Assembly: GCA_022539475.1 (NCBI GenBank)
Contig: VCMS01000154.1
Location: 1-64,000, forward strand
Source of the DNA: Gracilaria domingensis
Taxonomy: Eukaryota > Rhodophyta > Florideophyceae > Gracilariales > Gracilariaceae
DNA length: 64,000 bases
Direction of reading: 5' to 3'
Made by a program: the position numbers and the translations under genes. Below, piece by piece: positions 1 through 64,000 of this stretch (position 1 is the stretch's first letter; every line of letters starts with the position of its first letter). The notes under the pieces were generated by a model, which was given only the letters and a program-made list of their open reading frames with translations, did not search any database and was not told the DNA's origin.

Positions 1-2900
1 TTTCTTCATCTTCTGTTGATTCCATATAGAAATTTTCTTCTGTCTGCCTAAGTACGCTCCCATCTTTGCTCTTATTTATCAAAGGAGCGCAATGGTACTG
101 TCTGATTCCCCATTAGTAACGATCATTGTCTCTTGGAGCGATTCCAATCGGTAAGGAAGTTATATCCGTAGTCAAGTATTGCAGCAAGCGTCTTCGTAAA
201 GGACAATATGTCTTGTCAGTCAAACGGAACGAGAAAGCAAATTGAATGGCTCAGTTGGGAAAACACATAAAGTATTACTAAGATACTTTCAGTGTGAAAT
301 TCGTTTACAATCCATCTACGGGCTTGGTTCCCTTCAGATTGGCGTTGAGAAGTGAGTTTTCACGTCGCGCTATTGGAATAGTGCACTGTTCTGTAACTGG
401 TTAATGACTCTTCTTTGGAATAATATGACTTGATGGTTCCCGAATCAACATCATTTCACATTTCCAAATGCAACGGGCACGGGGTGTCGGGCTGGGGCGC
501 TTTGAACTGGTCTGATCTTTGCAGGTTTGTTCCTTGAAATACTCTTACTTCTCGAAGATTGGTATCCTGGCAGCCCATCTGACATTCTTCCCACAGCATT
601 AATCTTTGTGATATCAAGATCACATTACAAGGTATCATCTGTGTCATCATTTAATTGGATTCTTCTCAGGTCTCAAGACCCACTACATTTGGTGTCACTG
701 GCCATGTTTGTTAGACATAATATGAACAGTAAATGACAATATGTGCCTAAGCGCACATACGGTTGGATCAATATCATTGGCTTTTTCGCGTATTGGATTG
801 AGAGGCTTGCTTGCTCCTGGTCGAAGGCGGAGCCGGGACACTTTTTAATAAATACCACCAAAAGCGTCCTATCTAGTTGTCAGAAGTGTTTTCAGAGCGG
901 TCGCAGGTGATTGGAACAACTCCTCTAGAAGGTCTGAGAGTGACAAAATTAACTTGAGCGAATTAAAAATGGGAATAGAGAGTTAATTGTTAAGTGGTGC
1001 AGTTCTTGCGGTTGTTGAATTGGCACTCATTACGTCTTTTCCAATATTCTTTTCATGAGATCAATAGAATCCCAATATCTTTGCTTACAGATTAATAATC
1101 GCATTGAACTTAACGTTCAGTATTTTTTTGCAATCGCAAGAATGCGGCAGTACTTCGAGTCACAGTCGCTCTCATCCTATTTTTGAGAGCATTCGGTAGC
1201 GGATTATGTGAAACATCGTTTCGCACAAAACTCGAATGGCTTTTTAGGGAGAGCTGCTATCTTATGATTCATCTGGTTCTTCTGGTTTTGACAGGATTTA
1301 GTCTTTTCGTCTCTTCAATTGCAGAACAGACTTCATATTCGAGAGTTTTGTTGAGTCTTGCATTACAAAGCGCTAAATTTTGTATCTTTCAGATAGCGTA
1401 TCGTGTCCGTCTTCACCGGCTCGAAACGCGGGTCTGATCTGATTCTTCATATCGCAGGGACAAGGTTCCCCGGAGCAGATGACACTGACAGGCGTGCTTT
1501 GAAGCTGAAAGCAGTGGCCAAAAAGGCAGTATATGCAGAATGGTTTCACTATCAGAGTTAATGCGCTTGGTGCGTTTGTAAACGCCATCCCTTCACGGCA
1601 AGACTGTGAGGCGTCCAAAGCTGTCCGATACAGGAGTCTTTAGAAGACCGGAGCAGCTTCAGACTTCTTTTATACTCATCAAAATTCTTTCTACGTGCAG
1701 TTTAGTAAACGCATTACTATGATCTATATAAAACATTTTCTCATTACGCAATAAATAGCTGCGGACCGCATCCAGGACGTCCGCACATCAGAGTGCTGTG
1801 CAAGCACGCTCAGCATCATTAACCCTTTTGAAACGAACGCTTATGTCTGTTATAAAAGATATAAGCTAAACCAGCTATTGCCAACAAAGAAATATCTTGG
1901 CTTCATTAACGGCCATGTGTTTTATCAGGTTTATGTCTACCTGCAATTAGACACATAAACTCAGTGGCGTTGATTGGTCTTGGTCGTCAAATTGCTCACG
2001 TGATTCCAAGTGAAAAGCGTATAAAGAAAATACTGCTCAATACATTAGGAGAAGCGACACGACGTTCAAGAATAGGACAAAGATACTCTCAAGGCACCAA
2101 AATGCACATGCATAAGAAACAAATTCCAACGTCTTTGCTTTGATAGAATTGTGTCTCTGTTCGCAGTGGTTGGCGTTTCATGCCCATGGTGGAAGCGCCA
2201 CATTCAGCCGGCTATCAGCCAAGACCCAGGGTCTTTATTGAATATACTTAGAATCAGAAACGACTTTTGAGCGAACAAGCTTGCCAAACTGAAAGGCAAC
2301 CGCAAAAAGCAGGGCATATCGCCGAGTGGTGGTGTTGTGCGACAACATCCTCCATGGGAGTGCTTGCGTTTCTCGCAATGTTTTAGAATTCACACTCAAC
2401 TCCGTGAGATGAGCGCAACTCCTTGAGTGCAATACCTGCGAAGCTGTAGACTAGTCTTCTGACGAATCTCGACTCTGAAGAGTTTGAAATAAGCGCATCG
2501 GGAGTCCGTAGAAAAACGAGGCTCACTCCCAGTTGCTTCATTGCGAAAGTGGCTAAGAACGAAAGTGGCTTATACTTAGCAAAGGAGTGCTTGCCATTCG
2601 AAGGGCGTATGCACACAAGAGAGAAATTCAGGATGCTTTGGTGTTTGTTCTTAAGCTCCTCGTTATGAAATTTCTCAGACTTTGGACAGATAATTGAGCT
2701 AATTCGAAGAGAAAACGAAGCAAGCCTTTCGAATGAACGAGCTAAGGCTATTGGGGCTTTGGAACTTGCAACATCTGTCATTAGTCAAAATCCGCGTTAT
2801 CGAGCTACTGGTGCGGATCAGAATTGCTGGGACCTTTTTTCAAAAAGGTTATGGACCTGAGAATACTTTTTTTGAGCATTGGGAGCAGCCCTTTAGAATT
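1..2900. other. AT-rich non-coding stretch
   Basis: No gene is recognised here. Open frames are short, lack family resemblance and sit on both strands. The right end may hold the decayed N-terminal part of the piggyBac-like relic that follows, but no convincing piggyBac N-terminal motif could be read. Confidence 0.5.
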
Positions 2901-2949
2901 ATCCACGTATGAACATGATGCTTCGCTTTCTGATCGCTTGTGGCATTGC

Positions 2950-4325
2950 CGACAGATTCTTGAAGCACTTCATGCGGAATTGCGCTGAGCGTTGCAGTGC
3001 TCTGTCGGAGTTGTTCTCGTCCATGAGAATACAATCCGTGCAAGGGGTACATGGGGGCCAAGACTACATGACAATCGAAACAGTAAAGTTTGGTATACGA
3101 TTCTACGATGTCGTGGGATGGTCTCATGCCTTCCTTCACTCGTTTCAGGATAATGGCTCGGGCAATAAATCTGGTCAAACTCGGTTCAAAGGTATACTGC
3201 TGTGTTTCGTAACTTACGAGGAGTTGTTGACCGGTATTGATGGGTCCTTGGTTTCACAATCGTCTCCTCGGCGCTAGTGGTGTACACCTTGCCCATACAA
3301 ACAAAGCGTCACCTGAACTCGGAACATCGACGCTAATGGTAATCGGTAATTTCTATACGCGCATGTTATAGGACGAGAACTGCAGCAGCCTCTCCGACGG
3401 TAAATGTAAAATTCTGGGACTGTCAGATTCAATAACGTGGACGGGTTGAATAGGCCGTCTCTGAAAGAGGCGATCGAGGACTTAAGAATTGAAACGAGGA
3501 GACTGGCGGCTTCTTCAGGTGTACCATAAAAAGCAGGTAAAAGTTCTGAAGTAATGACCGCTGAGAACACAGGGTTTGTTGTCTTCAAAGATCGATCAGT
3601 TGTCTCTTTCTATAAAAAGGATTTGAGAGGTACGCCGACAGCTCGTATTCACAAGCCAGATGCTCATGCCGTGTTCTGTGTTCACGGGTTAGCAGCACTG
3701 GAAAGGTGGAGAGGTACGGAATCATTGAATCGATAGTACTACAAGTGCCCGCAACAATAGTGGCCTACAATCTCTTCATGAATGGGGTAGATCGTTTTGA
3801 TCAGTTTCGATCTACCTCTGCCACTGTTCGAAAGGAAAAACGAGTCACAATGAGTGTGCTCACGTTTATTCTGGACGCTTCTGTTTTGAATGCTCACGCC
3901 TTGATAAAGGCCATGGCCGCTGCGGGTGAGGCTGTTATCGATGTAGGACGGCTAAAACACATGTGATTCACCAGCTTGTTGCTGACCATGTTGACTACAA
4001 GCAACAACGAGCGACACTTACGGCAATATCGCCATTAACCGCTGCAAATAGCCGTACAGCTCCTCGTTCTTTATCAGCAACTTCAGAACATATTCTGTTA
4101 GAGAACATTGGACGGGAAAGCGTTCATTGCATGCTGTGTAATCCGGCGTCAAGCAAAGGTCGTGGAGGGTACACGATGTATTCGTGCAGTAGTTGTGGCA
4201 GGGGTTTTCATGTGAACTGCTTTGCACTGTTCCACCACAAAGACAAACTTAGATTCACAAGACCTAATCTTTACCATGAATTGTTACAGCAACAAGAAAA
4301 CAGCAACAAGAAATCCATTCTCTAA
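2950..4325 (+). pseudogene. piggyBac-like transposase relic
   Basis: Decayed DDE transposase of the piggyBac superfamily, a cut-and-paste DNA transposase. The 3' part is clearest. Around 3770-3830 the frame reads YNLFMNGVDRFDQF, the family's third catalytic Asp block (GVDxxDQ). It is followed by a frame change near 3960 and then a C-terminal Cys-rich zinc-binding domain at about 4125-4240 (CMLC, CSSC, CF, H), as is usual for piggyBac proteins. Further 5', pieces resembling the first catalytic block (QDYMTIETVKFGIRFYD, about 3060-3105) and a GTVR block near 3417 lie in other frames, with stops between them. The first catalytic Asp position appears to read Ser, so the copy is dead. Terminal inverted repeats and TTAA target sites were not located. 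Confidence 0.7.
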
Positions 4326-5320
4326 ACTGCGACGGAACAGAGGCAATACTGTCACATCATCACTCCAAACCGCAAGAGTCATTCACAAGCAATAAACTTA
4401 TTTTTCCTTAAACCCATGTACGAACCTTCTCATCCGGCCATACGTTTCGAATACCTTCTAGAACACGATGAGGGAGTTGAATGCGATTTCCTTTTCCCAG
4501 CACGCCATATCTTTCTAATATGTACGTCCTGAACGCATATTTTCGTATGTCACTGTTTTTTTGTGGGTAAAAGCGTACGAGATGGATATGCAGACTCGGT
4601 TTGATCTAGTACATAGGACCGAGCGACATCCAGTAGCAGGGGGTCCACCACATTTGGCGCAGGTGACATCCTCATTGTGAGGCGTAATGGCGGAATGATG
4701 GAGCAGTCGGGTATATTCGGGGCCATGGTTTGCTCCTGTCCATTGTCGTCGCACTGAGTGCGTTGCGAGGTTTCCATAACGGGTGAGAGGTTGGCTGGTT
4801 GCGTAGGAAACCGTGGACGTGTTGGTGAAGTAACGGCGAGCTGAGCAAACGGAAGGCGTGGCATTGTGCACCGCAGGTTGCCAAAATGCATATCAGCTGG
4901 ACACTGCAATATGCGCTGACGAAGCGGAGTTTTCAATCAACTACTGGAGTCACTCATAACCACCGATTAGTATCGTACACAGTGCGGTTATTGGCTGCTG
5001 GTTATGTCTATCTCGGTACACATAATTCCATTTCGTTTCAAAGGGTTAACATGGCATATCGAACGCATATGCATTGCTGTACGTACAGGATTCCAATTCA
5101 AGACACGCAACTGCAAAATAAATGAATTAATTCCATCATTCCACCTTCTCGTCTTACAACTTTCACCTACTTCAACAATCTTCAACGGACAAAACAACCG
5201 AATATTTCTGTCTTTGCATCCCATCTATTTCTGATTTGACTTCTGTAGGGCTATGTCTAGTACGGGCAAGGTGGCCTGACCGCATACATAGTGAAGAGGC
5301 ATTTCGATGGGGGTGTCCGC
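4326..5320. other. Intergenic, nothing recognised
   Basis: No protein family, repeat or RNA gene was recognised. A minus-strand frame of 128 codons at 4550-4936 has no family resemblance and may be chance. Confidence 0.4.
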
Positions 5321-5324
5321 GCAC

Positions 5325-5830
5325 GCCCTGAGACACCCTCGCAGATTTTTCATATCTCCGAGAGGAGATAAGGGAAGCGCAGCGTAGAACGTGGGCTTCC
5401 CTTGTCCCTCTCTCACCTCGTCGTCGCCGCGGCGCCGCGCTGGTGCAGCGAGGCGAGAGGCCTTGGAGCGCCCGTCGCGTCGCGCCAGGGCGACGCCGCA
5501 GAAAAGAATCAGAGCGCGCGTCGCGTCGCGCTGGCGCGACGTCGCAGGGAAGGATCAGAGAGCGCGCCGCGCCGCACTAGCCCGACGCCGCGGAGAAGAA
5601 TTGGAGCGCGTGTCGCGCCGCGCTGGCGCGTCGCGCCGCGTTAGCATGGCACGACGCCTCAGAGACTAATTGGAGCCCGGCCTCGCCGCCACGCAAAGGA
5701 GCGTCGCCACCGCCATGGCTGTGCATGGGCAAGGAAAGGAGGAAGGGCCGCGCCGCACGCAAGGATAGGCCGCCGCCGCCGCGTCGCCACGATGGACATG
5801 TACATTACTGAATATGCAAAGGTACTAGCT
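5325..5830 (+). repeat. GC-rich minisatellite repeat, copy 1
   Basis: A short leader holds a perfect 7-bp hairpin (TATCTCC 5353-5359 with GGAGATA 5364-5370). About four degenerate tandem units of roughly 46-48 bp follow at 5470-5655, each built on GTCGCGCC and GGCGCGAC half-sites that can pair. The same leader and unit type recur at 48.93-49.40 kb, so this is a dispersed repeat with an internal minisatellite. The Arg/Ala-rich open frames across it are by-products of the repeat. Confidence 0.6.
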
Positions 5831-6049
5831 TTTACTGGATGAAAGTCAGACGCATCATGGTCAGAGGGCTAAGTGCAGGACTGGTCTTGCATACAAAAGA
5901 TACTTTTATGAAAAAACCGGATGGCTGCAACATTTGATTATGCACGAATAGGCAAGACCATCGGCTTTTAGCCATATTGGCAAAAATGATGTACGACGAG
6001 ATAGGATCAAAACGACAAAACGGCAAACATGGGCAACACCCGAAGAACC

Positions 6050-6738
6050 CCAGTGCATTCAACCAACCACCGACCTATAACGGAGAACCGTACGTCAACA
6101 TCACTACATGCTATGAATGGTGAGCAGCACTAGGGTATTTACGGCTAGACGGTGAGCACGTTACAATTTATAGTATACGAACTACAAGAATTGTGGATAT
6201 AAATCCCCGAGTTCGAGGCTTCGCAGCCAACCGAACTCGGGCAGACCACTTCCCCATCACTACGACCGCCCAACCTCTCTCATCCCTTTCCTTTCTGTCG
6301 TCGACCGTCTCCTTTGGCATCCTCACTTCCCCTTAGCACGGTCTGTGCTTTCCTGCCATCAACCTTTTCCCCCCTTTTTCTTTCTCCCTACGGGCGGCTT
6401 GGTCTCCCGCAATCCCTTCCTGAAGTTGTAGTGTGTTGGCCTCCTTGGGCTCGGGGAAACACTGCGACGGTTTGTCATCGTACCGACGCCCTTGTTTTAC
6501 CCACGAACTTGGGACGTGCGGTGCATCTACTAGCTACTTGGCCTGCGTCTCTGTCGTCCGTTGTTGGTTTCGACGTGAACATTGAGACAGGCCGTGTTGC
6601 TTCAGTTCTGTTGTTTGGCTGTTGCGTTTATCGCTGAGCTACCGTATTATCTTTTGCCGTTTAGGCTGGTACTCTTGGGCATTTCTTGTGTCGCTCTCCT
6701 TGGGTTCCTCACCACCCGCGCCGTTCCGTCTGATTACA
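6050..6738 (+). mobile_element. Old LTR, family X, copy 1
   Basis: Sequence similar along its length to 50.80-51.64 kb, including the left part (GTGAGCAG, CTAGGGTATTT), a TATA box with hairpin, a pyrimidine-rich leader (CCACTTCCCC) and a right part (TGGTACTC, TGTCGCTCTCCTTGGGTT). It ends TTACA, followed by AAAAAATGGCGTCCAC at 6739-6753, which resembles a primer-binding site of the TGGCGCCCA type. I read it as an LTR in plus orientation. No plus-strand gag follows, so it is a solo or broken LTR. The left boundary is approximate. Confidence 0.6.
6196..6241 (+). promoter_or_regulatory. TATA box plus adjoining hairpin in LTR
   Basis: GATATAAA at 6196-6203 is followed at once by a perfect 10-bp stem: CCCGAGTTCG (6206-6215) pairs with CGAACTCGGG (6232-6241). 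The second LTR copy (50.94 kb) keeps the stem with different bases, so the structure rather than the sequence is conserved. Confidence 0.65.
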
Positions 6739-6759
6739 AAAAATGGCGTCCACACATAG

Positions 6760-8163
6760 CACCCTTTCCTTCCTGTAATGAACATGGAAGAATTTTTGCG
6801 GTATCCTCTGTGTTCTCGTCTGGAAGATCCGGTGAATTTTCTTCTAGAGTCGACTCCATACCTGTTACCCAGGCTGTACTTCACTTCATGTTGTGTAGCA
6901 TTTGGTTCAATTGTTGTGTGAATGAAGGCTCCGGCAGATCTCGGTTCATTAGACAAGAAGAGGGCCATTCGGCTGCGAGCTTCTTGAGAGGCGCATGGGA
7001 TTCGTTCTGGCAGTGACTGGGTGATTCGATCAGTATCTAGCGCGAAGATCATTTGGTCTCTCAGGACGTTGTCTGTACGGTACGCCGGATCGAGCTGCTT
7101 TTGGAGTTTGGTGAGCTTATTGAGTGATAGCTGAAAGACATTACATGACTTTTGTCGGGATGTTCGCGCATAAACGGAGAGAACCTGAGTGACTGCCAAA
7201 GGATCAGAGTTCTATTTTTCTGTTCTTCACTGATATACTTGTCAATCAGTGTTGTAGCATGTCTTCGTGTGACATATCAGGTTGATATGTGGTTAGTTAG
7301 ATCGAAAGTGCATCAGCTTCAAGCATGAAGGGCAATGTTTTAACCTTTCCTTGCCATTTTAAGCGGCATAAACGGGCTATCGTATCATAGAACTCGAAAG
7401 CTCCACTCAAAACTTCGTCATAACCCCGCTGTAAAGCTTTCGAATTCGGAAAGCCTTCATAATGCCGTTCTTTCGAAGCAATCTACTCTCTTTGCCGTTC
7501 GAGTTTGTGTCTTCCACCGGTTGCTTTTTGATATGTGCCGAATGCGAGGCAATGTTTGGCATAAGATCTTGACGTTTTGTCCAAAATTGCGGAACGCACG
7601 AGTCACCCACGCAAGCTGGGTGCTCCGCGGTATTCTGGGCTTGGTTCCTTGGAGGTGTCTCTTCCTGTATTGCGGCCACATTTATCTGCTCTGCAGACTC
7701 GTTGCTTTTGATTCACTGCGTTTGGACTGTGATATACGGAAAGATGACGCGTTTGGACTGCGACTGGTGCCTTCAAACGCCTCTCTGAATACTGGTTGGT
7801 CTCAACTGGGACGAATTTGTTCTGCATGAGACACTTGGATAACGCTCTTGCCCGCCGATAGCAATGCTGTCTTTTCACATACCCAGCGTACCCAACGAGA
7901 AACTCAACCCATTTCAAGGTGCTCGTTCTTGGGAGATAGGAAAAGGTCGAGGCTCTGAACGTAGCAGTGTACTCTAGCCACAAACTTTCTTCAACCAGTC
8001 CAGGTGCCTTGAATGTGGCCAGCATCTCTGATGCATATTGATCGACTTCTTTCCTGTAATTCGATATCATCTCAGCAGTAGCACTTTCTGGCGGAGGGTT
8101 GGGATCACCGATTTCGTTGTACAGCTCTTCAGGGATTGTATTCTCTGGCTGATTCACTTCATT
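6760..8163 (-). pseudogene. Decayed retrotransposon gag (fungal/protist copia type)
   Basis: Minus-strand frames at 7603-8163, 7407-7679 and 6760-7199 look like pieces of one gag. The last piece has the pattern of gag proteins of fungal- or oomycete-type copia elements: an LxKLQKQLD..Y..D..LRD helix block, a run of Ser/Arg-rich residues, a YSLGNRYG block and a Cys-poor remnant of the terminal GCWS/GCY knuckle (RKGCYVW). The frames are shifted relative to each other and no ATG opens the first. The 3' end runs into the plus-oriented LTR at 6.74 kb, so the element is truncated and that LTR does not belong to it in this orientation. Family assignment rests on pattern recognition only. Confidence 0.5.
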
Positions 8164-8328
8164 CTATGCTTCTTTAGTTGAAATTGCTGCTCCGGGCATA
8201 TTCGGAACATTGTTTGTTTCTGACGTAGCTATTTCAGGTGTGTGTTATATTTGTGGTCGACCAGGAACACTTAAAACTGGTCATACCTGGGTGCAACAGA
8301 TAGGGAAGGTCGATTGCAGTGCCGTCTC
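8164..8328. other. Host flank left of element 1
   Basis: Short unique sequence ending in GTCTC (8324-8328), the left copy of the target duplication of element 1. A plus-strand frame with a CYIC pair is open here and stays open across the pre-insertion junction into 20591 onwards, but the continuation is an Arg-rich run with no family resemblance. I do not call a gene. Confidence 0.4.
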
Positions 8329-9143
8329 TGTTGTGCAAAACCCAGCGATGGCGAAAGACACGCAAAGGCGGTTCAGACCCTCTCTCAAGAGGCGAGCACA
8401 GCAGTAGAGCGCTCCCACAGGTACGACACGGCAATGCCGGGTGTAAGACCGTGGTCGACCCTTCCCAAGTAATGGAGGGAGCGAAGCGGCGAAGAAGAAG
8501 CGTCCAGCGGTAGAGAACACACGACACAAGTCGGCAGTAGCGTCACGTGCGTAGCACGCGGTACCCACGAGTGTGGCGATGACACGCGAGAGCGGTAATA
8601 GCCCACGCGAGTGTGTCGAGCCACGAACGATATGCACCGGTACACCAAGTAGTGCTACCTGTATAACAGGGACAGAAATAAAGAAAACACACACAAAGTA
8701 AACACGCGAAAGCGGTAGTGGTGTTAATGATGCCGCGAGGCGGATGATGAACCCTGCACAAGGTGTCGACTCTCCGGGAGGAGGATATCGGTCACCAAAG
8801 GTGAAACATCAGAGCCGAACACTCGGTTAGTCCGTTTACTTCCCGACAATGGGTGCAGCTCAACCTACTAAGTAGTGTAGAGTGCCAACCCACTGTCAAG
8901 CGGTGTAGCGAAAATATCTAGAATAAACATCTAAAATACCCCCACTAATGGGTGCAAACTTCCCACACGTGTGTGACCCACCGGCTAAGCCGTGCGCCTC
9001 ATAACACTAATTCTAATATTAAGTATACCCAAGAATGGGCTGATCTCACCAGTTACTCATACTGTGTGCCACCACCTCCCGGCATCGCCGTGCATGTTAT
9101 GAATCGCATCAGCGAAGGAGTCCCGCAATCGCGTTGCACTACA
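8329..9143 (-). repeat. Element 1 3' LTR
   Basis: 815 bp. On the plus strand it runs TGTTGTGC to CACTACA (sense TGTAGTGC to GCACAACA), with canonical TG/CA ends. It matches 19770-20585 almost base for base; differences seen at about 8352, 8451, 8630, 8800 and 8846. Confidence 0.93.
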
Positions 9144-9160
9144 TTTCCCCCTCCTTAGGG
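9144..9160 (-). promoter_or_regulatory. Polypurine tract of element 1
   Basis: Reverse complement reads CCCTAAGGAGGGGGAAA directly against the 3' LTR. This is the usual plus-strand DNA primer site of LTR retrotransposons. Near-identical copies lie inside pol at 13091-13108 and 16243-16262. Confidence 0.85.
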
Positions 9161-9205
9161 TGCGAGACGACCACGCGAGCGGTTTCGTTTTCCTCCTCTG
9201 GAGTG

Positions 9206-9213
9206 TATTTAAG
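9206..9213 (+). promoter_or_regulatory. TATA box for the antisense ORF, element 1
   Basis: TATTTAAG on the plus strand, 62 bp inside the LTR edge and upstream of the antisense ORF. Element 2 has TATATAAG 61 bp inside its LTR edge in the same orientation relative to its antisense ORF. A start site about 30 bp downstream would place the Met codon at 9382 first in the transcript with good context. Confidence 0.55.
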
Positions 9214-9381
9214 CACGTCGGCATGACGGTCTCCAATCCGGCCTCCCCGGTCTCTTCTAACGGCGACTCCGGTCCACCCCTCTCCACGCGTACTGCGGTA
9301 GTGTCTCCTCCGATACCTCGGCGCGCTCTCCCTTCTCTCTCGCTTCCAGCGCTTTCGTCTCTTCCTCGCGCGCTTCCCGCG

Positions 9382-11238
9382 ATGCCGAACCCGAATCAGG
9401 GTAGCAACCAACCGCCTGGCGGGTCTCAGAACCAATACGTTGGTGGTTTCGCTGGGCCTTCACACCCTTCCTCCTCTGGAGTGCCTCTCTCACAGCCGTC
9501 TTCCGCTGGCGTTCCGTTTCGCAACCGGTCAATCCGGGATTTCACACGGCTCCTCTTCCCCAGACGGGTGGTCAACTTCCGCCCCGGCGTCTGTACCGCA
9601 GTGGAACTGGATCGCTCCTGCTGTTCCGGTCCAACCGGTAGTCAACCCGTATGCGGGCGCGTGGGCGTCGTATGACGAACTCGACAACGTCGACCCTCGC
9701 AGCAATCCCACACCGTTCTTACGGGCTCCGTGGTTTCATCCGCAAGGCGTGACCAATCGTTCCCTCGTCGAGGCGTATGCCGATGGCAGTGGTCACCTCC
9801 CAGGAGGCGTGCACGTCTGGATGACGGTGACGTTCGACTGGCATTACCGGATTACCGTGCCTACCAACGCGCTCGTCCACCATCGTGGTCAGTCGCACAA
9901 CTCCGCCCGAGCGGCCATGGTTCGCGTAGCGCACATGCGCATGTTTCGCACGTACTCAGAGCGCCCGATTCCGGCGAACTTCCGTTTCGACGTGGCCTTC
10001 TTCCGAACACTCGGCGAAATCCAATATGGAGAGAATCTTGCCCGGCTCGCCGGTGTGGTGGAGCGTTACCAGAACGTCCCCGTTCACCAGGATCTCCTGT
10101 GCTGGACCCGTCCGCTTCTGCGTGCAGAATTTCGATATCTCCCACGCGTACTGCGGTCCAACTACCTTCAAACAATGATCCGTCCCGAACGACGTGCCCG
10201 CTTCCGATGGGGTTACCTTATCCCGTATCAAAACACGGAGTCAAACCGGATTCGTCCGCGCCACATGCGTGGGAGATATGTTCCTCTCCCCTTTGTGTGG
10301 GCGTCCGTGAAGGTCTGCCGTGGCTGTTACGTGGAACTCCCCCCTGTCTCACGTATGTGGGTAGTAGGCTCGTGACAAACCCGTTTACGGGATGGTGGAG
10401 CGTTGTCCTCACGCAGTGGGCGGCGCGAACAGCGGTGTATCTCCTCAACGAGGTATATGACCAGTATCGACTGTGGTTCATTCCCCCGCGCTTGCGGCAA
10501 CTCATCCGAGCCTTGGATCTCACTATCCCGCTTGGCGGTAATGGAAACTTCTCGGAAGTCATGTGCCTCTTGCGAGTGATCGATGGCGTTGACTGGAGTC
10601 AAGTTCCTCTTTCGCAGAGCGCGCGGGACGAAGGCGATTCCGCTATTGATCGGTCTCCGGGTCGCAGGTCCCCACTGTCGGGTGATTACATCTATTACGA
10701 CCCCTGGACACGGGTGCCGATTACCAACGCCGAGGCGGAGCTCCTTCGGAACGCCGAGCGAGTCATCCCTCCGGGGCACCCTACGGGCTTCATCATAACT
10801 GATGAGTTCTTCCACCCTGTTGGGGACCAGAACATCATGGTTGACGACGCTCCCGATGACGGTGACGAGTACGGCGACGACGACTTCGCGGCAGCTCCTG
10901 TGGAGGGGACAGTACCTGCTTCAGCAGTGCCAGGTCCCTAAGCGGGTGCTAACGCAACCTTGTCGGGCGCGGTGAATGTTCCTTCTGCGCCTCAAGCGGT
11001 TCCTGTACCCACACCAGTGGTTGTCTCGACTCCAGAGAGTGCTGCCCATTCTGCGATGGCGGCGTCAGCTGCGCCGAACGAAGCCGCGAACGCGGGTATC
11101 TCTGATGAAGTACGGGCTGCCGTGATTGCTCAGTTCCTCAGCGAGGCTGGTGCTTCCGACGCAGCGTCGGGGGACGTTTCGCAAATGCGCGATGCTCTCC
11201 TTGCGCAGCTCGCGAACAATCAGCCTAGTTCCGAGTAA
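9382..11238 (+). pseudogene. Antisense accessory ORF of element 1, frameshifted
   Basis: Long ORF opposite in direction to gag-pol, of unknown function. It is homologous to the minus-strand ORF at 62067-63881 in element 2. The N-terminal part (from ATG 9382; an upstream ATG at 9223 is in frame) is Pro/Ser/Gly-rich. The frame then changes between about 9480 and 9560, and the conserved core is read in the next frame: PWFHP, LPGG, ARAAM, AEFRYL, RWGYLIPYQN and PLPFVWA. A one-base deletion in a C6 run (10339-10344) returns it to the first frame for YVGSR, PPRLR, DRSPGR, YYDPW and MVDD. A TAA at 10939-10941 interrupts, and the Ala-rich tail stays open to 11238. Conserved Trp, Tyr and Arg residues suggest a folded domain. 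No known family is recognised. Similar antisense ORFs are known from plant Ty3/gypsy elements, but I see no specific match. Confidence 0.75.
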
Positions 11239-11714
11239 CTCGTGCAACTTCTCCTCCATGGAGCCCCCCCCCTGGGTAATACCCATTAGCTAGGCGGTTG
11301 CGGGCTCGAGTAGCGAGCCGCAACATAGTTACGATAACCAGTAAAACTGTGACTTCTCTTAACTTCAAGGCTTCTTTCCTTTCTCAAGGTACATACTTCA
11401 TAACTTCTCCCTTTCGGGGTAATCTTCCTCTTACGAGTTTCCATTTCCTCTTCATAGAGTTCTTCTTTCTCTTTCGAGCTTCATTTCCTCTTTATAGAGT
11501 CTTCTTCCTCTTTCGAGTGTATCTATCGTCTCCTCTTCCTGAGGGCATAACTGTTCGAACTTCAACTTTTCTCTCCCTAGAGTGTCTCCTCACCACGCGA
11601 GTAGCGGTACAATACTCCTCTGGAGGTTGTCGCAGTGTTCCTCGATTGAGTGTTGTCGTTCGTAGGACCGTTCGTGCGCGGTACGCGATAAGCCTCCGTC
11701 TCCCACGACGTGTG
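11239..11714. other. Spacer between convergent ORFs of element 1, with short tandem repeats
   Basis: Lies between the ends of the antisense ORF and the chromodomain ORF, where both transcripts would terminate. It is strongly pyrimidine-rich on the plus strand and holds at least two units of about 38 bp (TTCCTCTT..ATAGAGT..TTCTTC..CTCTTTCGAG) at about 11442-11520, with looser related copies before and after. Confidence 0.5.
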
Positions 11715-13132
11715 TTATCCGACCATCGCTTGATGTAGGTTAGCCGGCAACGCCGTGTTAGTTCGACGATGGTACTGCACGATCTTCGATCGGGGTAAGT
11801 GCTCCACGGGTTCGTCGGAATCCCGCGACGGCGGATAGCCATACCAGCGTACCTGGTACTGAACATACCCCTTCGGGTTCCAACTGTGTCCCACGATGTG
11901 GTCTACGACGAACTCTTTCGAGTATACGCCCCGCTCGAGCTCTTCCTGCGAAGGGTCGTCAGCGCGCCGCGGCGGTGCCGTAACTTCGTCACCAGCGGTG
12001 CTGTGAGTTTCTCCTGACGCCTTCGGCGGTAGACTTGCCCTCTGCTGAGTGTTCGTTTCCCGTTTCCGGGCTTCTTTAAGCAGCTTCGCCGCTTCGGCGG
12101 GTCCGCGAACGGCTAGTTCACGCGGTAGTTCCCGTCCTGACGGTGAAGGCAGACGCGGAGGCGGATTGTTCACCACGGCACGTGCCGGTTCACGTGACGA
12201 CACGCGACGTTTCGCGGTGGTGGCACTGCCACGAGCTGTGATTGGCCCATTGTGTGGCGCGCGCTGCGCACCCCAAGATTTGTGGTGCGCAAGCGCTCCT
12301 GCAGATGCAGTGTGCGTTTTCCCTAAATCAGGGCTGTAATCCGTATCTCCAGCGAGCGGTGCGCCGTCATGACTTATCGAAACGTCATGACGTGCGACTT
12401 GCGACTTCCCCACGGCTGGGTGCAACGGTGCACTACCATTACCCGAACCGGGGTGTGTGATCTTCGCTTCAGCGAGCGTCTCCTCTTCTTCCTGCTCTGC
12501 AGTGTCTAAGGTACCGGGATCTGCCGTGACTTCCTTAGTGCGCGCCCGTGAAGGCGGTATGTGGCGGTCGTCAGCGACGGTTTGCGGCGACTGCGCGTCC
12601 GGAATACTCCGTGATACACTATCCAGCTTCGCTGTAGCCTCACTCTGCCGAGAAGTCGAGTGTTCTTGATCAACTTCCGGCCTTGCCGTGGTAACGTCGC
12701 GAACGAGAGCATGCTCCGCGTCCTGCGCCGACGAGGCGATGGGCGCGTGTTCTGGCGACAATTCCCCCAGCGGGTGAGCGATACCAGTATCCTGGGACAA
12801 CCTCGAGTCCGTTCGTTGCGTGCGGTATCCTTCAGAAAGGTCGCGATCCTTCGTAGAAGGTTGTGCATCCTCCGCGGAGTTCTGCGCGACAGCGGCCGAC
12901 TGGAGCGCGTCCTTCGCGGCCTCAACACGCGACAGCGGGTGATCCTTCCCACTGACAGTGGTGTTCGTAGCAACTACGTCTTCGACGGTGTCCTGAGGCG
13001 ACCCCGCCTCCTCTTCATTATCTTCCCGTGAATCACGGTGCTGCGACGGTAGCGACACCGGTGACTCACTCTCCGCGACGACGCGTGAATCCTCCTCCCC
13101 TCCTTAGGTGGAGCGTTACGGGGAGCAGTCAT
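11715..13132 (-). CDS. Linker plus chromodomain ORF of element 1
   Basis: The open frame runs from 13103 (after a TAA) to the stop at 11715. It sits in the -1 frame relative to pol and overlaps the pol tail by about 130 bp. A long low-complexity Ser/Thr/Glu/Ala-rich linker is followed by a chromodomain near the end (FVVDHIV, YQVRWYGY, EHLPRSKI at about 11780-11935). In chromoviruses this domain follows integrase and is thought to direct insertion to marked chromatin. The aligned ORF of element 2 opens with ATG (60350) and shares PPKEG. Here the matching ATG (13132) lies in the pol frame, so a 1- or 2-base change in the purine run at 13091-13103 separates it. It is either a third ORF, a fused pol tail broken by an indel, or a second frameshift. 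Confidence 0.7.
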
Positions 13133-16100
13133 CACGTCTGTTGACGGTGTAATAGACGCTGTGAAACGCGATTTCACCAGCGCTGTATGTTCCGATATCT
13201 CGGCTTGGGACGATATAATCGGTACCTCTGCGAGACCCCTTGCAGGGTTGCGAAGCCCCACAGTAGGTGTAGTGTTCTGCGACGAGAATTCTCGGTTCTG
13301 TGTCTGTCCAGCTTCCTGCTGTGAATCCGAAACTATTTCCGTGTGCACCGTTGGGCCCTGCACAACGCGATCGCGGGAGAAACGCTCATGAGCGTCGCCA
13401 ACTTCCAGTACGACTGTGTCCGTATTCACGCTAATAACGCGGTATGGACCATCAGCGATGGGTGAAAGCTTGTGGCGCCGCTCCTTTTCAGGGTTGTAGT
13501 ACTCCTTCCTGACAAAGGCGAGGTTTCCCACTTTCAGTGGCGGTAGTGGTCTCCGTACCCGGGCATCAAAGTTCCGCTTGTAAGCGTGTTGTGCTTTCGC
13601 CATTGACGACCTGGCGACAGGTACCATTGCGGATAACCACTGCTTCCATTGCAAGTAGTGATCCCGTATTGACGGTGACGTATCCAGCTTTGCTGATGGT
13701 TCAACCGCAACTGGCGGTGGTGTCCGTGAGAGCACGAGCTCAAAGGGCGATAAACCAGTTACTCTGTGAACTTGCGTATTATACGCATACGTCACGGTAT
13801 CCGTGTAGAGATCCCAAGTTTTCGGGTGTTCGACTGTATAAGCCCGCAACGCGGAGAGCATTGTCCGGTTAAACCGTTCGACTTGCCCATTGCATTGGGG
13901 ATGATACGTCGTCGTGAAGAGATTCTTCACGTTGAGTATCCGACAGACATCCTGGAAGAAACGTGCAGTAAACTGCGGACCATTATCTGAGAGGAGATTG
14001 ACCGGGGGACCGTAGACCATAACCCAATGGCGAACGAATGCCTCCGCAACACTGCGTGCTGTAATCGACTTCAACGGAACTGTCCGGACTAGCTTACTGA
14101 ATCTATCCGTAATAACGAGTAAGAACCGATTTCCTCGGGAAGTACGCAAGAACTCACCGAGTATATCGATGGCAATAAACTCCAACGGCGCCCTTGCGGG
14201 GAAAAGTGTTAGTTTCTTCGCATGGCGACGCTGTTTAACTCGCTCGCGAGCACAATGTGTACATGCCTTCACGGTGGTGTAGCAGTCCAACGCTAACGCG
14301 GGCCAGTAGAAATCCCGACGCAGAGTCGTGTATAACCGCTTAGCACCCGGATGGGAAGCCATCCGCGAGTGATGCGAGAGATGCAATACCCTTGTTTGTA
14401 AGGAGTGAGGAACCACAATCTGTGGGGTAGAACGAACCACTCTGACGAGGTAACCTTGTGTGTTGACCCCGAACGGGATGTTAGCACCACCATTAATTTG
14501 GGAGCGTATCCTCGTACAGAACGGGTCAGATTGCTGTTCCCGCACCAGCTCTTCTGGAGTAATGGGGACGAATGTACCGGATTCCGGGTCTTCACCGTCT
14601 GCGACGAGCAAATCATCACAGATGTCGTCCGACACGATGTCGTAGTCTTCATCACCCTCCTCCATGAGGAAACAGGAGATATCTTCATCCTCGTCATCGA
14701 CGGGTAAAGCTTCACCTTCAGTTCCTAGACGTGAAAGAGCATCCGCTTGCGCGTTTAAACAACGCTTCTTATAGGTGACCTCGTAGTCAAACTCGGCAAG
14801 CCGAAGACGCCAACGCATTAAGCGTCCGGAAGGCTCCGTGACTGACATTAACCAACGCAAGGCGGAATGATCCGTATTGACGGTAAAGTGCACACCCATA
14901 AGATATGGTCGTAGAGTCTGCAAAGCCCATACCATGGCGAGACACTCCTTCTCGGATACCGAGTAATTGCGCTCGTGCACGTTGAGTGTACGAGACCAAT
15001 AGCCAATTGGTTTGCCTTCCCCTTCGGGTGTAGTCTGAAAGAGAGCGCAGCCAATTTGGTAATCGCTCGAATCCGTATCCACGGTGTACGGCAACCCGTT
15101 CTTTGGTAACGCTAACACGGGTGCCGTGGTAACAGCCTCTTTAAGAGAGTTGAAGGCCTCCACTTGCGTGGGGGTAAGTGGTCCCAATTTGGGCGGTTGT
15201 CCCTTCTTCAGAAGTTCGTTGAGTGGTCCCGCGATCTTCGCGAAGCGAGAAATGAACCGTCTATAAACGTTGCATAGCCCCAGAAAGGAGCGTAGCTCTG
15301 TCTGTGTAGTGGGGTGCTTCGCCTCTTTGAGGGACTTCACGCGAGCTTCCTCGATCAGTAACCGTCCTGGACGTATGACTTGGCCCAGATACTTCACTGA
15401 GTCAGTGAAAAACTCACACTTCCTCAATTTGAGAGTAATTCCAGCATCCCGCAAAGCGGTCATTATCTCCCGAACATGTTCGAGGTGATCGTCCAAACTG
15501 TTGGAAAACACGATGATGTCATCGAGGTATACCAAGCAACTCCGCCATTTGAAGCGAGCTAACAAAATGTCCAGAGCACGCTGAAACGTAGCGGGGGCGT
15601 TCGTTAACCCGAACGGCATACGCTTAAAGCGGTATAGTCCTGAATGACAGGTAAACGCGGTTTTGTCACGGTCTTCCGGTCTAACTGGTACTTGCCAGTA
15701 ACCCCAGTTTGCATCCAAAGTGGAGAAAACAGTAGCATCGCCAAGCGAGTCGATATACTCGTCCATACGAGGTATGGGGTACACGTCTTTGACGGTGACA
15801 TCGTTCAAGCGACGATAGTCGATACAAAAGCGCCAGGACCCATCGGGTTTCGGAGCCAGTACAACTGGAGATGCCCACGGCGACTGAGCCGGTTCTATCA
15901 CGCCAGCGCGGAGCATTTTGTTGATCTGAAACTCTTCCTCTTCCCGTGCTTTCGGGCCTGCCCTGTAAGGGTGCTGAGCAATCGGCTTGGTCTCCGGCAG
16001 GAGGTCAATCCGGTGTTCCGTAGTTGAAACCTCTCCGAGGGAACCATCCCACATTGGTGTAAACTCTCGCAACATGTTGCGCAACTTCTCACGGTGTGAA

Positions 16101-17269
16101 ACCGGTACATGACCGAGATTCAATTCTTCTAACTCCTTGATAGGGTCAATCTTGTCATAACTCGTAGGAACGGTCCTAGCTTCCGAGTCATTCGTGTGTT
16201 CAACCGTTTGGGACGGGTCCGACGCAGACGAGCGCGACGATTCTCCCTCCCCCTCCTTAGGGTGAAGCAAACCAGTGCGTTCTTCAGCAAGCCCGAGCAT
16301 CTCGGCGGCAGTCACCTTTGTAGGGATAAGCGCCGTAGGGTGCGGTAAGACAGTACCAATTACTTGGTTCTTCACCAGATACTGGGGCTTCTTGCCAAAG
16401 TTGGCCAACATAACCCGAAAGGGGTGTTCGCTGTTGATTTGAACAACTCCGTTCGCCAACGCGACCTGATACTTCTCGTATAACGAGTTCAATGGTTGAA
16501 CAACCCGCAAACCACGCGGTGCGGCAGTAACATCAACCCAAACCTGGGATTCTGGCGGAATAGAAATTGCACGCGCTACGCGGAGCTTCGGCGACTCCTT
16601 CGGAGGTGAGGAATCCTGTAGAGGAGCGGGTAGTGGTACCAGCTTAGCTGACGCTCGGCGTAATGAGCGACGAACAATCGGTACAACCGAACCATCTTCC
16701 ATTTCCACTTCACGCGCACGCGGTCGTATGGCTTCGACATATCTGTCGCAGAAGTCACACCCTAGAATGACAGGGGCAGCGAGCGTCTTGCAGACGATGA
16801 ATTCTACCTGCTCGATGCAGTTACCAATCCTGACAATCAGTGAAACCATTCCAGCCGTTTGTAACGGGTTATTGTTAGCATCTGCCACGTCCATGACGGG
16901 TCCAGAGCGGATTCGACAACGGACTTCCGGCGGTAGTAACGACTCAACGATGAAGTTGGGGCCAGCACCTGTATCCAAGACAGAGAGATGACGCACCATA
17001 TACTGGGTGGATAGGCCAAGGTCAGCAAATATCTTGTAGTTTCGCTTGGCCAGCACCATGACTCGATCCGGGATCCGGTTGTTCCTGAACCGTATCCACG
17101 GGCGACGTAACACACCGATGGTGGTAGAGTCCACGTCTAAGACGGTCTGTTTCCTCGAAAGGATTTTGACCTGGGAGCGAGGCGGTGACGCCTCGGGCGC
17201 CGTAGACCTCGACTCGGGCGCCTCTCCATTGGAGACTCCCGTACTCAGTTTAACTGAGTTCCATCCGTT
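12974..17269 (-). CDS. pol: Element 1 pol polyprotein
   Basis: Open from 17269 to the stop at 12974, with no ATG at the front, as expected if made by -1 frameshift from gag. Domains in order: aspartic protease with LSVLDTGAGPN (near 16976); reverse transcriptase with IDYRRLN, FSTLDANWGYWQ, PFGLTNAPATF and YLDDI (near 15530); RNase H with DTDSSD and the NYSVSEKE block (near 15080-14950); integrase with an HHCC zinc site, catalytic AIDILG (near 14167), SDNGPQF and YHPQCNGQVERFN; and a GPY motif (near 13450). All catalytic motifs read normally, so the enzyme set looks intact. The last 40 or so residues after APPKEG are Arg-rich and out of step with the relative in element 2, which marks the frame change into the chromodomain ORF. 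Confidence 0.92.
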   Translation of the reverse strand, partial: NGWNSVKLSTGVSNGEAPESRSTAPEASPPRSQVKILSRKQTVLDVDSTTIGVLRRPWIRFRNNRIPDRVMVLAKRNYKIFADLGLSTQYMVRHLSVLDTGAGPNFIVESLLPPEVRCRIRSGPVMDVADANNNPLQTAGMVSLIVRIGNCIEQVEFIVCKTLAAPVILGCDFCDRYVEAIRPRAREVEMEDGSVVPIVRRSLRRASAKLVPLPAPLQDSSPPKESPKLRVARAISIPPESQVWVDVTAAPRGLRVVQPLNSLYEKYQVALANGVVQINSEHPFRVMLANFGKKPQYLVKNQVIGTVLPHPTALIPTKVTAAEMLGLAEERTGLLHPKEGEGESSRSSASDPSQTVEHTNDSEARTVPTSYDKIDPIKELEELNLGHVPVSHREKLRNMLREFTPMWDGSLGEVSTTEHRIDLLPETKPIAQHPYRAGPKAREEEEFQINKMLRAGVIEPAQSPWASPVVLAPKPDGSWRFCIDYRRLNDVTVKDVYPIPRMDEYIDSLGDATVFSTLDANWGYWQVPVRPEDRDKTAFTCHSGLYRFKRMPFGLTNAPATFQRALDILLARFKWRSCLVYLDDIIVFSNSLDDHLEHVREIMTALRDAGITLKLRKCEFFTDSVKYLGQVIRPGRLLIEEARVKSLKEAKHPTTQTELRSFLGLCNVYRRFISRFAKIAGPLNELLKKGQPPKLGPLTPTQVEAFNSLKEAVTTAPVLALPKNGLPYTVDTDSSDYQIGCALFQTTPEGEGKPIGYWSRTLNVHERNYSVSEKECLAMVWALQTLRPYLMGVHFTVNTDHSALRWLMSVTEPSGRLMRWRLRLAEFDYEVTYKKRCLNAQADALSRLGTEGEALPVDDEDEDISCFLMEEGDEDYDIVSDDICDDLLVADGEDPESGTFVPITPEELVREQQSDPFCTRIRSQINGGANIPFGVNTQGYLVRVVRSTPQIVVPHSLQTRVLHLSHHSRMASHPGAKRLYTTLRRDFYWPALALDCYTTVKACTHCARERVKQRRHAKKLTLFPARAPLEFIAIDILGEFLRTSRGNRFLLVITDRFSKLVRTVPLKSITARSVAEAFVRHWVMVYGPPVNLLSDNGPQFTARFFQDVCRILNVKNLFTTTYHPQCNGQVERFNRTMLSALRAYTVEHPKTWDLYTDTVTYAYNTQVHRVTGLSPFELVLSRTPPPVAVEPSAKLDTSPSIRDHYLQWKQWLSAMVPVARSSMAKAQHAYKRNFDARVRRPLPPLKVGNLAFVRKEYYNPEKERRHKLSPIADGPYRVISVNTDTVVLEVGDAHERFSRDRVVQGPTVHTEIVSDSQQEAGQTQNREFSSQNTTPTVGLRNPARGLAEVPIISSQAEISEHTALVKSRFTASITPSTDVMTAPRNAPPKEGRRIHASSRRVSHRCRYRRSTVIHGKIMKRRRGRLRTPSKT
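13091..13108 (-). promoter_or_regulatory. Internal polypurine-tract-like copy (end of pol)
   Basis: Reverse complement CCTAAGGAGGGGAGGAGG, nearly the 3' polypurine tract. It coincides with the frame change between pol and the chromodomain ORF. Element 2 has CCTAAAGAGGGAGAGG at the matching place (60368). Confidence 0.5.
16243..16262 (-). promoter_or_regulatory. Internal polypurine-tract-like copy (protease-RT linker)
   Basis: Reverse complement CCCTAAGGAGGGGGAGGGAG, which contains the core of the 3' tract, CTAAGGAGGGGGA. It encodes a PKEGEGE run between protease and reverse transcriptase. Element 2 has CCAAGGAGGGGGAGG at the aligned codons (57142). Confidence 0.5.
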
Positions 17270-19329
17270 CTAACGGGAACGGCGTCCTGTGCAGCAGGCC
17301 TCTTCACAGATTCCTGTGGAACAGCGACAGAATTACTGGCAGCAGCGGTTGCCGCCACGGCTTGAGCCGGTGAAACATTGACCTGGGTCGAACCAGAGTG
17401 CAGTAACGCAGCCAATTCTGCAGCAGACACCCTACGGGGGTACTCAGCCTTCGCACGCAGATATGCGGTTACCGGCACTGACGCCTGTTCGGCGGGGGTC
17501 AGCGCTTCAAAATTCGCCACAACCGTGGGCATTTCCCTCATCGAGAGGTTGCAGTTCGGAGCTGCATGACCGTGGTTGTAACACGTGAAACAGATCAGGG
17601 GTGATCTTCCGGAACTCCGTGGGTCTTGGAACTTCACCGTTCGCGGGTCTACCCAACCAGGTCGCTGGTAACGACTCCCTGAATAGGGTACTTGAGGACC
17701 GCGAACGCGTGGACGGTCTGCGTAAAGCAGCGCATCTTCCGTCTTCGACGAGGCTTCTGAAGTAGAAGGCAACTCCGTAGTCGGAATAGAATCCAGGTCC
17801 ACCTGTGCGAGATGTAAGTTATCCACATCGTGGCCAGAAAAGTCCTGCGGTAGCAGTGAAGCCGATGACGACCCTCCTTCGAGGTGCAACGCTTTGGTTG
17901 AAACCCGGTATCCGGTGCGTGCGCGCAAGGCGTCTCCCTCCGCCTTCGCGTACTGCACTAACTCTAGATAGGTAGTCTTCTTCCGGTCTTCCCGTCGCTG
18001 GGCAACCAGAGTGCGAATAGCCGGATTCAATCCGTTGATAAACAGAGTACAGCGCTCGTTTGAGGAGTAAACATTGCCACAACGGTGGAATGCCTTATTC
18101 AGGCGTACCGAGTACTCGGTTTCCGACTCCTTCGGGCGTTGTTTCGTCTCCCGCAACGCGGTGATTGCTTCCTCGATAGAGGTATTTGTCGCATACGAGC
18201 GCAACAAATACTGCACTGCTTCGGGCCAGCAGGTGACCCCTCCTTCAGAGGCGCGAGATGAACCTCTTACAGAGTTATACTGATCTTCAGCGAGTCCCCG
18301 TAGAAAATACGGTAAGGCAACATAAGCTTGCCCCTCACTCATGCCGAGGATGTCAGCTTCCGCTACAAAGCGTGAAAGAAAGTCAGGCACCAGAATGGGA
18401 TCCTCCCCAGTGAACAACTGGTTGCGAAAGGTTAAGGACATGCGTTTGATGCAGTCCTTCACCTTACCCGTGCCACGGGGCGTCCGGTTCAGACTTGAAT
18501 CTTCCAAACGGTAATACCGGTAAGATAACAACCTTTTGAACAAGGGATTCGTCGGCTCCAGTTCCCTCAAACCTGAGTGCTTTCGCCCCCGTTTCCGGGT
18601 ACCAACAACACCATAGGTGGACGTAGAACTCCGCGAACGCGTAGAACGAGCGCGACGTTCACCGTCACTTGACGAGCTCGATGATAAGGAACCCGCCGAG
18701 CGGTTTGAAATACCAGAAGACTGTGACGAATCCGAGTCATACTCGTCGACATTCCTCTTCTTAGAGCGACTCTTCCCGGACTTCCGGTCACGTGTACCAC
18801 GAGACACTCCCGCAGAGGCGGCAGCAGGGCCGTCATCCTCACGGATGGTGGCCTCTAACGTCTCAAGACGGCCAAGGATCCGAATGAACTTCGTGTTAAC
18901 CTCCTCGGTGAAACTGGGATATCCTTGAAGAACCTCCAAGAGGGCATTAACATCCTTCCGTAAAATACGTAGATCATCTGATACACCTCCGTTGAGGGCT
19001 GCGTCAACCTTCAAACGAAGTGTGTCGACCTCGGAAACGAGTGCTTCATGAGAACTCCTCATGACAGCAGTCTGAGCCTCAAGCACACGAACTTGAGTCT
19101 CCAACTCGTTTACGAGCGCATCCTTCGCCGCGACAGCGGGTATAAGACCCTCCAAAGGAGCAGATGAGGGCCCAGCCACTGGGGCGTCAGACGACTTGTC
19201 AGGCTGTTTCCGGTTTCCGGGTTTCTTTCCATCACCCTGTAGGGGTTCAGGAACAGACCGCAGACGTGGGGGCAAGCCAGAGCCAACGGAGCGAGACTTC
19301 GTAGGGCTCGAGCGCTTGCCCGACACCAT
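17245..19329 (-). CDS. gag: Element 1 gag (capsid/nucleocapsid)
   Basis: 694 codons from ATG 19329 (context MVSGKRSS). The open frame extends upstream to about 19374 without another ATG. A basic/Pro-rich head is followed by coiled-coil-like heptads (LETQVRVLEAQ region), a Ser/Arg-rich stretch with many SSSS runs, the retrotransposon gag helix region (LPYFLRGLAEDQY, WPEAVQYLLRSY, KAFHRCGNVY) and one CCHC zinc knuckle, CFTCYNHGHAAPNC, near 17580. The tail is Ala/Val-rich. It ends CAG TTA AAC TGA, overlapping the open pol frame by about 25 bp. Gag forms the particle that packages the RNA. It is closely comparable with the broken gag of element 2. Confidence 0.9.
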   Translation of the reverse strand: MVSGKRSSPTKSRSVGSGLPPRLRSVPEPLQGDGKKPGNRKQPDKSSDAPVAGPSSAPLEGLIPAVAAKDALVNELETQVRVLEAQTAVMRSSHEALVSEVDTLRLKVDAALNGGVSDDLRILRKDVNALLEVLQGYPSFTEEVNTKFIRILGRLETLEATIREDDGPAAASAGVSRGTRDRKSGKSRSKKRNVDEYDSDSSQSSGISNRSAGSLSSSSSSDGERRARSTRSRSSTSTYGVVGTRKRGRKHSGLRELEPTNPLFKRLLSYRYYRLEDSSLNRTPRGTGKVKDCIKRMSLTFRNQLFTGEDPILVPDFLSRFVAEADILGMSEGQAYVALPYFLRGLAEDQYNSVRGSSRASEGGVTCWPEAVQYLLRSYATNTSIEEAITALRETKQRPKESETEYSVRLNKAFHRCGNVYSSNERCTLFINGLNPAIRTLVAQRREDRKKTTYLELVQYAKAEGDALRARTGYRVSTKALHLEGGSSSASLLPQDFSGHDVDNLHLAQVDLDSIPTTELPSTSEASSKTEDALLYADRPRVRGPQVPYSGSRYQRPGWVDPRTVKFQDPRSSGRSPLICFTCYNHGHAAPNCNLSMREMPTVVANFEALTPAEQASVPVTAYLRAKAEYPRRVSAAELAALLHSGSTQVNVSPAQAVAATAAASNSVAVPQESVKRPAAQDAVPVRTDGTQLN
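17248..17254 (-). promoter_or_regulatory. Candidate -1 frameshift site at end of gag
   Basis: Sense GTTAAAC, phased as G TTA AAC directly before the gag stop TGA (17245-17247). Pol is in the -1 frame and open here. GUUAAAC is a known slippery heptamer in arteriviruses. Element 2 has G AAA AAC TAA at the same place. Confidence 0.45.
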
Positions 19330-19751
19330 CGTCCACGACGAGATACAACCAGAAAACTGGGACCAGGAAAGCAAAACAACAAATTAACCTCGAATGAGTG
19401 TAGCGTCCTCACACGAGTGACGATAACCGACAAATCGGACGAACCGACCGTACCAACGGGAACAGCCGTATACGGAATTAGGGCTGATTCGACCAGATTG
19501 CTGGGAACGGTAGACAACCCAAACGGGGTGACAACAACCGTACCGACGGGAATCACACACTACGGAAATAGGTAGTGCCACCGGTAGTAAACCGTGTCCA
19601 AACAACAACCCAAAATGAGGAAAGCAGTACCAACACGACGTCTGTCGGCAAAGCCTTCCAGTAGAAACTGTGTAGTGTATCTCCACGACCAGATACGAAC
19701 CGGCAAACCGGAAATTGATCAGAAAACCAACTTGCTGGATCAAGGCGACTT

Positions 19752-19769
19752 CTAAGTCGGGAGACCAAT
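19752..19769 (-). promoter_or_regulatory. Primer-binding site of element 1
   Basis: Sense sequence after the 5' LTR starts AT, then TGGTCTCCCGACTTAG. TGG pairs with the CCA end of a tRNA. Element 2 shares AT TGGTCT. It is not the common initiator-Met type (TGGTATCAGAGC); the tRNA is not identified. Confidence 0.6.
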
Positions 19770-20585
19770 TGTTGTGCAAAACCCAGCGATGGGGAAAGAC
19801 ACGCAAAGGCGGTTCAGACCCTCTCTCAAGAGGCGAGCACAGCAGTAGAGCGCTCCCACAGGTACGACACGGCAATGCCGGGTGTAAGACCGGGGTCGAC
19901 CCTTCCCAAGTAATGGAGGGAGCGAAGCGGCGAAGAAGAAGCGTCCAGCGGTAGAGAACACACGACACAAGTCGGCAGTAGCGTCACGTGCGTAGCACGC
20001 GGTACCCACGAGTGTGGCGATGACACGCGAGAGCGGTAATAGCCCACGCGAGTGTGTCGAGCCACGAACGGTATGCACCGGTACACCAAGTAGTGCTACC
20101 TGTATAACAGGGACAGAAATAAAGAAAACACACACAAAGTAAACACGCGAAAGCGGTAGTGGTGTTAATGATGCCGCGAGGCGGATGATGAACCCTGCAC
20201 AAGGTGTCGACTCTCCGGGAGGAGGATATCGGTCACCAAGGGTGAAACATCAGAGCCGAACACTCGGTTAGTCCGTTTACTTCCCCGACAATGGGTGCAG
20301 CTCAACCTACTAAGTAGTGTAGAGTGCCAACCCACTGTCAAGCGGTGTAGCGAAAATATCTAGAATAAACATCTAAAATACCCCCACTAATGGGTGCAAA
20401 CTTCCCACACGTGTGTGACCCACCGGCTAAGCCGTGCGCCTCATAACACTAATTCTAATATTAAGTATACCCAAGAATGGGCTGATCTCACCAGTTACTC
20501 ATACTGTGTGCCACCACCTCCCGGCATCGCCGTGCATGTTATGAATCGCATCAGCGAAGGAGTCCCGCAATCGCGTTGCACTACA
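19770..20585 (-). repeat. Element 1 5' LTR
   Basis: 816 bp, one C longer than the partner LTR (near 20284). Flanked on the right by GTCTC (20586-20590), the target duplication. Confidence 0.93.
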
Positions 20586-20590
20586 GTCTC

Positions 20591-22312
20591 GGAGAAGACG
20601 ACGGGGTAGCTCTGACAACTGTCGACCGGTCCGCGTGAGCAGACAGTGCTACGGCTGGAGAAGGTCCCACAGTGGCAGCTTTGGCGTGAAGCTGCTTGCG
20701 ATGTCAAGGTCGGCCCCGAGGGAGGGCTGGTTGACGGAAATGTCTGTAAGACAGTTGTAGTTATAGTTTGTATGATAAAGATGATGATCACTTTACTTGT
20801 CGCAAGCTTGCGGAGTGTGTCTAGCTTGAAGTACCTCTAACATCGATTCTGATTGTCAGCCAGTGACAGTGATGGCAAACTGTCAGAGCACGGCTCATAA
20901 AGACAAACTGAGTTGCAAAGCACCCTGGCAAGATGACGCAAATTAAAAAGGCCAGTTTCGGAAAAAAGTAAAACGAACTGGCGGTTACAAGCTCAAACAT
21001 GCTGACGTAGCTTTTTCAGAGTTATTTTCCTGGATCGTGCGAATTTATAGAAATGTTAGACAAATTATGTGAAGCGCCTGTTCCTTGTCCCTTGGCCTGC
21101 ACGAAAACCAAAAGAACTAAAGAAATGCCAGAAGAAAGGTACTAAAATTTTGTCTTGAAAAACAAAATTCAGTTTGTAATAGTGCAATATGGGCACTATA
21201 TGATAAAGAAAAATATGGAAAATAAATTGTGCCAAGGAAAGAAAACAAATTGTTGCACCATAATCCACGACTATATCCAAAATAATAGGTAAATAAATTC
21301 GAAGTTGGTCAGAGTAGAATCACAACACACTGTGGTGCGAAAGCATACAAACTGAGAAGAAACGAAAGGCGTTAGGGACCTTCCGTTGAAGAGTTAGGCA
21401 CAGCATATACAGCGCTCTTAATAATGGTGCAACGAGTCGCGTGTAAGCTGAATCCAAACCGTCAGAACGTGCGTTTAGAGCTCAAAAGGGTCGGCTTAGA
21501 AGTCGGAAATATTGTATAGACAACAAGAATGCTGGGCGTGAAAGTTTACGAAATAAAAACCCATAGACAGATGTGGCACGGCCCGCAACGGAGAAAGTGA
21601 TCCACAATTCAAGAAGACGCGGCAGAAAGAAAGACAGATACACGAGTCGTGCATACTTGTTAAAAAGTGACAAAAGTGAAAGAAACAAGTAAAAACATCA
21701 ACACAGTAGCCGCACAAGGCTTCCAAAAAGGAATAACTAGTTTCTCAGCAGATTGCGACTTTCCGCAAGGAAGATATCACGCACTAGAGGTTTCTGAGTC
21801 AGAGCTGAAACTTGCTTGGTGGGGTTACTTTCCGAGTTTGGGTCGAGCTTACCTGTCTAAATAGGGTGGCGGATCCCAGTGCCAGGCTGAAAATTAGTAA
21901 AGTATCACAAATATGTATAATATTAGAAATAATACTAAGTTTCTGTACGAATGAGTGTGGCAAGCACTACACGTGTGGAAAAAATCCAGGAAAGCGGTGC
22001 ACAGCTGTACCCACGTCCCAGAGCTCAAAGAGCGATCAAATCGAATGTTTTACTCGTACTGTGCACAGTGCCGAAGTCAATTCAAACTCTAGCACCTTCG
22101 CTCCCGATCAAAAACCGAAATCTCCATACAGCATCATCCATCAATCAGACTTCCGATGAGAACGTAGAACACACAAAGAGTCCTACACAATCAAGTTCTA
22201 CTCCTTCTTTCTGATATACTGTCTCTGTGCTTTTACAAAGCTCTCGTGCTCTTGGCCTACATGTAACAGCTCCTGTTACAGATAATACCACTTCAATCTC
22301 AATACTTTCAAC
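20591..22312. other. Intergenic, nothing recognised
   Basis: AT-rich with short frames only. The distal end leads into the Harbinger-like relic. No RNA gene or repeat was recognised. Confidence 0.4.
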
Positions 22313-22429
22313 ATGGTAGCAATCCAAACGGCTTCTCATATGATTTTTATGCAAACGGCTGTGACACTAAATTTAGTGCAAACCTCTGTGTCAATATTGA
22401 AGACACAAATAATCCAGAAGCCTGTAGCA

Positions 22430-22550
22430 GTTAGACGGCCATCGCTAGTACGGCGCACGAGATCATTCGAAACTTTGGAGCCTAATCTCAATGCGCAGTC
22501 TTTCAAGAAAGCATTTTGAATGAAAAAGAAGTTATTCGACAAGCTACATT
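22430..22550 (+). pseudogene. PIF/Harbinger-like transposase relic, 5' part
   Basis: A frame carrying RRPSLVRRTRSF and SFKKAF, then TGA (22517-22519), then MKKKLFDKLH runs into the copia insertion at 22551. The pattern (an F..FRM....F..L block) is the N-terminal region of HARBI1-type nucleases. It resumes in frame at 27291 once the copia element and the duplicated ACATT are removed. The TGA sits where Arg (CGA) is usual. Confidence 0.55.
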
Positions 22551-22819
22551 TGTTGATAATCTTTCGTTCGTTCTATCACTTTGAAGATACTGAATCACTT
22601 TGTGTTAATTATTATGTAAGACAATAATATCTTTGTTCACAAGAAAGTATCTTTTCTCACGTTAGATTAGATATTATTGTTCTAGAAGTATCTTGGATAG
22701 TTTAGGTTGAATCTGTGACGAAGAACTGGTTCGTGTTCTTTACTTAAGCTGATGTTCGGAGGGCTCGCACCAAATCTAGTGGGTTAACCTTCGAGTAAAA
22801 ACCTTCTGCACTGTTAGTA
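22551..22819 (+). repeat. Copia 5' LTR
   Basis: 269 bp, TGTTGATAAT to CTGTTAGTA. Same sequence as 27022-27290. Confidence 0.93.
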
Positions 22820-22834
22820 GGTTATGGGCCCAGC
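22820..22834 (+). promoter_or_regulatory. Copia primer-binding site, half-tRNA type
   Basis: GGTTATGGGCCCAGC abuts the LTR. It is the exact complement of the anticodon arm of eukaryotic initiator Met tRNA (GCTGGGCCCATAACC, containing anticodon CAT), not of a tRNA 3' end. Drosophila copia and yeast Ty5 prime this way. Confidence 0.8.
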
Positions 22835-22944
22835 CCTCCTCAACTTTACTTCGTTTTCAATCTTCTTTCTTGTTCTTACCGTAATCATTGTTCATCTGTC
22901 TACCGCTTTGTGTTGTTTTGTTTCTGTTCTACCTGTCGCCGAGA

Positions 22945-25900
22945 ATGAACGAGGAAATGGAAGACCGTACGTCTCTTGTTGATGTGACGAAGATAAGGTT
23001 GCCGTTGTTAAATTCTACCAACTACTTTCTCTGGTCCCGAAAGCTTGAGTTGGTCCTGCGTAGCAAAGGCCTGTGGGGTATTGTCGAAGGTGTCGAGCAT
23101 CCACCGGAACAGAGCAGTGAAGATGTGTCGAAGTTCTTACGTCGTAGAGAAGTGGCTCTGTCAACTATACTACTGTTGGTGCATGATTCCTGTGTAGCAC
23201 CCGTTATGGAGATAAGGGACCCCGCAGTAGTGTGTAAAACATTGAAGGAGCAGCACCAAGCTGTGTCACAGGCCAGTCGAGATGGTCTCCTGGATCGCTA
23301 TCAGGCGATGAAGATGAAGACTTCGGAGACTGTGTTAGAGTTCAGGGCAAGGCTTTCGGAGATTGAATCGCACTTGAGTGGAGTTGGTTACACTACAACT
23401 GAGACTGAACAGTTGCGTGCGTTACTCCGAGGTCTACGTGAAGATTTCAGTGTTACAGCCGACGTCATCAGAGGAACAGACAAATCCCTTTCTGAGTCAC
23501 TCGCTCTTTTAATTTCAAAGGAGGCCACACTCACGATGGACGTGGAGCAGGAGACTGACACTGTCAAAGCTCTGAGTGTGCGCCATCGGTCCAAGAATAA
23601 GTCCAAAATCCGGTGCTACCACTGTGGGAAGCTCGGACATAAGAAGATTCACTGCTTTGATAATCCCGAAAGCAAGAGGTACCGTGGCCCGAAGAATGAC
23701 CAGCGTGAGAAGAGGGATGATAATGGGAGTATTTCAAATGTGGCCATGGCATTGATGATGGCCGCAGGTGAGAGTGATCGTAGCTCGAAGTGGTACATTG
23801 ACTCCGGTGCCACTGCACATATGTGCAATGATCGTTCTTTCTTTCAGAACCTGCGCGTATCTGATCGTGATACTGTTGAAGTTGGAGATGGTAAACGGAT
23901 TAATGTGCTGGGAGAAGGAGATATTCCCGTTACCACAACTGTGCATGGGAAGAAGAAATCTCTGATCTTGACCAATGTGCAGTTGGTCCCAGACATTAAG
24001 TTCAATCTTCTTTCAGTATCATGTATTAGGAAAAAGGGGTTCTTTGTCGTGTTCTGCAGTGATTCTGGAAGGGAAAAAGACGTTTGTATGGTGTCAGACC
24101 CTCATGTGGCGGAAGTGCACCTCGTTGGAATTGAGTCGAAGAGTTCAGGATTGTATGAAGCTGTACTGAAGCCTATTAGGCCTGGTAGGGATCACAAGGC
24201 ACTTATCTCGAATGGTAGATTGGGGCAGTCTACTCTTTGGCACAATCGTCTCAGGCATGCCTGCGAGGAACACATTCAAAAGACTGTTAGTCTGGTGGAT
24301 GGCATACCAGTGAAAAGTGTTTCCAAACTAGGCATTTGCAGTGATTGCAAGATGTCAAAGTCAATTTGGGATAAGAGGATAAGCACTTCGAAAAGTTCTG
24401 ATGGTTTGGAAACTGGAGACCTAGTCCATAGTGATGTAGTGGGGCCTATTGGAACACCCTCCATTGGTGGTTCTAGATATTATGTCACCTTATATGACGA
24501 TAAGAGTGCCTACTCTATGGTCAAGTTTATACGGAAACGTTCTGAGGTACAGAACAGTGTGCGACAGATGATGCTAGAACTGGAAACCTTGACGGAGAAG
24601 CGGATCAAACGAATCAGATTTGACAATGCGAAGGAGTACTTGTCAACGGACTTGCAAGCGTGGCTAATTGCTCGAGGAACAAGGAGTGAACCAGTCGCCC
24701 CTTACAGTCCGGAGTCTAATGGTAAGGCAGAAAGGTTGAATCGGACTCTCAACGATGCTGCGAGGACTATGCTTCTGGCCCTTTCATCATTTCCTCAGAG
24801 ACCCAAGCTTTGGGCGGAGGCAGTCAGCACCGCAAATTATCTCAGAAATGTCATGTACTCTACGGCAGCTGGAGAAGACTGCACTCCCTATGAAGCAGTG
24901 TTCAAGCGTCGTCCAAATTTGTCGCATATCAGGGTTTTTGGTTCAATGGCATACGTCCATATTCCAAAGCCTCGTAGGGAAGGAAAGTTTTCTCCCAGAG
25001 CCACGAAAGGAATCCTCGTTGGTTTTGAGCGGGGAAACTCTTACAGGATATTTTATCCTGGAAGTGGTACATTCTCTGTATCTCGTGACGTACAGTTTGA
25101 TGAATCTAAGCTGGGATGGGACTTGAGAAGTGGTGATGATATCAACTCTGGTGTAATTACTGAACTGTTTGGTGAGATGGCTGACGAAGAGCTGAAGACG
25201 ACAGATGAGGCTCCTGGGGGCGCCATAGGTGAAGATGATGACTTTGCAACTGCCAGTAAAGGCACTGCTGATGAAGAAGTGACCCAAGCAACTCAACTTG
25301 AGTTCTTGGATGAGTTTGGGAATGTAGATCCAGAACTGGTCACACATTATCCACCTGAGCCACGAAGATCAGGCAGGCACCGCAGCGCCCCCGAGCGGTA
25401 CACTCCGGATAGTATGTTGGCTTTACAGCTACGTTGTCTAATGGGTGCCTGTGGCATAGACGTTCCTGGATCGTATGAAGAGGCAATCACTGGTGATGAG
25501 CGGGAACATTGGCACAAGGCTATGAGGAATGAAATGCAGAACTTAAGGAGGAGAGATGTTATGGAACTGGTTGAGTTACCACATCAATCTCGCCCCATTC
25601 CATGCCGGTGGGTCTACGACCGGAAGCGCAACTCTGGCGGTCAAGTGACTAGGTATAGAGCTCGAATTGTTGCAAAGGGCTTTATGCAACAGTATGGAAT
25701 CGACTACTCAGAAGTGTTTGCTCCTGTTGCCAAATATACCACTGTTCGCTTGGTATTTGCATTGATTGTGGAACTGGGAATGCACTTCGTGAGACTGGAT
25801 ATTAAAGCGGCCTTTCTCTATGGGACACTGAAGGAAGTTGTATACATGGATCAACCTCAAGGATTTGAAGTACGAGGCAAAGAGAATTATGTGTACAGGT

Positions 25901-27027
25901 TGAAGAAGGCCATCTATGGCTTGAAGCAAGCATCCAGATCGTTCAGACAGTTTCTGCATCCCATACTGGTTAGCCTAGGAGCCGTTGCTTCAAATGTCGA
26001 TCCCTCGCTTTACTTTGTCGTGAATGGTGGCCAAGTCTCTATAATCCTGGTGATATATGTCGACGACGTACTGGCTGCAGGACGAAGGGAAGAAGACATA
26101 CAACTATTGGTGGCAAACTTGCGTCAACATGTGGATCTACGCGTTGAGTCTGAAGATAGCAAGTTCCTTGGCATGACAATCGAGAAAGGTATAAACGGTA
26201 CAGTCAAGGTGCACAATTCTTCTTTAATTGAAGATACACTATCGCGCTTTGGCATGGAAAATTGTGCACCGGTATCAACGCCCTTTGTATCTGGAACGAG
26301 ACTCAGTGTTCCTGAAGAAGTCGATGTGCATACCGTACCGTACAGGGAGCTTGTTGGTGTCCTACTTCATCTGTCAAACACCTGTCGACCCGACATTTCC
26401 TTTGCAGTTGGTTATCTGTCTCGATTTCTGGATAGGCACAGTACGGCACACTGGAAGGCTGAAAAGCGTGTGCTGCGCTATCTGAAGGGAACGAAGGCAA
26501 TGGGGCTGGTTTACCACCGAACAGAGGACGACCTTACGGGGTACAGTGACGCAGATTTTGCTGGAGATCTCACGGATCGGAAGTCTACTACTGGATTTGT
26601 GTTTGTTTTCTCAGGGGCGGCGATATCATGGAAATCTAAGAAGCAGTCCGTCGTTGCGCAGTCTACAGTGGAATCAGAGTATGTGGCTATGGCTGATGCG
26701 GGTCGCGAGTGTCTCTTCTTGCGAAGCCTGATGCAAGAACTTGGGCTGGATATCAGTCTGGCTACCTTGATATATGGCGATAATCAAGGTGTTTTGGCAC
26801 TGTCAGATGAACATGTTTGCAGTGAGCGCACCAAACACATCGACGTTTGTTTTCATTTGGTTCGGGATCCAGTTCAAAAGGGTAATGTCCGCCTCGAGTA
26901 CTTGCCGACGCATTCAATGACTGCGGATGTTCTTAATAAGAGTCTGAACAGGGCCTTACATGACCGTCATATAAGGAATATGGGTTTGTCAGCATCTTCT
27001 GAGGTGCAGAACGAGAGGGCGTGTTGA
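22945..27027 (+). CDS. Copia gag-pol polyprotein
   Basis: 1360 codons from ATG 22945 (MNEEMEDR), a single ORF with no stop or shift. N-terminal gag of the UBN2/copia kind (LNSTNYFLWSRKLE), zinc knuckle CYHCGKLGHKKIHC near residue 223, protease WYIDSGATAHMC near 282, a pre-integrase HNRLRH block near 432, integrase with D, D and E at LVHSDVVG (about 492), FDNAKEY (about 558) and NGKAERLN (about 592), reverse transcriptase with LDIKAAFLYG (about 950) and YVDDV (about 1037), and RNase H with DADFAGD, STVESEY and YGDNQG (about 1201-1276). Integrase before reverse transcriptase is the Ty1/copia order. All catalytic residues visible are normal. The TGA stop (27025-27027) lies within the first six bases of the 3' LTR. 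Confidence 0.95.
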   Translation: MNEEMEDRTSLVDVTKIRLPLLNSTNYFLWSRKLELVLRSKGLWGIVEGVEHPPEQSSEDVSKFLRRREVALSTILLLVHDSCVAPVMEIRDPAVVCKTLKEQHQAVSQASRDGLLDRYQAMKMKTSETVLEFRARLSEIESHLSGVGYTTTETEQLRALLRGLREDFSVTADVIRGTDKSLSESLALLISKEATLTMDVEQETDTVKALSVRHRSKNKSKIRCYHCGKLGHKKIHCFDNPESKRYRGPKNDQREKRDDNGSISNVAMALMMAAGESDRSSKWYIDSGATAHMCNDRSFFQNLRVSDRDTVEVGDGKRINVLGEGDIPVTTTVHGKKKSLILTNVQLVPDIKFNLLSVSCIRKKGFFVVFCSDSGREKDVCMVSDPHVAEVHLVGIESKSSGLYEAVLKPIRPGRDHKALISNGRLGQSTLWHNRLRHACEEHIQKTVSLVDGIPVKSVSKLGICSDCKMSKSIWDKRISTSKSSDGLETGDLVHSDVVGPIGTPSIGGSRYYVTLYDDKSAYSMVKFIRKRSEVQNSVRQMMLELETLTEKRIKRIRFDNAKEYLSTDLQAWLIARGTRSEPVAPYSPESNGKAERLNRTLNDAARTMLLALSSFPQRPKLWAEAVSTANYLRNVMYSTAAGEDCTPYEAVFKRRPNLSHIRVFGSMAYVHIPKPRREGKFSPRATKGILVGFERGNSYRIFYPGSGTFSVSRDVQFDESKLGWDLRSGDDINSGVITELFGEMADEELKTTDEAPGGAIGEDDDFATASKGTADEEVTQATQLEFLDEFGNVDPELVTHYPPEPRRSGRHRSAPERYTPDSMLALQLRCLMGACGIDVPGSYEEAITGDEREHWHKAMRNEMQNLRRRDVMELVELPHQSRPIPCRWVYDRKRNSGGQVTRYRARIVAKGFMQQYGIDYSEVFAPVAKYTTVRLVFALIVELGMHFVRLDIKAAFLYGTLKEVVYMDQPQGFEVRGKENYVYRLKKAIYGLKQASRSFRQFLHPILVSLGAVASNVDPSLYFVVNGGQVSIILVIYVDDVLAAGRREEDIQLLVANLRQHVDLRVESEDSKFLGMTIEKGINGTVKVHNSSLIEDTLSRFGMENCAPVSTPFVSGTRLSVPEEVDVHTVPYRELVGVLLHLSNTCRPDISFAVGYLSRFLDRHSTAHWKAEKRVLRYLKGTKAMGLVYHRTEDDLTGYSDADFAGDLTDRKSTTGFVFVFSGAAISWKSKKQSVVAQSTVESEYVAMADAGRECLFLRSLMQELGLDISLATLIYGDNQGVLALSDEHVCSERTKHIDVCFHLVRDPVQKGNVRLEYLPTHSMTADVLNKSLNRALHDRHIRNMGLSASSEVQNERAC

Positions 27028-27290
27028 TAATCTTTCGTTCGTTCTATCACTTTGAAGATACTGAATCACTTTGTGTTAATTATTATGTAAGACAATAATA
27101 TCTTTGTTCACAAGAAAGTATCTTTTCTCACGTTAGATTAGATATTATTGTTCTAGAAGTATCTTGGATAGTTTAGGTTGAATCTGTGACGAAGAACTGG
27201 TTCGTGTTCTTTACTTAAGCTGATGTTCGGAGGGCTCGCACCAAATCTAGTGGGTTAACCTTCGAGTAAAAACCTTCTGCACTGTTAGTA
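27022..27290 (+). repeat. Copia 3' LTR
   Basis: 269 bp matching the 5' LTR. Preceded by the short purine run GAACGAGAGGG, the likely polypurine tract. Confidence 0.93.
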
Positions 27291-27786
27291 ACATTCAAAT
27301 GTTTTGCATTTTCTGGAAAAGAATACGGAAATGGGCCGAAGATTACGCAGGCCAGCTATTTAGTCAACGACAAGGCTTGCGATAGGTTTACGAATGCTTT
27401 CAGGCTCTAGTTACATCAGTGTTATGATCGGATTCGGTGTAGGTGCATCAACACCGTACGTCGTCTTACATGAAACGTGCAATGCGTTAATGATGAAATT
27501 GACACTTCCTGGTATCCCAGGCATGGAGGAATTGGAGCGTCTTTCGAAAGGCTTTAGACATTCACGAAGGAACGGAAGCCCATTTACAGACTGCATAGGA
27601 GCCATCGATGGCATAGCGATAAACATAAGAAAGCCATCATGCCGATTCGCTGCCGCTTTTTATTGTCGAAAAGGGTAATACTCCCTTCCAGTTCAAGCTG
27701 TTGTGGACGCATCCTACCGAATTTTGGATGTTTCAATAAGATGTGTGGGGTCCACACACGACAGACTCATAGCAGCTGTTTTTTAA
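27291..27786 (+). pseudogene. PIF/Harbinger-like transposase relic, 3' part
   Basis: Continuation of the frame broken by the copia element. Visible blocks: LRMLSGSSYISVMIGFGV (helix-turn-helix region), GSPFTDCIGAIDGIAI (first catalytic Asp in AIDG), CRKG, then TAA (27676-27678) and in-frame YSLPVQAVVDASYRILDV with second Asp, and GSTHD. A TAG near 27363 is a further stop. The pattern matches DDE_Tnp_4/HARBI1 nucleases. The frame ends at 27784-27786 before the third catalytic region, so the copy is truncated and dead. Terminal repeats were not found. Confidence 0.7.
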
Positions 27787-28265
27787 TAAATTGCTATTTT
27801 GTGTAAAAGTGAAATAGGTGTTTTATACTCGAACCGGTTAAGAGTGGCTCTGATATTGGATTTGAATGCTTCTTTTCTCTCTGTGAAAGGAAAGCTGAAG
27901 TTTTACGATCAAGAGTCCTGGCACCATGAGTAGTTATGTTTCTGGTAAAAGCTCCACTTAGGCTGTACTAAATGCCTCAAACTCATTTTTTCGAAGACCC
28001 CCATATTGAGGTTATGACTCATTGATGAACCGGAGCAGGAAGAGAGTTTAACGAAAGTCAACATTTGTTATCGTGGCCTGAATGCTTACTCAAAGCCGGT
28101 CTCCTCCTCTGGAAACCGGCTTAGGAATCTTTAGCGGAGGCCATCGCTAAAAGCCAGTACATCAAGCAAGGAACAGGGGACATAACCAGGAAGTCCAGCT
28201 CTCAGCCACTGGTCGATGACGAATATAGAGATAGAGACTATTCAGAGATCACCTATCTGAAGCTC
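27787..28265. other. Intergenic with one short hairpin
   Basis: No gene seen. An 8-bp inverted repeat AAGCCGGT (28093-28100) and ACCGGCTT (28115-28122) lies about 150 bp past the stop of the first secreted-protein gene. Confidence 0.45.
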
Positions 28266-28727
28266 TCAGCTAGTGCCAACGCCATCGCCGCCGTCGCCTC
28301 CAGGACCTCCTATGCCGAGGCTAAGAAGTACGCCCGTGAAAGTCACTGATCCGCTACCGGTCACGACAGAGTTTCCACTTCCTGGTCCAGCTCCTCCAAT
28401 AAAGGTACTTCCATCACCCATAGAAAATATGCTACCGATTCCAGTCCCGTCCCCACCTGGTCCCCCATTTCCACCTGTCGGACTTGTGGCTTGTGTGGTA
28501 TCGGCTGCCTGAGCTTCAGGAAGAATCAGTGCGCTTGCAGGCGTAGAAACAGTCGTCGTCGGCACAAGAGTTGTCACGGGCGGCGCAGGTGACGGAGCAG
28601 CTGGACTTAAGAAGCCCCCCAAGAAAGAGTCGAAGAAACCCGGACCAAATGACTGTCGAGATAGGGGCAAAGCACAAACGTTCAGAAGTATAATAGAAAC
28701 AAAAGATATGCGTAGAAGACCTCTCAT
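28266..28727 (-). CDS. Small secreted Gly-rich protein A
   Basis: 153 codons from ATG 28727, chosen because a classic signal peptide (MRGLLRISFVSIILLNVCA) follows it and a TATA box lies 101 bp upstream; the frame is open further up without support. The mature part starts LPLSRQSFGPGFFDSF, a diverged form of the RQ..FPPGFPF block of its neighbours. A Pro/Thr/Ala-rich section follows, then a Gly-rich tail with GGPGGDG runs. It is the most diverged and least GC-rich member of the family. Secretion is inferred from the signal peptide; function is unknown. It may be a wall or matrix protein or a secreted peptide. Confidence 0.75.
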   Translation of the reverse strand: MRGLLRISFVSIILLNVCALPLSRQSFGPGFFDSFLGGFLSPAAPSPAPPVTTLVPTTTVSTPASALILPEAQAADTTQATSPTGGNGGPGGDGTGIGSIFSMGDGSTFIGGAGPGSGNSVVTGSGSVTFTGVLLSLGIGGPGGDGGDGVGTS

Positions 28728-28820
28728 TTTCGCTTTGGGAACGAGTAACCGTAGAATATCTACGGTACAGGGGTACCAGAGAACTTTTGGCAGATAGTAC
28801 TTTACGCGATATGCACTGGC

Positions 28821-28828
28821 CTTATATA
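28821..28828 (-). promoter_or_regulatory. TATA box of gene A
   Basis: Minus strand TATATAAG, 101 bp before the ATG. Confidence 0.65.
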
Positions 28829-29361
28829 CAGTGATAATGGTGCGCCACGGTTTGGGTGGCGGAGAGAATCCCTTGAGAAAGCTGGTTCTGCTCAGGATAC
28901 AGTGACAGTGGTGATCGTGAATCACTCCGGGAATGCCTAAATCACGATTCGTGATGTTTCGTGCTAAGTTGTGGACAAGACAGATTCGAGCTGGAGAAAA
29001 GAGTTTTAAAACCGAATTCGCAAACTTGCCGGATTCCGGCCACGGCAGATCGCCAGCCACTAGGCCGCCGGCCATTCGGAATGCTGCCCCAGCAATAGAT
29101 GCAGGTTGCGTAAGTAATTTTCATTTCTCGATTATACAAAATCTTCAGAAGAAAAGGCATGCCTCGCGTCATGATGATCAATGGATGATTCATCAGGTTT
29201 GGAGGCCAGAAGTATATGGTATTGGACTATCTGTAGATTCCCCTCTCTAAATGGAATGATAAACATCCATGGACGAGAAACTAGAGATTGACGCAAGAAC
29301 CCCAGAAGCCCTTTGGGCCGTTGGCCAATGACCCAATTTACTCAGTGGTTTCAAACAACTG
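28829..29361. other. Intergenic, nothing recognised
   Basis: Promoter-proximal DNA of gene A and unique sequence. Open frames on both strands lack family resemblance. Confidence 0.4.
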
Positions 29362-29448
29362 CCAGAAAAGCAAAGATCAACCAACTTCGTTCTGGTGTGT
29401 GCCTATGGCACACACCAGAACGAAGTTGGTTGATCTTTGCTTTTCTGG
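29362..29448. repeat. Perfect 42-bp inverted repeat
   Basis: Arms 29362-29403 and 29407-29448 match at all 42 positions around a 3-base loop. Confidence 0.9.
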
Positions 29449-29455
29449 ATAGCAT

Positions 29456-29556
29456 CCGTTTATGATTAAACATCACCGTAGACCGTTTTACTGTTTGTGG
29501 TAGTCCCAGTGCCACAAACAGTAAAACGGTACACGGTGATGTTTTATCATAAACGG
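29456..29556. repeat. 45-bp inverted repeat
   Basis: Arms 29456-29500 and 29512-29556 match at 42 of 45 positions; loop of 11 bases. Begins 8 bases after the preceding hairpin, with unrelated arm sequence. Confidence 0.9.
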
Positions 29557-29582
29557 GTGATATAGCACCTGGCTATCAAAGT

Positions 29583-29659
29583 GTCTTTTCGAAAGCTAGT
29601 CTAGTAGGCTATTTCTAAGACATAAGTCTTAGAAGTAGTCTACTGGCCTTCGAAAAGAC
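29583..29659. repeat. Imperfect long hairpin
   Basis: Outer arms GTCTTTTCGAAAG and CTTCGAAAAGAC, inner arms ending CTAAGAC and GTCTTAG, with a small bulge; third hairpin in a row. Confidence 0.8.
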
Positions 29660-29833
29660 TGTACCCCTGGTAGTAGATAGTGTGCGATATTTAACTTCAA
29701 TAACGATCCTTTCGCTTTAAGCAATACGTGTACATGTATGTTGCTCATCATTCAAAACAATTATAGATTCTGACAAAACATGATGTACTATTGTAATATA
29801 CTGTACATCAAAAGGCATGCGAGTGTATGTGAA

Positions 29834-29925
29834 ACGTGCTCACTGTTTGCCTTTGAGCCACTCCATTCACGTGCTCACTGTCTGCCTTTGAACCACTTCG
29901 TTCAAAGGCAAACAGTGAGCACGTG
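29834..29925. repeat. Inverted repeat with duplicated arm
   Basis: Arms 29868-29892 and 29901-29925 (25 bp, one mismatch). An extra direct copy of the left arm lies at 29834-29868 and matches the right arm slightly better. Confidence 0.85.
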
Positions 29926-30447
29926 TTTTTAGACGCAAAATAACTTCCGTGGAAGAGTATCTTGTCCGTAACACCTGTAATACAGGTCCTGTACTGTGTC
30001 TTAGCTTCCTTCTGGCTGAGGTCAGTTTTACAGAAGGCAGTGCGGAATGATAAAAAGAACCTTGAGAATGCCCGGATAACAGGGCATACAGGGTGCGTTT
30101 TATGTCGTTACTCACAAGGTAGAAACGTGGAGCTGCCTTCCAAAGCGTTCCTTTTCCCCGTTTCCACTCCTCTTATGGCCTTTGTTGGCCTAAGGTCACG
30201 GTTTAACGCGATACTTACAGTATCAAGGGAATCGCCAGGGGAACGGCACACACTAAGCGTCCACTTATACAGAGCTCGGAAGTCTATTTATGGTACCTTT
30301 GGTACCATTGTTACTACTTTTAACTGGCCCGCGGCTAGAAAATTTTCTTGCTCAAAGAGCGTGCACTTCCAATAACTTCGTGAATATTGCAGCGATACAA
30401 TTTACAATGCAAATTGCATCGTTCAACAAATGAGTCCTTTCAGAGAA
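29926..30447. other. Spacer with short palindromes only
   Basis: No gene recognised. Holds ATGGTACC/GGTACCAT (30290-30308) and similar small inverted repeats. Confidence 0.4.
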
Positions 30448-30500
30448 CTGATGATACCTCGTACGAGTGGTACGGTACCACTCGTACGAGGTATCATCAG
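30448..30500. repeat. Perfect 26-bp palindrome
   Basis: Arms 30448-30473 and 30475-30500 match at all 26 positions around a single base. Confidence 0.9.
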
Positions 30501-30604
30501 TGGCCAAAGGCCTTGTACTGCCAAACATTTTTGAACAGAGAAAACACACACAGAAAAAAACTTGGACGTATTCTTGTATATTCGAAATTTAAGGTTGCCA
30601 GCTC

Positions 30605-30627
30605 GTACCACTTCCAAGAAGTGGTAC
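30605..30627. repeat. 10-bp perfect hairpin
   Basis: GTACCACTTC, CAA loop, GAAGTGGTAC. Confidence 0.75.
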
Positions 30628-30836
30628 CGGGTTAGGAATACTCTTACAGTGTACCTAAGAGAGTGTCACATACAACATACACCGTGTCGGTGTATTCAAG
30701 TATTCTAGATTGATCTGTGGTTCACGTTCATTGTATTTGAAGGGCACATCAATGAAACAAGTTTGTGGAGAAAACTGACGGGCTCGCAATTGGTTTTCAA
30801 GTACGTGTACAGGAACATAGTTTGAGCGAAATATAT

Positions 30837-30874
30837 GCGAGTTGGATTCGGGTGTACACCAGCATCCAACTCGC
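30837..30874. repeat. Nested hairpin
   Basis: GCGAGTTGGAT (30837-30847) pairs with ATCCAACTCGC (30864-30874); the loop holds the palindrome GGTGTACACC. Confidence 0.8.
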
Positions 30875-31082
30875 TTCTAAATTTTATCTTTACCCCTGTA
30901 TCTTAGTAGTATGCGACTGATTGTCGTCGCGTCGATGCGCTGGCATAATTTACGCATGTCGATTAATGATCACTGCGTCGCTGCAAGGTGTCTTCAAGGT
31001 ATTCTGTTTGTTTGGAACAAACGAAAACATGACGTCATTTCGCATCAAATTCGGAAAAGGCCCGTCGTTGTAGGGCAACAGC

Positions 31083-31116
31083 CAGGATTTGCGTGTGCCT
31101 TTCAGGCACAAATCTT
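31083..31116. repeat. Short imperfect hairpin
   Basis: CAGGATTTG..TGTGCCT pairs with AGGCACAAATCTTG, with a 2-base bulge. Confidence 0.65.
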
Positions 31117-31257
31117 GCGTGGTCAACCCGAAGCAGGAAGAGGAGCGGGACACCTCTGCCTCAACTTAACACGCACACTGGGCTGAGCTCAGGAGCCTTT
31201 GCGCAATAGTTCTGGCGGTCGCTGCACATCTACAGAAGGCGCACTTCTGCAACTCTC

Positions 31258-31318
31258 AGCTATTACAAGTTCTGTTATCCCGCGCACGGAGGGCGGGATA
31301 ACAGAAGCTGTAATAGCT
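31258..31318. repeat. 26-bp inverted repeat
   Basis: Arms 31258-31283 and 31293-31318 match at 24 of 26 positions; about 320 bp past the stop of gene B. Confidence 0.85.
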
Positions 31319-31641
31319 GCTCCTTCTTTTGGTGTACTTTTTGTGATTGCTTATTGGTAGCTAGTTTTGTTGCCTCTTTTCTTCCGCGCTCGATGCGCGT
31401 TCTGCAATGCAGAAGTTCAGCGATAAGAATAGCCCATCAGACAAACAATGATGATACGAATTTTGGCACGTGCTTTACTGAGGTTGTAAGATGTCGCACG
31501 ACATGCTAGGAAAGAGCAATTTGGTGTACAACCGTACATCTGATAGCAATTCAACGAAGCGTCACAAAGAGTCCGCAGATTAGTTACCAAACGTACCGAA
31601 CCAACATGTCGTGTACCATCATTCTGCACAGCGGCCAACAT

Positions 31642-32106
31642 TTACATGGACATTCCGACTCCAGGGGCCCCCCCACCGCCCACGGCGCCGGCACCAGTAT
31701 TGGTGAACGTCCCAACGTTAGAGGCCGTACCACCCATCGCAGCAACGTTCCCAGCGCCTCCTGAACCAATTGCGCCGGTGAACGTTCCCGGCGACATAGC
31801 CCCACCACCACCAACACCAGCAGACACAGATACGCCAAGCGCCATACCATCCCCACCGCCACCGCCGCCGCCGCCGGTGCCGAAGGAGGTTGTTGAGCTA
31901 GTGTCCATGTCGGTAACCGAGCTGGTCCCTGACGCCGGCGGCATTGCAGGCGGCATGGCCGGCGGCATGGCCGGCGGCATGGCTGGTGCGGCAGGGGGAA
32001 ACGCAAATGTGAAAGGGAAGCCTGGCGGGAAGACCATTTGGTGGGAGACCGGGGCACAAAGCGCCGATGTCAAGAGGAGAGAAATGGCGATCGTTGCGAG
32101 CTTCAT
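31642..32106 (-). CDS. Small secreted Gly/Ala-rich protein B
   Basis: 154 codons from ATG 32106, one exon. Signal peptide MKLATIAISLLLTSALCA, then a short SHQ stretch and the family block MVFPPGFPFTFAFPP. A tandem Ala-Met-Pro-Pro repeat (four to five units, from a 12-bp minisatellite) follows. After a Ser/Thr section comes the family Gly block GGGGGGGGDGMALGV and the repeats GAIGSGGAGN and TASNVGTFTNTGAG. No enzyme motif and no Cys in the mature part. Predicted to be secreted; role unknown. It lies in the same orientation as genes A and C-G. Confidence 0.82.
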   Translation of the reverse strand: MKLATIAISLLLTSALCAPVSHQMVFPPGFPFTFAFPPAAPAMPPAMPPAMPPAMPPASGTSSVTDMDTSSTTSFGTGGGGGGGGDGMALGVSVSAGVGGGGAMSPGTFTGAIGSGGAGNVAAMGGTASNVGTFTNTGAGAVGGGGAPGVGMSM

Positions 32107-32200
32107 AGTAAGGAAATGGTTCTTGATTGCGGAATGGGATGGGTTGGGATAGAAGACATATACGACATTCCAAGAGTTTGGAACGGATGATCGTGAAGCT

Positions 32201-32206
32201 TTTATA
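32201..32206 (-). promoter_or_regulatory. TATA box of gene B
   Basis: Minus strand CGTATAAAAGC, TATA about 100 bp before the ATG. Confidence 0.7.
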
Positions 32207-32383
32207 CGCAGCTGCGCGTCCTACCCCTGGTAGAAGTGGTTCAGGAAGCTCTTTGGCCTCGGGTTTTGGATGTCAAAGCTTACAATACTAGAGCACCAAT
32301 CTGGATTTGTGGTACTATCCGGAATCCACGAGAGGGAAAGAGTTTCATCTACTGCTGTGGAGAGTTGTTAATTCGTGTATTCC

Positions 32384-32420
32384 GGTTCTCATTGTACCAG
32401 TTCACTGGTATAATGAGACC
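32384..32420. repeat. 16-17-bp inverted repeat
   Basis: GGTTCTCATTGTACCAG (32384-32400) against CTGGTATAATGAGACC (32405-32420), one mismatch and one gap. Confidence 0.75.
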
Positions 32421-32456
32421 GCAATAAGATACGAATGGGTTCTCAGAGGCCAGAAC

Positions 32457-32499
32457 TTCTCATTATTCCGCTGATGAATCAACAGCAGAATAATGAGAA
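32457..32499. repeat. 17-bp inverted repeat
   Basis: TTCTCATTATTCCGCTG against CAGCAGAATAATGAGAA, one mismatch. Confidence 0.8.
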
Positions 32500-34329
32500 C
32501 CCAGAGGAACATCGTCGGCCTTCGATGTTGGATCTATTATAGAAGACGCAGAAACGCACAGATCTGTTCTCCACATGTCGCCGGTATCCTCTGGAACGGG
32601 CCAGCAAACTCACAACATCTTCCTACACCAGAAGTGTGGTGACCTCTGGTTCCGTTACATACATATATATGTACTCAGTGAAGCAGGAAAGCAGGTTTCA
32701 AAAGTTCTCGAAGCAGATGAAAGGATCCTCAACTCATGCCGCTTGCATCGATTTCTACGAAGGTATGACATTCCATTCGTTTCAAATTTCAATTGTTCCA
32801 CTACCTACGCGCAGCCAGAACAAGAGAAGCGTCGTGCTTCTCATGAGACAGAACTTTATTAAGTTCCAGTTTGAGGAAAAGTCCGCCTTCGAGCGGACCG
32901 TTTCCTTCGTTCTTTGGCAAGAAGGACGCCCTACGCAAGTCGCGATGCGCACATGACAGTTGCTCGTCATGTTCCGAACGCAATAGGAACATTCTGTTGC
33001 AACAGTAAAATGATGGGAAGCGGTGGGAGGGAGAAACAAAACAAAGGCAGAGCCCAGGAACGTAGAAGCAGTTAGCGGAGAGCGACTCTTCTGAGAGCGA
33101 AGAAGAGAACCAGAGCGGAAGCCCTTCGCCTTCGCAGTCGAGCATGGAGCCACCCATGATTTGAATACGATGGCGGCAGCACAGCCACTCAAGACTCTTT
33201 GAGTCAAGAGCAGCACATGCGTCTGTCTGTCCACGGTTGCGTCGTGTGCTACGGTGCGTCCCAATAAACCACCATCTTCGATTCGGCCCTGAGGCCAACC
33301 ACAAGAGCATGGCCACCGCAAGTCTAAATTCTCGTTCCAATCCAATTCGCTGACGCCTTGTTGCCGTACGGAAAACGTTGCGGTCTGATTGGCTCGGCCA
33401 ACTATTGAGAAATAATTGGACTTGGATTGGAACCACCCTTTTTTGAACCGCAGGCAAATTGCCTCGTTTCAATCCAAGTCCAATGCAGGCAAATATTCTC
33501 GTAATTTTCTGACCGTCACGTTATCTACCAATCCACGCTTTCTATTTTGTCTGACGGCTACTTTCGGCTCGAAGCCGCGTGCCCCAATGTTACTTTGGCA
33601 CGTTGCCACCGTGGCGTCAGCGCTCTTGCACATTTGAATTGAATTGAACCCCACTTATTTTCTCGTTTCAGCAGCCGCTGCGCCGCTTTCTGTTCTGTTA
33701 TATTTTTCATAAAAATCTCAATCGTCGTCTTTGAGTCAAGGTAGTGCAAAAGTGCTTCAACGTTCAAGCCATGAAGCGAAATGGAAACCTATGCCACTAC
33801 ACAGTTTTTCTTTGTTTTCTCTATAATAAAGTTGCGCAAAATACACACTGAAAACCTCAGACACAGCCGTAGATGCATAACAATTTACGATATCGAGGTT
33901 GTTGGCGGGGGTTAGCGTGGACTCCATTCTGTTTCTTCTCAAGTTGAAAAGTTTTTGTGCACTTGTTCTTCAGGTTGCTTGCCCCGCAGGTGATCGCGGC
34001 TAGGTGGTTGCCAGTGTGGAGACGTGAATGCCCTTATTATACAGAACTATTGGAGCTTGTACGCTGGATGGGATTGATCCACTTAGGATGGCTGATTGTT
34101 GTTGCGGCTTCTGTTCGGAGGGTGGGTTTGATACCATTACAACGATATACTCATATTCCTTTTATTCCCTGGTCATGGGAAAGCGTTTCTAGGTGCGCTC
34201 ATGTGCGGCAAAGCTAACTTGAACATGCACTTGGAGAAGATTGCTCACGCCTTAGCGCGTTTTATTTAAATTCATAATACGTTGATGCGATCACATGCGT
34301 AACACGGGGGATAGAACACTATCCTACAC
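32500..34329. other. Intergenic, one inverted repeat
   Basis: No gene supported. A minus-strand frame of 223 codons (32801-33472) lacks family resemblance or codon structure. An inverted repeat (19-bp arms 33415-33433 and 33466-33484, one mismatch) is present, with a short CAGGCAAAT direct repeat at 33451 and 33486. Confidence 0.45.
33415..33484. repeat. 19-bp inverted repeat
   Basis: Arms 33415-33433 and 33466-33484, 18 of 19 matching. Confidence 0.8.
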
Positions 34330-34812
34330 TTAGGTGGCAGAAGCCGTAGCATCACCAGTACCAGTACCACCCGCGCCTCCCGCCGCACCAAGGCCAAGGT
34401 TGGCAAAGAAGCCAGTGTTCGTCGCCGTACCCATTCCAGTTGCAAACGCATTACCGGCACCACCAGATCCAATAGCACCAAGGAAAGTACCGGGGGAGCT
34501 ATCGCCGCCCCCGCCGATGCCGGCCGCCGCGAGCACGCCAGTAGCGGTTCCGTCGCCACCGCCACCACCGCCGCCGCCAGTGCCGGCAGCGGTCGCAGTG
34601 GCGTCGTCCGTGACGGTTACGGAGACATCAGGGGCAGTGGTAACGGGGACGGTGGTGACGGCAGCTGTGGTCGTTGGCGGGGTAGTGGCACCGCCACCGC
34701 CGCCGAAGGGGAAGAACGTAAAGGGAAAGCCGCCGTCGAAGATAATTTTGGACACCGGTGCACTGAACGCGGTGGCGAGGAGAAGGGAGAAGAATAGGGC
34801 GACGATCTTCAT
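34330..34812 (-). CDS. Small secreted Gly/Ala-rich protein C
   Basis: 160 codons from ATG 34812 (the frame is open to 34959 but the signal peptide and TATA box fix the start). Signal peptide MKIVALFFSLLLATAFSA, then PVSKIIFDGGFPFTFFPFG, a variant of the FPPGFPF block in which PP is replaced by DG and RQ is missing. A Thr/Val/Pro section precedes GGGGGGGGDGTATGV and GAIGSGGAGNAFA. Same architecture and TATA spacing as its neighbours. Secreted, function unknown. Confidence 0.82.
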   Translation of the reverse strand: MKIVALFFSLLLATAFSAPVSKIIFDGGFPFTFFPFGGGGGATTPPTTTAAVTTVPVTTAPDVSVTVTDDATATAAGTGGGGGGGGDGTATGVLAAAGIGGGGDSSPGTFLGAIGSGGAGNAFATGMGTATNTGFFANLGLGAAGGAGGTGTGDATASAT

Positions 34813-34917
34813 GGCGGGATGTGGGAGTACGAGATTGCAGTGTTGTTGACGCTGTGAAATGGAATGCGGTGTTGGAGTGGTGAGACACAGAGGTGGTGGG
34901 TGACCGACGAGGGGGTT

Positions 34918-34923
34918 CTTATA
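34918..34923 (-). promoter_or_regulatory. TATA box of gene C
   Basis: Minus strand CAGTATAAGAAC, 111 bp before the ATG. Confidence 0.7.
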
Positions 34924-36189
34924 CTGGGGGAATTGCGTCTTCACTCGGTTCGCTCGCATATCTAATCTGTTCGACTGTTGGAGTCTTGAGTAGAATTTGA
35001 GTTTCCGTTCGGAGTGCTCCGCTGGAGCAAGTTGGTCAATACTTGAACGTAGTTGCTTACAATGACGAAGGCGGATCGTTTAATTGCTATGAAGATCATG
35101 ATGATAGATGGCTTTGGGGGTCTCTGTTGACAGTCTCTCAGAGAGAGGGGGGGCGCGTGGAGAAGACACATACACGTAACTGAAGCAGTTTAACTGGAAA
35201 CCTTGAATGTGAGGCGTTGAAGTTGTATCGTTAATGCAAGAATTTGTTCATCGCCAAGGAAGCACGGAGGCAGTACAACATACAGCCGAAACGCCACGGG
35301 CCCGGGCTGGCGGGCATGTTTTGATATGGTTCACGTGGGCGTCATAAGCCAAACGAATTCGGTCCTGCGGCGGAGTTGCTGAAACAACGCTGCATCAGAT
35401 AACCGTCAGCTTGCTGCGCAATCAAAATCAGAGAGCTTTGCTTGGGTGTTGGTGGTTACAATGCTCCGTCAAGTTATAAGCCAAACAAGCGGCGGTTGAT
35501 ATTGCGGAACGCGGGTTGACTCGTAATTGCAACATAGGAATGAGGTGAACAAGTGCTCATTTACGCCAATGACAATGACCTAGTGGACGGGGACTGTTTG
35601 TTGACAGGGATGATGCCATCATGTGGACCAGGGGTCGGCGCTCGCGTCGGTTGGCGGAGCAATAATGGTTGCCGGACGCGCCGGTCGACAGCGAACTGAC
35701 ATGAGGAATCGTGGCGAGACAAGGTGTCGAGGGTAGGAGACGTTCCAACATGCCAAAACCCTGTACCGTCAACGGTGGGTGCGTGCATGGCAGCGGGAGC
35801 GCGGATGCTGGGGCCATGTGCGCGGCAACAAGCAATGCGGTCATGATGACGACCCCGGGCTACCGCATTCGACACGTACGCGCGCCGCTGGCGGCGTTGC
35901 CCGAATTCGCGTTGTGTTGCATTGCTAACGCGGTGCGTGTGGTACGCGTTGCGTGTGGTACGATCGATGGGCATCACTCGCTTGCTTTACGTGTGCTACT
36001 AGGTAAGACAGTTTCCCCGAATGCATCGCTGCCAAGCCGGCACGTGTGTGTGTCGGACACGTGGTCCCTTTCCTAACAAGCTCTACGCCATGGGCTCACC
36101 CGCGCCGGCCGTTGGCCAAATCCACGCACGCACCGCCGACACGTCGCCGACCGCGCAGCCCCACGTGCGCCCACGGCCACCCGCCCGCT
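34924..36189. other. Intergenic, nothing recognised
   Basis: GC content rises towards the right. Open frames at 35557-36404 on both strands are unsupported. Confidence 0.4.
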
Positions 36190-36657
36190 TTAGCGCGCCG
36201 TCGACGCCATGGCCGTGCCCATGCCACCGCCGCCGCCAGCGCCAGCGCCGCCCATGCCCACGTTGGTGAAGGTGCCAACGTTGAGCGCCGAGGAGCCCAT
36301 GCCCATAGCCCCCGCATTTCCAGCGCCGCCGCTGCCAATGGCGCCGACGGCCGTGCCAGGAGACCCCATACCAGCGCCGCCGACTCCGGCCATCGCGGCC
36401 ACACCTAGTGCCATGCCGTCGCCGCCGCCGCCGCCGCCGCCGCCCGTGCCCATGGCCGCGGCGCCGGCAACGTCAGTGTCGGTCGCCGTGATGGCTGGTG
36501 GTGCCGGTGCTGGTGCTGGGGCTGGGGCTGGTGCTGGGGCTGGTGCTGGGGCGAACACAGTGAACGGGAATCCTGGCGGGAACCCGAATTGGCGGTTGAC
36601 CGGCGCGCCGAGTGCGATTGCAAGCAGCATCGAGACCAATACAATGGACAGCTTCAT
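36190..36657 (-). CDS. Small secreted Gly/Ala-rich protein D
   Basis: 155 codons from ATG 36657. Signal peptide MKLSIVLVSMLLAIALGA, PVNRQ, then FGFPPGFPFTVFAP. A Pro-Ala dipeptide run of about nine units replaces the Ala-Met-Pro-Pro repeat of gene B, so the linker after FPPGFPF expands by different simple repeats in different paralogs. Then GGGGGGGGDGMALGV, GAIGSGGAGNAG and a Gly/Met tail. No Cys. Secreted, function unknown. Confidence 0.83.
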   Translation of the reverse strand: MKLSIVLVSMLLAIALGAPVNRQFGFPPGFPFTVFAPAPAPAPAPAPAPAPAPPAITATDTDVAGAAAMGTGGGGGGGGDGMALGVAAMAGVGGAGMGSPGTAVGAIGSGGAGNAGAMGMGSSALNVGTFTNVGMGGAGAGGGGGMGTAMASTAR

Positions 36658-36771
36658 GGTATCGTGAGATTCACAGTTCTGGTCAGACGACTAGCTCTGG
36701 GAGGGCGGGCTGTGCGCGATGGAGGCCTGCATCCGATCTTCGAGACGGGCGGCGCGCGACGTTGGGCCGTT

Positions 36772-36777
36772 TTTATA
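36772..36777 (-). promoter_or_regulatory. TATA box of gene D
   Basis: Minus strand CAGTATAAAAAC, 120 bp before the ATG. Confidence 0.7.
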
Positions 36778-36973
36778 CTGTTCGGGACGAGGCAAGCAGA
36801 ATCAGATTGAGAGCCACTGTCTTCGGCAGTGCGATCGCGCGCGATTTGCGCGCGCGGAATTTGTGCTGCGCGACATTAACCGCCGAAAATGGTGTGACGG
36901 TGACAGCTGCGCGCCTTGCGTGCGAACGTGTGGATAGAGCAGCACGGTACTTCAGTACTTTTGGTACTTTTAA

Positions 36974-37143
36974 AACGCCGCAAGATTCTCTGAGGTGACA
37001 TGCACGCAGATAATCGAACGGATATTGAGATAATGGCAGCGAACGATTGACAGCTTACAACGCCGTAAGATTCCCTGAGGTAACTTGCACGCAGATAGTC
37101 AAACAGATATTGAGATAATGGCAGCAAACGATTGACAGCTTAC
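36974..37143. repeat. 85-bp tandem duplication
   Basis: Two units, 36974-37058 and 37059-37143, both with GATATTGAGATAATGGCAGC and GATTGACAGCTTACA. Most differences are transitions. Confidence 0.85.
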
Positions 37144-38318
37144 AAACGGCGAGCCACTGGGGAAGCGAACGATTTGTCACATCTTTATGCGCTGCGACAT
37201 CTCGTCGCCGGGCGCCCCAGCGGCTGGCAGCCATGCCTTTTGAGACGTGTCACGCACCTCTTGGAGTTCTATCTGCTGCATTTCGAGCAGCGCAGTCTGC
37301 CGATACCACAGGATCACCGCCAGAGGCGCCAATGTAATATCGCAGCTCCTCAGCGAGAGCGCACGACACCAACGAATGCGCTCGCTTGAAACAAATTCCG
37401 CGACAATCTGCTGCACGCTTGGTAAAAGCCCCGCGCACTTTTTGCAAGCTTTTCGTACCTTCTCCGCCGATGGGTCGATGAGGTTTGATTCGCATGCAGC
37501 GGATTGCGCTTTTAATACCGAAGGTACTGTTCATCCTTGCAATTTATGAAGCGGTGGCCATGTTTATGGTGCACAAGAAGATCATTGTTGGAGCTCAGAT
37601 TGCATTCATCTACTTGCTCGTGTATGAAACGGCTGAGTTTACCCAAGACTCATCTCGCGATGCATGTGGGGTCCCGATTCCGATTCAACGCGTAACGAGA
37701 AATTCCAGAGAGACGAGATGTCGGGCGAGGACGCACCCAAGGTGCGTTGTATGATGTTTGCGTGAGGTTTCGTGCTGCATTGGCCAATCACTGCCCTCGC
37801 GCCTACCTTCGGCAGTTTGTCAGCGCATCCATCATGGATCATGAGGATCATTGAACCATGGCCACTACCGTGCCTTCTCAGATTGACGAAACCGCTCGTC
37901 TGGAAGACTCCTGTATATGATACTCGGCGCTTTTTGAATCGGGGAAAGATAATATAATTAGGGTGACTGCTTGTAGTTATCGAATGCAGAATTACGGCGA
38001 CGGTAAGCGTTGCGGAGAAAACATCGACAACAATCCATGCATTCCGTCTTTGGCCCACGTGCGGGCGGGGAGCCCAACAATGTGCGAAGCGGTGTGCGAA
38101 CTGTGGGTCTCTGACCGGCATTTCTCTTGGCAAACTCGCTACTATACAAGAACGCGGGTTCGCGACATCAGAAAAGAACAAAATGATTGCGTTTATGCCA
38201 CTATTTCACGCCCAACGGCGTCTTGAGGTCACTTTTGTAACTGTGCACAAGGGCAACAGCACGTAAGATAGACAACCATGAGACGAGCACGACGAGCACT
38301 AGAAATTTAAAGGACTGT
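37144..38318. other. Spacer between genes D and E
   Basis: No gene supported. Holds the first copy of a conserved spacer motif (about 37690-37790: GAGACGAGATGTCG, TGTATGATGTTTGCG, GGTTTCGTG), 530-560 bp past the stop of gene E. Confidence 0.45.
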
Positions 38319-38777
38319 CTACGAGGCCGTGGCCATGCCCACGCCTCCACCACCCGGCCCGCCAGGGGCGCCGAGGCCAGAGTTCAAGAAGAAGCCGATG
38401 TTAGAGGCAGCTCCACCCATAGCAGCGGCAGCGTTTCCGGCGCCGCCGGAACCAATTGCGCCGGAGAAGAGTCCAGGTGACGTGTCCCCGGCGCCGCCAG
38501 CACCGGCCAGTGCCATAACGCCAAGCGCGGCACCATCTCCTCCTCCGCCGCCGGCACCGCCGGCGCCGGCGGCCATAGAGGCGGACATGTCAGTGGCGGT
38601 GGCGGTGACCGGCCCTACTACCGGGACGACAGCAGCGGCAGTTGTTGCTGGAGCTGCCGTCGGGAAGACGAACGGAAAGCCGGGCGGGAAGAAGACCTGG
38701 CGCGCGGCCGGGGCCGGCACGGGGGCGGACAGGGCGGCGGCGAACAGCAGGGAGAAGAGTAGGATGAGCAACTTCAT
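38319..38777 (-). CDS. Small secreted Gly/Ala-rich protein E
   Basis: 152 codons from ATG 38777. Signal peptide MKLLILLFSLLFAAALSA, PVPAPAARQ, then VFFPPGFPFVFPT. An Ala/Thr/Val section follows, then GAGGAGGGGGDGAALGV, GAIGSGGAGNAAAA and a GGPGGGG tail. It shares most of its sequence and about 1.8 kb of flanking spacer with gene F, and less with gene G; start codons of E, F and G are 1840 and 1846 bp apart, pointing to recent tandem duplication. Secreted, function unknown. Confidence 0.84.
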   Translation of the reverse strand: MKLLILLFSLLFAAALSAPVPAPAARQVFFPPGFPFVFPTAAPATTAAAVVPVVGPVTATATDMSASMAAGAGGAGGGGGDGAALGVMALAGAGGAGDTSPGLFSGAIGSGGAGNAAAAMGGAASNIGFFLNSGLGAPGGPGGGGVGMATAS

Positions 38778-38889
38778 GGTGGCGCAAGCAATTGCGAGGC
38801 TCGAACCGGGGGCTCGGTTTGGGCGATGGGGGGGAGGGAGGTCTGGTAATGGAACAGAGTCAAGAAGCCGCTGTGAGATTTGCTATGCT

Positions 38890-38895
38890 TTTATA
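38890..38895 (-). promoter_or_regulatory. TATA box of gene E
   Basis: Minus strand CCGGTATAAAAGCA, 118 bp before the ATG. Gene F has the same string. Confidence 0.72.
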
Positions 38896-40170
38896 CCGGA
38901 GGAGAGAATCAAGAAGCTCGGCTGAACTGTTGGGTGGCTTCGTTGAAGATGGGGTGAATTTGTGCGATTATTGGCAAGGATTATTGAGAAGCAAGAACTT
39001 TGGGTCGTACAGTGTAGGCGCGGTGGTCACTGGCGGGGAATGAGTACGAGTAAGAGTGAAGGAGCAACATCGACGCGACGATGGTAATAATAAATGTCAC
39101 GCGGTTTTATACTAGATGGTACATCAATGAAGTTTATATTGTGCTGAAGTGAAACGGGGCTGTGTGTGAAGCAGATCGGTGCACACGCAGTGCCTTGAAG
39201 GCACTGCCTTCATTTGTACCGATCTCGCTCACATAATTCCTTTATGGCTTCTGGTTATAAAGCGTGAGCCCCCCTTCAGTCCTCGCAGGACAGTGCGCAT
39301 GCAGCGGAGGTACCAAGGGTGTGGAGCGAGTGTTCTCATCTGACCGGACGACCAGACAGACTCAACAAGAGCGCTTCGATGGAGCTCAAAGATGGGTCGT
39401 TCAAGGGTGTGTATTTCAGCGCACTCCTTGGTTGCATTGATCTGCTTTATAGGGTAACGACACAGCTGGATTTACCGAAGACGCCTCCCGGGATGTATAA
39501 CTTCTGACTTACCCGATTTAGATGGAGCGCATCTCGAGAAATGGCTGAGAGACGAGATGTCGCGAGCACGCTTGTTGTATGATGTTTGCCCGAGGTTTCA
39601 CGAAACATTTGCACAGTCCAGCACCACAAGTGTAACGTTGTACCTTGTGTGTAATGATCTTCCATGAGCATTGTGTCAATGCTCTATCAAGCCTTGCCGA
39701 TAGGGGAGGCTGTTCGACTCGAGTGCGCTTTCCCCTTCTGGCTGCTCTCGAATGAAGGGCATCTAGCTTAGGTTGAAATGGTGTGAGTTAAAATGAAAGA
39801 TATCTTTAGCATGACTGCTTGACGGTGTCGACGGCAGGACATGTTTTGATGCATTGAACTTAGACGATGAGCTTTTCACCGAGAAAACCGTTTCAGATCA
39901 ATGAATGCGCTACCTACTTGTGGGGCAGTGAGACTTAGACTGCCCCACAGATAGGTAGCGCATCATACTTGGAATCGTAGTTCAGCTCAAAGATGCGAAT
40001 GGGCGACATGTTAAGGATACAAGGACTGCGTTTACACGATTGCGCCACGCCAAACAGTGCTACCTACTTCACTTTAACAACTACTCACACTAGTAGTCAC
40101 TACTCACAAGAGTAACGGCTCAGAATCGATTGACAACGATTAGAAAAGCGTGAGAAATTTATAGAACTGC
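38896..40170. other. Spacer between genes E and F
   Basis: No gene. Holds GCAGTGCCTT/AAGGCACTGC (39187-39207), the conserved spacer motif at about 39535-39625 (546 bp or more past the stop of F) and a 25-bp inverted repeat at 39905-39963. Much of it aligns with the F-G spacer. Confidence 0.5.
39905..39963. repeat. 25-bp inverted repeat
   Basis: Arms 39905-39929 and 39939-39963, 23 of 25 matching. Confidence 0.85.
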
Positions 40171-40617
40171 CTACGAAGACATGGCCGTGCCTGCGCCTGG
40201 ACCACCACCACCGCCAGGGGCTCCGATGCCAGAGTTCAAGAAGGAGCCGATGTTAGAGGCAGCTCCACCCATGGCAGCAGCAGCGTTTCCGGCACCGCCG
40301 GAACCAAGTGCGCCGGAGAAGAGTCCAGGTGACATGGGCCCGCCGCCAACACCGGCCACCGCCATGACGCCAAGCGCGGCACCATCTCCTCCGCCGCCGC
40401 CGGCACCGCCGGCGCCGGCGGCCATAGAGGCGGACTCGTCAGTGTCCATGACGGTGATAGGTCCTACTGCGGGGGCGGCGGCAGTTGTTGCTGGAGCTGC
40501 CGGCACAAAGATGAACGGAAAACCTGGCGGGAAGATTTGGCGGGAGGCCGTGTCCGACAGGGGAACGCCAAGGGTGGCGGCGAACAAGAGGGAGAAGAGG
40601 AGGATGAGTAACTTCAT
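40171..40617 (-). CDS. Small secreted Gly/Ala-rich protein F
   Basis: 148 codons from ATG 40617, close paralog of E. Signal peptide MKLLILLFSLLFAATLG, then VPLSDTASRQIFPPGFPF. The Gly block GAGGGGGDGAALGV, GALGSGGAGNAAAA and SNIGSFLNSGIG follow. The shortest of the minus-strand members. Secreted, function unknown. Confidence 0.84.
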   Translation of the reverse strand: MKLLILLFSLLFAATLGVPLSDTASRQIFPPGFPFIFVPAAPATTAAAPAVGPITVMDTDESASMAAGAGGAGGGGGDGAALGVMAVAGVGGGPMSPGLFSGALGSGGAGNAAAAMGGAASNIGSFLNSGIGAPGGGGGPGAGTAMSS

Positions 40618-40728
40618 AGTAGCGCGCGAAATTGCGAGGCTATGGTGCGGATTTCGGAGTTACGTGGATGGGAGAGTGGGTCGACGCGGAGCGAATCCGG
40701 GAGGTGATGCTGTGAGAAAGTCTGTGCT

Positions 40729-40734
40729 TTTATA
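40729..40734 (-). promoter_or_regulatory. TATA box of gene F
   Basis: Minus strand CCGGTATAAAAGCA, 117 bp before the ATG. Confidence 0.72.
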
Positions 40735-41992
40735 CCGGAGGAGAAAGTCGGGCATGCACGGATGAGGTTGGGTGGATTTGCTAAACATGGGATGAATTTG
40801 TGTGATTGTTGGTGAGGATTATTGACAAGCAAGAACGTTTTGTAGTACAGTGTAGGCACAGCGACTCACTGGCGGGGAATGAGTGAGGATCAAGGGCTTT
40901 TAATTCTATGTAGTACCGTCGGTAGCTGCATCGAATCAACGTCTGGTAATAATAATCTGTCACGCAGTTATTACTACGTCGTTTTAAGTTTTAAGCAACG
41001 GGATGGTGTGTGGGTGTGAACCAGATCGAATCACACGCAGTGACTGCGTTTGCACCAATCTGGTTCACATAATTCTTTCACGGCTTCTGGTTATAAAACA
41101 TGAGCTCCTCGGCAGTCCTCGCAAGACGGGCGCCGTGCCTGAGCAGCGAAGGGGCCAAAGGGGCGATACGAGTAACCCGTCTGACCAGGCGACAAAAGGG
41201 GGCTCAACAACAACAATTTGTTGGAGTTCAGACATATGTGTGGTTGAAGGCTGTATTTCAGCGCGCTCTCCGGTTGCGTTCACATCTTGTTGATCGATTA
41301 ACGACACAGCTGGATCTACCGAAGCCATTGAGCGTCTAAGACGCATCCCGCAATTCTTGCGCGATTCCGATTCTGCATAACGAGAAATCGTTGAGAGACG
41401 AGATGTGGCCTTCTGTATGATGCTTGCTGCAACATTAGGTTTCGTGAAACATGTGCCAATCAGCCCAAGGTAGCTGGTACGCCATGGCCTTCCGTGAGCT
41501 TCGTGTCGTGGATCTATCGGGGATCTACGGGCAGCCTGCCGATCGACGGGGCTGTGCAGCTCGGGGGCGCCTTTTTCATTCTGGTTGCTCTCGAATGAAG
41601 GGGGTGTCCACATCTTGGAAACTTGAGATGGTATGAGTCAGTGAAAGGCATATATGTTGGATGACTGCATGCAGAGGGCGAAAGAGGAGCTTGTTTTGGA
41701 ACACTACACGTACACAGCGATGGCTTGGTTTATCGGGGAAAGCGCTCGAAAACAATGCACAAAATGATATTGTACTGCGCTGCTGTGCTCGCAGCTGGCT
41801 AGTAAGACGAAAGCGTTGTAAGTTTGGAAAACGGATGTGCTGCCGTCATTTACCAGGAGGAATACAAGGAAATGCAATATGACAAGACAAGGATTGCGTT
41901 TATATTGATTGGTTGATTGTAGACAGTGCGGTGTCAATCACTGGGTACTACACAGCTGTGTGTTTGAACGGCACGAGCAACGGCGCTGGCAC
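40735..41992. other. Spacer between genes F and G
   Basis: No gene supported. Aligns with the E-F spacer, including CACACGCAGTGACTGCGTTTG (40999-41075 region), TTCTGGTTATAAA, AACGACACAGCTGGAT (near 41301) and the conserved motif at about 41380-41470. Confidence 0.5.
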
Positions 41993-42463
41993 TTAGGCGG
42001 TTGCGGTGGCTGTGCCGGTACCTCCACCACCCGGGCCTCCAGGGGCGCCCAGGCCAGTATTCAGGAAGAAGCCGATGTTGGAGGCAGCGCCACCCATGTC
42101 GGCGGCGGCGTTTCCAGCACCGCCGGAGCCAATGGCGCCAGAGAAGGTGCCGGGCGACATGGCACCGCCGCCGCCAACTCCAGCCATGGCGGCGACGCCC
42201 AGGGCGGCGCCGTCTCCGCCGCCGCCGCCGCCGCCGCCGCTGCCCGTGCCTGTGGCGGTGGCGGTGTCAGTGGCGGTGGCGGTGACGGGTCCTACGACCG
42301 GGATGGTGACTGCGGTGGTGGTGGTTGCTGGAGGGGGTGCGGTGGGGAAGACGACGAACGGAAAGCCGGGCGGGAAGACGAGCTGGCGCGCGGGCGCGGC
42401 CGGCACGGGGGCGGCCAGGGCGGCGGCGAACAGCAGGGAGAGGAGGAGGGCGGGCAGCTTCAT
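41993..42463 (-). CDS. Small secreted Gly/Ala-rich protein G
   Basis: 156 codons from ATG 42463. Signal peptide MKLPALLLSLLFAAALAA, PVPAAPARQ, then LVFPPGFPFVVFPT. A Thr/Val section is followed by GSGGGGGGGGDGAALGV, GAIGSGGAGNAAA and SNIGFFLNTGLGAPGG. Codons are visibly more GC-rich than in E and F though the protein is alike. It is the last minus-strand member and stands head to head with gene H across the GC-rich block. Secreted, function unknown. Confidence 0.84.
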   Translation of the reverse strand: MKLPALLLSLLFAAALAAPVPAAPARQLVFPPGFPFVVFPTAPPPATTTTAVTIPVVGPVTATATDTATATGTGSGGGGGGGGDGAALGVAAMAGVGGGGAMSPGTFSGAIGSGGAGNAAADMGGAASNIGFFLNTGLGAPGGPGGGGTGTATATA

Positions 42464-42547
42464 GGCGGTGGAGGGGGGAAGATGGGACGCGGCGGCGCTT
42501 GCGGGGCGGGGGCGTGCACACAGGGCGGGTGAGAGTGGGCGTGAGTT

Positions 42548-42553
42548 TTATAC
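42548..42553 (-). promoter_or_regulatory. TATA box of gene G
   Basis: Minus strand CCGTATAAAACTC, 90 bp before the ATG. Confidence 0.7.
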
Positions 42554-43981
42554 GGGCGGAAGGGTTTGGGAGCACGTAGGAAGTTACGGGGTGAATTTGT
42601 GCGCGTGGCGGCGGCGATTATTGAGGAGCACGAACGGCGCGGCGCTGTCGGCGCGGCGCGGTCACTGGCGGAGAATGAGCTGAATGAAGCGCGTTGGCTG
42701 CTGGTATCTATCCAACGGCGTGTGCTTTAAACGCGTTTTATTGCAGGCAGTAAGTTTATAGAGGCGATATATACTGTACTGATATATACCGAATCGGTGC
42801 GTGACCGGAGCGCCACTGTGGCCACCACAGTGTTGTGGTGCACACAAATTTGCGCAGATTTGAGCGCAAGCTCTTGGCGCGCGTGCGGTCTTTTAGGCGT
42901 TGCCTTTTGTATTGGGTGTTGGTAGATTTTTAGGGGTCACTTTTCGCGTACTAGAGATTAATTTTTCACGCTCGGCGCGCGCGCATGTGCGCGCGCGCGC
43001 GCGCGCGCTGGCCACGTGGCGGCGGCGCCGGCAGCGATGCATTGCGGCGGCGGCGGCCGGCGCATTTGCGCGCGCTGTGCGCGCTGTGCGCGTGTGCAAG
43101 CTGTGCGCGCGGGGGCGGCGCGCGCCAAGTGCCTCCGGCCAGAGACGAGTTGCTACTTGCGACGGCGCGCGGCGCGCGGCCAGCGCCAAACGCGGCAGTC
43201 GCGGCGCGTCGCCATGACACGCCGCCCATGACGCGCAGCGCCGCCAGAGGCGCGCGCGTGTACGACGCGCCGCTACACGACGCCCGCCGCCGCCGCCGCC
43301 GCCGCCGCCGCGCGCGCGGATGCTTGGCTGCCGCCAGCGCCCAATTCACGCGCCGCGGCGGCGCCGGCGCAGCGAGCGCGCGCGCGCGCGCGCCGCGCGT
43401 TGTGCGCGCCGTCAAGGCCTCAACGCCTTCGGCGTCCGTCCCGCGCGGCGCGTGTTGAGGCGCAAGCTGCCGTCTCGCCGCGCGCCGGCAAGCGCCTGCG
43501 GCCCGCCGCGCGCGCAAATTCACGCGCGCGCCGCGCTGAATTTGGCGCGCGCTCACACGCCGTGCCGCCGGCGCGCCGGCGCGGCGCGCGGCCGCGCGGC
43601 GGCGTGCCGCGGCGGCGCGCTGTATGCAGCGCGTGGCATGATGCGCGGCGCGCGCAGATTCAGCCGTTGGCGGCCGCCGCCGCCGCCGCGCTGCGCGCGC
43701 GCCATTGGCTGCGGCGCGTGCAAACAGCCGGCGCGCAGACGCCTTGTCGGCGCGCGCGCGCCGCTGTCAAAGCCGCTCACTCGGCGCCGGTGCGGCGGCC
43801 GGACGCGGGCGCCAGCTCGGCGCGCGTGGCGCCTTCACTGCGGCGCGCCGCTTTGGCGCCGCGCCGCCATCATGGCGCCGCCGTGCCGCCTGGCTGGCCG
43901 CAACAACTTGCAGCCGCGTCGCGCGCGCGGCGAGCGCGCGACAGCGGCGGCGCGGCGGCGCGCCGCCGCGCCGGCGCGCCG

Positions 43982-43987
43982 TATAAA
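43982..43987 (+). promoter_or_regulatory. TATA box of gene H
   Basis: GCCGTATAAAGCGCC, an AT island in GC-rich sequence, 125 bp before the ATG. Confidence 0.7.
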
Positions 43988-44106
43988 GCGCCGCCCCGCC
44001 GCACCCAAGCCGCAGCGCGGCCGCCCCAACGCCAGCCGTCAAACATCCGCCGCGCCGTGTCAAGCCGCGCCGTCATACACAGCCGCCGTTTAACCGCCGC
44101 CACGCA

Positions 44107-44514
44107 ATGAAGCCGTTCGCCGCGCTCGCGCTCGCGCTCGCGCTCGCGCTCGCCGCGCTGCTGTCGCGGGGCGCCGCCGCGCCGTTGCCGCAGCTGGCGC
44201 CGACGCGCCGCCCGCTGTTCTTGTTGCCGCTGTCGTTCATCGACGCCGGCACCGCCATCGGCGGCGCCGGCGGCGCCGGCGGCGACGCGTCCGCCATCGG
44301 CGCCGTGGTGACGGGCGGCATCGGCGCGCCCGGCGTGTCCGGCGCCGGCGCCGTGCTCAACGGCGGGCTGATCGCCGGCGGCGACGGCGTGTTTGTCGGC
44401 AACGTGGCCAACGGCGCCGCCGGCACCGTCGTCGGCGGCGGCTCCATCACGGGCAGCTTCTCCAACGTCGCCGTCGCCGGCTCCGGCGGCGCCGGCGGCT
44501 CCGCCTCCGCGTAG
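44107..44514 (+). CDS. Small secreted Gly/Ala-rich protein H
   Basis: 135 codons from ATG 44107. Signal peptide MKPFAALALALALALAALLS, partly built by a CTCGCG repeat, then PLPQLAPTRRPLFLLPL. The FPPGFPF block is absent. The Gly part, GGAGGAGGDASAIGAVVTGG with IAGGDGVFVGNVANGAAGTV and GSFSNVAVAG, aligns loosely with the Gly part of A-G (GGDG.ALGV, GTFTN) and closely with gene I. Third codon positions are nearly all G or C. No Cys. Secreted, function unknown. Confidence 0.8.
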   Translation: MKPFAALALALALALAALLSRGAAAPLPQLAPTRRPLFLLPLSFIDAGTAIGGAGGAGGDASAIGAVVTGGIGAPGVSGAGAVLNGGLIAGGDGVFVGNVANGAAGTVVGGGSITGSFSNVAVAGSGGAGGSASA

Positions 44515-44964
44515 CGCGCGCCGCGCCGCCGCCCGCCGCGTGTATGTGCTAGTACGACACTTTTAGTAAATTGCAACCGCTTTTGCTTCTTACAGCGCGC
44601 GTCGATGCCGCCGCGCCGCGGCGTACAACGCGCGCCGCGTCCACCGCCGCCGCGCGCATCATGTGCATGTCATCGCCACGCCGCCGCCGTTTAATCAATA
44701 TAAGCGCTGGCGCTATAACCCGCGCCGCGCGCTCCGTGAGAAAGCGCCGCGCAGCGCCGCGTTTGGCGCGCCGCCTGTTGACAGCGCGCGCGCGCGCGCG
44801 CGCGCTGCCGACGCGCCGTGCGTCGACGCACGGCGCGTCCGCCCGCGCCCGCCCGAAGCGCGCGCGCGCAGGCCCCGCGCGCGGCGCGGAGCGGAGACGG
44901 AGCAGCGCGGCGCGCGCGCGGCCGGCGCCGATCGCGCGCGGACGCGCGCCGCACGTCGCGCACG
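44515..44964. other. GC-rich spacer between H and I
   Basis: No gene supported. Holds a 24-bp alternating CG palindromic run (about 44782-44805) with Z-DNA potential. Confidence 0.5.
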
Positions 44965-44972
44965 TATATAAC
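44965..44972 (+). promoter_or_regulatory. TATA box of gene I
   Basis: CACGTATATAACG, 127 bp before the ATG. Confidence 0.7.
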
Positions 44973-45091
44973 GTCGCCGACCTGACTGCGCTCGCGTCGG
45001 CCGCTGCGATCACCCGTGCCCACCCGCTGTCATCTCCCTTCGCTCCTTCGTGGCCCCGCTGCAAACGCATCGCAATCCGAACCTCGCCGCA

Positions 45092-45478
45092 ATGATCAAG
45101 CTCATCTCGCTGCTGCTCGCCGTGCTGCCGCTCGCGCTCGCCGCGCCGCTGGCGCGCATGTCGACGCCGTGGTGGGCGGCATACCTGCCGCCCGGCTTCC
45201 CGCTGGGCGGCGCCGGCGGCGCGCTGACGGTGGGCGGGCCGGGCGGCGCCGGCGGCGACGCGTCCGCCATCGGCGCCGTGGTGACGGGCGGCATGGGCGG
45301 GCCGGGCGTCAGCGGCAGCGGCGCGGTGGACAACAAGGGCGAGATTGTCGGCGGCGCCGGCGTGTTTGCCGGCAACGTGGCCAACGGCGCCGCCGGCACC
45401 GTCGAGGGCGGCGGCTCCATCTCCGGCTCGTTCTCCAACGTCGCCGCCGCCGGCGCCGGCGGCGCCGGCGGGCGCTAG
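45092..45478 (+). CDS. Small secreted Gly/Ala-rich protein I
   Basis: 128 codons from ATG 45092 (an upstream in-frame extension lacks a signal peptide). Signal peptide MIKLISLLLAVLPLALAA, PLARMSTPWWAAY, then LPPGFPLGG, which links the plus-strand genes to the FPPGFPF family. The Gly part GGAGGDASAIGAVVTGGMGG, GVFAGNVANGAAGTV and GSFSNVAAAG is near-identical to H, so H and I are tandem duplicates. Secreted, function unknown. Confidence 0.82.
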   Translation: MIKLISLLLAVLPLALAAPLARMSTPWWAAYLPPGFPLGGAGGALTVGGPGGAGGDASAIGAVVTGGMGGPGVSGSGAVDNKGEIVGGAGVFAGNVANGAAGTVEGGGSISGSFSNVAAAGAGGAGGR

Positions 45479-46172
45479 CTGCGCGCGCGCTCTACTGCCG
45501 CGCTGCGCGCGCGCGCGCGCGCCTGGCCTCAGCCTTGTTTCGACGCGGCGCTCGCGGCGGCGGCGCGCGCGCGCCGCCGAGCTGACTGGCTGCGCGGCTG
45601 CAACCGCGCCACGCGGCTGATTGCGGCTGCCACTCTCAGTAAAGCGAGCCGCTCGCAAACTCGCACACCCCCCTCCCTACGCGCCGCTCTCTCTGCGCGC
45701 TCGCTCGCGCGCCGCGCAGCGAGCCGCGCGCCGTGGGTGCGGACGCGGCGCGCGCCACGCGGCGGCAGCCAGGCAAGTGCCGCGGCGCGTCGCGCGCGCG
45801 CGCCGACGACGCGTCCGACGAGGCGTCAGTGCGCGCCGGCCGCGCCGGCCGCGCGCGCAGCGCGTCAACGACTCGTGCCCGGAGGCAAAAGCAAAGGCAA
45901 CGGCAACAGCAAAAGCGAGCGACGCGCCTCTCTCGCGCGCGCATTGCTGCGCTGCCGCTCGCCGCCGCTTACACCGCGAGCTCGCCGCCGCGCGCCAAAT
46001 TCGCCGCGCTCGCCGTCGCGCGCGCAGCTGCCCCGAATTCGCGCCGCTACGTGCTGACGCGGCCGTCCCGCCCGCCGCCGCCGCGCCCCCGCACATCGCG
46101 CACATCCCGCCGGCCGCGCCGCCCCTCCCGCCCGCGCAGTCGCGCCGCGCCGCGCCGCGCCGCGCCGCGGCG

Positions 46173-46305
46173 CATAAAAGCGCGTCGCGTCGCGCCGCCG
46201 CCGCCCCGATCGTAGACCGTCGTGGCCAACGGCGCCATCGTCGGCACCTTTGAGAACGGCGCCGCCGCCGGCAGCGGCGGCGCCGGCGGCTCGGCCTCCA
46301 CCTAA
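46173..46305 (+). pseudogene. Remnant J: promoter plus last codons of an H/I paralog
   Basis: CATAAAAG (46173-46180) in a GC-rich promoter like those of H and I is followed after only about 40 bp by 27 codons matching the family C-terminus (VANGA, IVGTFENG, AGSGGAGGSAS) and a TAA at 46303. Signal peptide and most of the Gly domain are missing, consistent with an internal deletion between a promoter and the 3' end. Confidence 0.6.
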
Positions 46306-47820
46306 CTTCGTCACTTGAGCGCGCCGCGCTCTCTGTTTTGCAAGCTGTGCGGCCGCCGCGTCCGTCGCCACCTGCTCACCTTCTTCTTGGGACGTGGTCG
46401 GAGCCGCGTTCCACTTCGGAACACACTTTGAAAATAGTAAAACTTTCCCACCTTTTTATTCATCACCGTGCGCAAACTCTGCTCCAAAACTCCCCCTCAG
46501 CGCCTCTTCAAGAGTCTAGATGCCGTCGTGCGCCGTTGGCACTTTTTTGTCGTGTGATCACCGTTGCCAACACAAACCCCAATCAATCTCGCATACCCTG
46601 CTTGTCAACCACACTGCCTTGCCCCTTTTGGCGCTGCAAACAACAATGCCATACTTTCATTTTACTTGCGTATGCCCTCGACGTTGCACTCCACCTGTTC
46701 AACGCGCGTATTCCACAATGGCCTCAAAGCTCGTGTGCGACTAAAACTTCTTATGTCTACTGAGTCTAGTAGACATAACAAATAGCCAATGAGAGTGAAC
46801 AAAATGACTCGATATTGAAACACACGTGGTACTGCAGTTCGAATGTTATTAGTTTGATCTCAAACCACTTGATTTTGTAGCCCATTGAAAAAATTCTGCT
46901 TACGTCTAGTGAGCTAGAGAGAAGCCAAGCAGACAAGTGGCCACGCTGAAAACGACCGGTTTTAGTGGTTACCCAATCATGTTTTCCGCTTCTGTCTAGA
47001 GCTACACTTAAGAGGAGATGATTTACCATCCCAAAATCAGCCAATCGTTTAGGCAAACCATTCATTGCATTTAAACAAATTCGAACGTCAGCTCCTTCAT
47101 TTTCTTAAAGAAAAGAACATCTTGTTTGCAATCGACAAACATTTAGAGCACCTCCACTATCACGCATGCCCGAAAAATAAAACTGTCGCCAACGTGTAAC
47201 CATAACAATAGATAGAACAAAAAAAGGCCATTTTCCTCATTTGCACTATTTGAGTATTACACCAGCCTTCATCTCTCTTCTTGCTGTGATTATTCTTCAA
47301 AACCACAATTTGCAAACGTAATATTTAACAATAAGCTCCACGAGTACTTTGATCGCATACCCGTATCTCTACAACAAAGTCAATAGAGTACTCGTTGTGG
47401 CTTACTGGGCTACCTGACCTGGCAGAGCTCCTTACATGGACTGTTTGCAACGAAAACCAATTCTATATCTCCACATAAACTACTTTGCGCCTACTCCGGT
47501 CCGTGACCAATTCATCGCTTATCAAGGGTACTAACCCTCCTATAAAATCATTCAAAATTTTATAGACAAAATAAGAGATTCTTGCACTTTTTTGCGAAAC
47601 CCTTGCGTATTTCTTACCTAGAGTATATATTTTATACGCAATGTAGCTATTTCGTTGATCGTAACATCTTAGCAGAGATGATATTGAAAACTCCAAGTAT
47701 TTAAGTACTCGCTCATCGCTCGGTTTTGCATCGATAAAACTAAAATATCGCATGCAGGGAAATCATCAATTACAAAAAGAGGGACAGCTGTGATTTTTTC
47801 TACACTTCTCTGTGGGAGAT
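46306..47820. other. Intergenic, AT-rich
   Basis: No gene recognised. A perfect 11-bp hairpin lies at 46751-46778 (TTATGTCTACT / AGTAGACATAA) and a weak CCACGAGTACT / AGTACTCGTTGTGG pair at 47337-47400. Confidence 0.4.
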
Positions 47821-48130
47821 AGAGTGTGTTCAAACACTTTTGGTGTACTTTTTGCTTAGTTGACTAGCGGCTGTCGCAGGATGTCACATAAACCATGTGT
47901 ATGGACCTATTTAGGCATGTATCAGAATACTTGATGCATCAACCTAGTTCGACGTGTATAAGATTAATAATTTTGGAGCACTAAATTTCGTGAGGTACAA
48001 AAAGTGTCCTCTCAGTCATCTTTACCTTTCATGAACACTATTCAAGTTCGATTCTGTACTAGATTTTACTGCACAAAGTGTCAAGCGCCCTCATAACTGT
48101 TACCGCGTACGGTACAAACTTTGTTTTCTA
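47820..48130 (+). mobile_element. Relic LTR related to element 2
   Basis: Diverged match to 53.09-53.36 kb: CTGTCGCAGG.TGTCAC, TGTGTATGGACCT, then ACCGCGTACGGTAC. The hairpin after the TATA box of element 2 is degraded here. No internal coding part is seen beside it. Confidence 0.6.
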
Positions 48131-48929
48131 ATCGAGATCATACCTTTTTTCTGTAAAAAGTCTTCGTGCCGTCTTTGGGTCATTCACATCTCGCCAAGCA
48201 TCTTTACGTCTGCTCCGGCTTGGTTAACGCCCTTTTGGAAGTTTAGCTTTGTTCCTTTCTCATTTCTTGTTCTCTTCTTTTCACACGTACATCTCCCTAC
48301 GGTATGACTTTTTTCCGTTCTACTTTTCAGCTCGCCTACAAACTTCCACACCGTAGCTAGTTCAAATTCAATACCGATAGATCACGTTCACACCACGCTC
48401 CGTTTTAAAAATTCAATACTGATGTTTATAGCGCTTATCGCTCCGTATGGCTACCGAAAGAAATGAAGGTTGTTTAGCTTCAGTCGTTACACGATCCGAC
48501 TTCTCTTCGAGCTGAACGCTTAAAATTTGGGTCATATTTCGGTCAAATTTCGGCCATATTTTGGCCATTTTGGTTTTCATAGCAAATATTCTCTGTCGGG
48601 CACTTAAGAGTCGAGAATCTGTCGTTTTGCCATGGGCGGTATTCGTCGATTGCAGCAAGCCAGCAAACGCTTGATTAATAAGTTACCAAGTAGGATAAAA
48701 ACCACAACGGTAGATGAGCACCTGAACACTAAGTGGTACAATATATAGAATGTATAACTTCTGCTGTATCGTAAATAGTAAGCAAAAGCGGTAAAATACG
48801 TAGAAAACCTTTGCAAAAGTATTTTTTTTCAACCACAAAGAAAAACGATAACCAAGTTGGTGCTTACTAAACATCCGTCAAAGACGTGGACAAAGTCAGG
48901 GCTTAAGTATGTGTAGTGGCGTTTCTTAG
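48131..48929. other. Intergenic, nothing recognised
   Basis: May hold further LTR remnant at its left end. No coding frame with support. Confidence 0.4.
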
Positions 48930-49400
48930 AGGGTGTTTTGCCGTCTCAGGGACACCTCCGAAGGATTTTTTTTCTTGTATCTCCGCAGAGAGATAAGCAA
49001 AGTGCAGCGTGGAAGCTGCACTCCACATCTCTCCCGCCCGCTGCCGCGCCAGCCGCAAGACAGGAGCGTGCTGCCCGTCGGGCTGCCGTGGCGCGACAGC
49101 GCACAGGAAAAGGCTCCCGCCAGTCGCGCCGCTGTGGCGGCACTGCACAGGAGCGTGCTGCCTGTCGCGCCGCCGTGGCGCTACAGCGCGGAGGAAAAGG
49201 AACGCGTCGCGCTGCCTTGGCGCGACGGCGAGGACGGGGATGGTGCCGCGCGTCGCGCCGCCGTGGCGCGACGACTCGAAGGAAGTGGTCGCGTCGCTCA
49301 CAAGGACTGTTGGAGGTGGCACAGTTGCTCATCACGCCGAAGCTGTAACTGGCACGAGCAGGCGTGCGCGCTGGCCAGCTGTCGCTTGCTGTCGCTAATA
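48930..49400 (+). repeat. GC-rich minisatellite repeat, copy 2
   Basis: Second copy of the repeat at 5.3 kb. Leader hairpin TATCTC (48978-48983) / GAGATA (48990-48995), a shared AGTGCAGCGT..GAA stretch, then several degenerate units of about 46 bp with GTCGCGCC...GGCGCGAC and GGAAAAGG. Units have diverged separately from copy 1. Confidence 0.6.
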
Positions 49401-49527
49401 CTGCTTGCTTGTGCGCGCTACATGACACGGCCATATTGGGTAAGCAGAGAAGCAATGTTTATTGGTGTGTAACAGCAGAAGTGCGCATGGAGATTCTAGG
49501 CATAGAGAGGAGAGCGAGACCCGTCAT

Positions 49528-50394
49528 TCATCCGTCAATTATTGCATCAAGATCTGCCAGTAGCAGACCAACCGGGTCTAAGTTGTCACGATGACGGGCG
49601 ATGAGAACGAAGGAGATGCTGTCATGAAGGCCTTGCTGGTAAGCGAACGGCCCATCCCTCACGTACTCGCGCACTTCTTGGGCAGCGCCGGGGTCCCCAC
49701 CCGCAACTCGGGGAAGCAATAGATGAATACGAATTAGCATATTAATAGCAAGTTCCACGTCGGTTTCATGGAGCGCGCTAGCTGAAGTCGCGTCGGAATC
49801 CCGCTCGGTTTCCTCCAAAAGAGAGTCGTCATCATTTCCAGCAGTGCTCTCCACTGCTTCTAAGGCCAAGACGTTACTGGTCGGCGTTGAAGGTGGCTCC
49901 CGAGGGGATGCGGCGGGACTGGAATCATCCGTCATGGACGCAATCTGTTCGGTCACGGTAGGCGGTTCGCTGCTCATGGCGATGCAATATGAAAACCACG
50001 ACGCTTGCACTCTCTGAAACCGGGAGACCATTTGTACCCAGAACAAACCCTCGAGGCTTAAGAAGTCAGGACACCGGCCCTGTACCTGGTGCCCTCCTCG
50101 GGGATAGTGTGGGAACGCGAGACCATGTATTAATCACATACGAACGCACACAGGGCGGTCATTTTGTTCAATCACACGAGTCTTAAGAAGCTCTAACACG
50201 CGCATGATGTCACCTTCATGAACCTGGATTCCGGCTGAAACACCGAACGTCACGCGCAACCCCAGCAACACGCCACGAAGATAGACCGTTGGCAGACGAC
50301 TGACTAGGATGCGCAACACATTTTCGGTGGAGCCGAAGGAGACGGTACCTCGGGAAATGTCACGTAGAATTGACTCGAACTCACCCATCAACAT
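49528..50394 (-). CDS. Unrecognised two-part ORF
   Basis: From ATG 50394 (second Met at 50388) a frame of 86 codons ends at TGA 50134-50136 and continues open in the same frame to 49528. The second part, with Met codons from about 49978 (MSSEPPTVTEQ), has an acidic Ser/Thr/Glu-rich head and a helical tail (VELAINMLIRIHLLLP, RDNLDPVGLLLADLD). A TATA-like TATAAAC on the minus strand is at about 50404-50410. It may be one gene broken by a stop, two ORFs, or the gag of an unknown element next to the family X LTR at 50.8 kb. No family recognised. Confidence 0.4.
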
Positions 50395-50799
50395 TGGCGA
50401 CCAGTTTATATCAGGACCTTAGCCAGGGATAGGCCAGGAATGACACAGATCCCAAGATGTGCTGCCGGGTGTGCTACAGGGTGTGCTACAGACGAGGATT
50501 AGATAATCGGTGTCGTCCGCAGTGACGGCTTTAGCAACGGCCGCCTCAGTGTTGCGTGTAGTTGTTGACATGATTCCAACAAAGGTTAACCAGCCTTGAA
50601 GGATGAGGACGGCCATCACCAGGACAACACGACCTTGAATGATAACGAGAACCAAGGAGAACTACCCCAAGACAACTGAGGAAGGGTTCCACACTCCAAT
50701 TCCGGGACAGCATCCTTCAATACCAACAGAAATGATGGAAGAGCATGGAACACGAACGATACCTGGAAATTCCCTAGAGCGACCTAACACCATCTTATC

Positions 50800-51641
50800 A
50801 CTGGCCAATCACCAGCCAACATAACGAGGAACCGCACGTTAACATCCCTACCTACTATGGACATGGTGAGCAGACTAGGGTATTTGGTGGAAGCCGATGT
50901 TCAGCATGCAACTTAAGATACACAAAGCATTGAGATTGTAGATATAAAACCCCGAACCCGAGCGCTCGAAAAGCAACTCGGTTCGGGCAGACCACTTCCC
51001 CCCTCGACGACTCCCCCCCCCCATCCTTGCCTCTCTCACCTTTCTTCCTCCCTTTCCTTCGTCACCAACCGTCTTTCCTTTGGCAATCCCACCTTCCCTC
51101 AGCGCAGTCTGCGCCTCCCTGCCACCAACCTTTCCCCCTACATTTCCTTATTCCCGGCGGCCCGGTCTCCTGCCGCTCCCTACCCAGTCGCCTTGTGCTG
51201 CCCTCCATTGGGCTCGTCCGCACATTGCGATCATACCTACATCCCCGTTCCCCCGGACGGACGTGGGCAGTGGTACGCATTGCACGGGTTCCCTTCCTGT
51301 CGTCACCTCGCCTGGTTACTAGGCTTATGGTGGTATCGACGACAGGATCGAACGCCTTAGCCCTGCCATTCTACTGTTCCGCCGACAGCCTTGGTGTGTT
51401 GGTCTGTTGGCGCTGCATTCTGTCGTTGTGTTGGCATTTGGCATCGAACGCCGAACCACACTCTCGTTTAATTACTCTCCCCGCTTCCTGTTAGCGGAGG
51501 GTTTCTACTATCTTGGGGTTATCTTGTCTGCTCCTGCAGGCATCTGAGCTACGTTAACTTGTCGCCCCTTTTGGGCTGGTACTCTCGAGCATTTATTGTG
51601 TCGCTCTCCTTGGGTTTGTCACCACCGGCGCTGTTTCCCCC
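50800..51641 (+). mobile_element. Old LTR, family X, copy 2
   Basis: Matches 6.05-6.74 kb in order (GTGAGCAG, TAGGGTATTT, TATA plus hairpin, CAGACCACTTCCCC, GGTACTC, TGTCGCTCTCCTTGGGTT). It is followed by AAAAATGGCGCCCACAG (51642-51658), a plausible primer-binding site of the TGGCGCCCA class. No plus-strand gag follows within the next kilobase. Confidence 0.6.
50941..50987 (+). promoter_or_regulatory. TATA box plus hairpin in LTR copy 2
   Basis: GATATAAAA (50941-50949), then CCCGAACCCGAG (50951-50962) pairing with CTCGGTTCGGG (50977-50987) with one bulged base. Stem bases differ from copy 1 but pairing is kept. Confidence 0.65.
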
Positions 51642-51659
51642 AAAAATGGCGCCCACAGT

Positions 51660-52888
51660 ATGTTTGCCGGGTCAACGTGATCTCGTACACGTGTAAAACC
51701 AATTTTCTGATGCTCCACGTGCCTCTTTCAAAATATTTACCTGATTAAATAAATTACTGAAATTAGTAACCAGTTAGTAAAATCTCCGCGAAACCGTCAA
51801 AACCCACGTGGTATTCTTGTAGCGTCTCAACCACCTTCATATGGACTTATATTTACAAGAACCATTAGGTCAAATTAATTGTACGACACAACCAAACGCT
51901 TTTATATGTTTCGCAGATAGCGGAGATTATTAAAGCAAAGTCGCATATGAAATTTTCTCAATTTTGCGATGATCCGCGAGATTACAAGCATCGAGTATTT
52001 GCTTTAGAGCAACGCATAGAAAGCTTACTTGATAGAGTGCAGCTTTCGTGAGACTCAAGAGGATCTTAATATAACTTTTAACAAAAACCATTAGATGTTG
52101 GTGTATTTGTGCTGGTTTGTAATTATTTAATTCCAATCCTTTCTCAAATGATTCTGAGCACAATAAACCCATTTTACATCCCTGGAATGTGAAGATCGTA
52201 CAGAGGTTCCGGACTGGTCTTTGAACCAATTTTTTTATATCCAAATAAGAAAGTCCGATGCATTCCGTTCGCGTTGTACAGGTTTTCCAATCGCAAGATG
52301 ACTGTATTTTTCAATCACAATGAGATAACCACGAGAAACATTCTCCGATACAGTGCCGCCATCAGATACATCAGTGAGTAGATAACCAGGAAGCTTCCTT
52401 GCGGAAAACCTCCGGCCATATTTATTTCGAAACTAAATGGAAGCACATGGAGTACAATATGTTTTTAATTAGAACTTGACCGGTAGAAGGAATTTTTGGA
52501 TTAATGGAGTAATTTTCTTCTTAGATATAGCGTGAGCAAACCTCGAGCGCCAGATAATGACCTCAAAATTCTTGTTTGAAACTTTCGAAAGAATTTAAGT
52601 ATTGCCGGTACTGGGCGTCTCCTGAAAACACAAATGGGAAACGCTTACTTTCAGAAAAATGCACGTTTGCGTCCGACAGACAATCTGAAAATCGCAAATG
52701 CGCATACAGCAGCACCAAAGCGCAAAAGCCCGACAGAGAGTATGCACTCTTCTCCATTTTCTTCTTTCCTAACAACGCAGCAACTCCTTTGCATATGGCA
52801 CTTTGGCCATCTTCTAAAGCCTTTTTGATGGCTATTGCTTTTCATCGCTATGATGCTGCTAGGAAAAGTCTCAGAGCAAGGGCGGTGC
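51660..52888. other. Intergenic, AT-rich
   Basis: Follows the old LTR. No coding frame with family resemblance was seen. It ends at the left edge of element 2. Confidence 0.45.
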
Positions 52889-53923
52889 TGTAGAGGAAAA
52901 CGTGCTCGCCCGATACACGGGGATTGTTTTCAAAAACCCCTGGTAAGGATGATTCCGGGTACTCGGGAGGTATGAGTATTGGCCCACAGATGGGATACTT
53001 TCTGGCAGTATTGAGGGATGGCACCCTAAGGGGTCGGCCATGACGTGGCGCAGATGAGTATTGGTCGCGTGTACGCGTGTGTAGGAGTGGGTGTGTTCAC
53101 ACATGTTTTGTTATGACTGTCGGATATTTTACTGGCCGCTGCCGCAGGTTGTCACGTGCACCACGTGTATGGACCTGCTTAGGTGTGCACTAGATTATTT
53201 AATTTAGTTTAACTAATTCATCGGTTACGATATAAGAGGTGACCTCCCGGTCACCTCTTCCTTCAGTAAAGGGTAACCGAGTTTGGCTGTGAACCATGTT
53301 CGCCTGCGCGAAGTGTACAACTCCCTCAGGAGGGTCACCGCGTACGGTACGGATTGGATTCATCCCTCGGGATCACTCAGGCAATACTGACCATTGGGGC
53401 TTTGCCATCGGGCTTATTTATTCCGTGTCTTCGGACTTTCTGTTTCGTTTACTGTGCAGTTGAACTGTTTTCGCAACAATTGGTAGCATTTCCGTCTCTG
53501 TATAAAGTGTGCCGCGTGGGCTTAATACACATCGTCGTCTCTCTGCGCCCGGTCTGTTGCCGCTTTCGGCACGTCCCGCCGCGGGATTCCTCTCCTTTCC
53601 CCCTTTTGCCTAGGGCTTACACCGCTCCACGGTACCTTCCTCCTCGACCATTCCGTTACTTTTCGCCGGATTCCTGGATAAGGCCCGTTCACCCCTCAAC
53701 CTCCGGAGGTATATCCCGTACCACGGGCGGTCTTACACCCGCACTATCCGTGTTCGGAGGGCTCACCACTGAGTTCACCTCGTCTAGAGGGCAAGGACTC
53801 GAACGCCTTGAGAGACGATCCCATCGCTGGGGTTTTGCTCTACAAGTGGTCTCCCGACTTAAAACGGGTTGGATTCTTTCTTTCGTTCTCGTTCTCGTCG
53901 AGGAGTCTCACGATTAGTGATCA
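52889..53923 (+). repeat. Element 2 5' LTR
   Basis: Begins TGTAGAGGAAAACGTGCTCGCCC, matching the start of the right LTR at 63962, and ends GATCA before ATTGGTCT. Length about 1035 bp. The end is set by comparison of the primer-binding site with element 1. Confidence 0.75.
53229..53257 (+). promoter_or_regulatory. TATA box with hairpin in element 2 LTR
   Basis: GATATAAG (53229-53236) runs straight into GAGGTGACC, TCCC loop, GGTCACCTC, a perfect 9-bp stem. Confidence 0.65.
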
Positions 53924-53925
53924 AT

Positions 53926-53943
53926 TGGTCTTTGGGAAGCTAC
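53926..53943 (+). promoter_or_regulatory. Primer-binding site of element 2
   Basis: TGGTCTTTGGGAAGC, two bases (AT) after the LTR, the same spacing and first six bases as in element 1. Confidence 0.6.
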
Positions 53944-54060
53944 TGTGGAACAGTGGCTCTCTAGAGTGTTTTATTTGTTTTTCGTTACTTACTCTTCGGA
54001 GTATCGAGAACTCTCGTTGTTAATTTGATCTTACCGCTGTTCAGTACACCGTGGCCCGGT

Positions 54061-56157
54061 ATGGCACCACCTGCGCCGAACTCTCGAAACGGTGTGGCCA
54101 GAGAAACTGGTGTGCCTCCACCTAGGCCTCCGCGTTCTCGCGCCTCCGTACCTGCAAGGTCGCCTGACAATGAACAGGTCCCTGAACCCCGGAGAGCCTC
54201 GTGAGTCACGTCGGGTCCGATGGCCGCTTCTACGGCAGGAGCTCCGCCCGTTACGGGTACTCCGGTTACGGAGAGACCAGACGATGTGGTTGAAACCCCT
54301 GGATACTCGTACCTCGAGGCTCAACTGCGTGTCAGTCAGCTCGCGCAAAACTCGTTGTTCGAGGATCTGCACTACCTCAGACGGAAGCCTGACCAAGCTG
54401 AAATCGGAGATCCGACCAATGACATTCGTGTCTTAAGCCAAGACGTGAATTCCATTTTGGAAAGTCTGGGTGCAGCAGCCGCTTTTGTTCAAGCTTACCA
54501 TTCCTCTATTCAAGAGCATCGAACTGAATTCGATCGCCTAACCACTCGGTTGTCTACTCTCGAAGAGGTCATCCGGATGGATAACGCATCTGATGCGAAG
54601 AATGCTGAGGAAGAAGCCTCTAAGCACTCGGCACGCCAATCTCCGTATCACGGAAATCGACGATCCAAAAAGGAACTCCGTTATGACTCGGATTCGTCTA
54701 CTTCCAATTCTAGCGTTCGCTCTGCGAAATCTACTTCATCCAGTTCTTCGGACAGTGAGAAAGACCGAGAACGGTATGGGAGTAGATCCCGCGGGACGAA
54801 GTCGAAGGCGACATATGCCACTCAAGAACTGATTCGCTCTCGCGAGAAAGGTAGACGTCATCTTGGACTCAAGGAGTTGAAGCCAACGAATCTTCTCTAT
54901 ATGAAGCTGTTGTCGTATCGTTATTACCGATTGGACGATTCATCGTCAAGTCGCACCTCGCGAAGCACCGGTAAGGTGAAGGACCACATCAGAAGACTGA
55001 ATATCGTCTTTACGAAGCAATTCGATGGCAAAGATCCAATTCTGGTACTGGACTTCCTCGCCCGCTTTGTGCAGGAAGCCGACATTCTCGGTATGAACGA
55101 GGCGCAAGCGTTTCTCGCTTTACCCTATTTTCTGTCAGGGATGGCTGAAGATCAGTTTAACTCGGTCCGAGGGTCGTCCCGTGCATCTGAGGGAGGTGTC
55201 AGTTGTTGGCCGGAAGCGGTCCAATACCTCCTGAGGTCCTATGCAACACGAAGCGCGATTCACAACGCGACGCTCGCTCTGCCAGATACTAAACAGAAGA
55301 CTGAAGAGACCGAAACGGTTTACTCAACTCGGTTGAACAAAGCGTTTCATCGCTGCTGAAATGTGTACTTCGCTCAAGAGAGACGCACGATGTTCGTGGA
55401 TGGGTTGGACCCTTCTATCAAGGCTTTGGTGGCGCGATATCTCGAAGAGAAACGTAGGATTACGTATCTGGAATTGGTCCAGTACGCCCAGGCTGAAGGC
55501 AAAGTCCTCCGTGCTGGGCACCCGCCGAAACCCCGTCGCTTAAGGGCGTTGCTCTTCAACGAGTCATCTCCATCTCTTTCCTGGGAACGTGGAAACTCCG
55601 TGAACCCGGATCTGGATAATGTCCACTTCGTTGGAAGTGCTCCCGACTCGTACGTGCCTTCTGACATTCCGTCGTCGTCGACTCCGATCTCGGAAGGTGA
55701 CCCCGCACTCTATATGGGAGGAACACGGGTACAGGCCGCTCCACTCGCTTACGCGACCAACGGCAGCCGTTTGTCATGCCCAGGATGGGTGAATGCGCAA
55801 CCGCAACGACGGCCAGATGGTAATCGATCTTTCGATAAGTCGGTGACGACCATCTGTCATATTTGTTACCGACCCGGTCATATTGCACCTGTGTGCATGT
55901 TGCCCGCTCGGGAGTTACCGAAAGTTATCGGGTGGTATGAGTCCTTGTCACCAGCTGACCGTGCTCGCGTTCCGAGTAAGAATTATGAAGAGCAAAGGGC
56001 CAAATTTGGCAATCCTGTTACAGGACAGAACGTTCGAACTGAGCAACCTCGGAACCAGGCTGAACAGGTAACTGTGACCAACCCCGAACCCGGGAATTCT
56101 GTTTCCCACTTTGAGCAGAGTTTGCCGTCGCCGGCCAACCCCGCCCAGAAAAACTAA
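54061..56157 (+). pseudogene. gag: Element 2 gag, two in-frame stops
   Basis: Frame from ATG 54061 (MAPPAPNSRNG) to TAA 56155-56157, broken by TGA at 54202-54204 and TGA at 55357-55359. The second stop stands where element 1 has Gly (CGNVY), one base change from GGA. Same order as the gag of element 1: Pro/Arg-rich head, coiled-coil region, Ser-rich stretch, helix region (WPEAVQYLLRSYA, NKAFHRC) and CCHC knuckle CHICYRPGHIAPVC near 55855. It ends CAG AAA AAC TAA. Confidence 0.85.
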
Positions 56158-56213
56158 ACTTGGGAGTTCCCCCTGCGGGAGGGGCGTCTCCTGAGCCGAA
56201 GTCGGAGACGCCC
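56148..56213 (+). promoter_or_regulatory. Candidate -1 frameshift signal
   Basis: GAAAAAC (56148-56154) directly before the gag stop, followed by a perfect 10-bp stem GGGCGTCTCC (56182-56191) and GGAGACGCCC (56204-56213). Pol lies in the -1 frame. The spacer to this stem (27 nt) is longer than usual. Confidence 0.4.
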
Positions 56214-59200
56214 GAAGCGCCGCCGCTTCGCTCCCAGGTCACTTTCCTTGAGAGAAAGATGCTTACGAGGAAGATGGCTCAATCTGACGTGGACTCAGAG
56301 CTTTTAACGGTTCTCCGTCGTCCGTGGGTAGGGTCCCGAAATTTCCCTAACCCGGATAGAGTCCTTGTGATGGCCAAGAGGAATTATAAGGTTTACGCCG
56401 ACCTCGGCTTATCACAACAGTTTATGGTTCGTCAACTGTCCGTGTTGGACATGGGGGCTGCGCCAAATCTCATTCACTCCTCGTTAGTGCCCCCGGCACT
56501 TCGGGAATTCGTTCGCTATGGTCCAGGCTTGGATATCGCTGACGCGAACAATAACCCGTTGCGCACGGTTGGTTACTTAACTCTCACAGTGAAACTTGGC
56601 ACCTACGTGGTGAAACTTGAATTTGTAGTCTGCGATTCGCTCTCTGCACCGGTTATGCTCGGTTGTGATTTTTGCGACCGCTTTGTCAAAGCGATACGCC
56701 CAAGGGCGAAAACAGTGGAAATGGAAGACGGTACAACCATTCCGATCGTTCGAAAGCCGTTGAGGCGCGCAATCCGGAAGCGCGTTCCATTATCTGTAGC
56801 TCAGGTGGTCCCAAACCTGGATCCGAAATCAACAAAGCTTCGCATAGCTAAATCCGTTTCAATCCCTCCGGAAGCCCAGGTGTGGGTGGAGAGCATCTCC
56901 AAAAAACATGGAATTCGACTAGTTCAACCGTCGTCATCGTTATACGATCAGCGACAGCTCGCTTTAGCTAATGGTGTTGTTTCTATCGAGCCCGATCAAC
57001 CTTTCAAGGTACTGGTTGCCAACTTTGGCAAAACCACTCAGTGGCTAGTCAAACACCAGGTACTGGGTTCGGTTCTGCCGCATCTGAAGGCGCTCGTACA
57101 GACAAGAATCCCAACGTCCGAGGTTCTCGGTGTGCCCGAAGCCAAGGAGGGGGAGGTGCGTCCTGGGAACTCCGTTTTGTGGGATTCCTCCAGAAATGGA
57201 AACTCCGCCGTACCGGAAGCCGTCGCTACTGAAGAGGTGAATCTAGTTAGTTCGGACCACGAACGACCGTTCATTCCGGTTAAATCAGCGCTACCCCCTG
57301 GCACAGAACAGACGAATCCTGTTGAGGAATTAGAGAAGTTGAATCTGGACCATGTCCCAGCGTCTCATCGCGAGAAGTTACGAGACATGCTCAGAGAATT
57401 TACTCCCATGTGGGACGGTTCCATTGGAAAAATTGGAATTACGGGGCACCGTATTGATCTGCTCCCAGATACTCGCCCAATCGCACGACACCCGTATCGG
57501 GCAGGCCCGAAAGCGCGGGAAGAAGAAAAGTCTCAAGTCGAGAAGATGCTACGTGCGAACGTAATTGAGCCAGATCAGTCGTCATGGGCATCGCCCGTTG
57601 TAGTTGTTCCAAAGTCGGATGGATCGTGGCGTTTTTGCATCGATTACAGGCGACTTAACGCCGTTACCGTCAAAGACGTGTATCCGATTCCACGGATGGA
57701 TGAGTACATCGACTCGCTGGGAAGCGCCAGAGTATTTACCGCCCTTGATGCCAATTGGGGTTACTGGCAGGTTTCAATTCGAAAGGAAGATCGCGACAAG
57801 ACCGCGCTTGTATGTCACCAAGGACTGTACCGTTTCAAACGGATGCCCTTCGGGCTAACAAATGCTCCCGCTACGTTTCAGCGCGCAATTGACATTCTGT
57901 TTGCCAGATTCAAGTGGAAGACTTGTCTTGTGTACTTGGACGACATTGTATTATTTTCCAACAGTATGGATGAACATATGTCCCATGTGAGGGAAGTGAT
58001 GCAGGTTCTGCGTGACGCAGGTGTTACTTTGAAGCTCAAGAAATGCGAATTCTTTAACGACTCGGTGAAATACCTGGGCCACATTATCCGCCCAGGGAAA
58101 CTCTCGGTCGACGAGGTAAGGGTGAAGTCGCTGAAGGAAGCGAAACATCCCACAACTCAAACGGAATTCCGATCATTTCTCGGTTTGTGTAATGTCTACC
58201 GTCGATTCGTCCCGAATTTCCCTGATACTGCAGCTCCTCTCAATTCTCTCCTCAGCAAAGGACAGTCAGTTAAACTGGAAGCATTCGGCGATGCGGAAGC
58301 ATACGCCTTTTCGTCGTTAATTGACGCTGTTACGTCTGCGCCGATTTTGGCGTTGCCCACTCCAGGGCTTCCATATGAAGTTGATACTGATTCCAGTGAC
58401 CACCAAGTAGGTTCTGCATTGTTTCAAGTCTCGAGGGAAGGCGAGCGACGTCCAGTTGGATACTGGTCTCGTTCATTGAACGTGCATGAGCGTAATTACT
58501 CAGTCTCTGAGAAAGAGTGTCTCGCCGTCGTTTGGGCGCTGTCTACCTTAAGACCCTATCTTATGGGAACCCATTTTCAGGTACATACCGATCATTTGGC
58601 TCTCCGCTGGCTTATGGAGATCTCCGAGCCATCGGGTCGCCTTATGCGTTGGCGTCTCCGTTTATCGGAATTCGATTTTAATGTGCGGTACAAACGGGGC
58701 ACCCTGAATATGCAGGCTGATGCACTTTCACGCTTAGGAACGTCTGGTGAAGCAGAACCTGTCGACGACGACGACATACCATGCTTCTTGGTGGAAGACT
58801 GGGAGGAAGACCCCGAAATTACGGATGACGTCTGTGACGATATTCTCGCCGCAGAAACTGCCGAGCCACCGCCTGGCTCATTTAAACCCATTACCGCTGA
58901 AGAGGTAATACGAGAACAACACGGGGATCCTTTCTGTACCCAGTTAAGGGCCCGACTCAACGGGGGATTCAAGATACCCTTTCTAATCAACGATCAGAGA
59001 TTCCTTGTTAGGATTTTTGAGCCACGCCCTCAAATTGTGGTTCCACACTCCCTACAATAAAGGTTTCTCCATATATCCCACTATGCGAAGATTGGGGGAC
59101 ACCCTGGTGGCAGGAGGTTGTATCTAACTCTCCGAAGAGACTTTTATTGGCCAGCTATGGCATTCGACTGCTACGCAGTACGCCGTTCATGCACGGAATG

Positions 59201-60233
59201 CGCCAAGAACAACGTCAAACTCCGACGAAATTCTATGTCGATGACGCTGTTCCCAGCCCGGGCTCCCTTGGAGTTCGCCGCTATCGACATTCTGGGCGAA
59301 TTAATTCGAACCGCACGCGGTCACAGGTATCTCCTGGTTATCACGGACAGGTTTTCGAAGTTAATGCGAACGGTTCCGTTGAAGCGGATCACTGCAGCAG
59401 CAGTTGCACAAGCATTTGTGACGCATTGGGTCTTCACTTACGAGCTACCCGTTAATCTGCTTTCAGACAATGGCTCGCAGTTTGCGTCAAAGTTCTTTAT
59501 GGACATATGCCGTATCTTGGATGTCAAATATTTGTTTACAACAACCTATCATCCCCAGTGTAGTGGGAAGGTAGAACGATTTAATCGTACAATGCTTAAC
59601 GCATTACGATCCTATGTTTCGGATCACCCAAAGGATTGGGACTTGCACACCGATGCTATTACGTACGCGTATAACACCCAAGTGCATCGGGTAACGAAGC
59701 TTTCGCCGTTTCAACTCGTTCTTTCGAGGATACTGCCACCGGTAGCAATCGAATCACAACCGACGCTAGCGTCTTTCCCGTCACCACGGATGTACAAGGA
59801 CAGCTGGAAAAATTGGTGAACCAAGATGGTACCGGTAGCCCGGAAGGCCATGGACAAGGCACAGCTTACGTACAAGCGTAATTTCGATCGCCGAATTCGC
59901 GGTACACCAGTGGTGGTAGAGCCAAACAGCTTTGTGTTCCTTCGGAAGGAGTATTACAACCCTGACAAGGAAAAGAGACATAAGCTCTCCCCCATCGCTG
60001 ATGGACCGTATCGCGTCATTTCCGTCAATCCGGATACCGTCGTACTCGACATTGACGGACGTCATGAACGAATCTCGCGCGACCGCGTTGTGCCCGCCCC
60101 AACGCCACCCACCGCAACCGGGCCCACCCAACCAATACCCAATCAGAGGATCCTCAACAGGAGGCAGAACCGTCAAGAGCCGCTACACTACCGTCGCGCC
60201 CAGCGATTCTTCCGCACCCGGATTGAGGATTAA
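56160..60233 (+). pseudogene. pol: Element 2 pol, two in-frame stops
   Basis: Open from the gag overlap in the -1 frame to 60233, interrupted by TAA 59058-59060 and TGA 59817-59819. Protease block LSVLDMGAAPN: the DTG motif of element 1 reads DMG here. Reverse transcriptase has IDYRRLN, FTALDANWGYWQ and YLDDIV; RNase H has DTDSSDHQ and NYSVSEKE. The first stop falls just before the integrase zinc region (HYAKIGGHP). Integrase catalytic blocks AIDILG, SDNGSQF and YHPQCSGKVERFN follow. The second stop precedes the C-terminal region with KLSPIADGPYRV (GPY motif). Confidence 0.88.
57142..57156 (+). promoter_or_regulatory. Internal polypurine-tract-like copy, element 2
   Basis: CCAAGGAGGGGGAGG in the protease-RT linker, at codons aligned with the copy in element 1. 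Confidence 0.5.
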
Positions 60234-60349
60234 TTGATCTACCTACAGTAGGTACTTCTGACCACAGAACTGAACTCCCTACTACTTGGACGAATTCCAA
60301 CGACTCTGCACGAGTATTTACAAGAGTAACCCCCCCACCCCATCTCCTG

Positions 60350-61672
60350 ATGGACCCCGTGGCGCCACCTAAAGAGGGAGAGGATACCGCAGCTGCTGCG
60401 AATGGCACTGGCGCTCCGGTGTCGCCGGGTTCCCCAACCACGGGAAATGTGATCCACGCTGACAATCCAGTCGCTCCCGTGGGAGAATCTAGCGGCACAG
60501 TTGCCCTGTCGCACCCCAACCGTGAGGACTCCACCGTATCGGTCTCCGTTACCACGGAACGTGCCTGTGAGAGGCGGAACGTCGCCGCAGAAGCAGCTAC
60601 CCATCATGAGATTGCTAACCGCTCGAAGTCGCGTAACCGCGTCGAGAATGCCAGTCGAAGTGTGAAGACAGTTTCCGCTGATCCGGACCAACCGCCATAC
60701 GCGGAATAATAGCGCTGCAAACCTGAAAGGGGAAGCCTCGTGAACGAGTTGTGCTGAGTATCACCACTCATTACGGATTCTCTTGTGGGACTTTTAACGC
60801 TTTCTTGGAAGCCGACACTCTACAGTGTGAACCACATTGCGTGTGGAGACTTGGAACTCCACCGCCACTGCAAGAAGTGCAATCTCCGTGACACGGGGCC
60901 TGACAGAACCAGGCGCGTGCCACGGGACGCACGCTACGACGTGGAAAGCCCTAATGAGCGGTCGGCGACCTTTCGCGAACGGATGGCCGAGCACAGCACG
61001 CGCACGATTGTCGTGGTCGCCAATCTGTGGCGTAGAGCCAATCAGGGCTCTTGGCACAAGCCCCGTGGACCGGGTGAACCGCCGCCCTGCCAAGGGAGTG
61101 CCGTGCGCACCTCCGTCACGGAAACGGTTATCCCCGTGAAGGCCGGAAGATTCGTCAACCGGAAGTAATACCGTTTGTCGGTCTCTCGACTCTCGTCGAA
61201 TAAAGTGATGCCGTTGGACTCGTCTGATCGAGAGCTTTGCAAATACCTCCCTAGCTCAAGGATAGGACGCGTAGGACGCGAGTTACAGTACGGCCGCCAC
61301 AGCGGAATGCGTGGAAAACCGCGGAAGTAAGCCCGTCTCCAACACTTGGAAAGCTTCACCTGCGTGATTTTAGGCAGCTACAGAACCTCTCCAGGTGAAA
61401 CTGCGTCAGCAGGAGTGGCCCATACGCCATGGGGGCCCGCGAACGGGAAGTGTTCCCACAAGAATTCGTTATCGAACGCATCATGCGTTACGATGATCGT
61501 GAGTCACGTCGTGAACCCCGATGGGGAGACTGAATACCAAGTCCGTTGGTACGGATACTCCCCTGAGGACGATACTTTCGAGCGGATCGAACATCTGTCT
61601 CGATCGAAGGTTCTCGCCTACTACCGGCGCAAGCGCTTACGGCCACCTCCAAATTGGACGCATCCCAGGTAG
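60350..61672 (+). pseudogene. Linker plus chromodomain ORF of element 2, broken
   Basis: Starts ATG 60350 (MDPVAPPKEGED), in the -1 frame relative to pol and 117 bp past the pol stop. Stops at 60707-60709 and 61166-61168 break the linker. The first half of the chromodomain (VFPQEFVIERI, about 61450) is in another frame than the second half (YQVRWYGYSPED, IEHLSRSKVLAYY, 61540-61625), so an indel lies near 61490-61510. Counterpart of the ORF at 11715-13103. Confidence 0.75.
60368..60384 (+). promoter_or_regulatory. Internal polypurine-tract-like copy near end of pol, element 2
   Basis: CCTAAAGAGGGAGAGGA, two base changes from the tract core, at the same codons (PPKEGE) as the copy at 13091-13108 in element 1. 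Confidence 0.4.
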
Positions 61673-62066
61673 GATGACAGTACTACTGTGCCGTGAGGTG
61701 AACCGACGGGCCCACTTGTAGGAGAATAATTGATGGTATTACCAAGAAGTTTGGGTTGTTCCTACGGAAGGAAGTATCGAAAGGATGAAAGAAGAAAGAT
61801 GATTTCCGTCTAACGGACGCCGATTTATCGGAAAGGAGCGAACTACCGTCTAACGGTCCAGGTGAACATGTCGTGAAGCTACACGCGTAATGGAGAACCG
61901 TATTGGAACGATGGTGCGCCAAAGGTATTGAACCGTAATCCGGTTATGAAGGAACTGATATCGAAGTCGATTTTATTCTAAGGAGGAGTTGTACCGCTAG
62001 CTATCGCGGAGTGCGTTGGTCGCAGAGCCTACCAGAGCCCATCATGGAGGGAACCCACCGTTGGGA
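61673..62066. other. Spacer between convergent ORFs of element 2
   Basis: No gene. Contains repeated CGTCTAACGG (61807, 61849) and GAAAGGA-type purine runs. Confidence 0.4.
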
Positions 62067-63881
62067 TCACCGCCATCCTGTCGAAGGACCGGCACCTCCA
62101 GGGTTGGACGGCCCCGCTTGGAGAGGCTGACTCGCGAAAGCCTGCGCCCCCAATGCAAAGACCTGGCCGAGGTCGTACATATCCGGTGGAACCGGCACCC
62201 CAAGTCGGAGGAGTTGGTTGCGCATCGCTATCATGCGAGGGTCAATATTCCCCTGCGAAGGGCCCACGCCCCAACTGATAGGAGCAACTGGCGCAGCCGC
62301 CCCTCCGGCAACCGGAACTCCTGCGGAAGCCGCCGACGGACCGCCCGTTGCCGGTTCTTCCACAGTATCATCCACCATTGGATCGTCCTCCTCTCCTACG
62401 GAGTAATAGTTGTTGGAAAACATCAACCCATTAGGGTGATCGCTCGGAACCACTCGAGAAAGTCCGCGTAGGACGAGAGCCCGCTCCTTCGGGACGGTAA
62501 CTCCCTCCCAGGGATCGTAATACACGAAGTCACCGGCACCCGGATGTGTTCGCCCTGGCGAACGGTCGCAGTGCGAATGAGTGCCCCTGGGGACATTTTC
62601 CGCCGGAACGGTACTCCAATCAATGGAATCGATGAGATCGATAAGGCTGATGACCTCGCTGACGTTGTCGTCCGAACCGAGCGCGGTGTATAAGTCCAGT
62701 GATCTAATCACATTCCGTAACCTCGGAGGCAAATACCAAACACGGTTCTGGTCGTATGCTTCCCATAGCATAAACGCGGCAACGCGAACGGCCCATTCGG
62801 CGATGAAGAGCATCCAATACTGCAAATGCGGATTCGCAATCATGCGTGACCCCACATAGGAGATGCACGGAGGCAAATCCGGGAAACACCCGCGTGGTAC
62901 CTCATAGTGAGCCCACCACGATGGGAGTGGAGCGAATCGACCCACTAGTGCGTCCGGACGCAAACGTTCAACCTCCATGTTCTGGTGTGGAACCAGATAC
63001 CCGAACCGGGATCGCCATTTGCGTTCGTTTCGCAGTCGGCCGAAGAAGCTTCCCTCTCCCGAAGGGCGATGTAGATATCGGAACTCCGCTAGCAGGATCG
63101 GCGTGTTGAACAGGAGAATGTCCGCCGGCATCGCCTCCGGGAAGTTTTCCGCCGCTTGGAAGTCCGCGAGGTTCGCGCCATACTTGATCTCTCCGTAAGT
63201 TCGGAACCGGGAAATGTCGAACCCGTATGACTCGGGAATCCTCTCGGGGAACGAGGCTCAGTCCTTCCGAAAGTATGCCAATCGCGCCATAGCCGCGCGC
63301 GCTTCATCTAGCATTTCGTATCCACGGCCGCGCTGTTTCCGTGAAAACACGTGAGGTGCGACCGCCACGCGGTGTCTCCAATCCCAGGAATCCACCATAT
63401 CTCGTTGTAGGCCGCCAGGCAGCATACCATTCTCGGTGTATGAATCCATCAACGCACTGTTGCGAACCGCTGTCGGGTGAAACCAGGGCGCTCTGTAATA
63501 GACCCAGCTTCCTCCGGTAGTCGGATCTTGAACAAAGAGCGATTCACGCGCTATCCAGCCAGCTGGAGTCGCCAGCAAGGGCACCGCCTGAGCGGAATTC
63601 CACGCAGCGACGTCGACCGGGTTCGGTGTAGTCGTGTGATGTTGACTCTGAGGCAGAGGAGCGGAGGCGAAACCGCCGAGATATCCTGTCGCAGGAGTTG
63701 CGGGACCCGAAACGTTCGGAGCCCCGGCTTGGGAGTGCTGCTCGCCGCCCTGGTGAGGGTTCATCGAATAGTCGATCGCGGAGGAAACTTCAAGTACTGA
63801 ATCGTCTGATTGCAGAGAAGTTGAGTGCGCTTGCGCGTGTGTATCGTTGTGACGAGGAACCGGAATCTCGGATATGTCCAT
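62067..63881 (-). pseudogene. Antisense accessory ORF of element 2, one stop
   Basis: A single frame from ATG 63881 to TGA 62067-62069 (about 604 codons), broken once by TGA at 63258-63260. Met40 (63764, MNPHQGG) is the more likely start because a TATA box at 63893 would put the transcript start after 63881. An acidic, Ser/Gly/Pro-rich head is followed by the core shared with element 1: PWFHP, LPGG, DWRHRVAV, ARAAM, GEIKYG, AEFRYL, GYLVPHQN, PPCISYVGSR, PPRLRNVIRSLDL, SEV, DRSPGR, YYDPW, MVDD, and an Ala/Gly/Pro tail. Similarity continues through the stop, so the frame was kept until recently. No known domain; not an env-like protein (no signal peptide or clear membrane anchor). Confidence 0.78.
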
Positions 63882-63892
63882 GATAAACCGCG

Positions 63893-63900
63893 CTTATATA
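63893..63900 (-). promoter_or_regulatory. TATA box for the antisense ORF, element 2
   Basis: Minus strand GTATATAAGC, 61 bp from the LTR edge, matching the position of the TATA box in element 1. Confidence 0.6.
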
Positions 63901-63946
63901 CTCGCTCGCTGATGAGTCTCCGCTTGCAAACCGGATGTTTTCTGTG

Positions 63947-63961
63947 CTAAGGAGGGGGATA
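63947..63961 (+). promoter_or_regulatory. Polypurine tract of element 2
   Basis: CTAAGGAGGGGGATA directly before the LTR; the core is identical to that of element 1. Confidence 0.85.
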
Positions 63962-64000
63962 TGTAGAGCAAAACGTGCTCGCCCGGTACACGATGAAGGA
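63962..64000 (+). repeat. Element 2 3' LTR, first 39 bp
   Basis: TGTAGAGCAAAACGTGCTCGCC, matching 52889 onwards with a few changes; cut by the window end. Confidence 0.85.

What the first reader, a model, noticed from the sequence alone, without database searches (positions are those of the whole stretch)
9144..11238. Conserved antisense accessory ORF in two diverged chromoviruses
Both Ty3/gypsy elements carry, between chromodomain and 3' LTR, a roughly 600-codon ORF running against gag-pol. The two proteins align over most of their length (shared PWFHP, LPGG, ARAAM, AEFRYL, YVGSR, PPRLR, DRSPGR, YYDPW, MVDD), though the elements differ clearly elsewhere. Retention in both suggests a selected function such as control of copy number, a packaged factor or a silencing suppressor; these are guesses. 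Antisense extra ORFs are known in some plant Ty3/gypsy elements; I recognise no homology to those.
Basis: partly seen in the sequence, partly recalled or inferred. Interest (0 to 1): 0.9.

Follow-up and report, generated by a model that had tools for sequence, protein, structure and literature searches.

The report
Antisense accessory gene in algal retrotransposons
Jumping genes of the retrotransposon kind in this red-alga-like genome carry, on the opposite strand to their other genes, a fast-evolving but selectively maintained gene for a protein of unknown type, probably with its own promoter, which is most likely a helper that the element uses to control its own activity.

Summary
Both chromoviruses in the window carry, between chromodomain and 3' LTR, an ORF against gag-pol. 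Both window copies are interrupted, but uninterrupted copies exist: four capped genome searches found them (23 of 73, 3 of 74, 32 of 45, 49 of 75 rows). At least six element families have the ORF. Of 104 reverse-transcriptase hits, 55 have it downstream on the opposite strand, none on the same strand. dN/dS between subfamilies is 0.15-0.39; private changes look neutral. RT and antisense trees of six families agree, but the antisense protein diverges faster (41-52% versus 74-86% identity). A TATA-like box lies 57-60 nt inside the polypurine tract in 15 of 16 pieces scored, so the gene probably has its own promoter; the start codon is open. The protein has a low-complexity N-tail, a core of 386-391 aa and an acidic C-tail, and matches no Pfam family, solved structure or known fold in the libraries searched. 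The one named homologue is from the red alga Gracilariopsis chorda. The architecture equals plant antisense ORFs (Grande, Retand); the protein shows no relation to TRP28. Function is inferred: an element-encoded regulator or anti-silencing factor.

The parts
9223..11238 (+). F1 antisense accessory ORF region (interrupted in this copy); first ATG 9223, second conserved Met 9382
9206..9213 (+). TATA-like box of the F1 antisense gene, 59 nt from the polypurine tract
9146..9157 (-). polypurine tract of F1 (reads as a CCCCCT tract on +)
8329..9143 (-). 3' LTR of F1
11239..11714 (.). noncoding stretch between the convergent antisense ORF and chromodomain ORF of F1
11715..13058 (-). C-terminal pol part with chromodomain (PF00385)
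12974..17134 (-). F1 pol: RT, RNase H, integrase
17245..19374 (-). F1 gag-position ORF (no Pfam match over its cut-off)
19770..20585 (-). 5' LTR of F1
62067..63881 (-). F2 antisense accessory ORF region (one internal stop in this copy)
63893..63900 (-). TATA-like box of the F2 antisense gene, 58 nt from the polypurine tract
61346..61672 (+). F2 ORF with the chromodomain motif (by eye, not scanned with Pfam)
54220..59819 (+). F2 gag and pol ORFs (RT and RNase H by Pfam in 56160-59060; 59118-59819 not scanned)
52889..53843 (+). 5' LTR of F2 (3' LTR begins at 63962 and runs past the window end)

Best explanation
A genuine, selectively maintained accessory protein gene of a chromovirus lineage in a red-alga-like genome. 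It lies antisense between chromodomain and polypurine tract, is copied with the element, and is probably transcribed from its own core promoter (a TATA-like box 57-60 nt inside the polypurine tract) towards pol. Its product is a soluble protein: low-complexity N-tail, folded core of about 390 aa that resembles no solved fold found here, acidic C-tail. Inferred steps: the protein acts in trans for the element, most likely in the nucleus, to keep its own family expressed or to escape silencing. Because its mRNA would run towards pol, overlap with the 3' part of the genomic RNA may also set a ceiling on expression. Shown: position, strand linkage, uninterrupted copies, selection, co-inheritance, TATA-like box. 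Inferred: transcription, localisation, regulatory role.
For: Uninterrupted ORFs in four searches. dN/dS 0.154 (F2-F2b, dS 1.4), 0.235 (F1-C46), 0.18 and 0.22 (F2-F2c), 0.265-0.39 (F1 subfamilies). In 24 F1 copies N:S from the second Met on is 118:61 for private and 79:78 for shared changes; neutral expectation 2.34; Fisher p 0.004; shared against neutral p 3e-7, private p 0.25; central core alone 73:40 against 28:32, p 0.025. Linkage: 55 of 104 RT hits have an antisense place 2.5-7.5 kb downstream on the opposite strand, 0 on the same strand; 4 of the 49 unpaired hits were read and all 4 carry the sequence, partly interrupted. Same tree topology for RT and antisense core in six families (no support values), Mantel r 0.74, p 0.003. 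TATA-like box at a fixed offset. Usable core model (mean pLDDT 75, pTM 0.70; over residues 1-360, 29 of 36 ten-residue blocks at 80 or more) without PDB or BFVD match. No long hydrophobic stretch. Precedent: maize Grande gene23 is transcribed from a promoter just upstream of it (PMC7264820, passages) and its protein is nuclear (PMC11963269, Background).
Against: No transcript, localisation or binding data. No DNA-binding or chromatin domain recognised. VANC-like target repeats absent in 4 of 6 families. The start codon is unresolved: of 16 pieces the first ATG precedes the TATA-like box in 3 and lies only 7-22 nt after it in 12, which is short for a TATA-driven mRNA; yet an (I/V)PR motif between the two candidate ATGs is kept in 10 of 11 segments aligned, which argues that this stretch is translated in those families (F3 and F5 were not in that alignment; their leaders lack it). 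Young pairs show higher dN/dS (F2 0.51 and 0.77, F2b 0.47), as expected for decay after insertion. Four near-identical pairs among the 24 F1 copies blur private and shared changes.
Confidence: 0.45

Rival explanations
1. Structural or replication accessory factor: the protein works in the cytoplasm or inside virus-like particles (packaging, nuclear import, assembly), not on transcription.
For: Globular core of nearly constant length (386-391 aa in six families) without recognised DNA-binding domain; co-inherited with pol.
Against: Antisense expression with its own TATA-like box would decouple its dose from gag-pol, unusual for a structural protein; divergence is faster than RT.
Confidence: 0.25
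2. Anti-silencing factor proper (works like Arabidopsis VANC): the protein removes silent marks from its own family's copies in a sequence-specific way.
For: Fast divergence between families while pol is conserved, as expected for family-specific recognition; many near-identical copies.
Against: No family-specific motif arrays in the antisense-pol spacer of 4 of 6 families; only pyrimidine tracts in F1 and F6. LTRs and 5' leaders of most families were not tested.
Confidence: 0.2
3. The antisense transcript, not the protein, is the functional product (dsRNA or interference), the ORF being a passenger.
For: Convergent layout with pol; antisense RNA roles are discussed for plant elements (PMC7264820, passages).
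Against: Protein-level selection and nearly constant core length across six families at 41-52% identity.
Confidence: 0.05
4. Captured host gene carried by a few copies.
For: None found.
Against: Present in six families with a congruent tree; no Pfam or PDB relative.
Confidence: 0.03

Closest known systems
Maize Grande gene23 (plant antisense ORF between pol and 3' LTR)
   Same: Position, antisense orientation, promoter in the element just upstream of the gene (PMC7264820, passages).
   Different: Here chromoviruses of a red-alga-like genome; the promoter is inferred from sequence only; nuclear localisation untested; the Grande protein itself was not compared.
Retand elements with antisense TRP28 (Transposase_28, PF04195) proteins
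   Same: Long pol-3'LTR region with antisense ORFs in nearly all recent elements (PMC11963269, passages and two sections).
   Different: Retand are non-chromoviruses of flowering plants; PF04195 is not found in the proteins or the genome.
HTLV-1 HBZ (antisense retroviral gene)
   Same: Antisense gene in a retroelement, nuclear product in HBZ (PMC11963269, Background).
   Different: HTLV has its antisense promoter inside the 3' LTR (PMC7264820, passage); here the TATA-like box lies outside the LTR; no bZIP domain found (the bZIP nature of HBZ is recalled).
VANC anti-silencing proteins of VANDAL transposons
   Same: Possible role only: an accessory protein of an element, fast diverging.
   Different: DNA transposon (recalled); VANC targets form tandem repeats (PMC10398659, abstract), not seen in 4 of 6 families here.
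[quoted passage not shown]
   Same: Accessory gene on the strand opposite to the element's enzyme in an algal transposon (PMC12477816, passages).
   Different: DNA transposon; that protein has DNA-binding and methyltransferase domains, none of which is recognised here.

Membership tests
Plant-type antisense additional ORF (aORF-3R) | ORF between pol and 3' LTR, antisense to gag-pol | tested here: met
   Window F1, F2; chromodomain motif on the opposite strand also read beside one ORF each of F2-F6; 55 of 104 RT hits, 0 same-strand
Plant-type antisense additional ORF (aORF-3R) | Present in many copies of a family, conserved as protein | tested here: met
   the lists are capped, so counts are lower bounds and the share of all copies is not known
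Plant-type antisense additional ORF (aORF-3R) | Own promoter next to the ORF (Grande) | tested here: inconclusive
   TATA-like box at a fixed offset in 15 of 16 pieces; no transcript data
Plant-type antisense additional ORF (aORF-3R) | Nuclear protein (Grande) | not testable with these tools
   No localisation data; a simple basic-cluster pattern hits one of six family proteins, F2
Retand / TRP28 | Transposase_28 domain PF04195 | tested here: not met
Retand / TRP28 | Non-chromovirus gypsy lineage | tested here: not met
   Chromodomain PF00385 in F1; chromodomain motif in F2-F6
Env-like additional ORF | Sense orientation, membrane-spanning segments | tested here: not met
   Antisense; maximal 19-residue Kyte-Doolittle mean 1.15-1.52 in six families
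HBZ-type antisense gene | Promoter inside the 3' LTR | tested here: inconclusive
   Best TATA-like match lies 57-60 nt inside the polypurine tract, outside the LTR; the LTR was not scanned, so an LTR promoter is not excluded
VANC-like anti-silencing protein | Repeated target motifs in noncoding DNA | tested here: inconclusive
   Antisense-pol spacer: no excess in F2-F5, pyrimidine tracts in F1 and F6; one F1 LTR stretch, run as a control, showed no excess; other LTRs and 5' leaders were not tested

The most novel reading that the evidence does not exclude
A previously undescribed protein family with a new fold, encoded antisense by chromoviruses of red algae from an internal promoter, that acts as a family-specific regulator of element silencing: a third, independent origin of the strategy seen in Grande/Retand and in VANDAL elements.
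Probability: 0.25. Interest if true: 0.8.

Novelty: new variant of a known kind. Interest (0 to 1): 0.6.

Why it matters
Antisense accessory genes are known from flowering-plant gypsy elements, and the papers seen here call their function unknown. Here an apparently unrelated protein occupies the same slot in another lineage, with many uninterrupted copies in one genome. That argues the slot itself, a separately controlled antisense gene next to the 3' LTR, is useful to LTR elements, and gives an independent system in which the function can be tested.

Tried and rejected
Rejected: chance or shadow ORF (the longest opposite-strand ORF listed across the F1 antisense region has 162 codons; selection shown); captured host gene (no relatives outside elements found); Env-like protein; TRP28 relative; relatives in viral contigs or prokaryote genomes (32 and 48 pattern matches, none confirmed by tblastn). 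Led nowhere: first AlphaFold run with 7 sequences (pLDDT 46); fold searches (no match); spacer motif arrays; Pfam hits at E 0.04-0.25, judged chance. I first thought the second Met is the start codon; one search weakened that and I leave it open. The tblastn returned nothing because gapped rows had got into the query file (found); the same four loci were read directly and carry the sequence. Two of 18 upstream pieces (C453, C108) were dropped before the TATA count because no polypurine tract was found by pattern. Five of the 16 remaining pieces (F3, F5, C195b, C22, C511) were left out. In the F1 count from the second Met on, 19 sites with more than two states and 9 stop changes were left out. 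Three weak hits (P0016-P0018, E 4e-5 to 5e-3) were left out of the second fold and are not claimed as relatives.

Full report
What is there. The window lies in a 77.9-Mb, 680-contig genome. The only homologue of the antisense protein with an organism name is hypothetical protein BWQ96_10156 of the red alga Gracilariopsis chorda, so the host is likely a gracilarialean red alga; Gracilaria domingensis is given as 78 Mb in PMC10388701 (passages), which fits but is not proof. F1 is a chromovirus on the minus strand, 8329-20585, LTRs 99.4% identical, target duplication GTCTC. F2 is a related chromovirus on the plus strand from 52889, LTRs 90.7% identical. F1 has RT, RNase H, integrase and chromodomain by Pfam, F2 RT and RNase H; the chromodomain of F2 was seen as a motif. 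Between chromodomain and 3' LTR lies the antisense ORF.

Reality of the ORF. Both window copies are interrupted, but uninterrupted natural ORFs exist: full length without stop in 23 of 73 F1 rows, 3 of 74 F2 rows and 49 of 75 F4 rows (counted); a 610-codon open frame in 32 of the 45 non-F1 rows (counted), of which three places were read and are F3. Two more families (F5, F6) appeared with another homologue as query and one copy of each was read. A merge of the lists gives 271 places; the searches score only the best candidates, so this is a lower bound, though fragments and duplicated contigs may inflate it. Of 104 reverse-transcriptase hits, 52 or, with the F4 list, 55 have an antisense place 2.5-7.5 kb downstream on the opposite strand and none on the same strand; the upstream control gave 1 opposite and 1 same. 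Of the 49 unpaired hits 4 were examined and all 4 carry the sequence, partly interrupted, so missing pairs may largely reflect capped lists; 45 were not examined.

Selection. Pairwise NG86 dN/dS on natural open stretches: F2-F2b 0.154, F1-C46 0.235, F2-F2c 0.18 and 0.22, F1 subfamilies 0.265, 0.30 and 0.39; between main families 0.24-0.33 in five of six pairs (dS 1.8-2.9, near saturation) and not estimable in one. Young pairs: F1 0.30, F2 0.51 and 0.77, F2b 0.47, F2c 0.39, F3 0.06 and 0.26. In 24 F1 copies, from the second Met on, private changes are N118:S61 and shared changes N79:S78, against a neutral ratio of 2.34; the classes differ (Fisher p 0.004) and only the shared class departs from neutrality (p 3e-7 against 0.25); in the central core 73:40 against 28:32, p 0.025. 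Copies are related and four pairs are near-identical, so these p values are optimistic. The picture is the usual one: selection while the lineage transposes, drift after insertion.

Co-inheritance and rate. RT (400 aa) and antisense core of six families give the same FastTree topology, (F4,F6,(F2,(F3,(F1,F5)))), without support values; Mantel r 0.74, permutation p 0.003. For F1, F2, F4 and F6 the RT and the antisense core came from different copies of the family. RT identities are 74-86%, antisense-core identities 41-52%. F3 is 67-71% identical to the Gracilariopsis chorda protein, which suggests that the family predates that split unless it moved between species. The gene has travelled with pol and evolves faster.

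Promoter. A scan for TATAWAWR over 260 nt from the polypurine tract puts the best match at offset 57-60 in 15 of 16 pieces, with 6 to 8 of 8 matching bases; F4 has a weak tie (56, 58, 60 and 98). The sequence between tract and box has diverged between families while the spacing has hardly changed. The pieces are not independent (three F1, several F2-type). Two further pieces had no recognisable tract and were dropped. The box lies outside the LTR. Which ATG starts the protein is open: a second Met is shared by the families read, and stops or frameshifts lie between the two ATGs in 4 of 16 pieces, but an (I/V)PR motif between them is kept in 10 of 11 aligned segments, with dN/dS from 0.25 to 1.2 for diverged pairs where it could be estimated.

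Comparison with what is known. A plant review describes antisense ORFs between pol and 3' LTR (Grande, RIRE2, Retand, PvRetro13), with transcription of Grande gene23 from a promoter upstream of it (PMC7264820, passages); antisense ORFs with a TRP28 domain are in 97% of the Retand clusters of PMC11963269 (passages and two sections). An Ectocarpus paper mentions an opposite-strand accessory gene in a DNA transposon, with similar proteins in red algal transposons (PMC12477816, passages); its domains are not recognised here. Library searches for antisense ORFs in red-algal or chromoviral elements listed no description of this one (listings, and most subscription journals are not held). The genome shows no PF04195 (that call shows no positive control over the cut-off). 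So this is the same architecture with an apparently unrelated protein in another lineage: a new variant of a known kind.

Mechanism. I favour an element-encoded regulator working in trans, most likely nuclear, because it seems to have its own antisense expression unit and diverges fast while pol does not; this is inference. The spacer lacks motif arrays in four of six families, which counts against a strict VANC analogy. A particle or assembly factor is the main rival.

Noticed in passing
12974-19374, 54220-59060 and antisense ORFs of F1-F6: Short-loop perfect inverted repeats (5-nt arms, loops of 2-6 nt) are 2-3 times more frequent than in codon-shuffled sequence in gag and pol of F1 and F2 and antisense ORFs of F1-F3 (z 3.5-7.9), less so in antisense ORFs of F4-F6 (z 1.3-3.7), not in the Copia ORF nearby (z -0.2); two other window stretches also show z 2.8 and 5.3. 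Possibly a template-switch mutation signature.
   Followed up: partly
22551-27290: A Copia element with 269-nt terminal repeats identical to each other and one 1379-codon ORF with gag and RVT_2 domains: a very recent insertion.
   Followed up: no
31745-46370: Array of diverged direct repeats (119-300 nt blocks, 64-89% alike) spaced about 1.8-3.7 kb, with a closer pair at 44260/45233; long ORFs on both strands; not identified.
   Followed up: no
9223-11238: The single-base gaps of the window copy lie in short homopolymer runs although its LTRs are 99.4% identical; one gap is shared with another copy. Assembly errors or young decay cannot be told apart here.
   Followed up: partly
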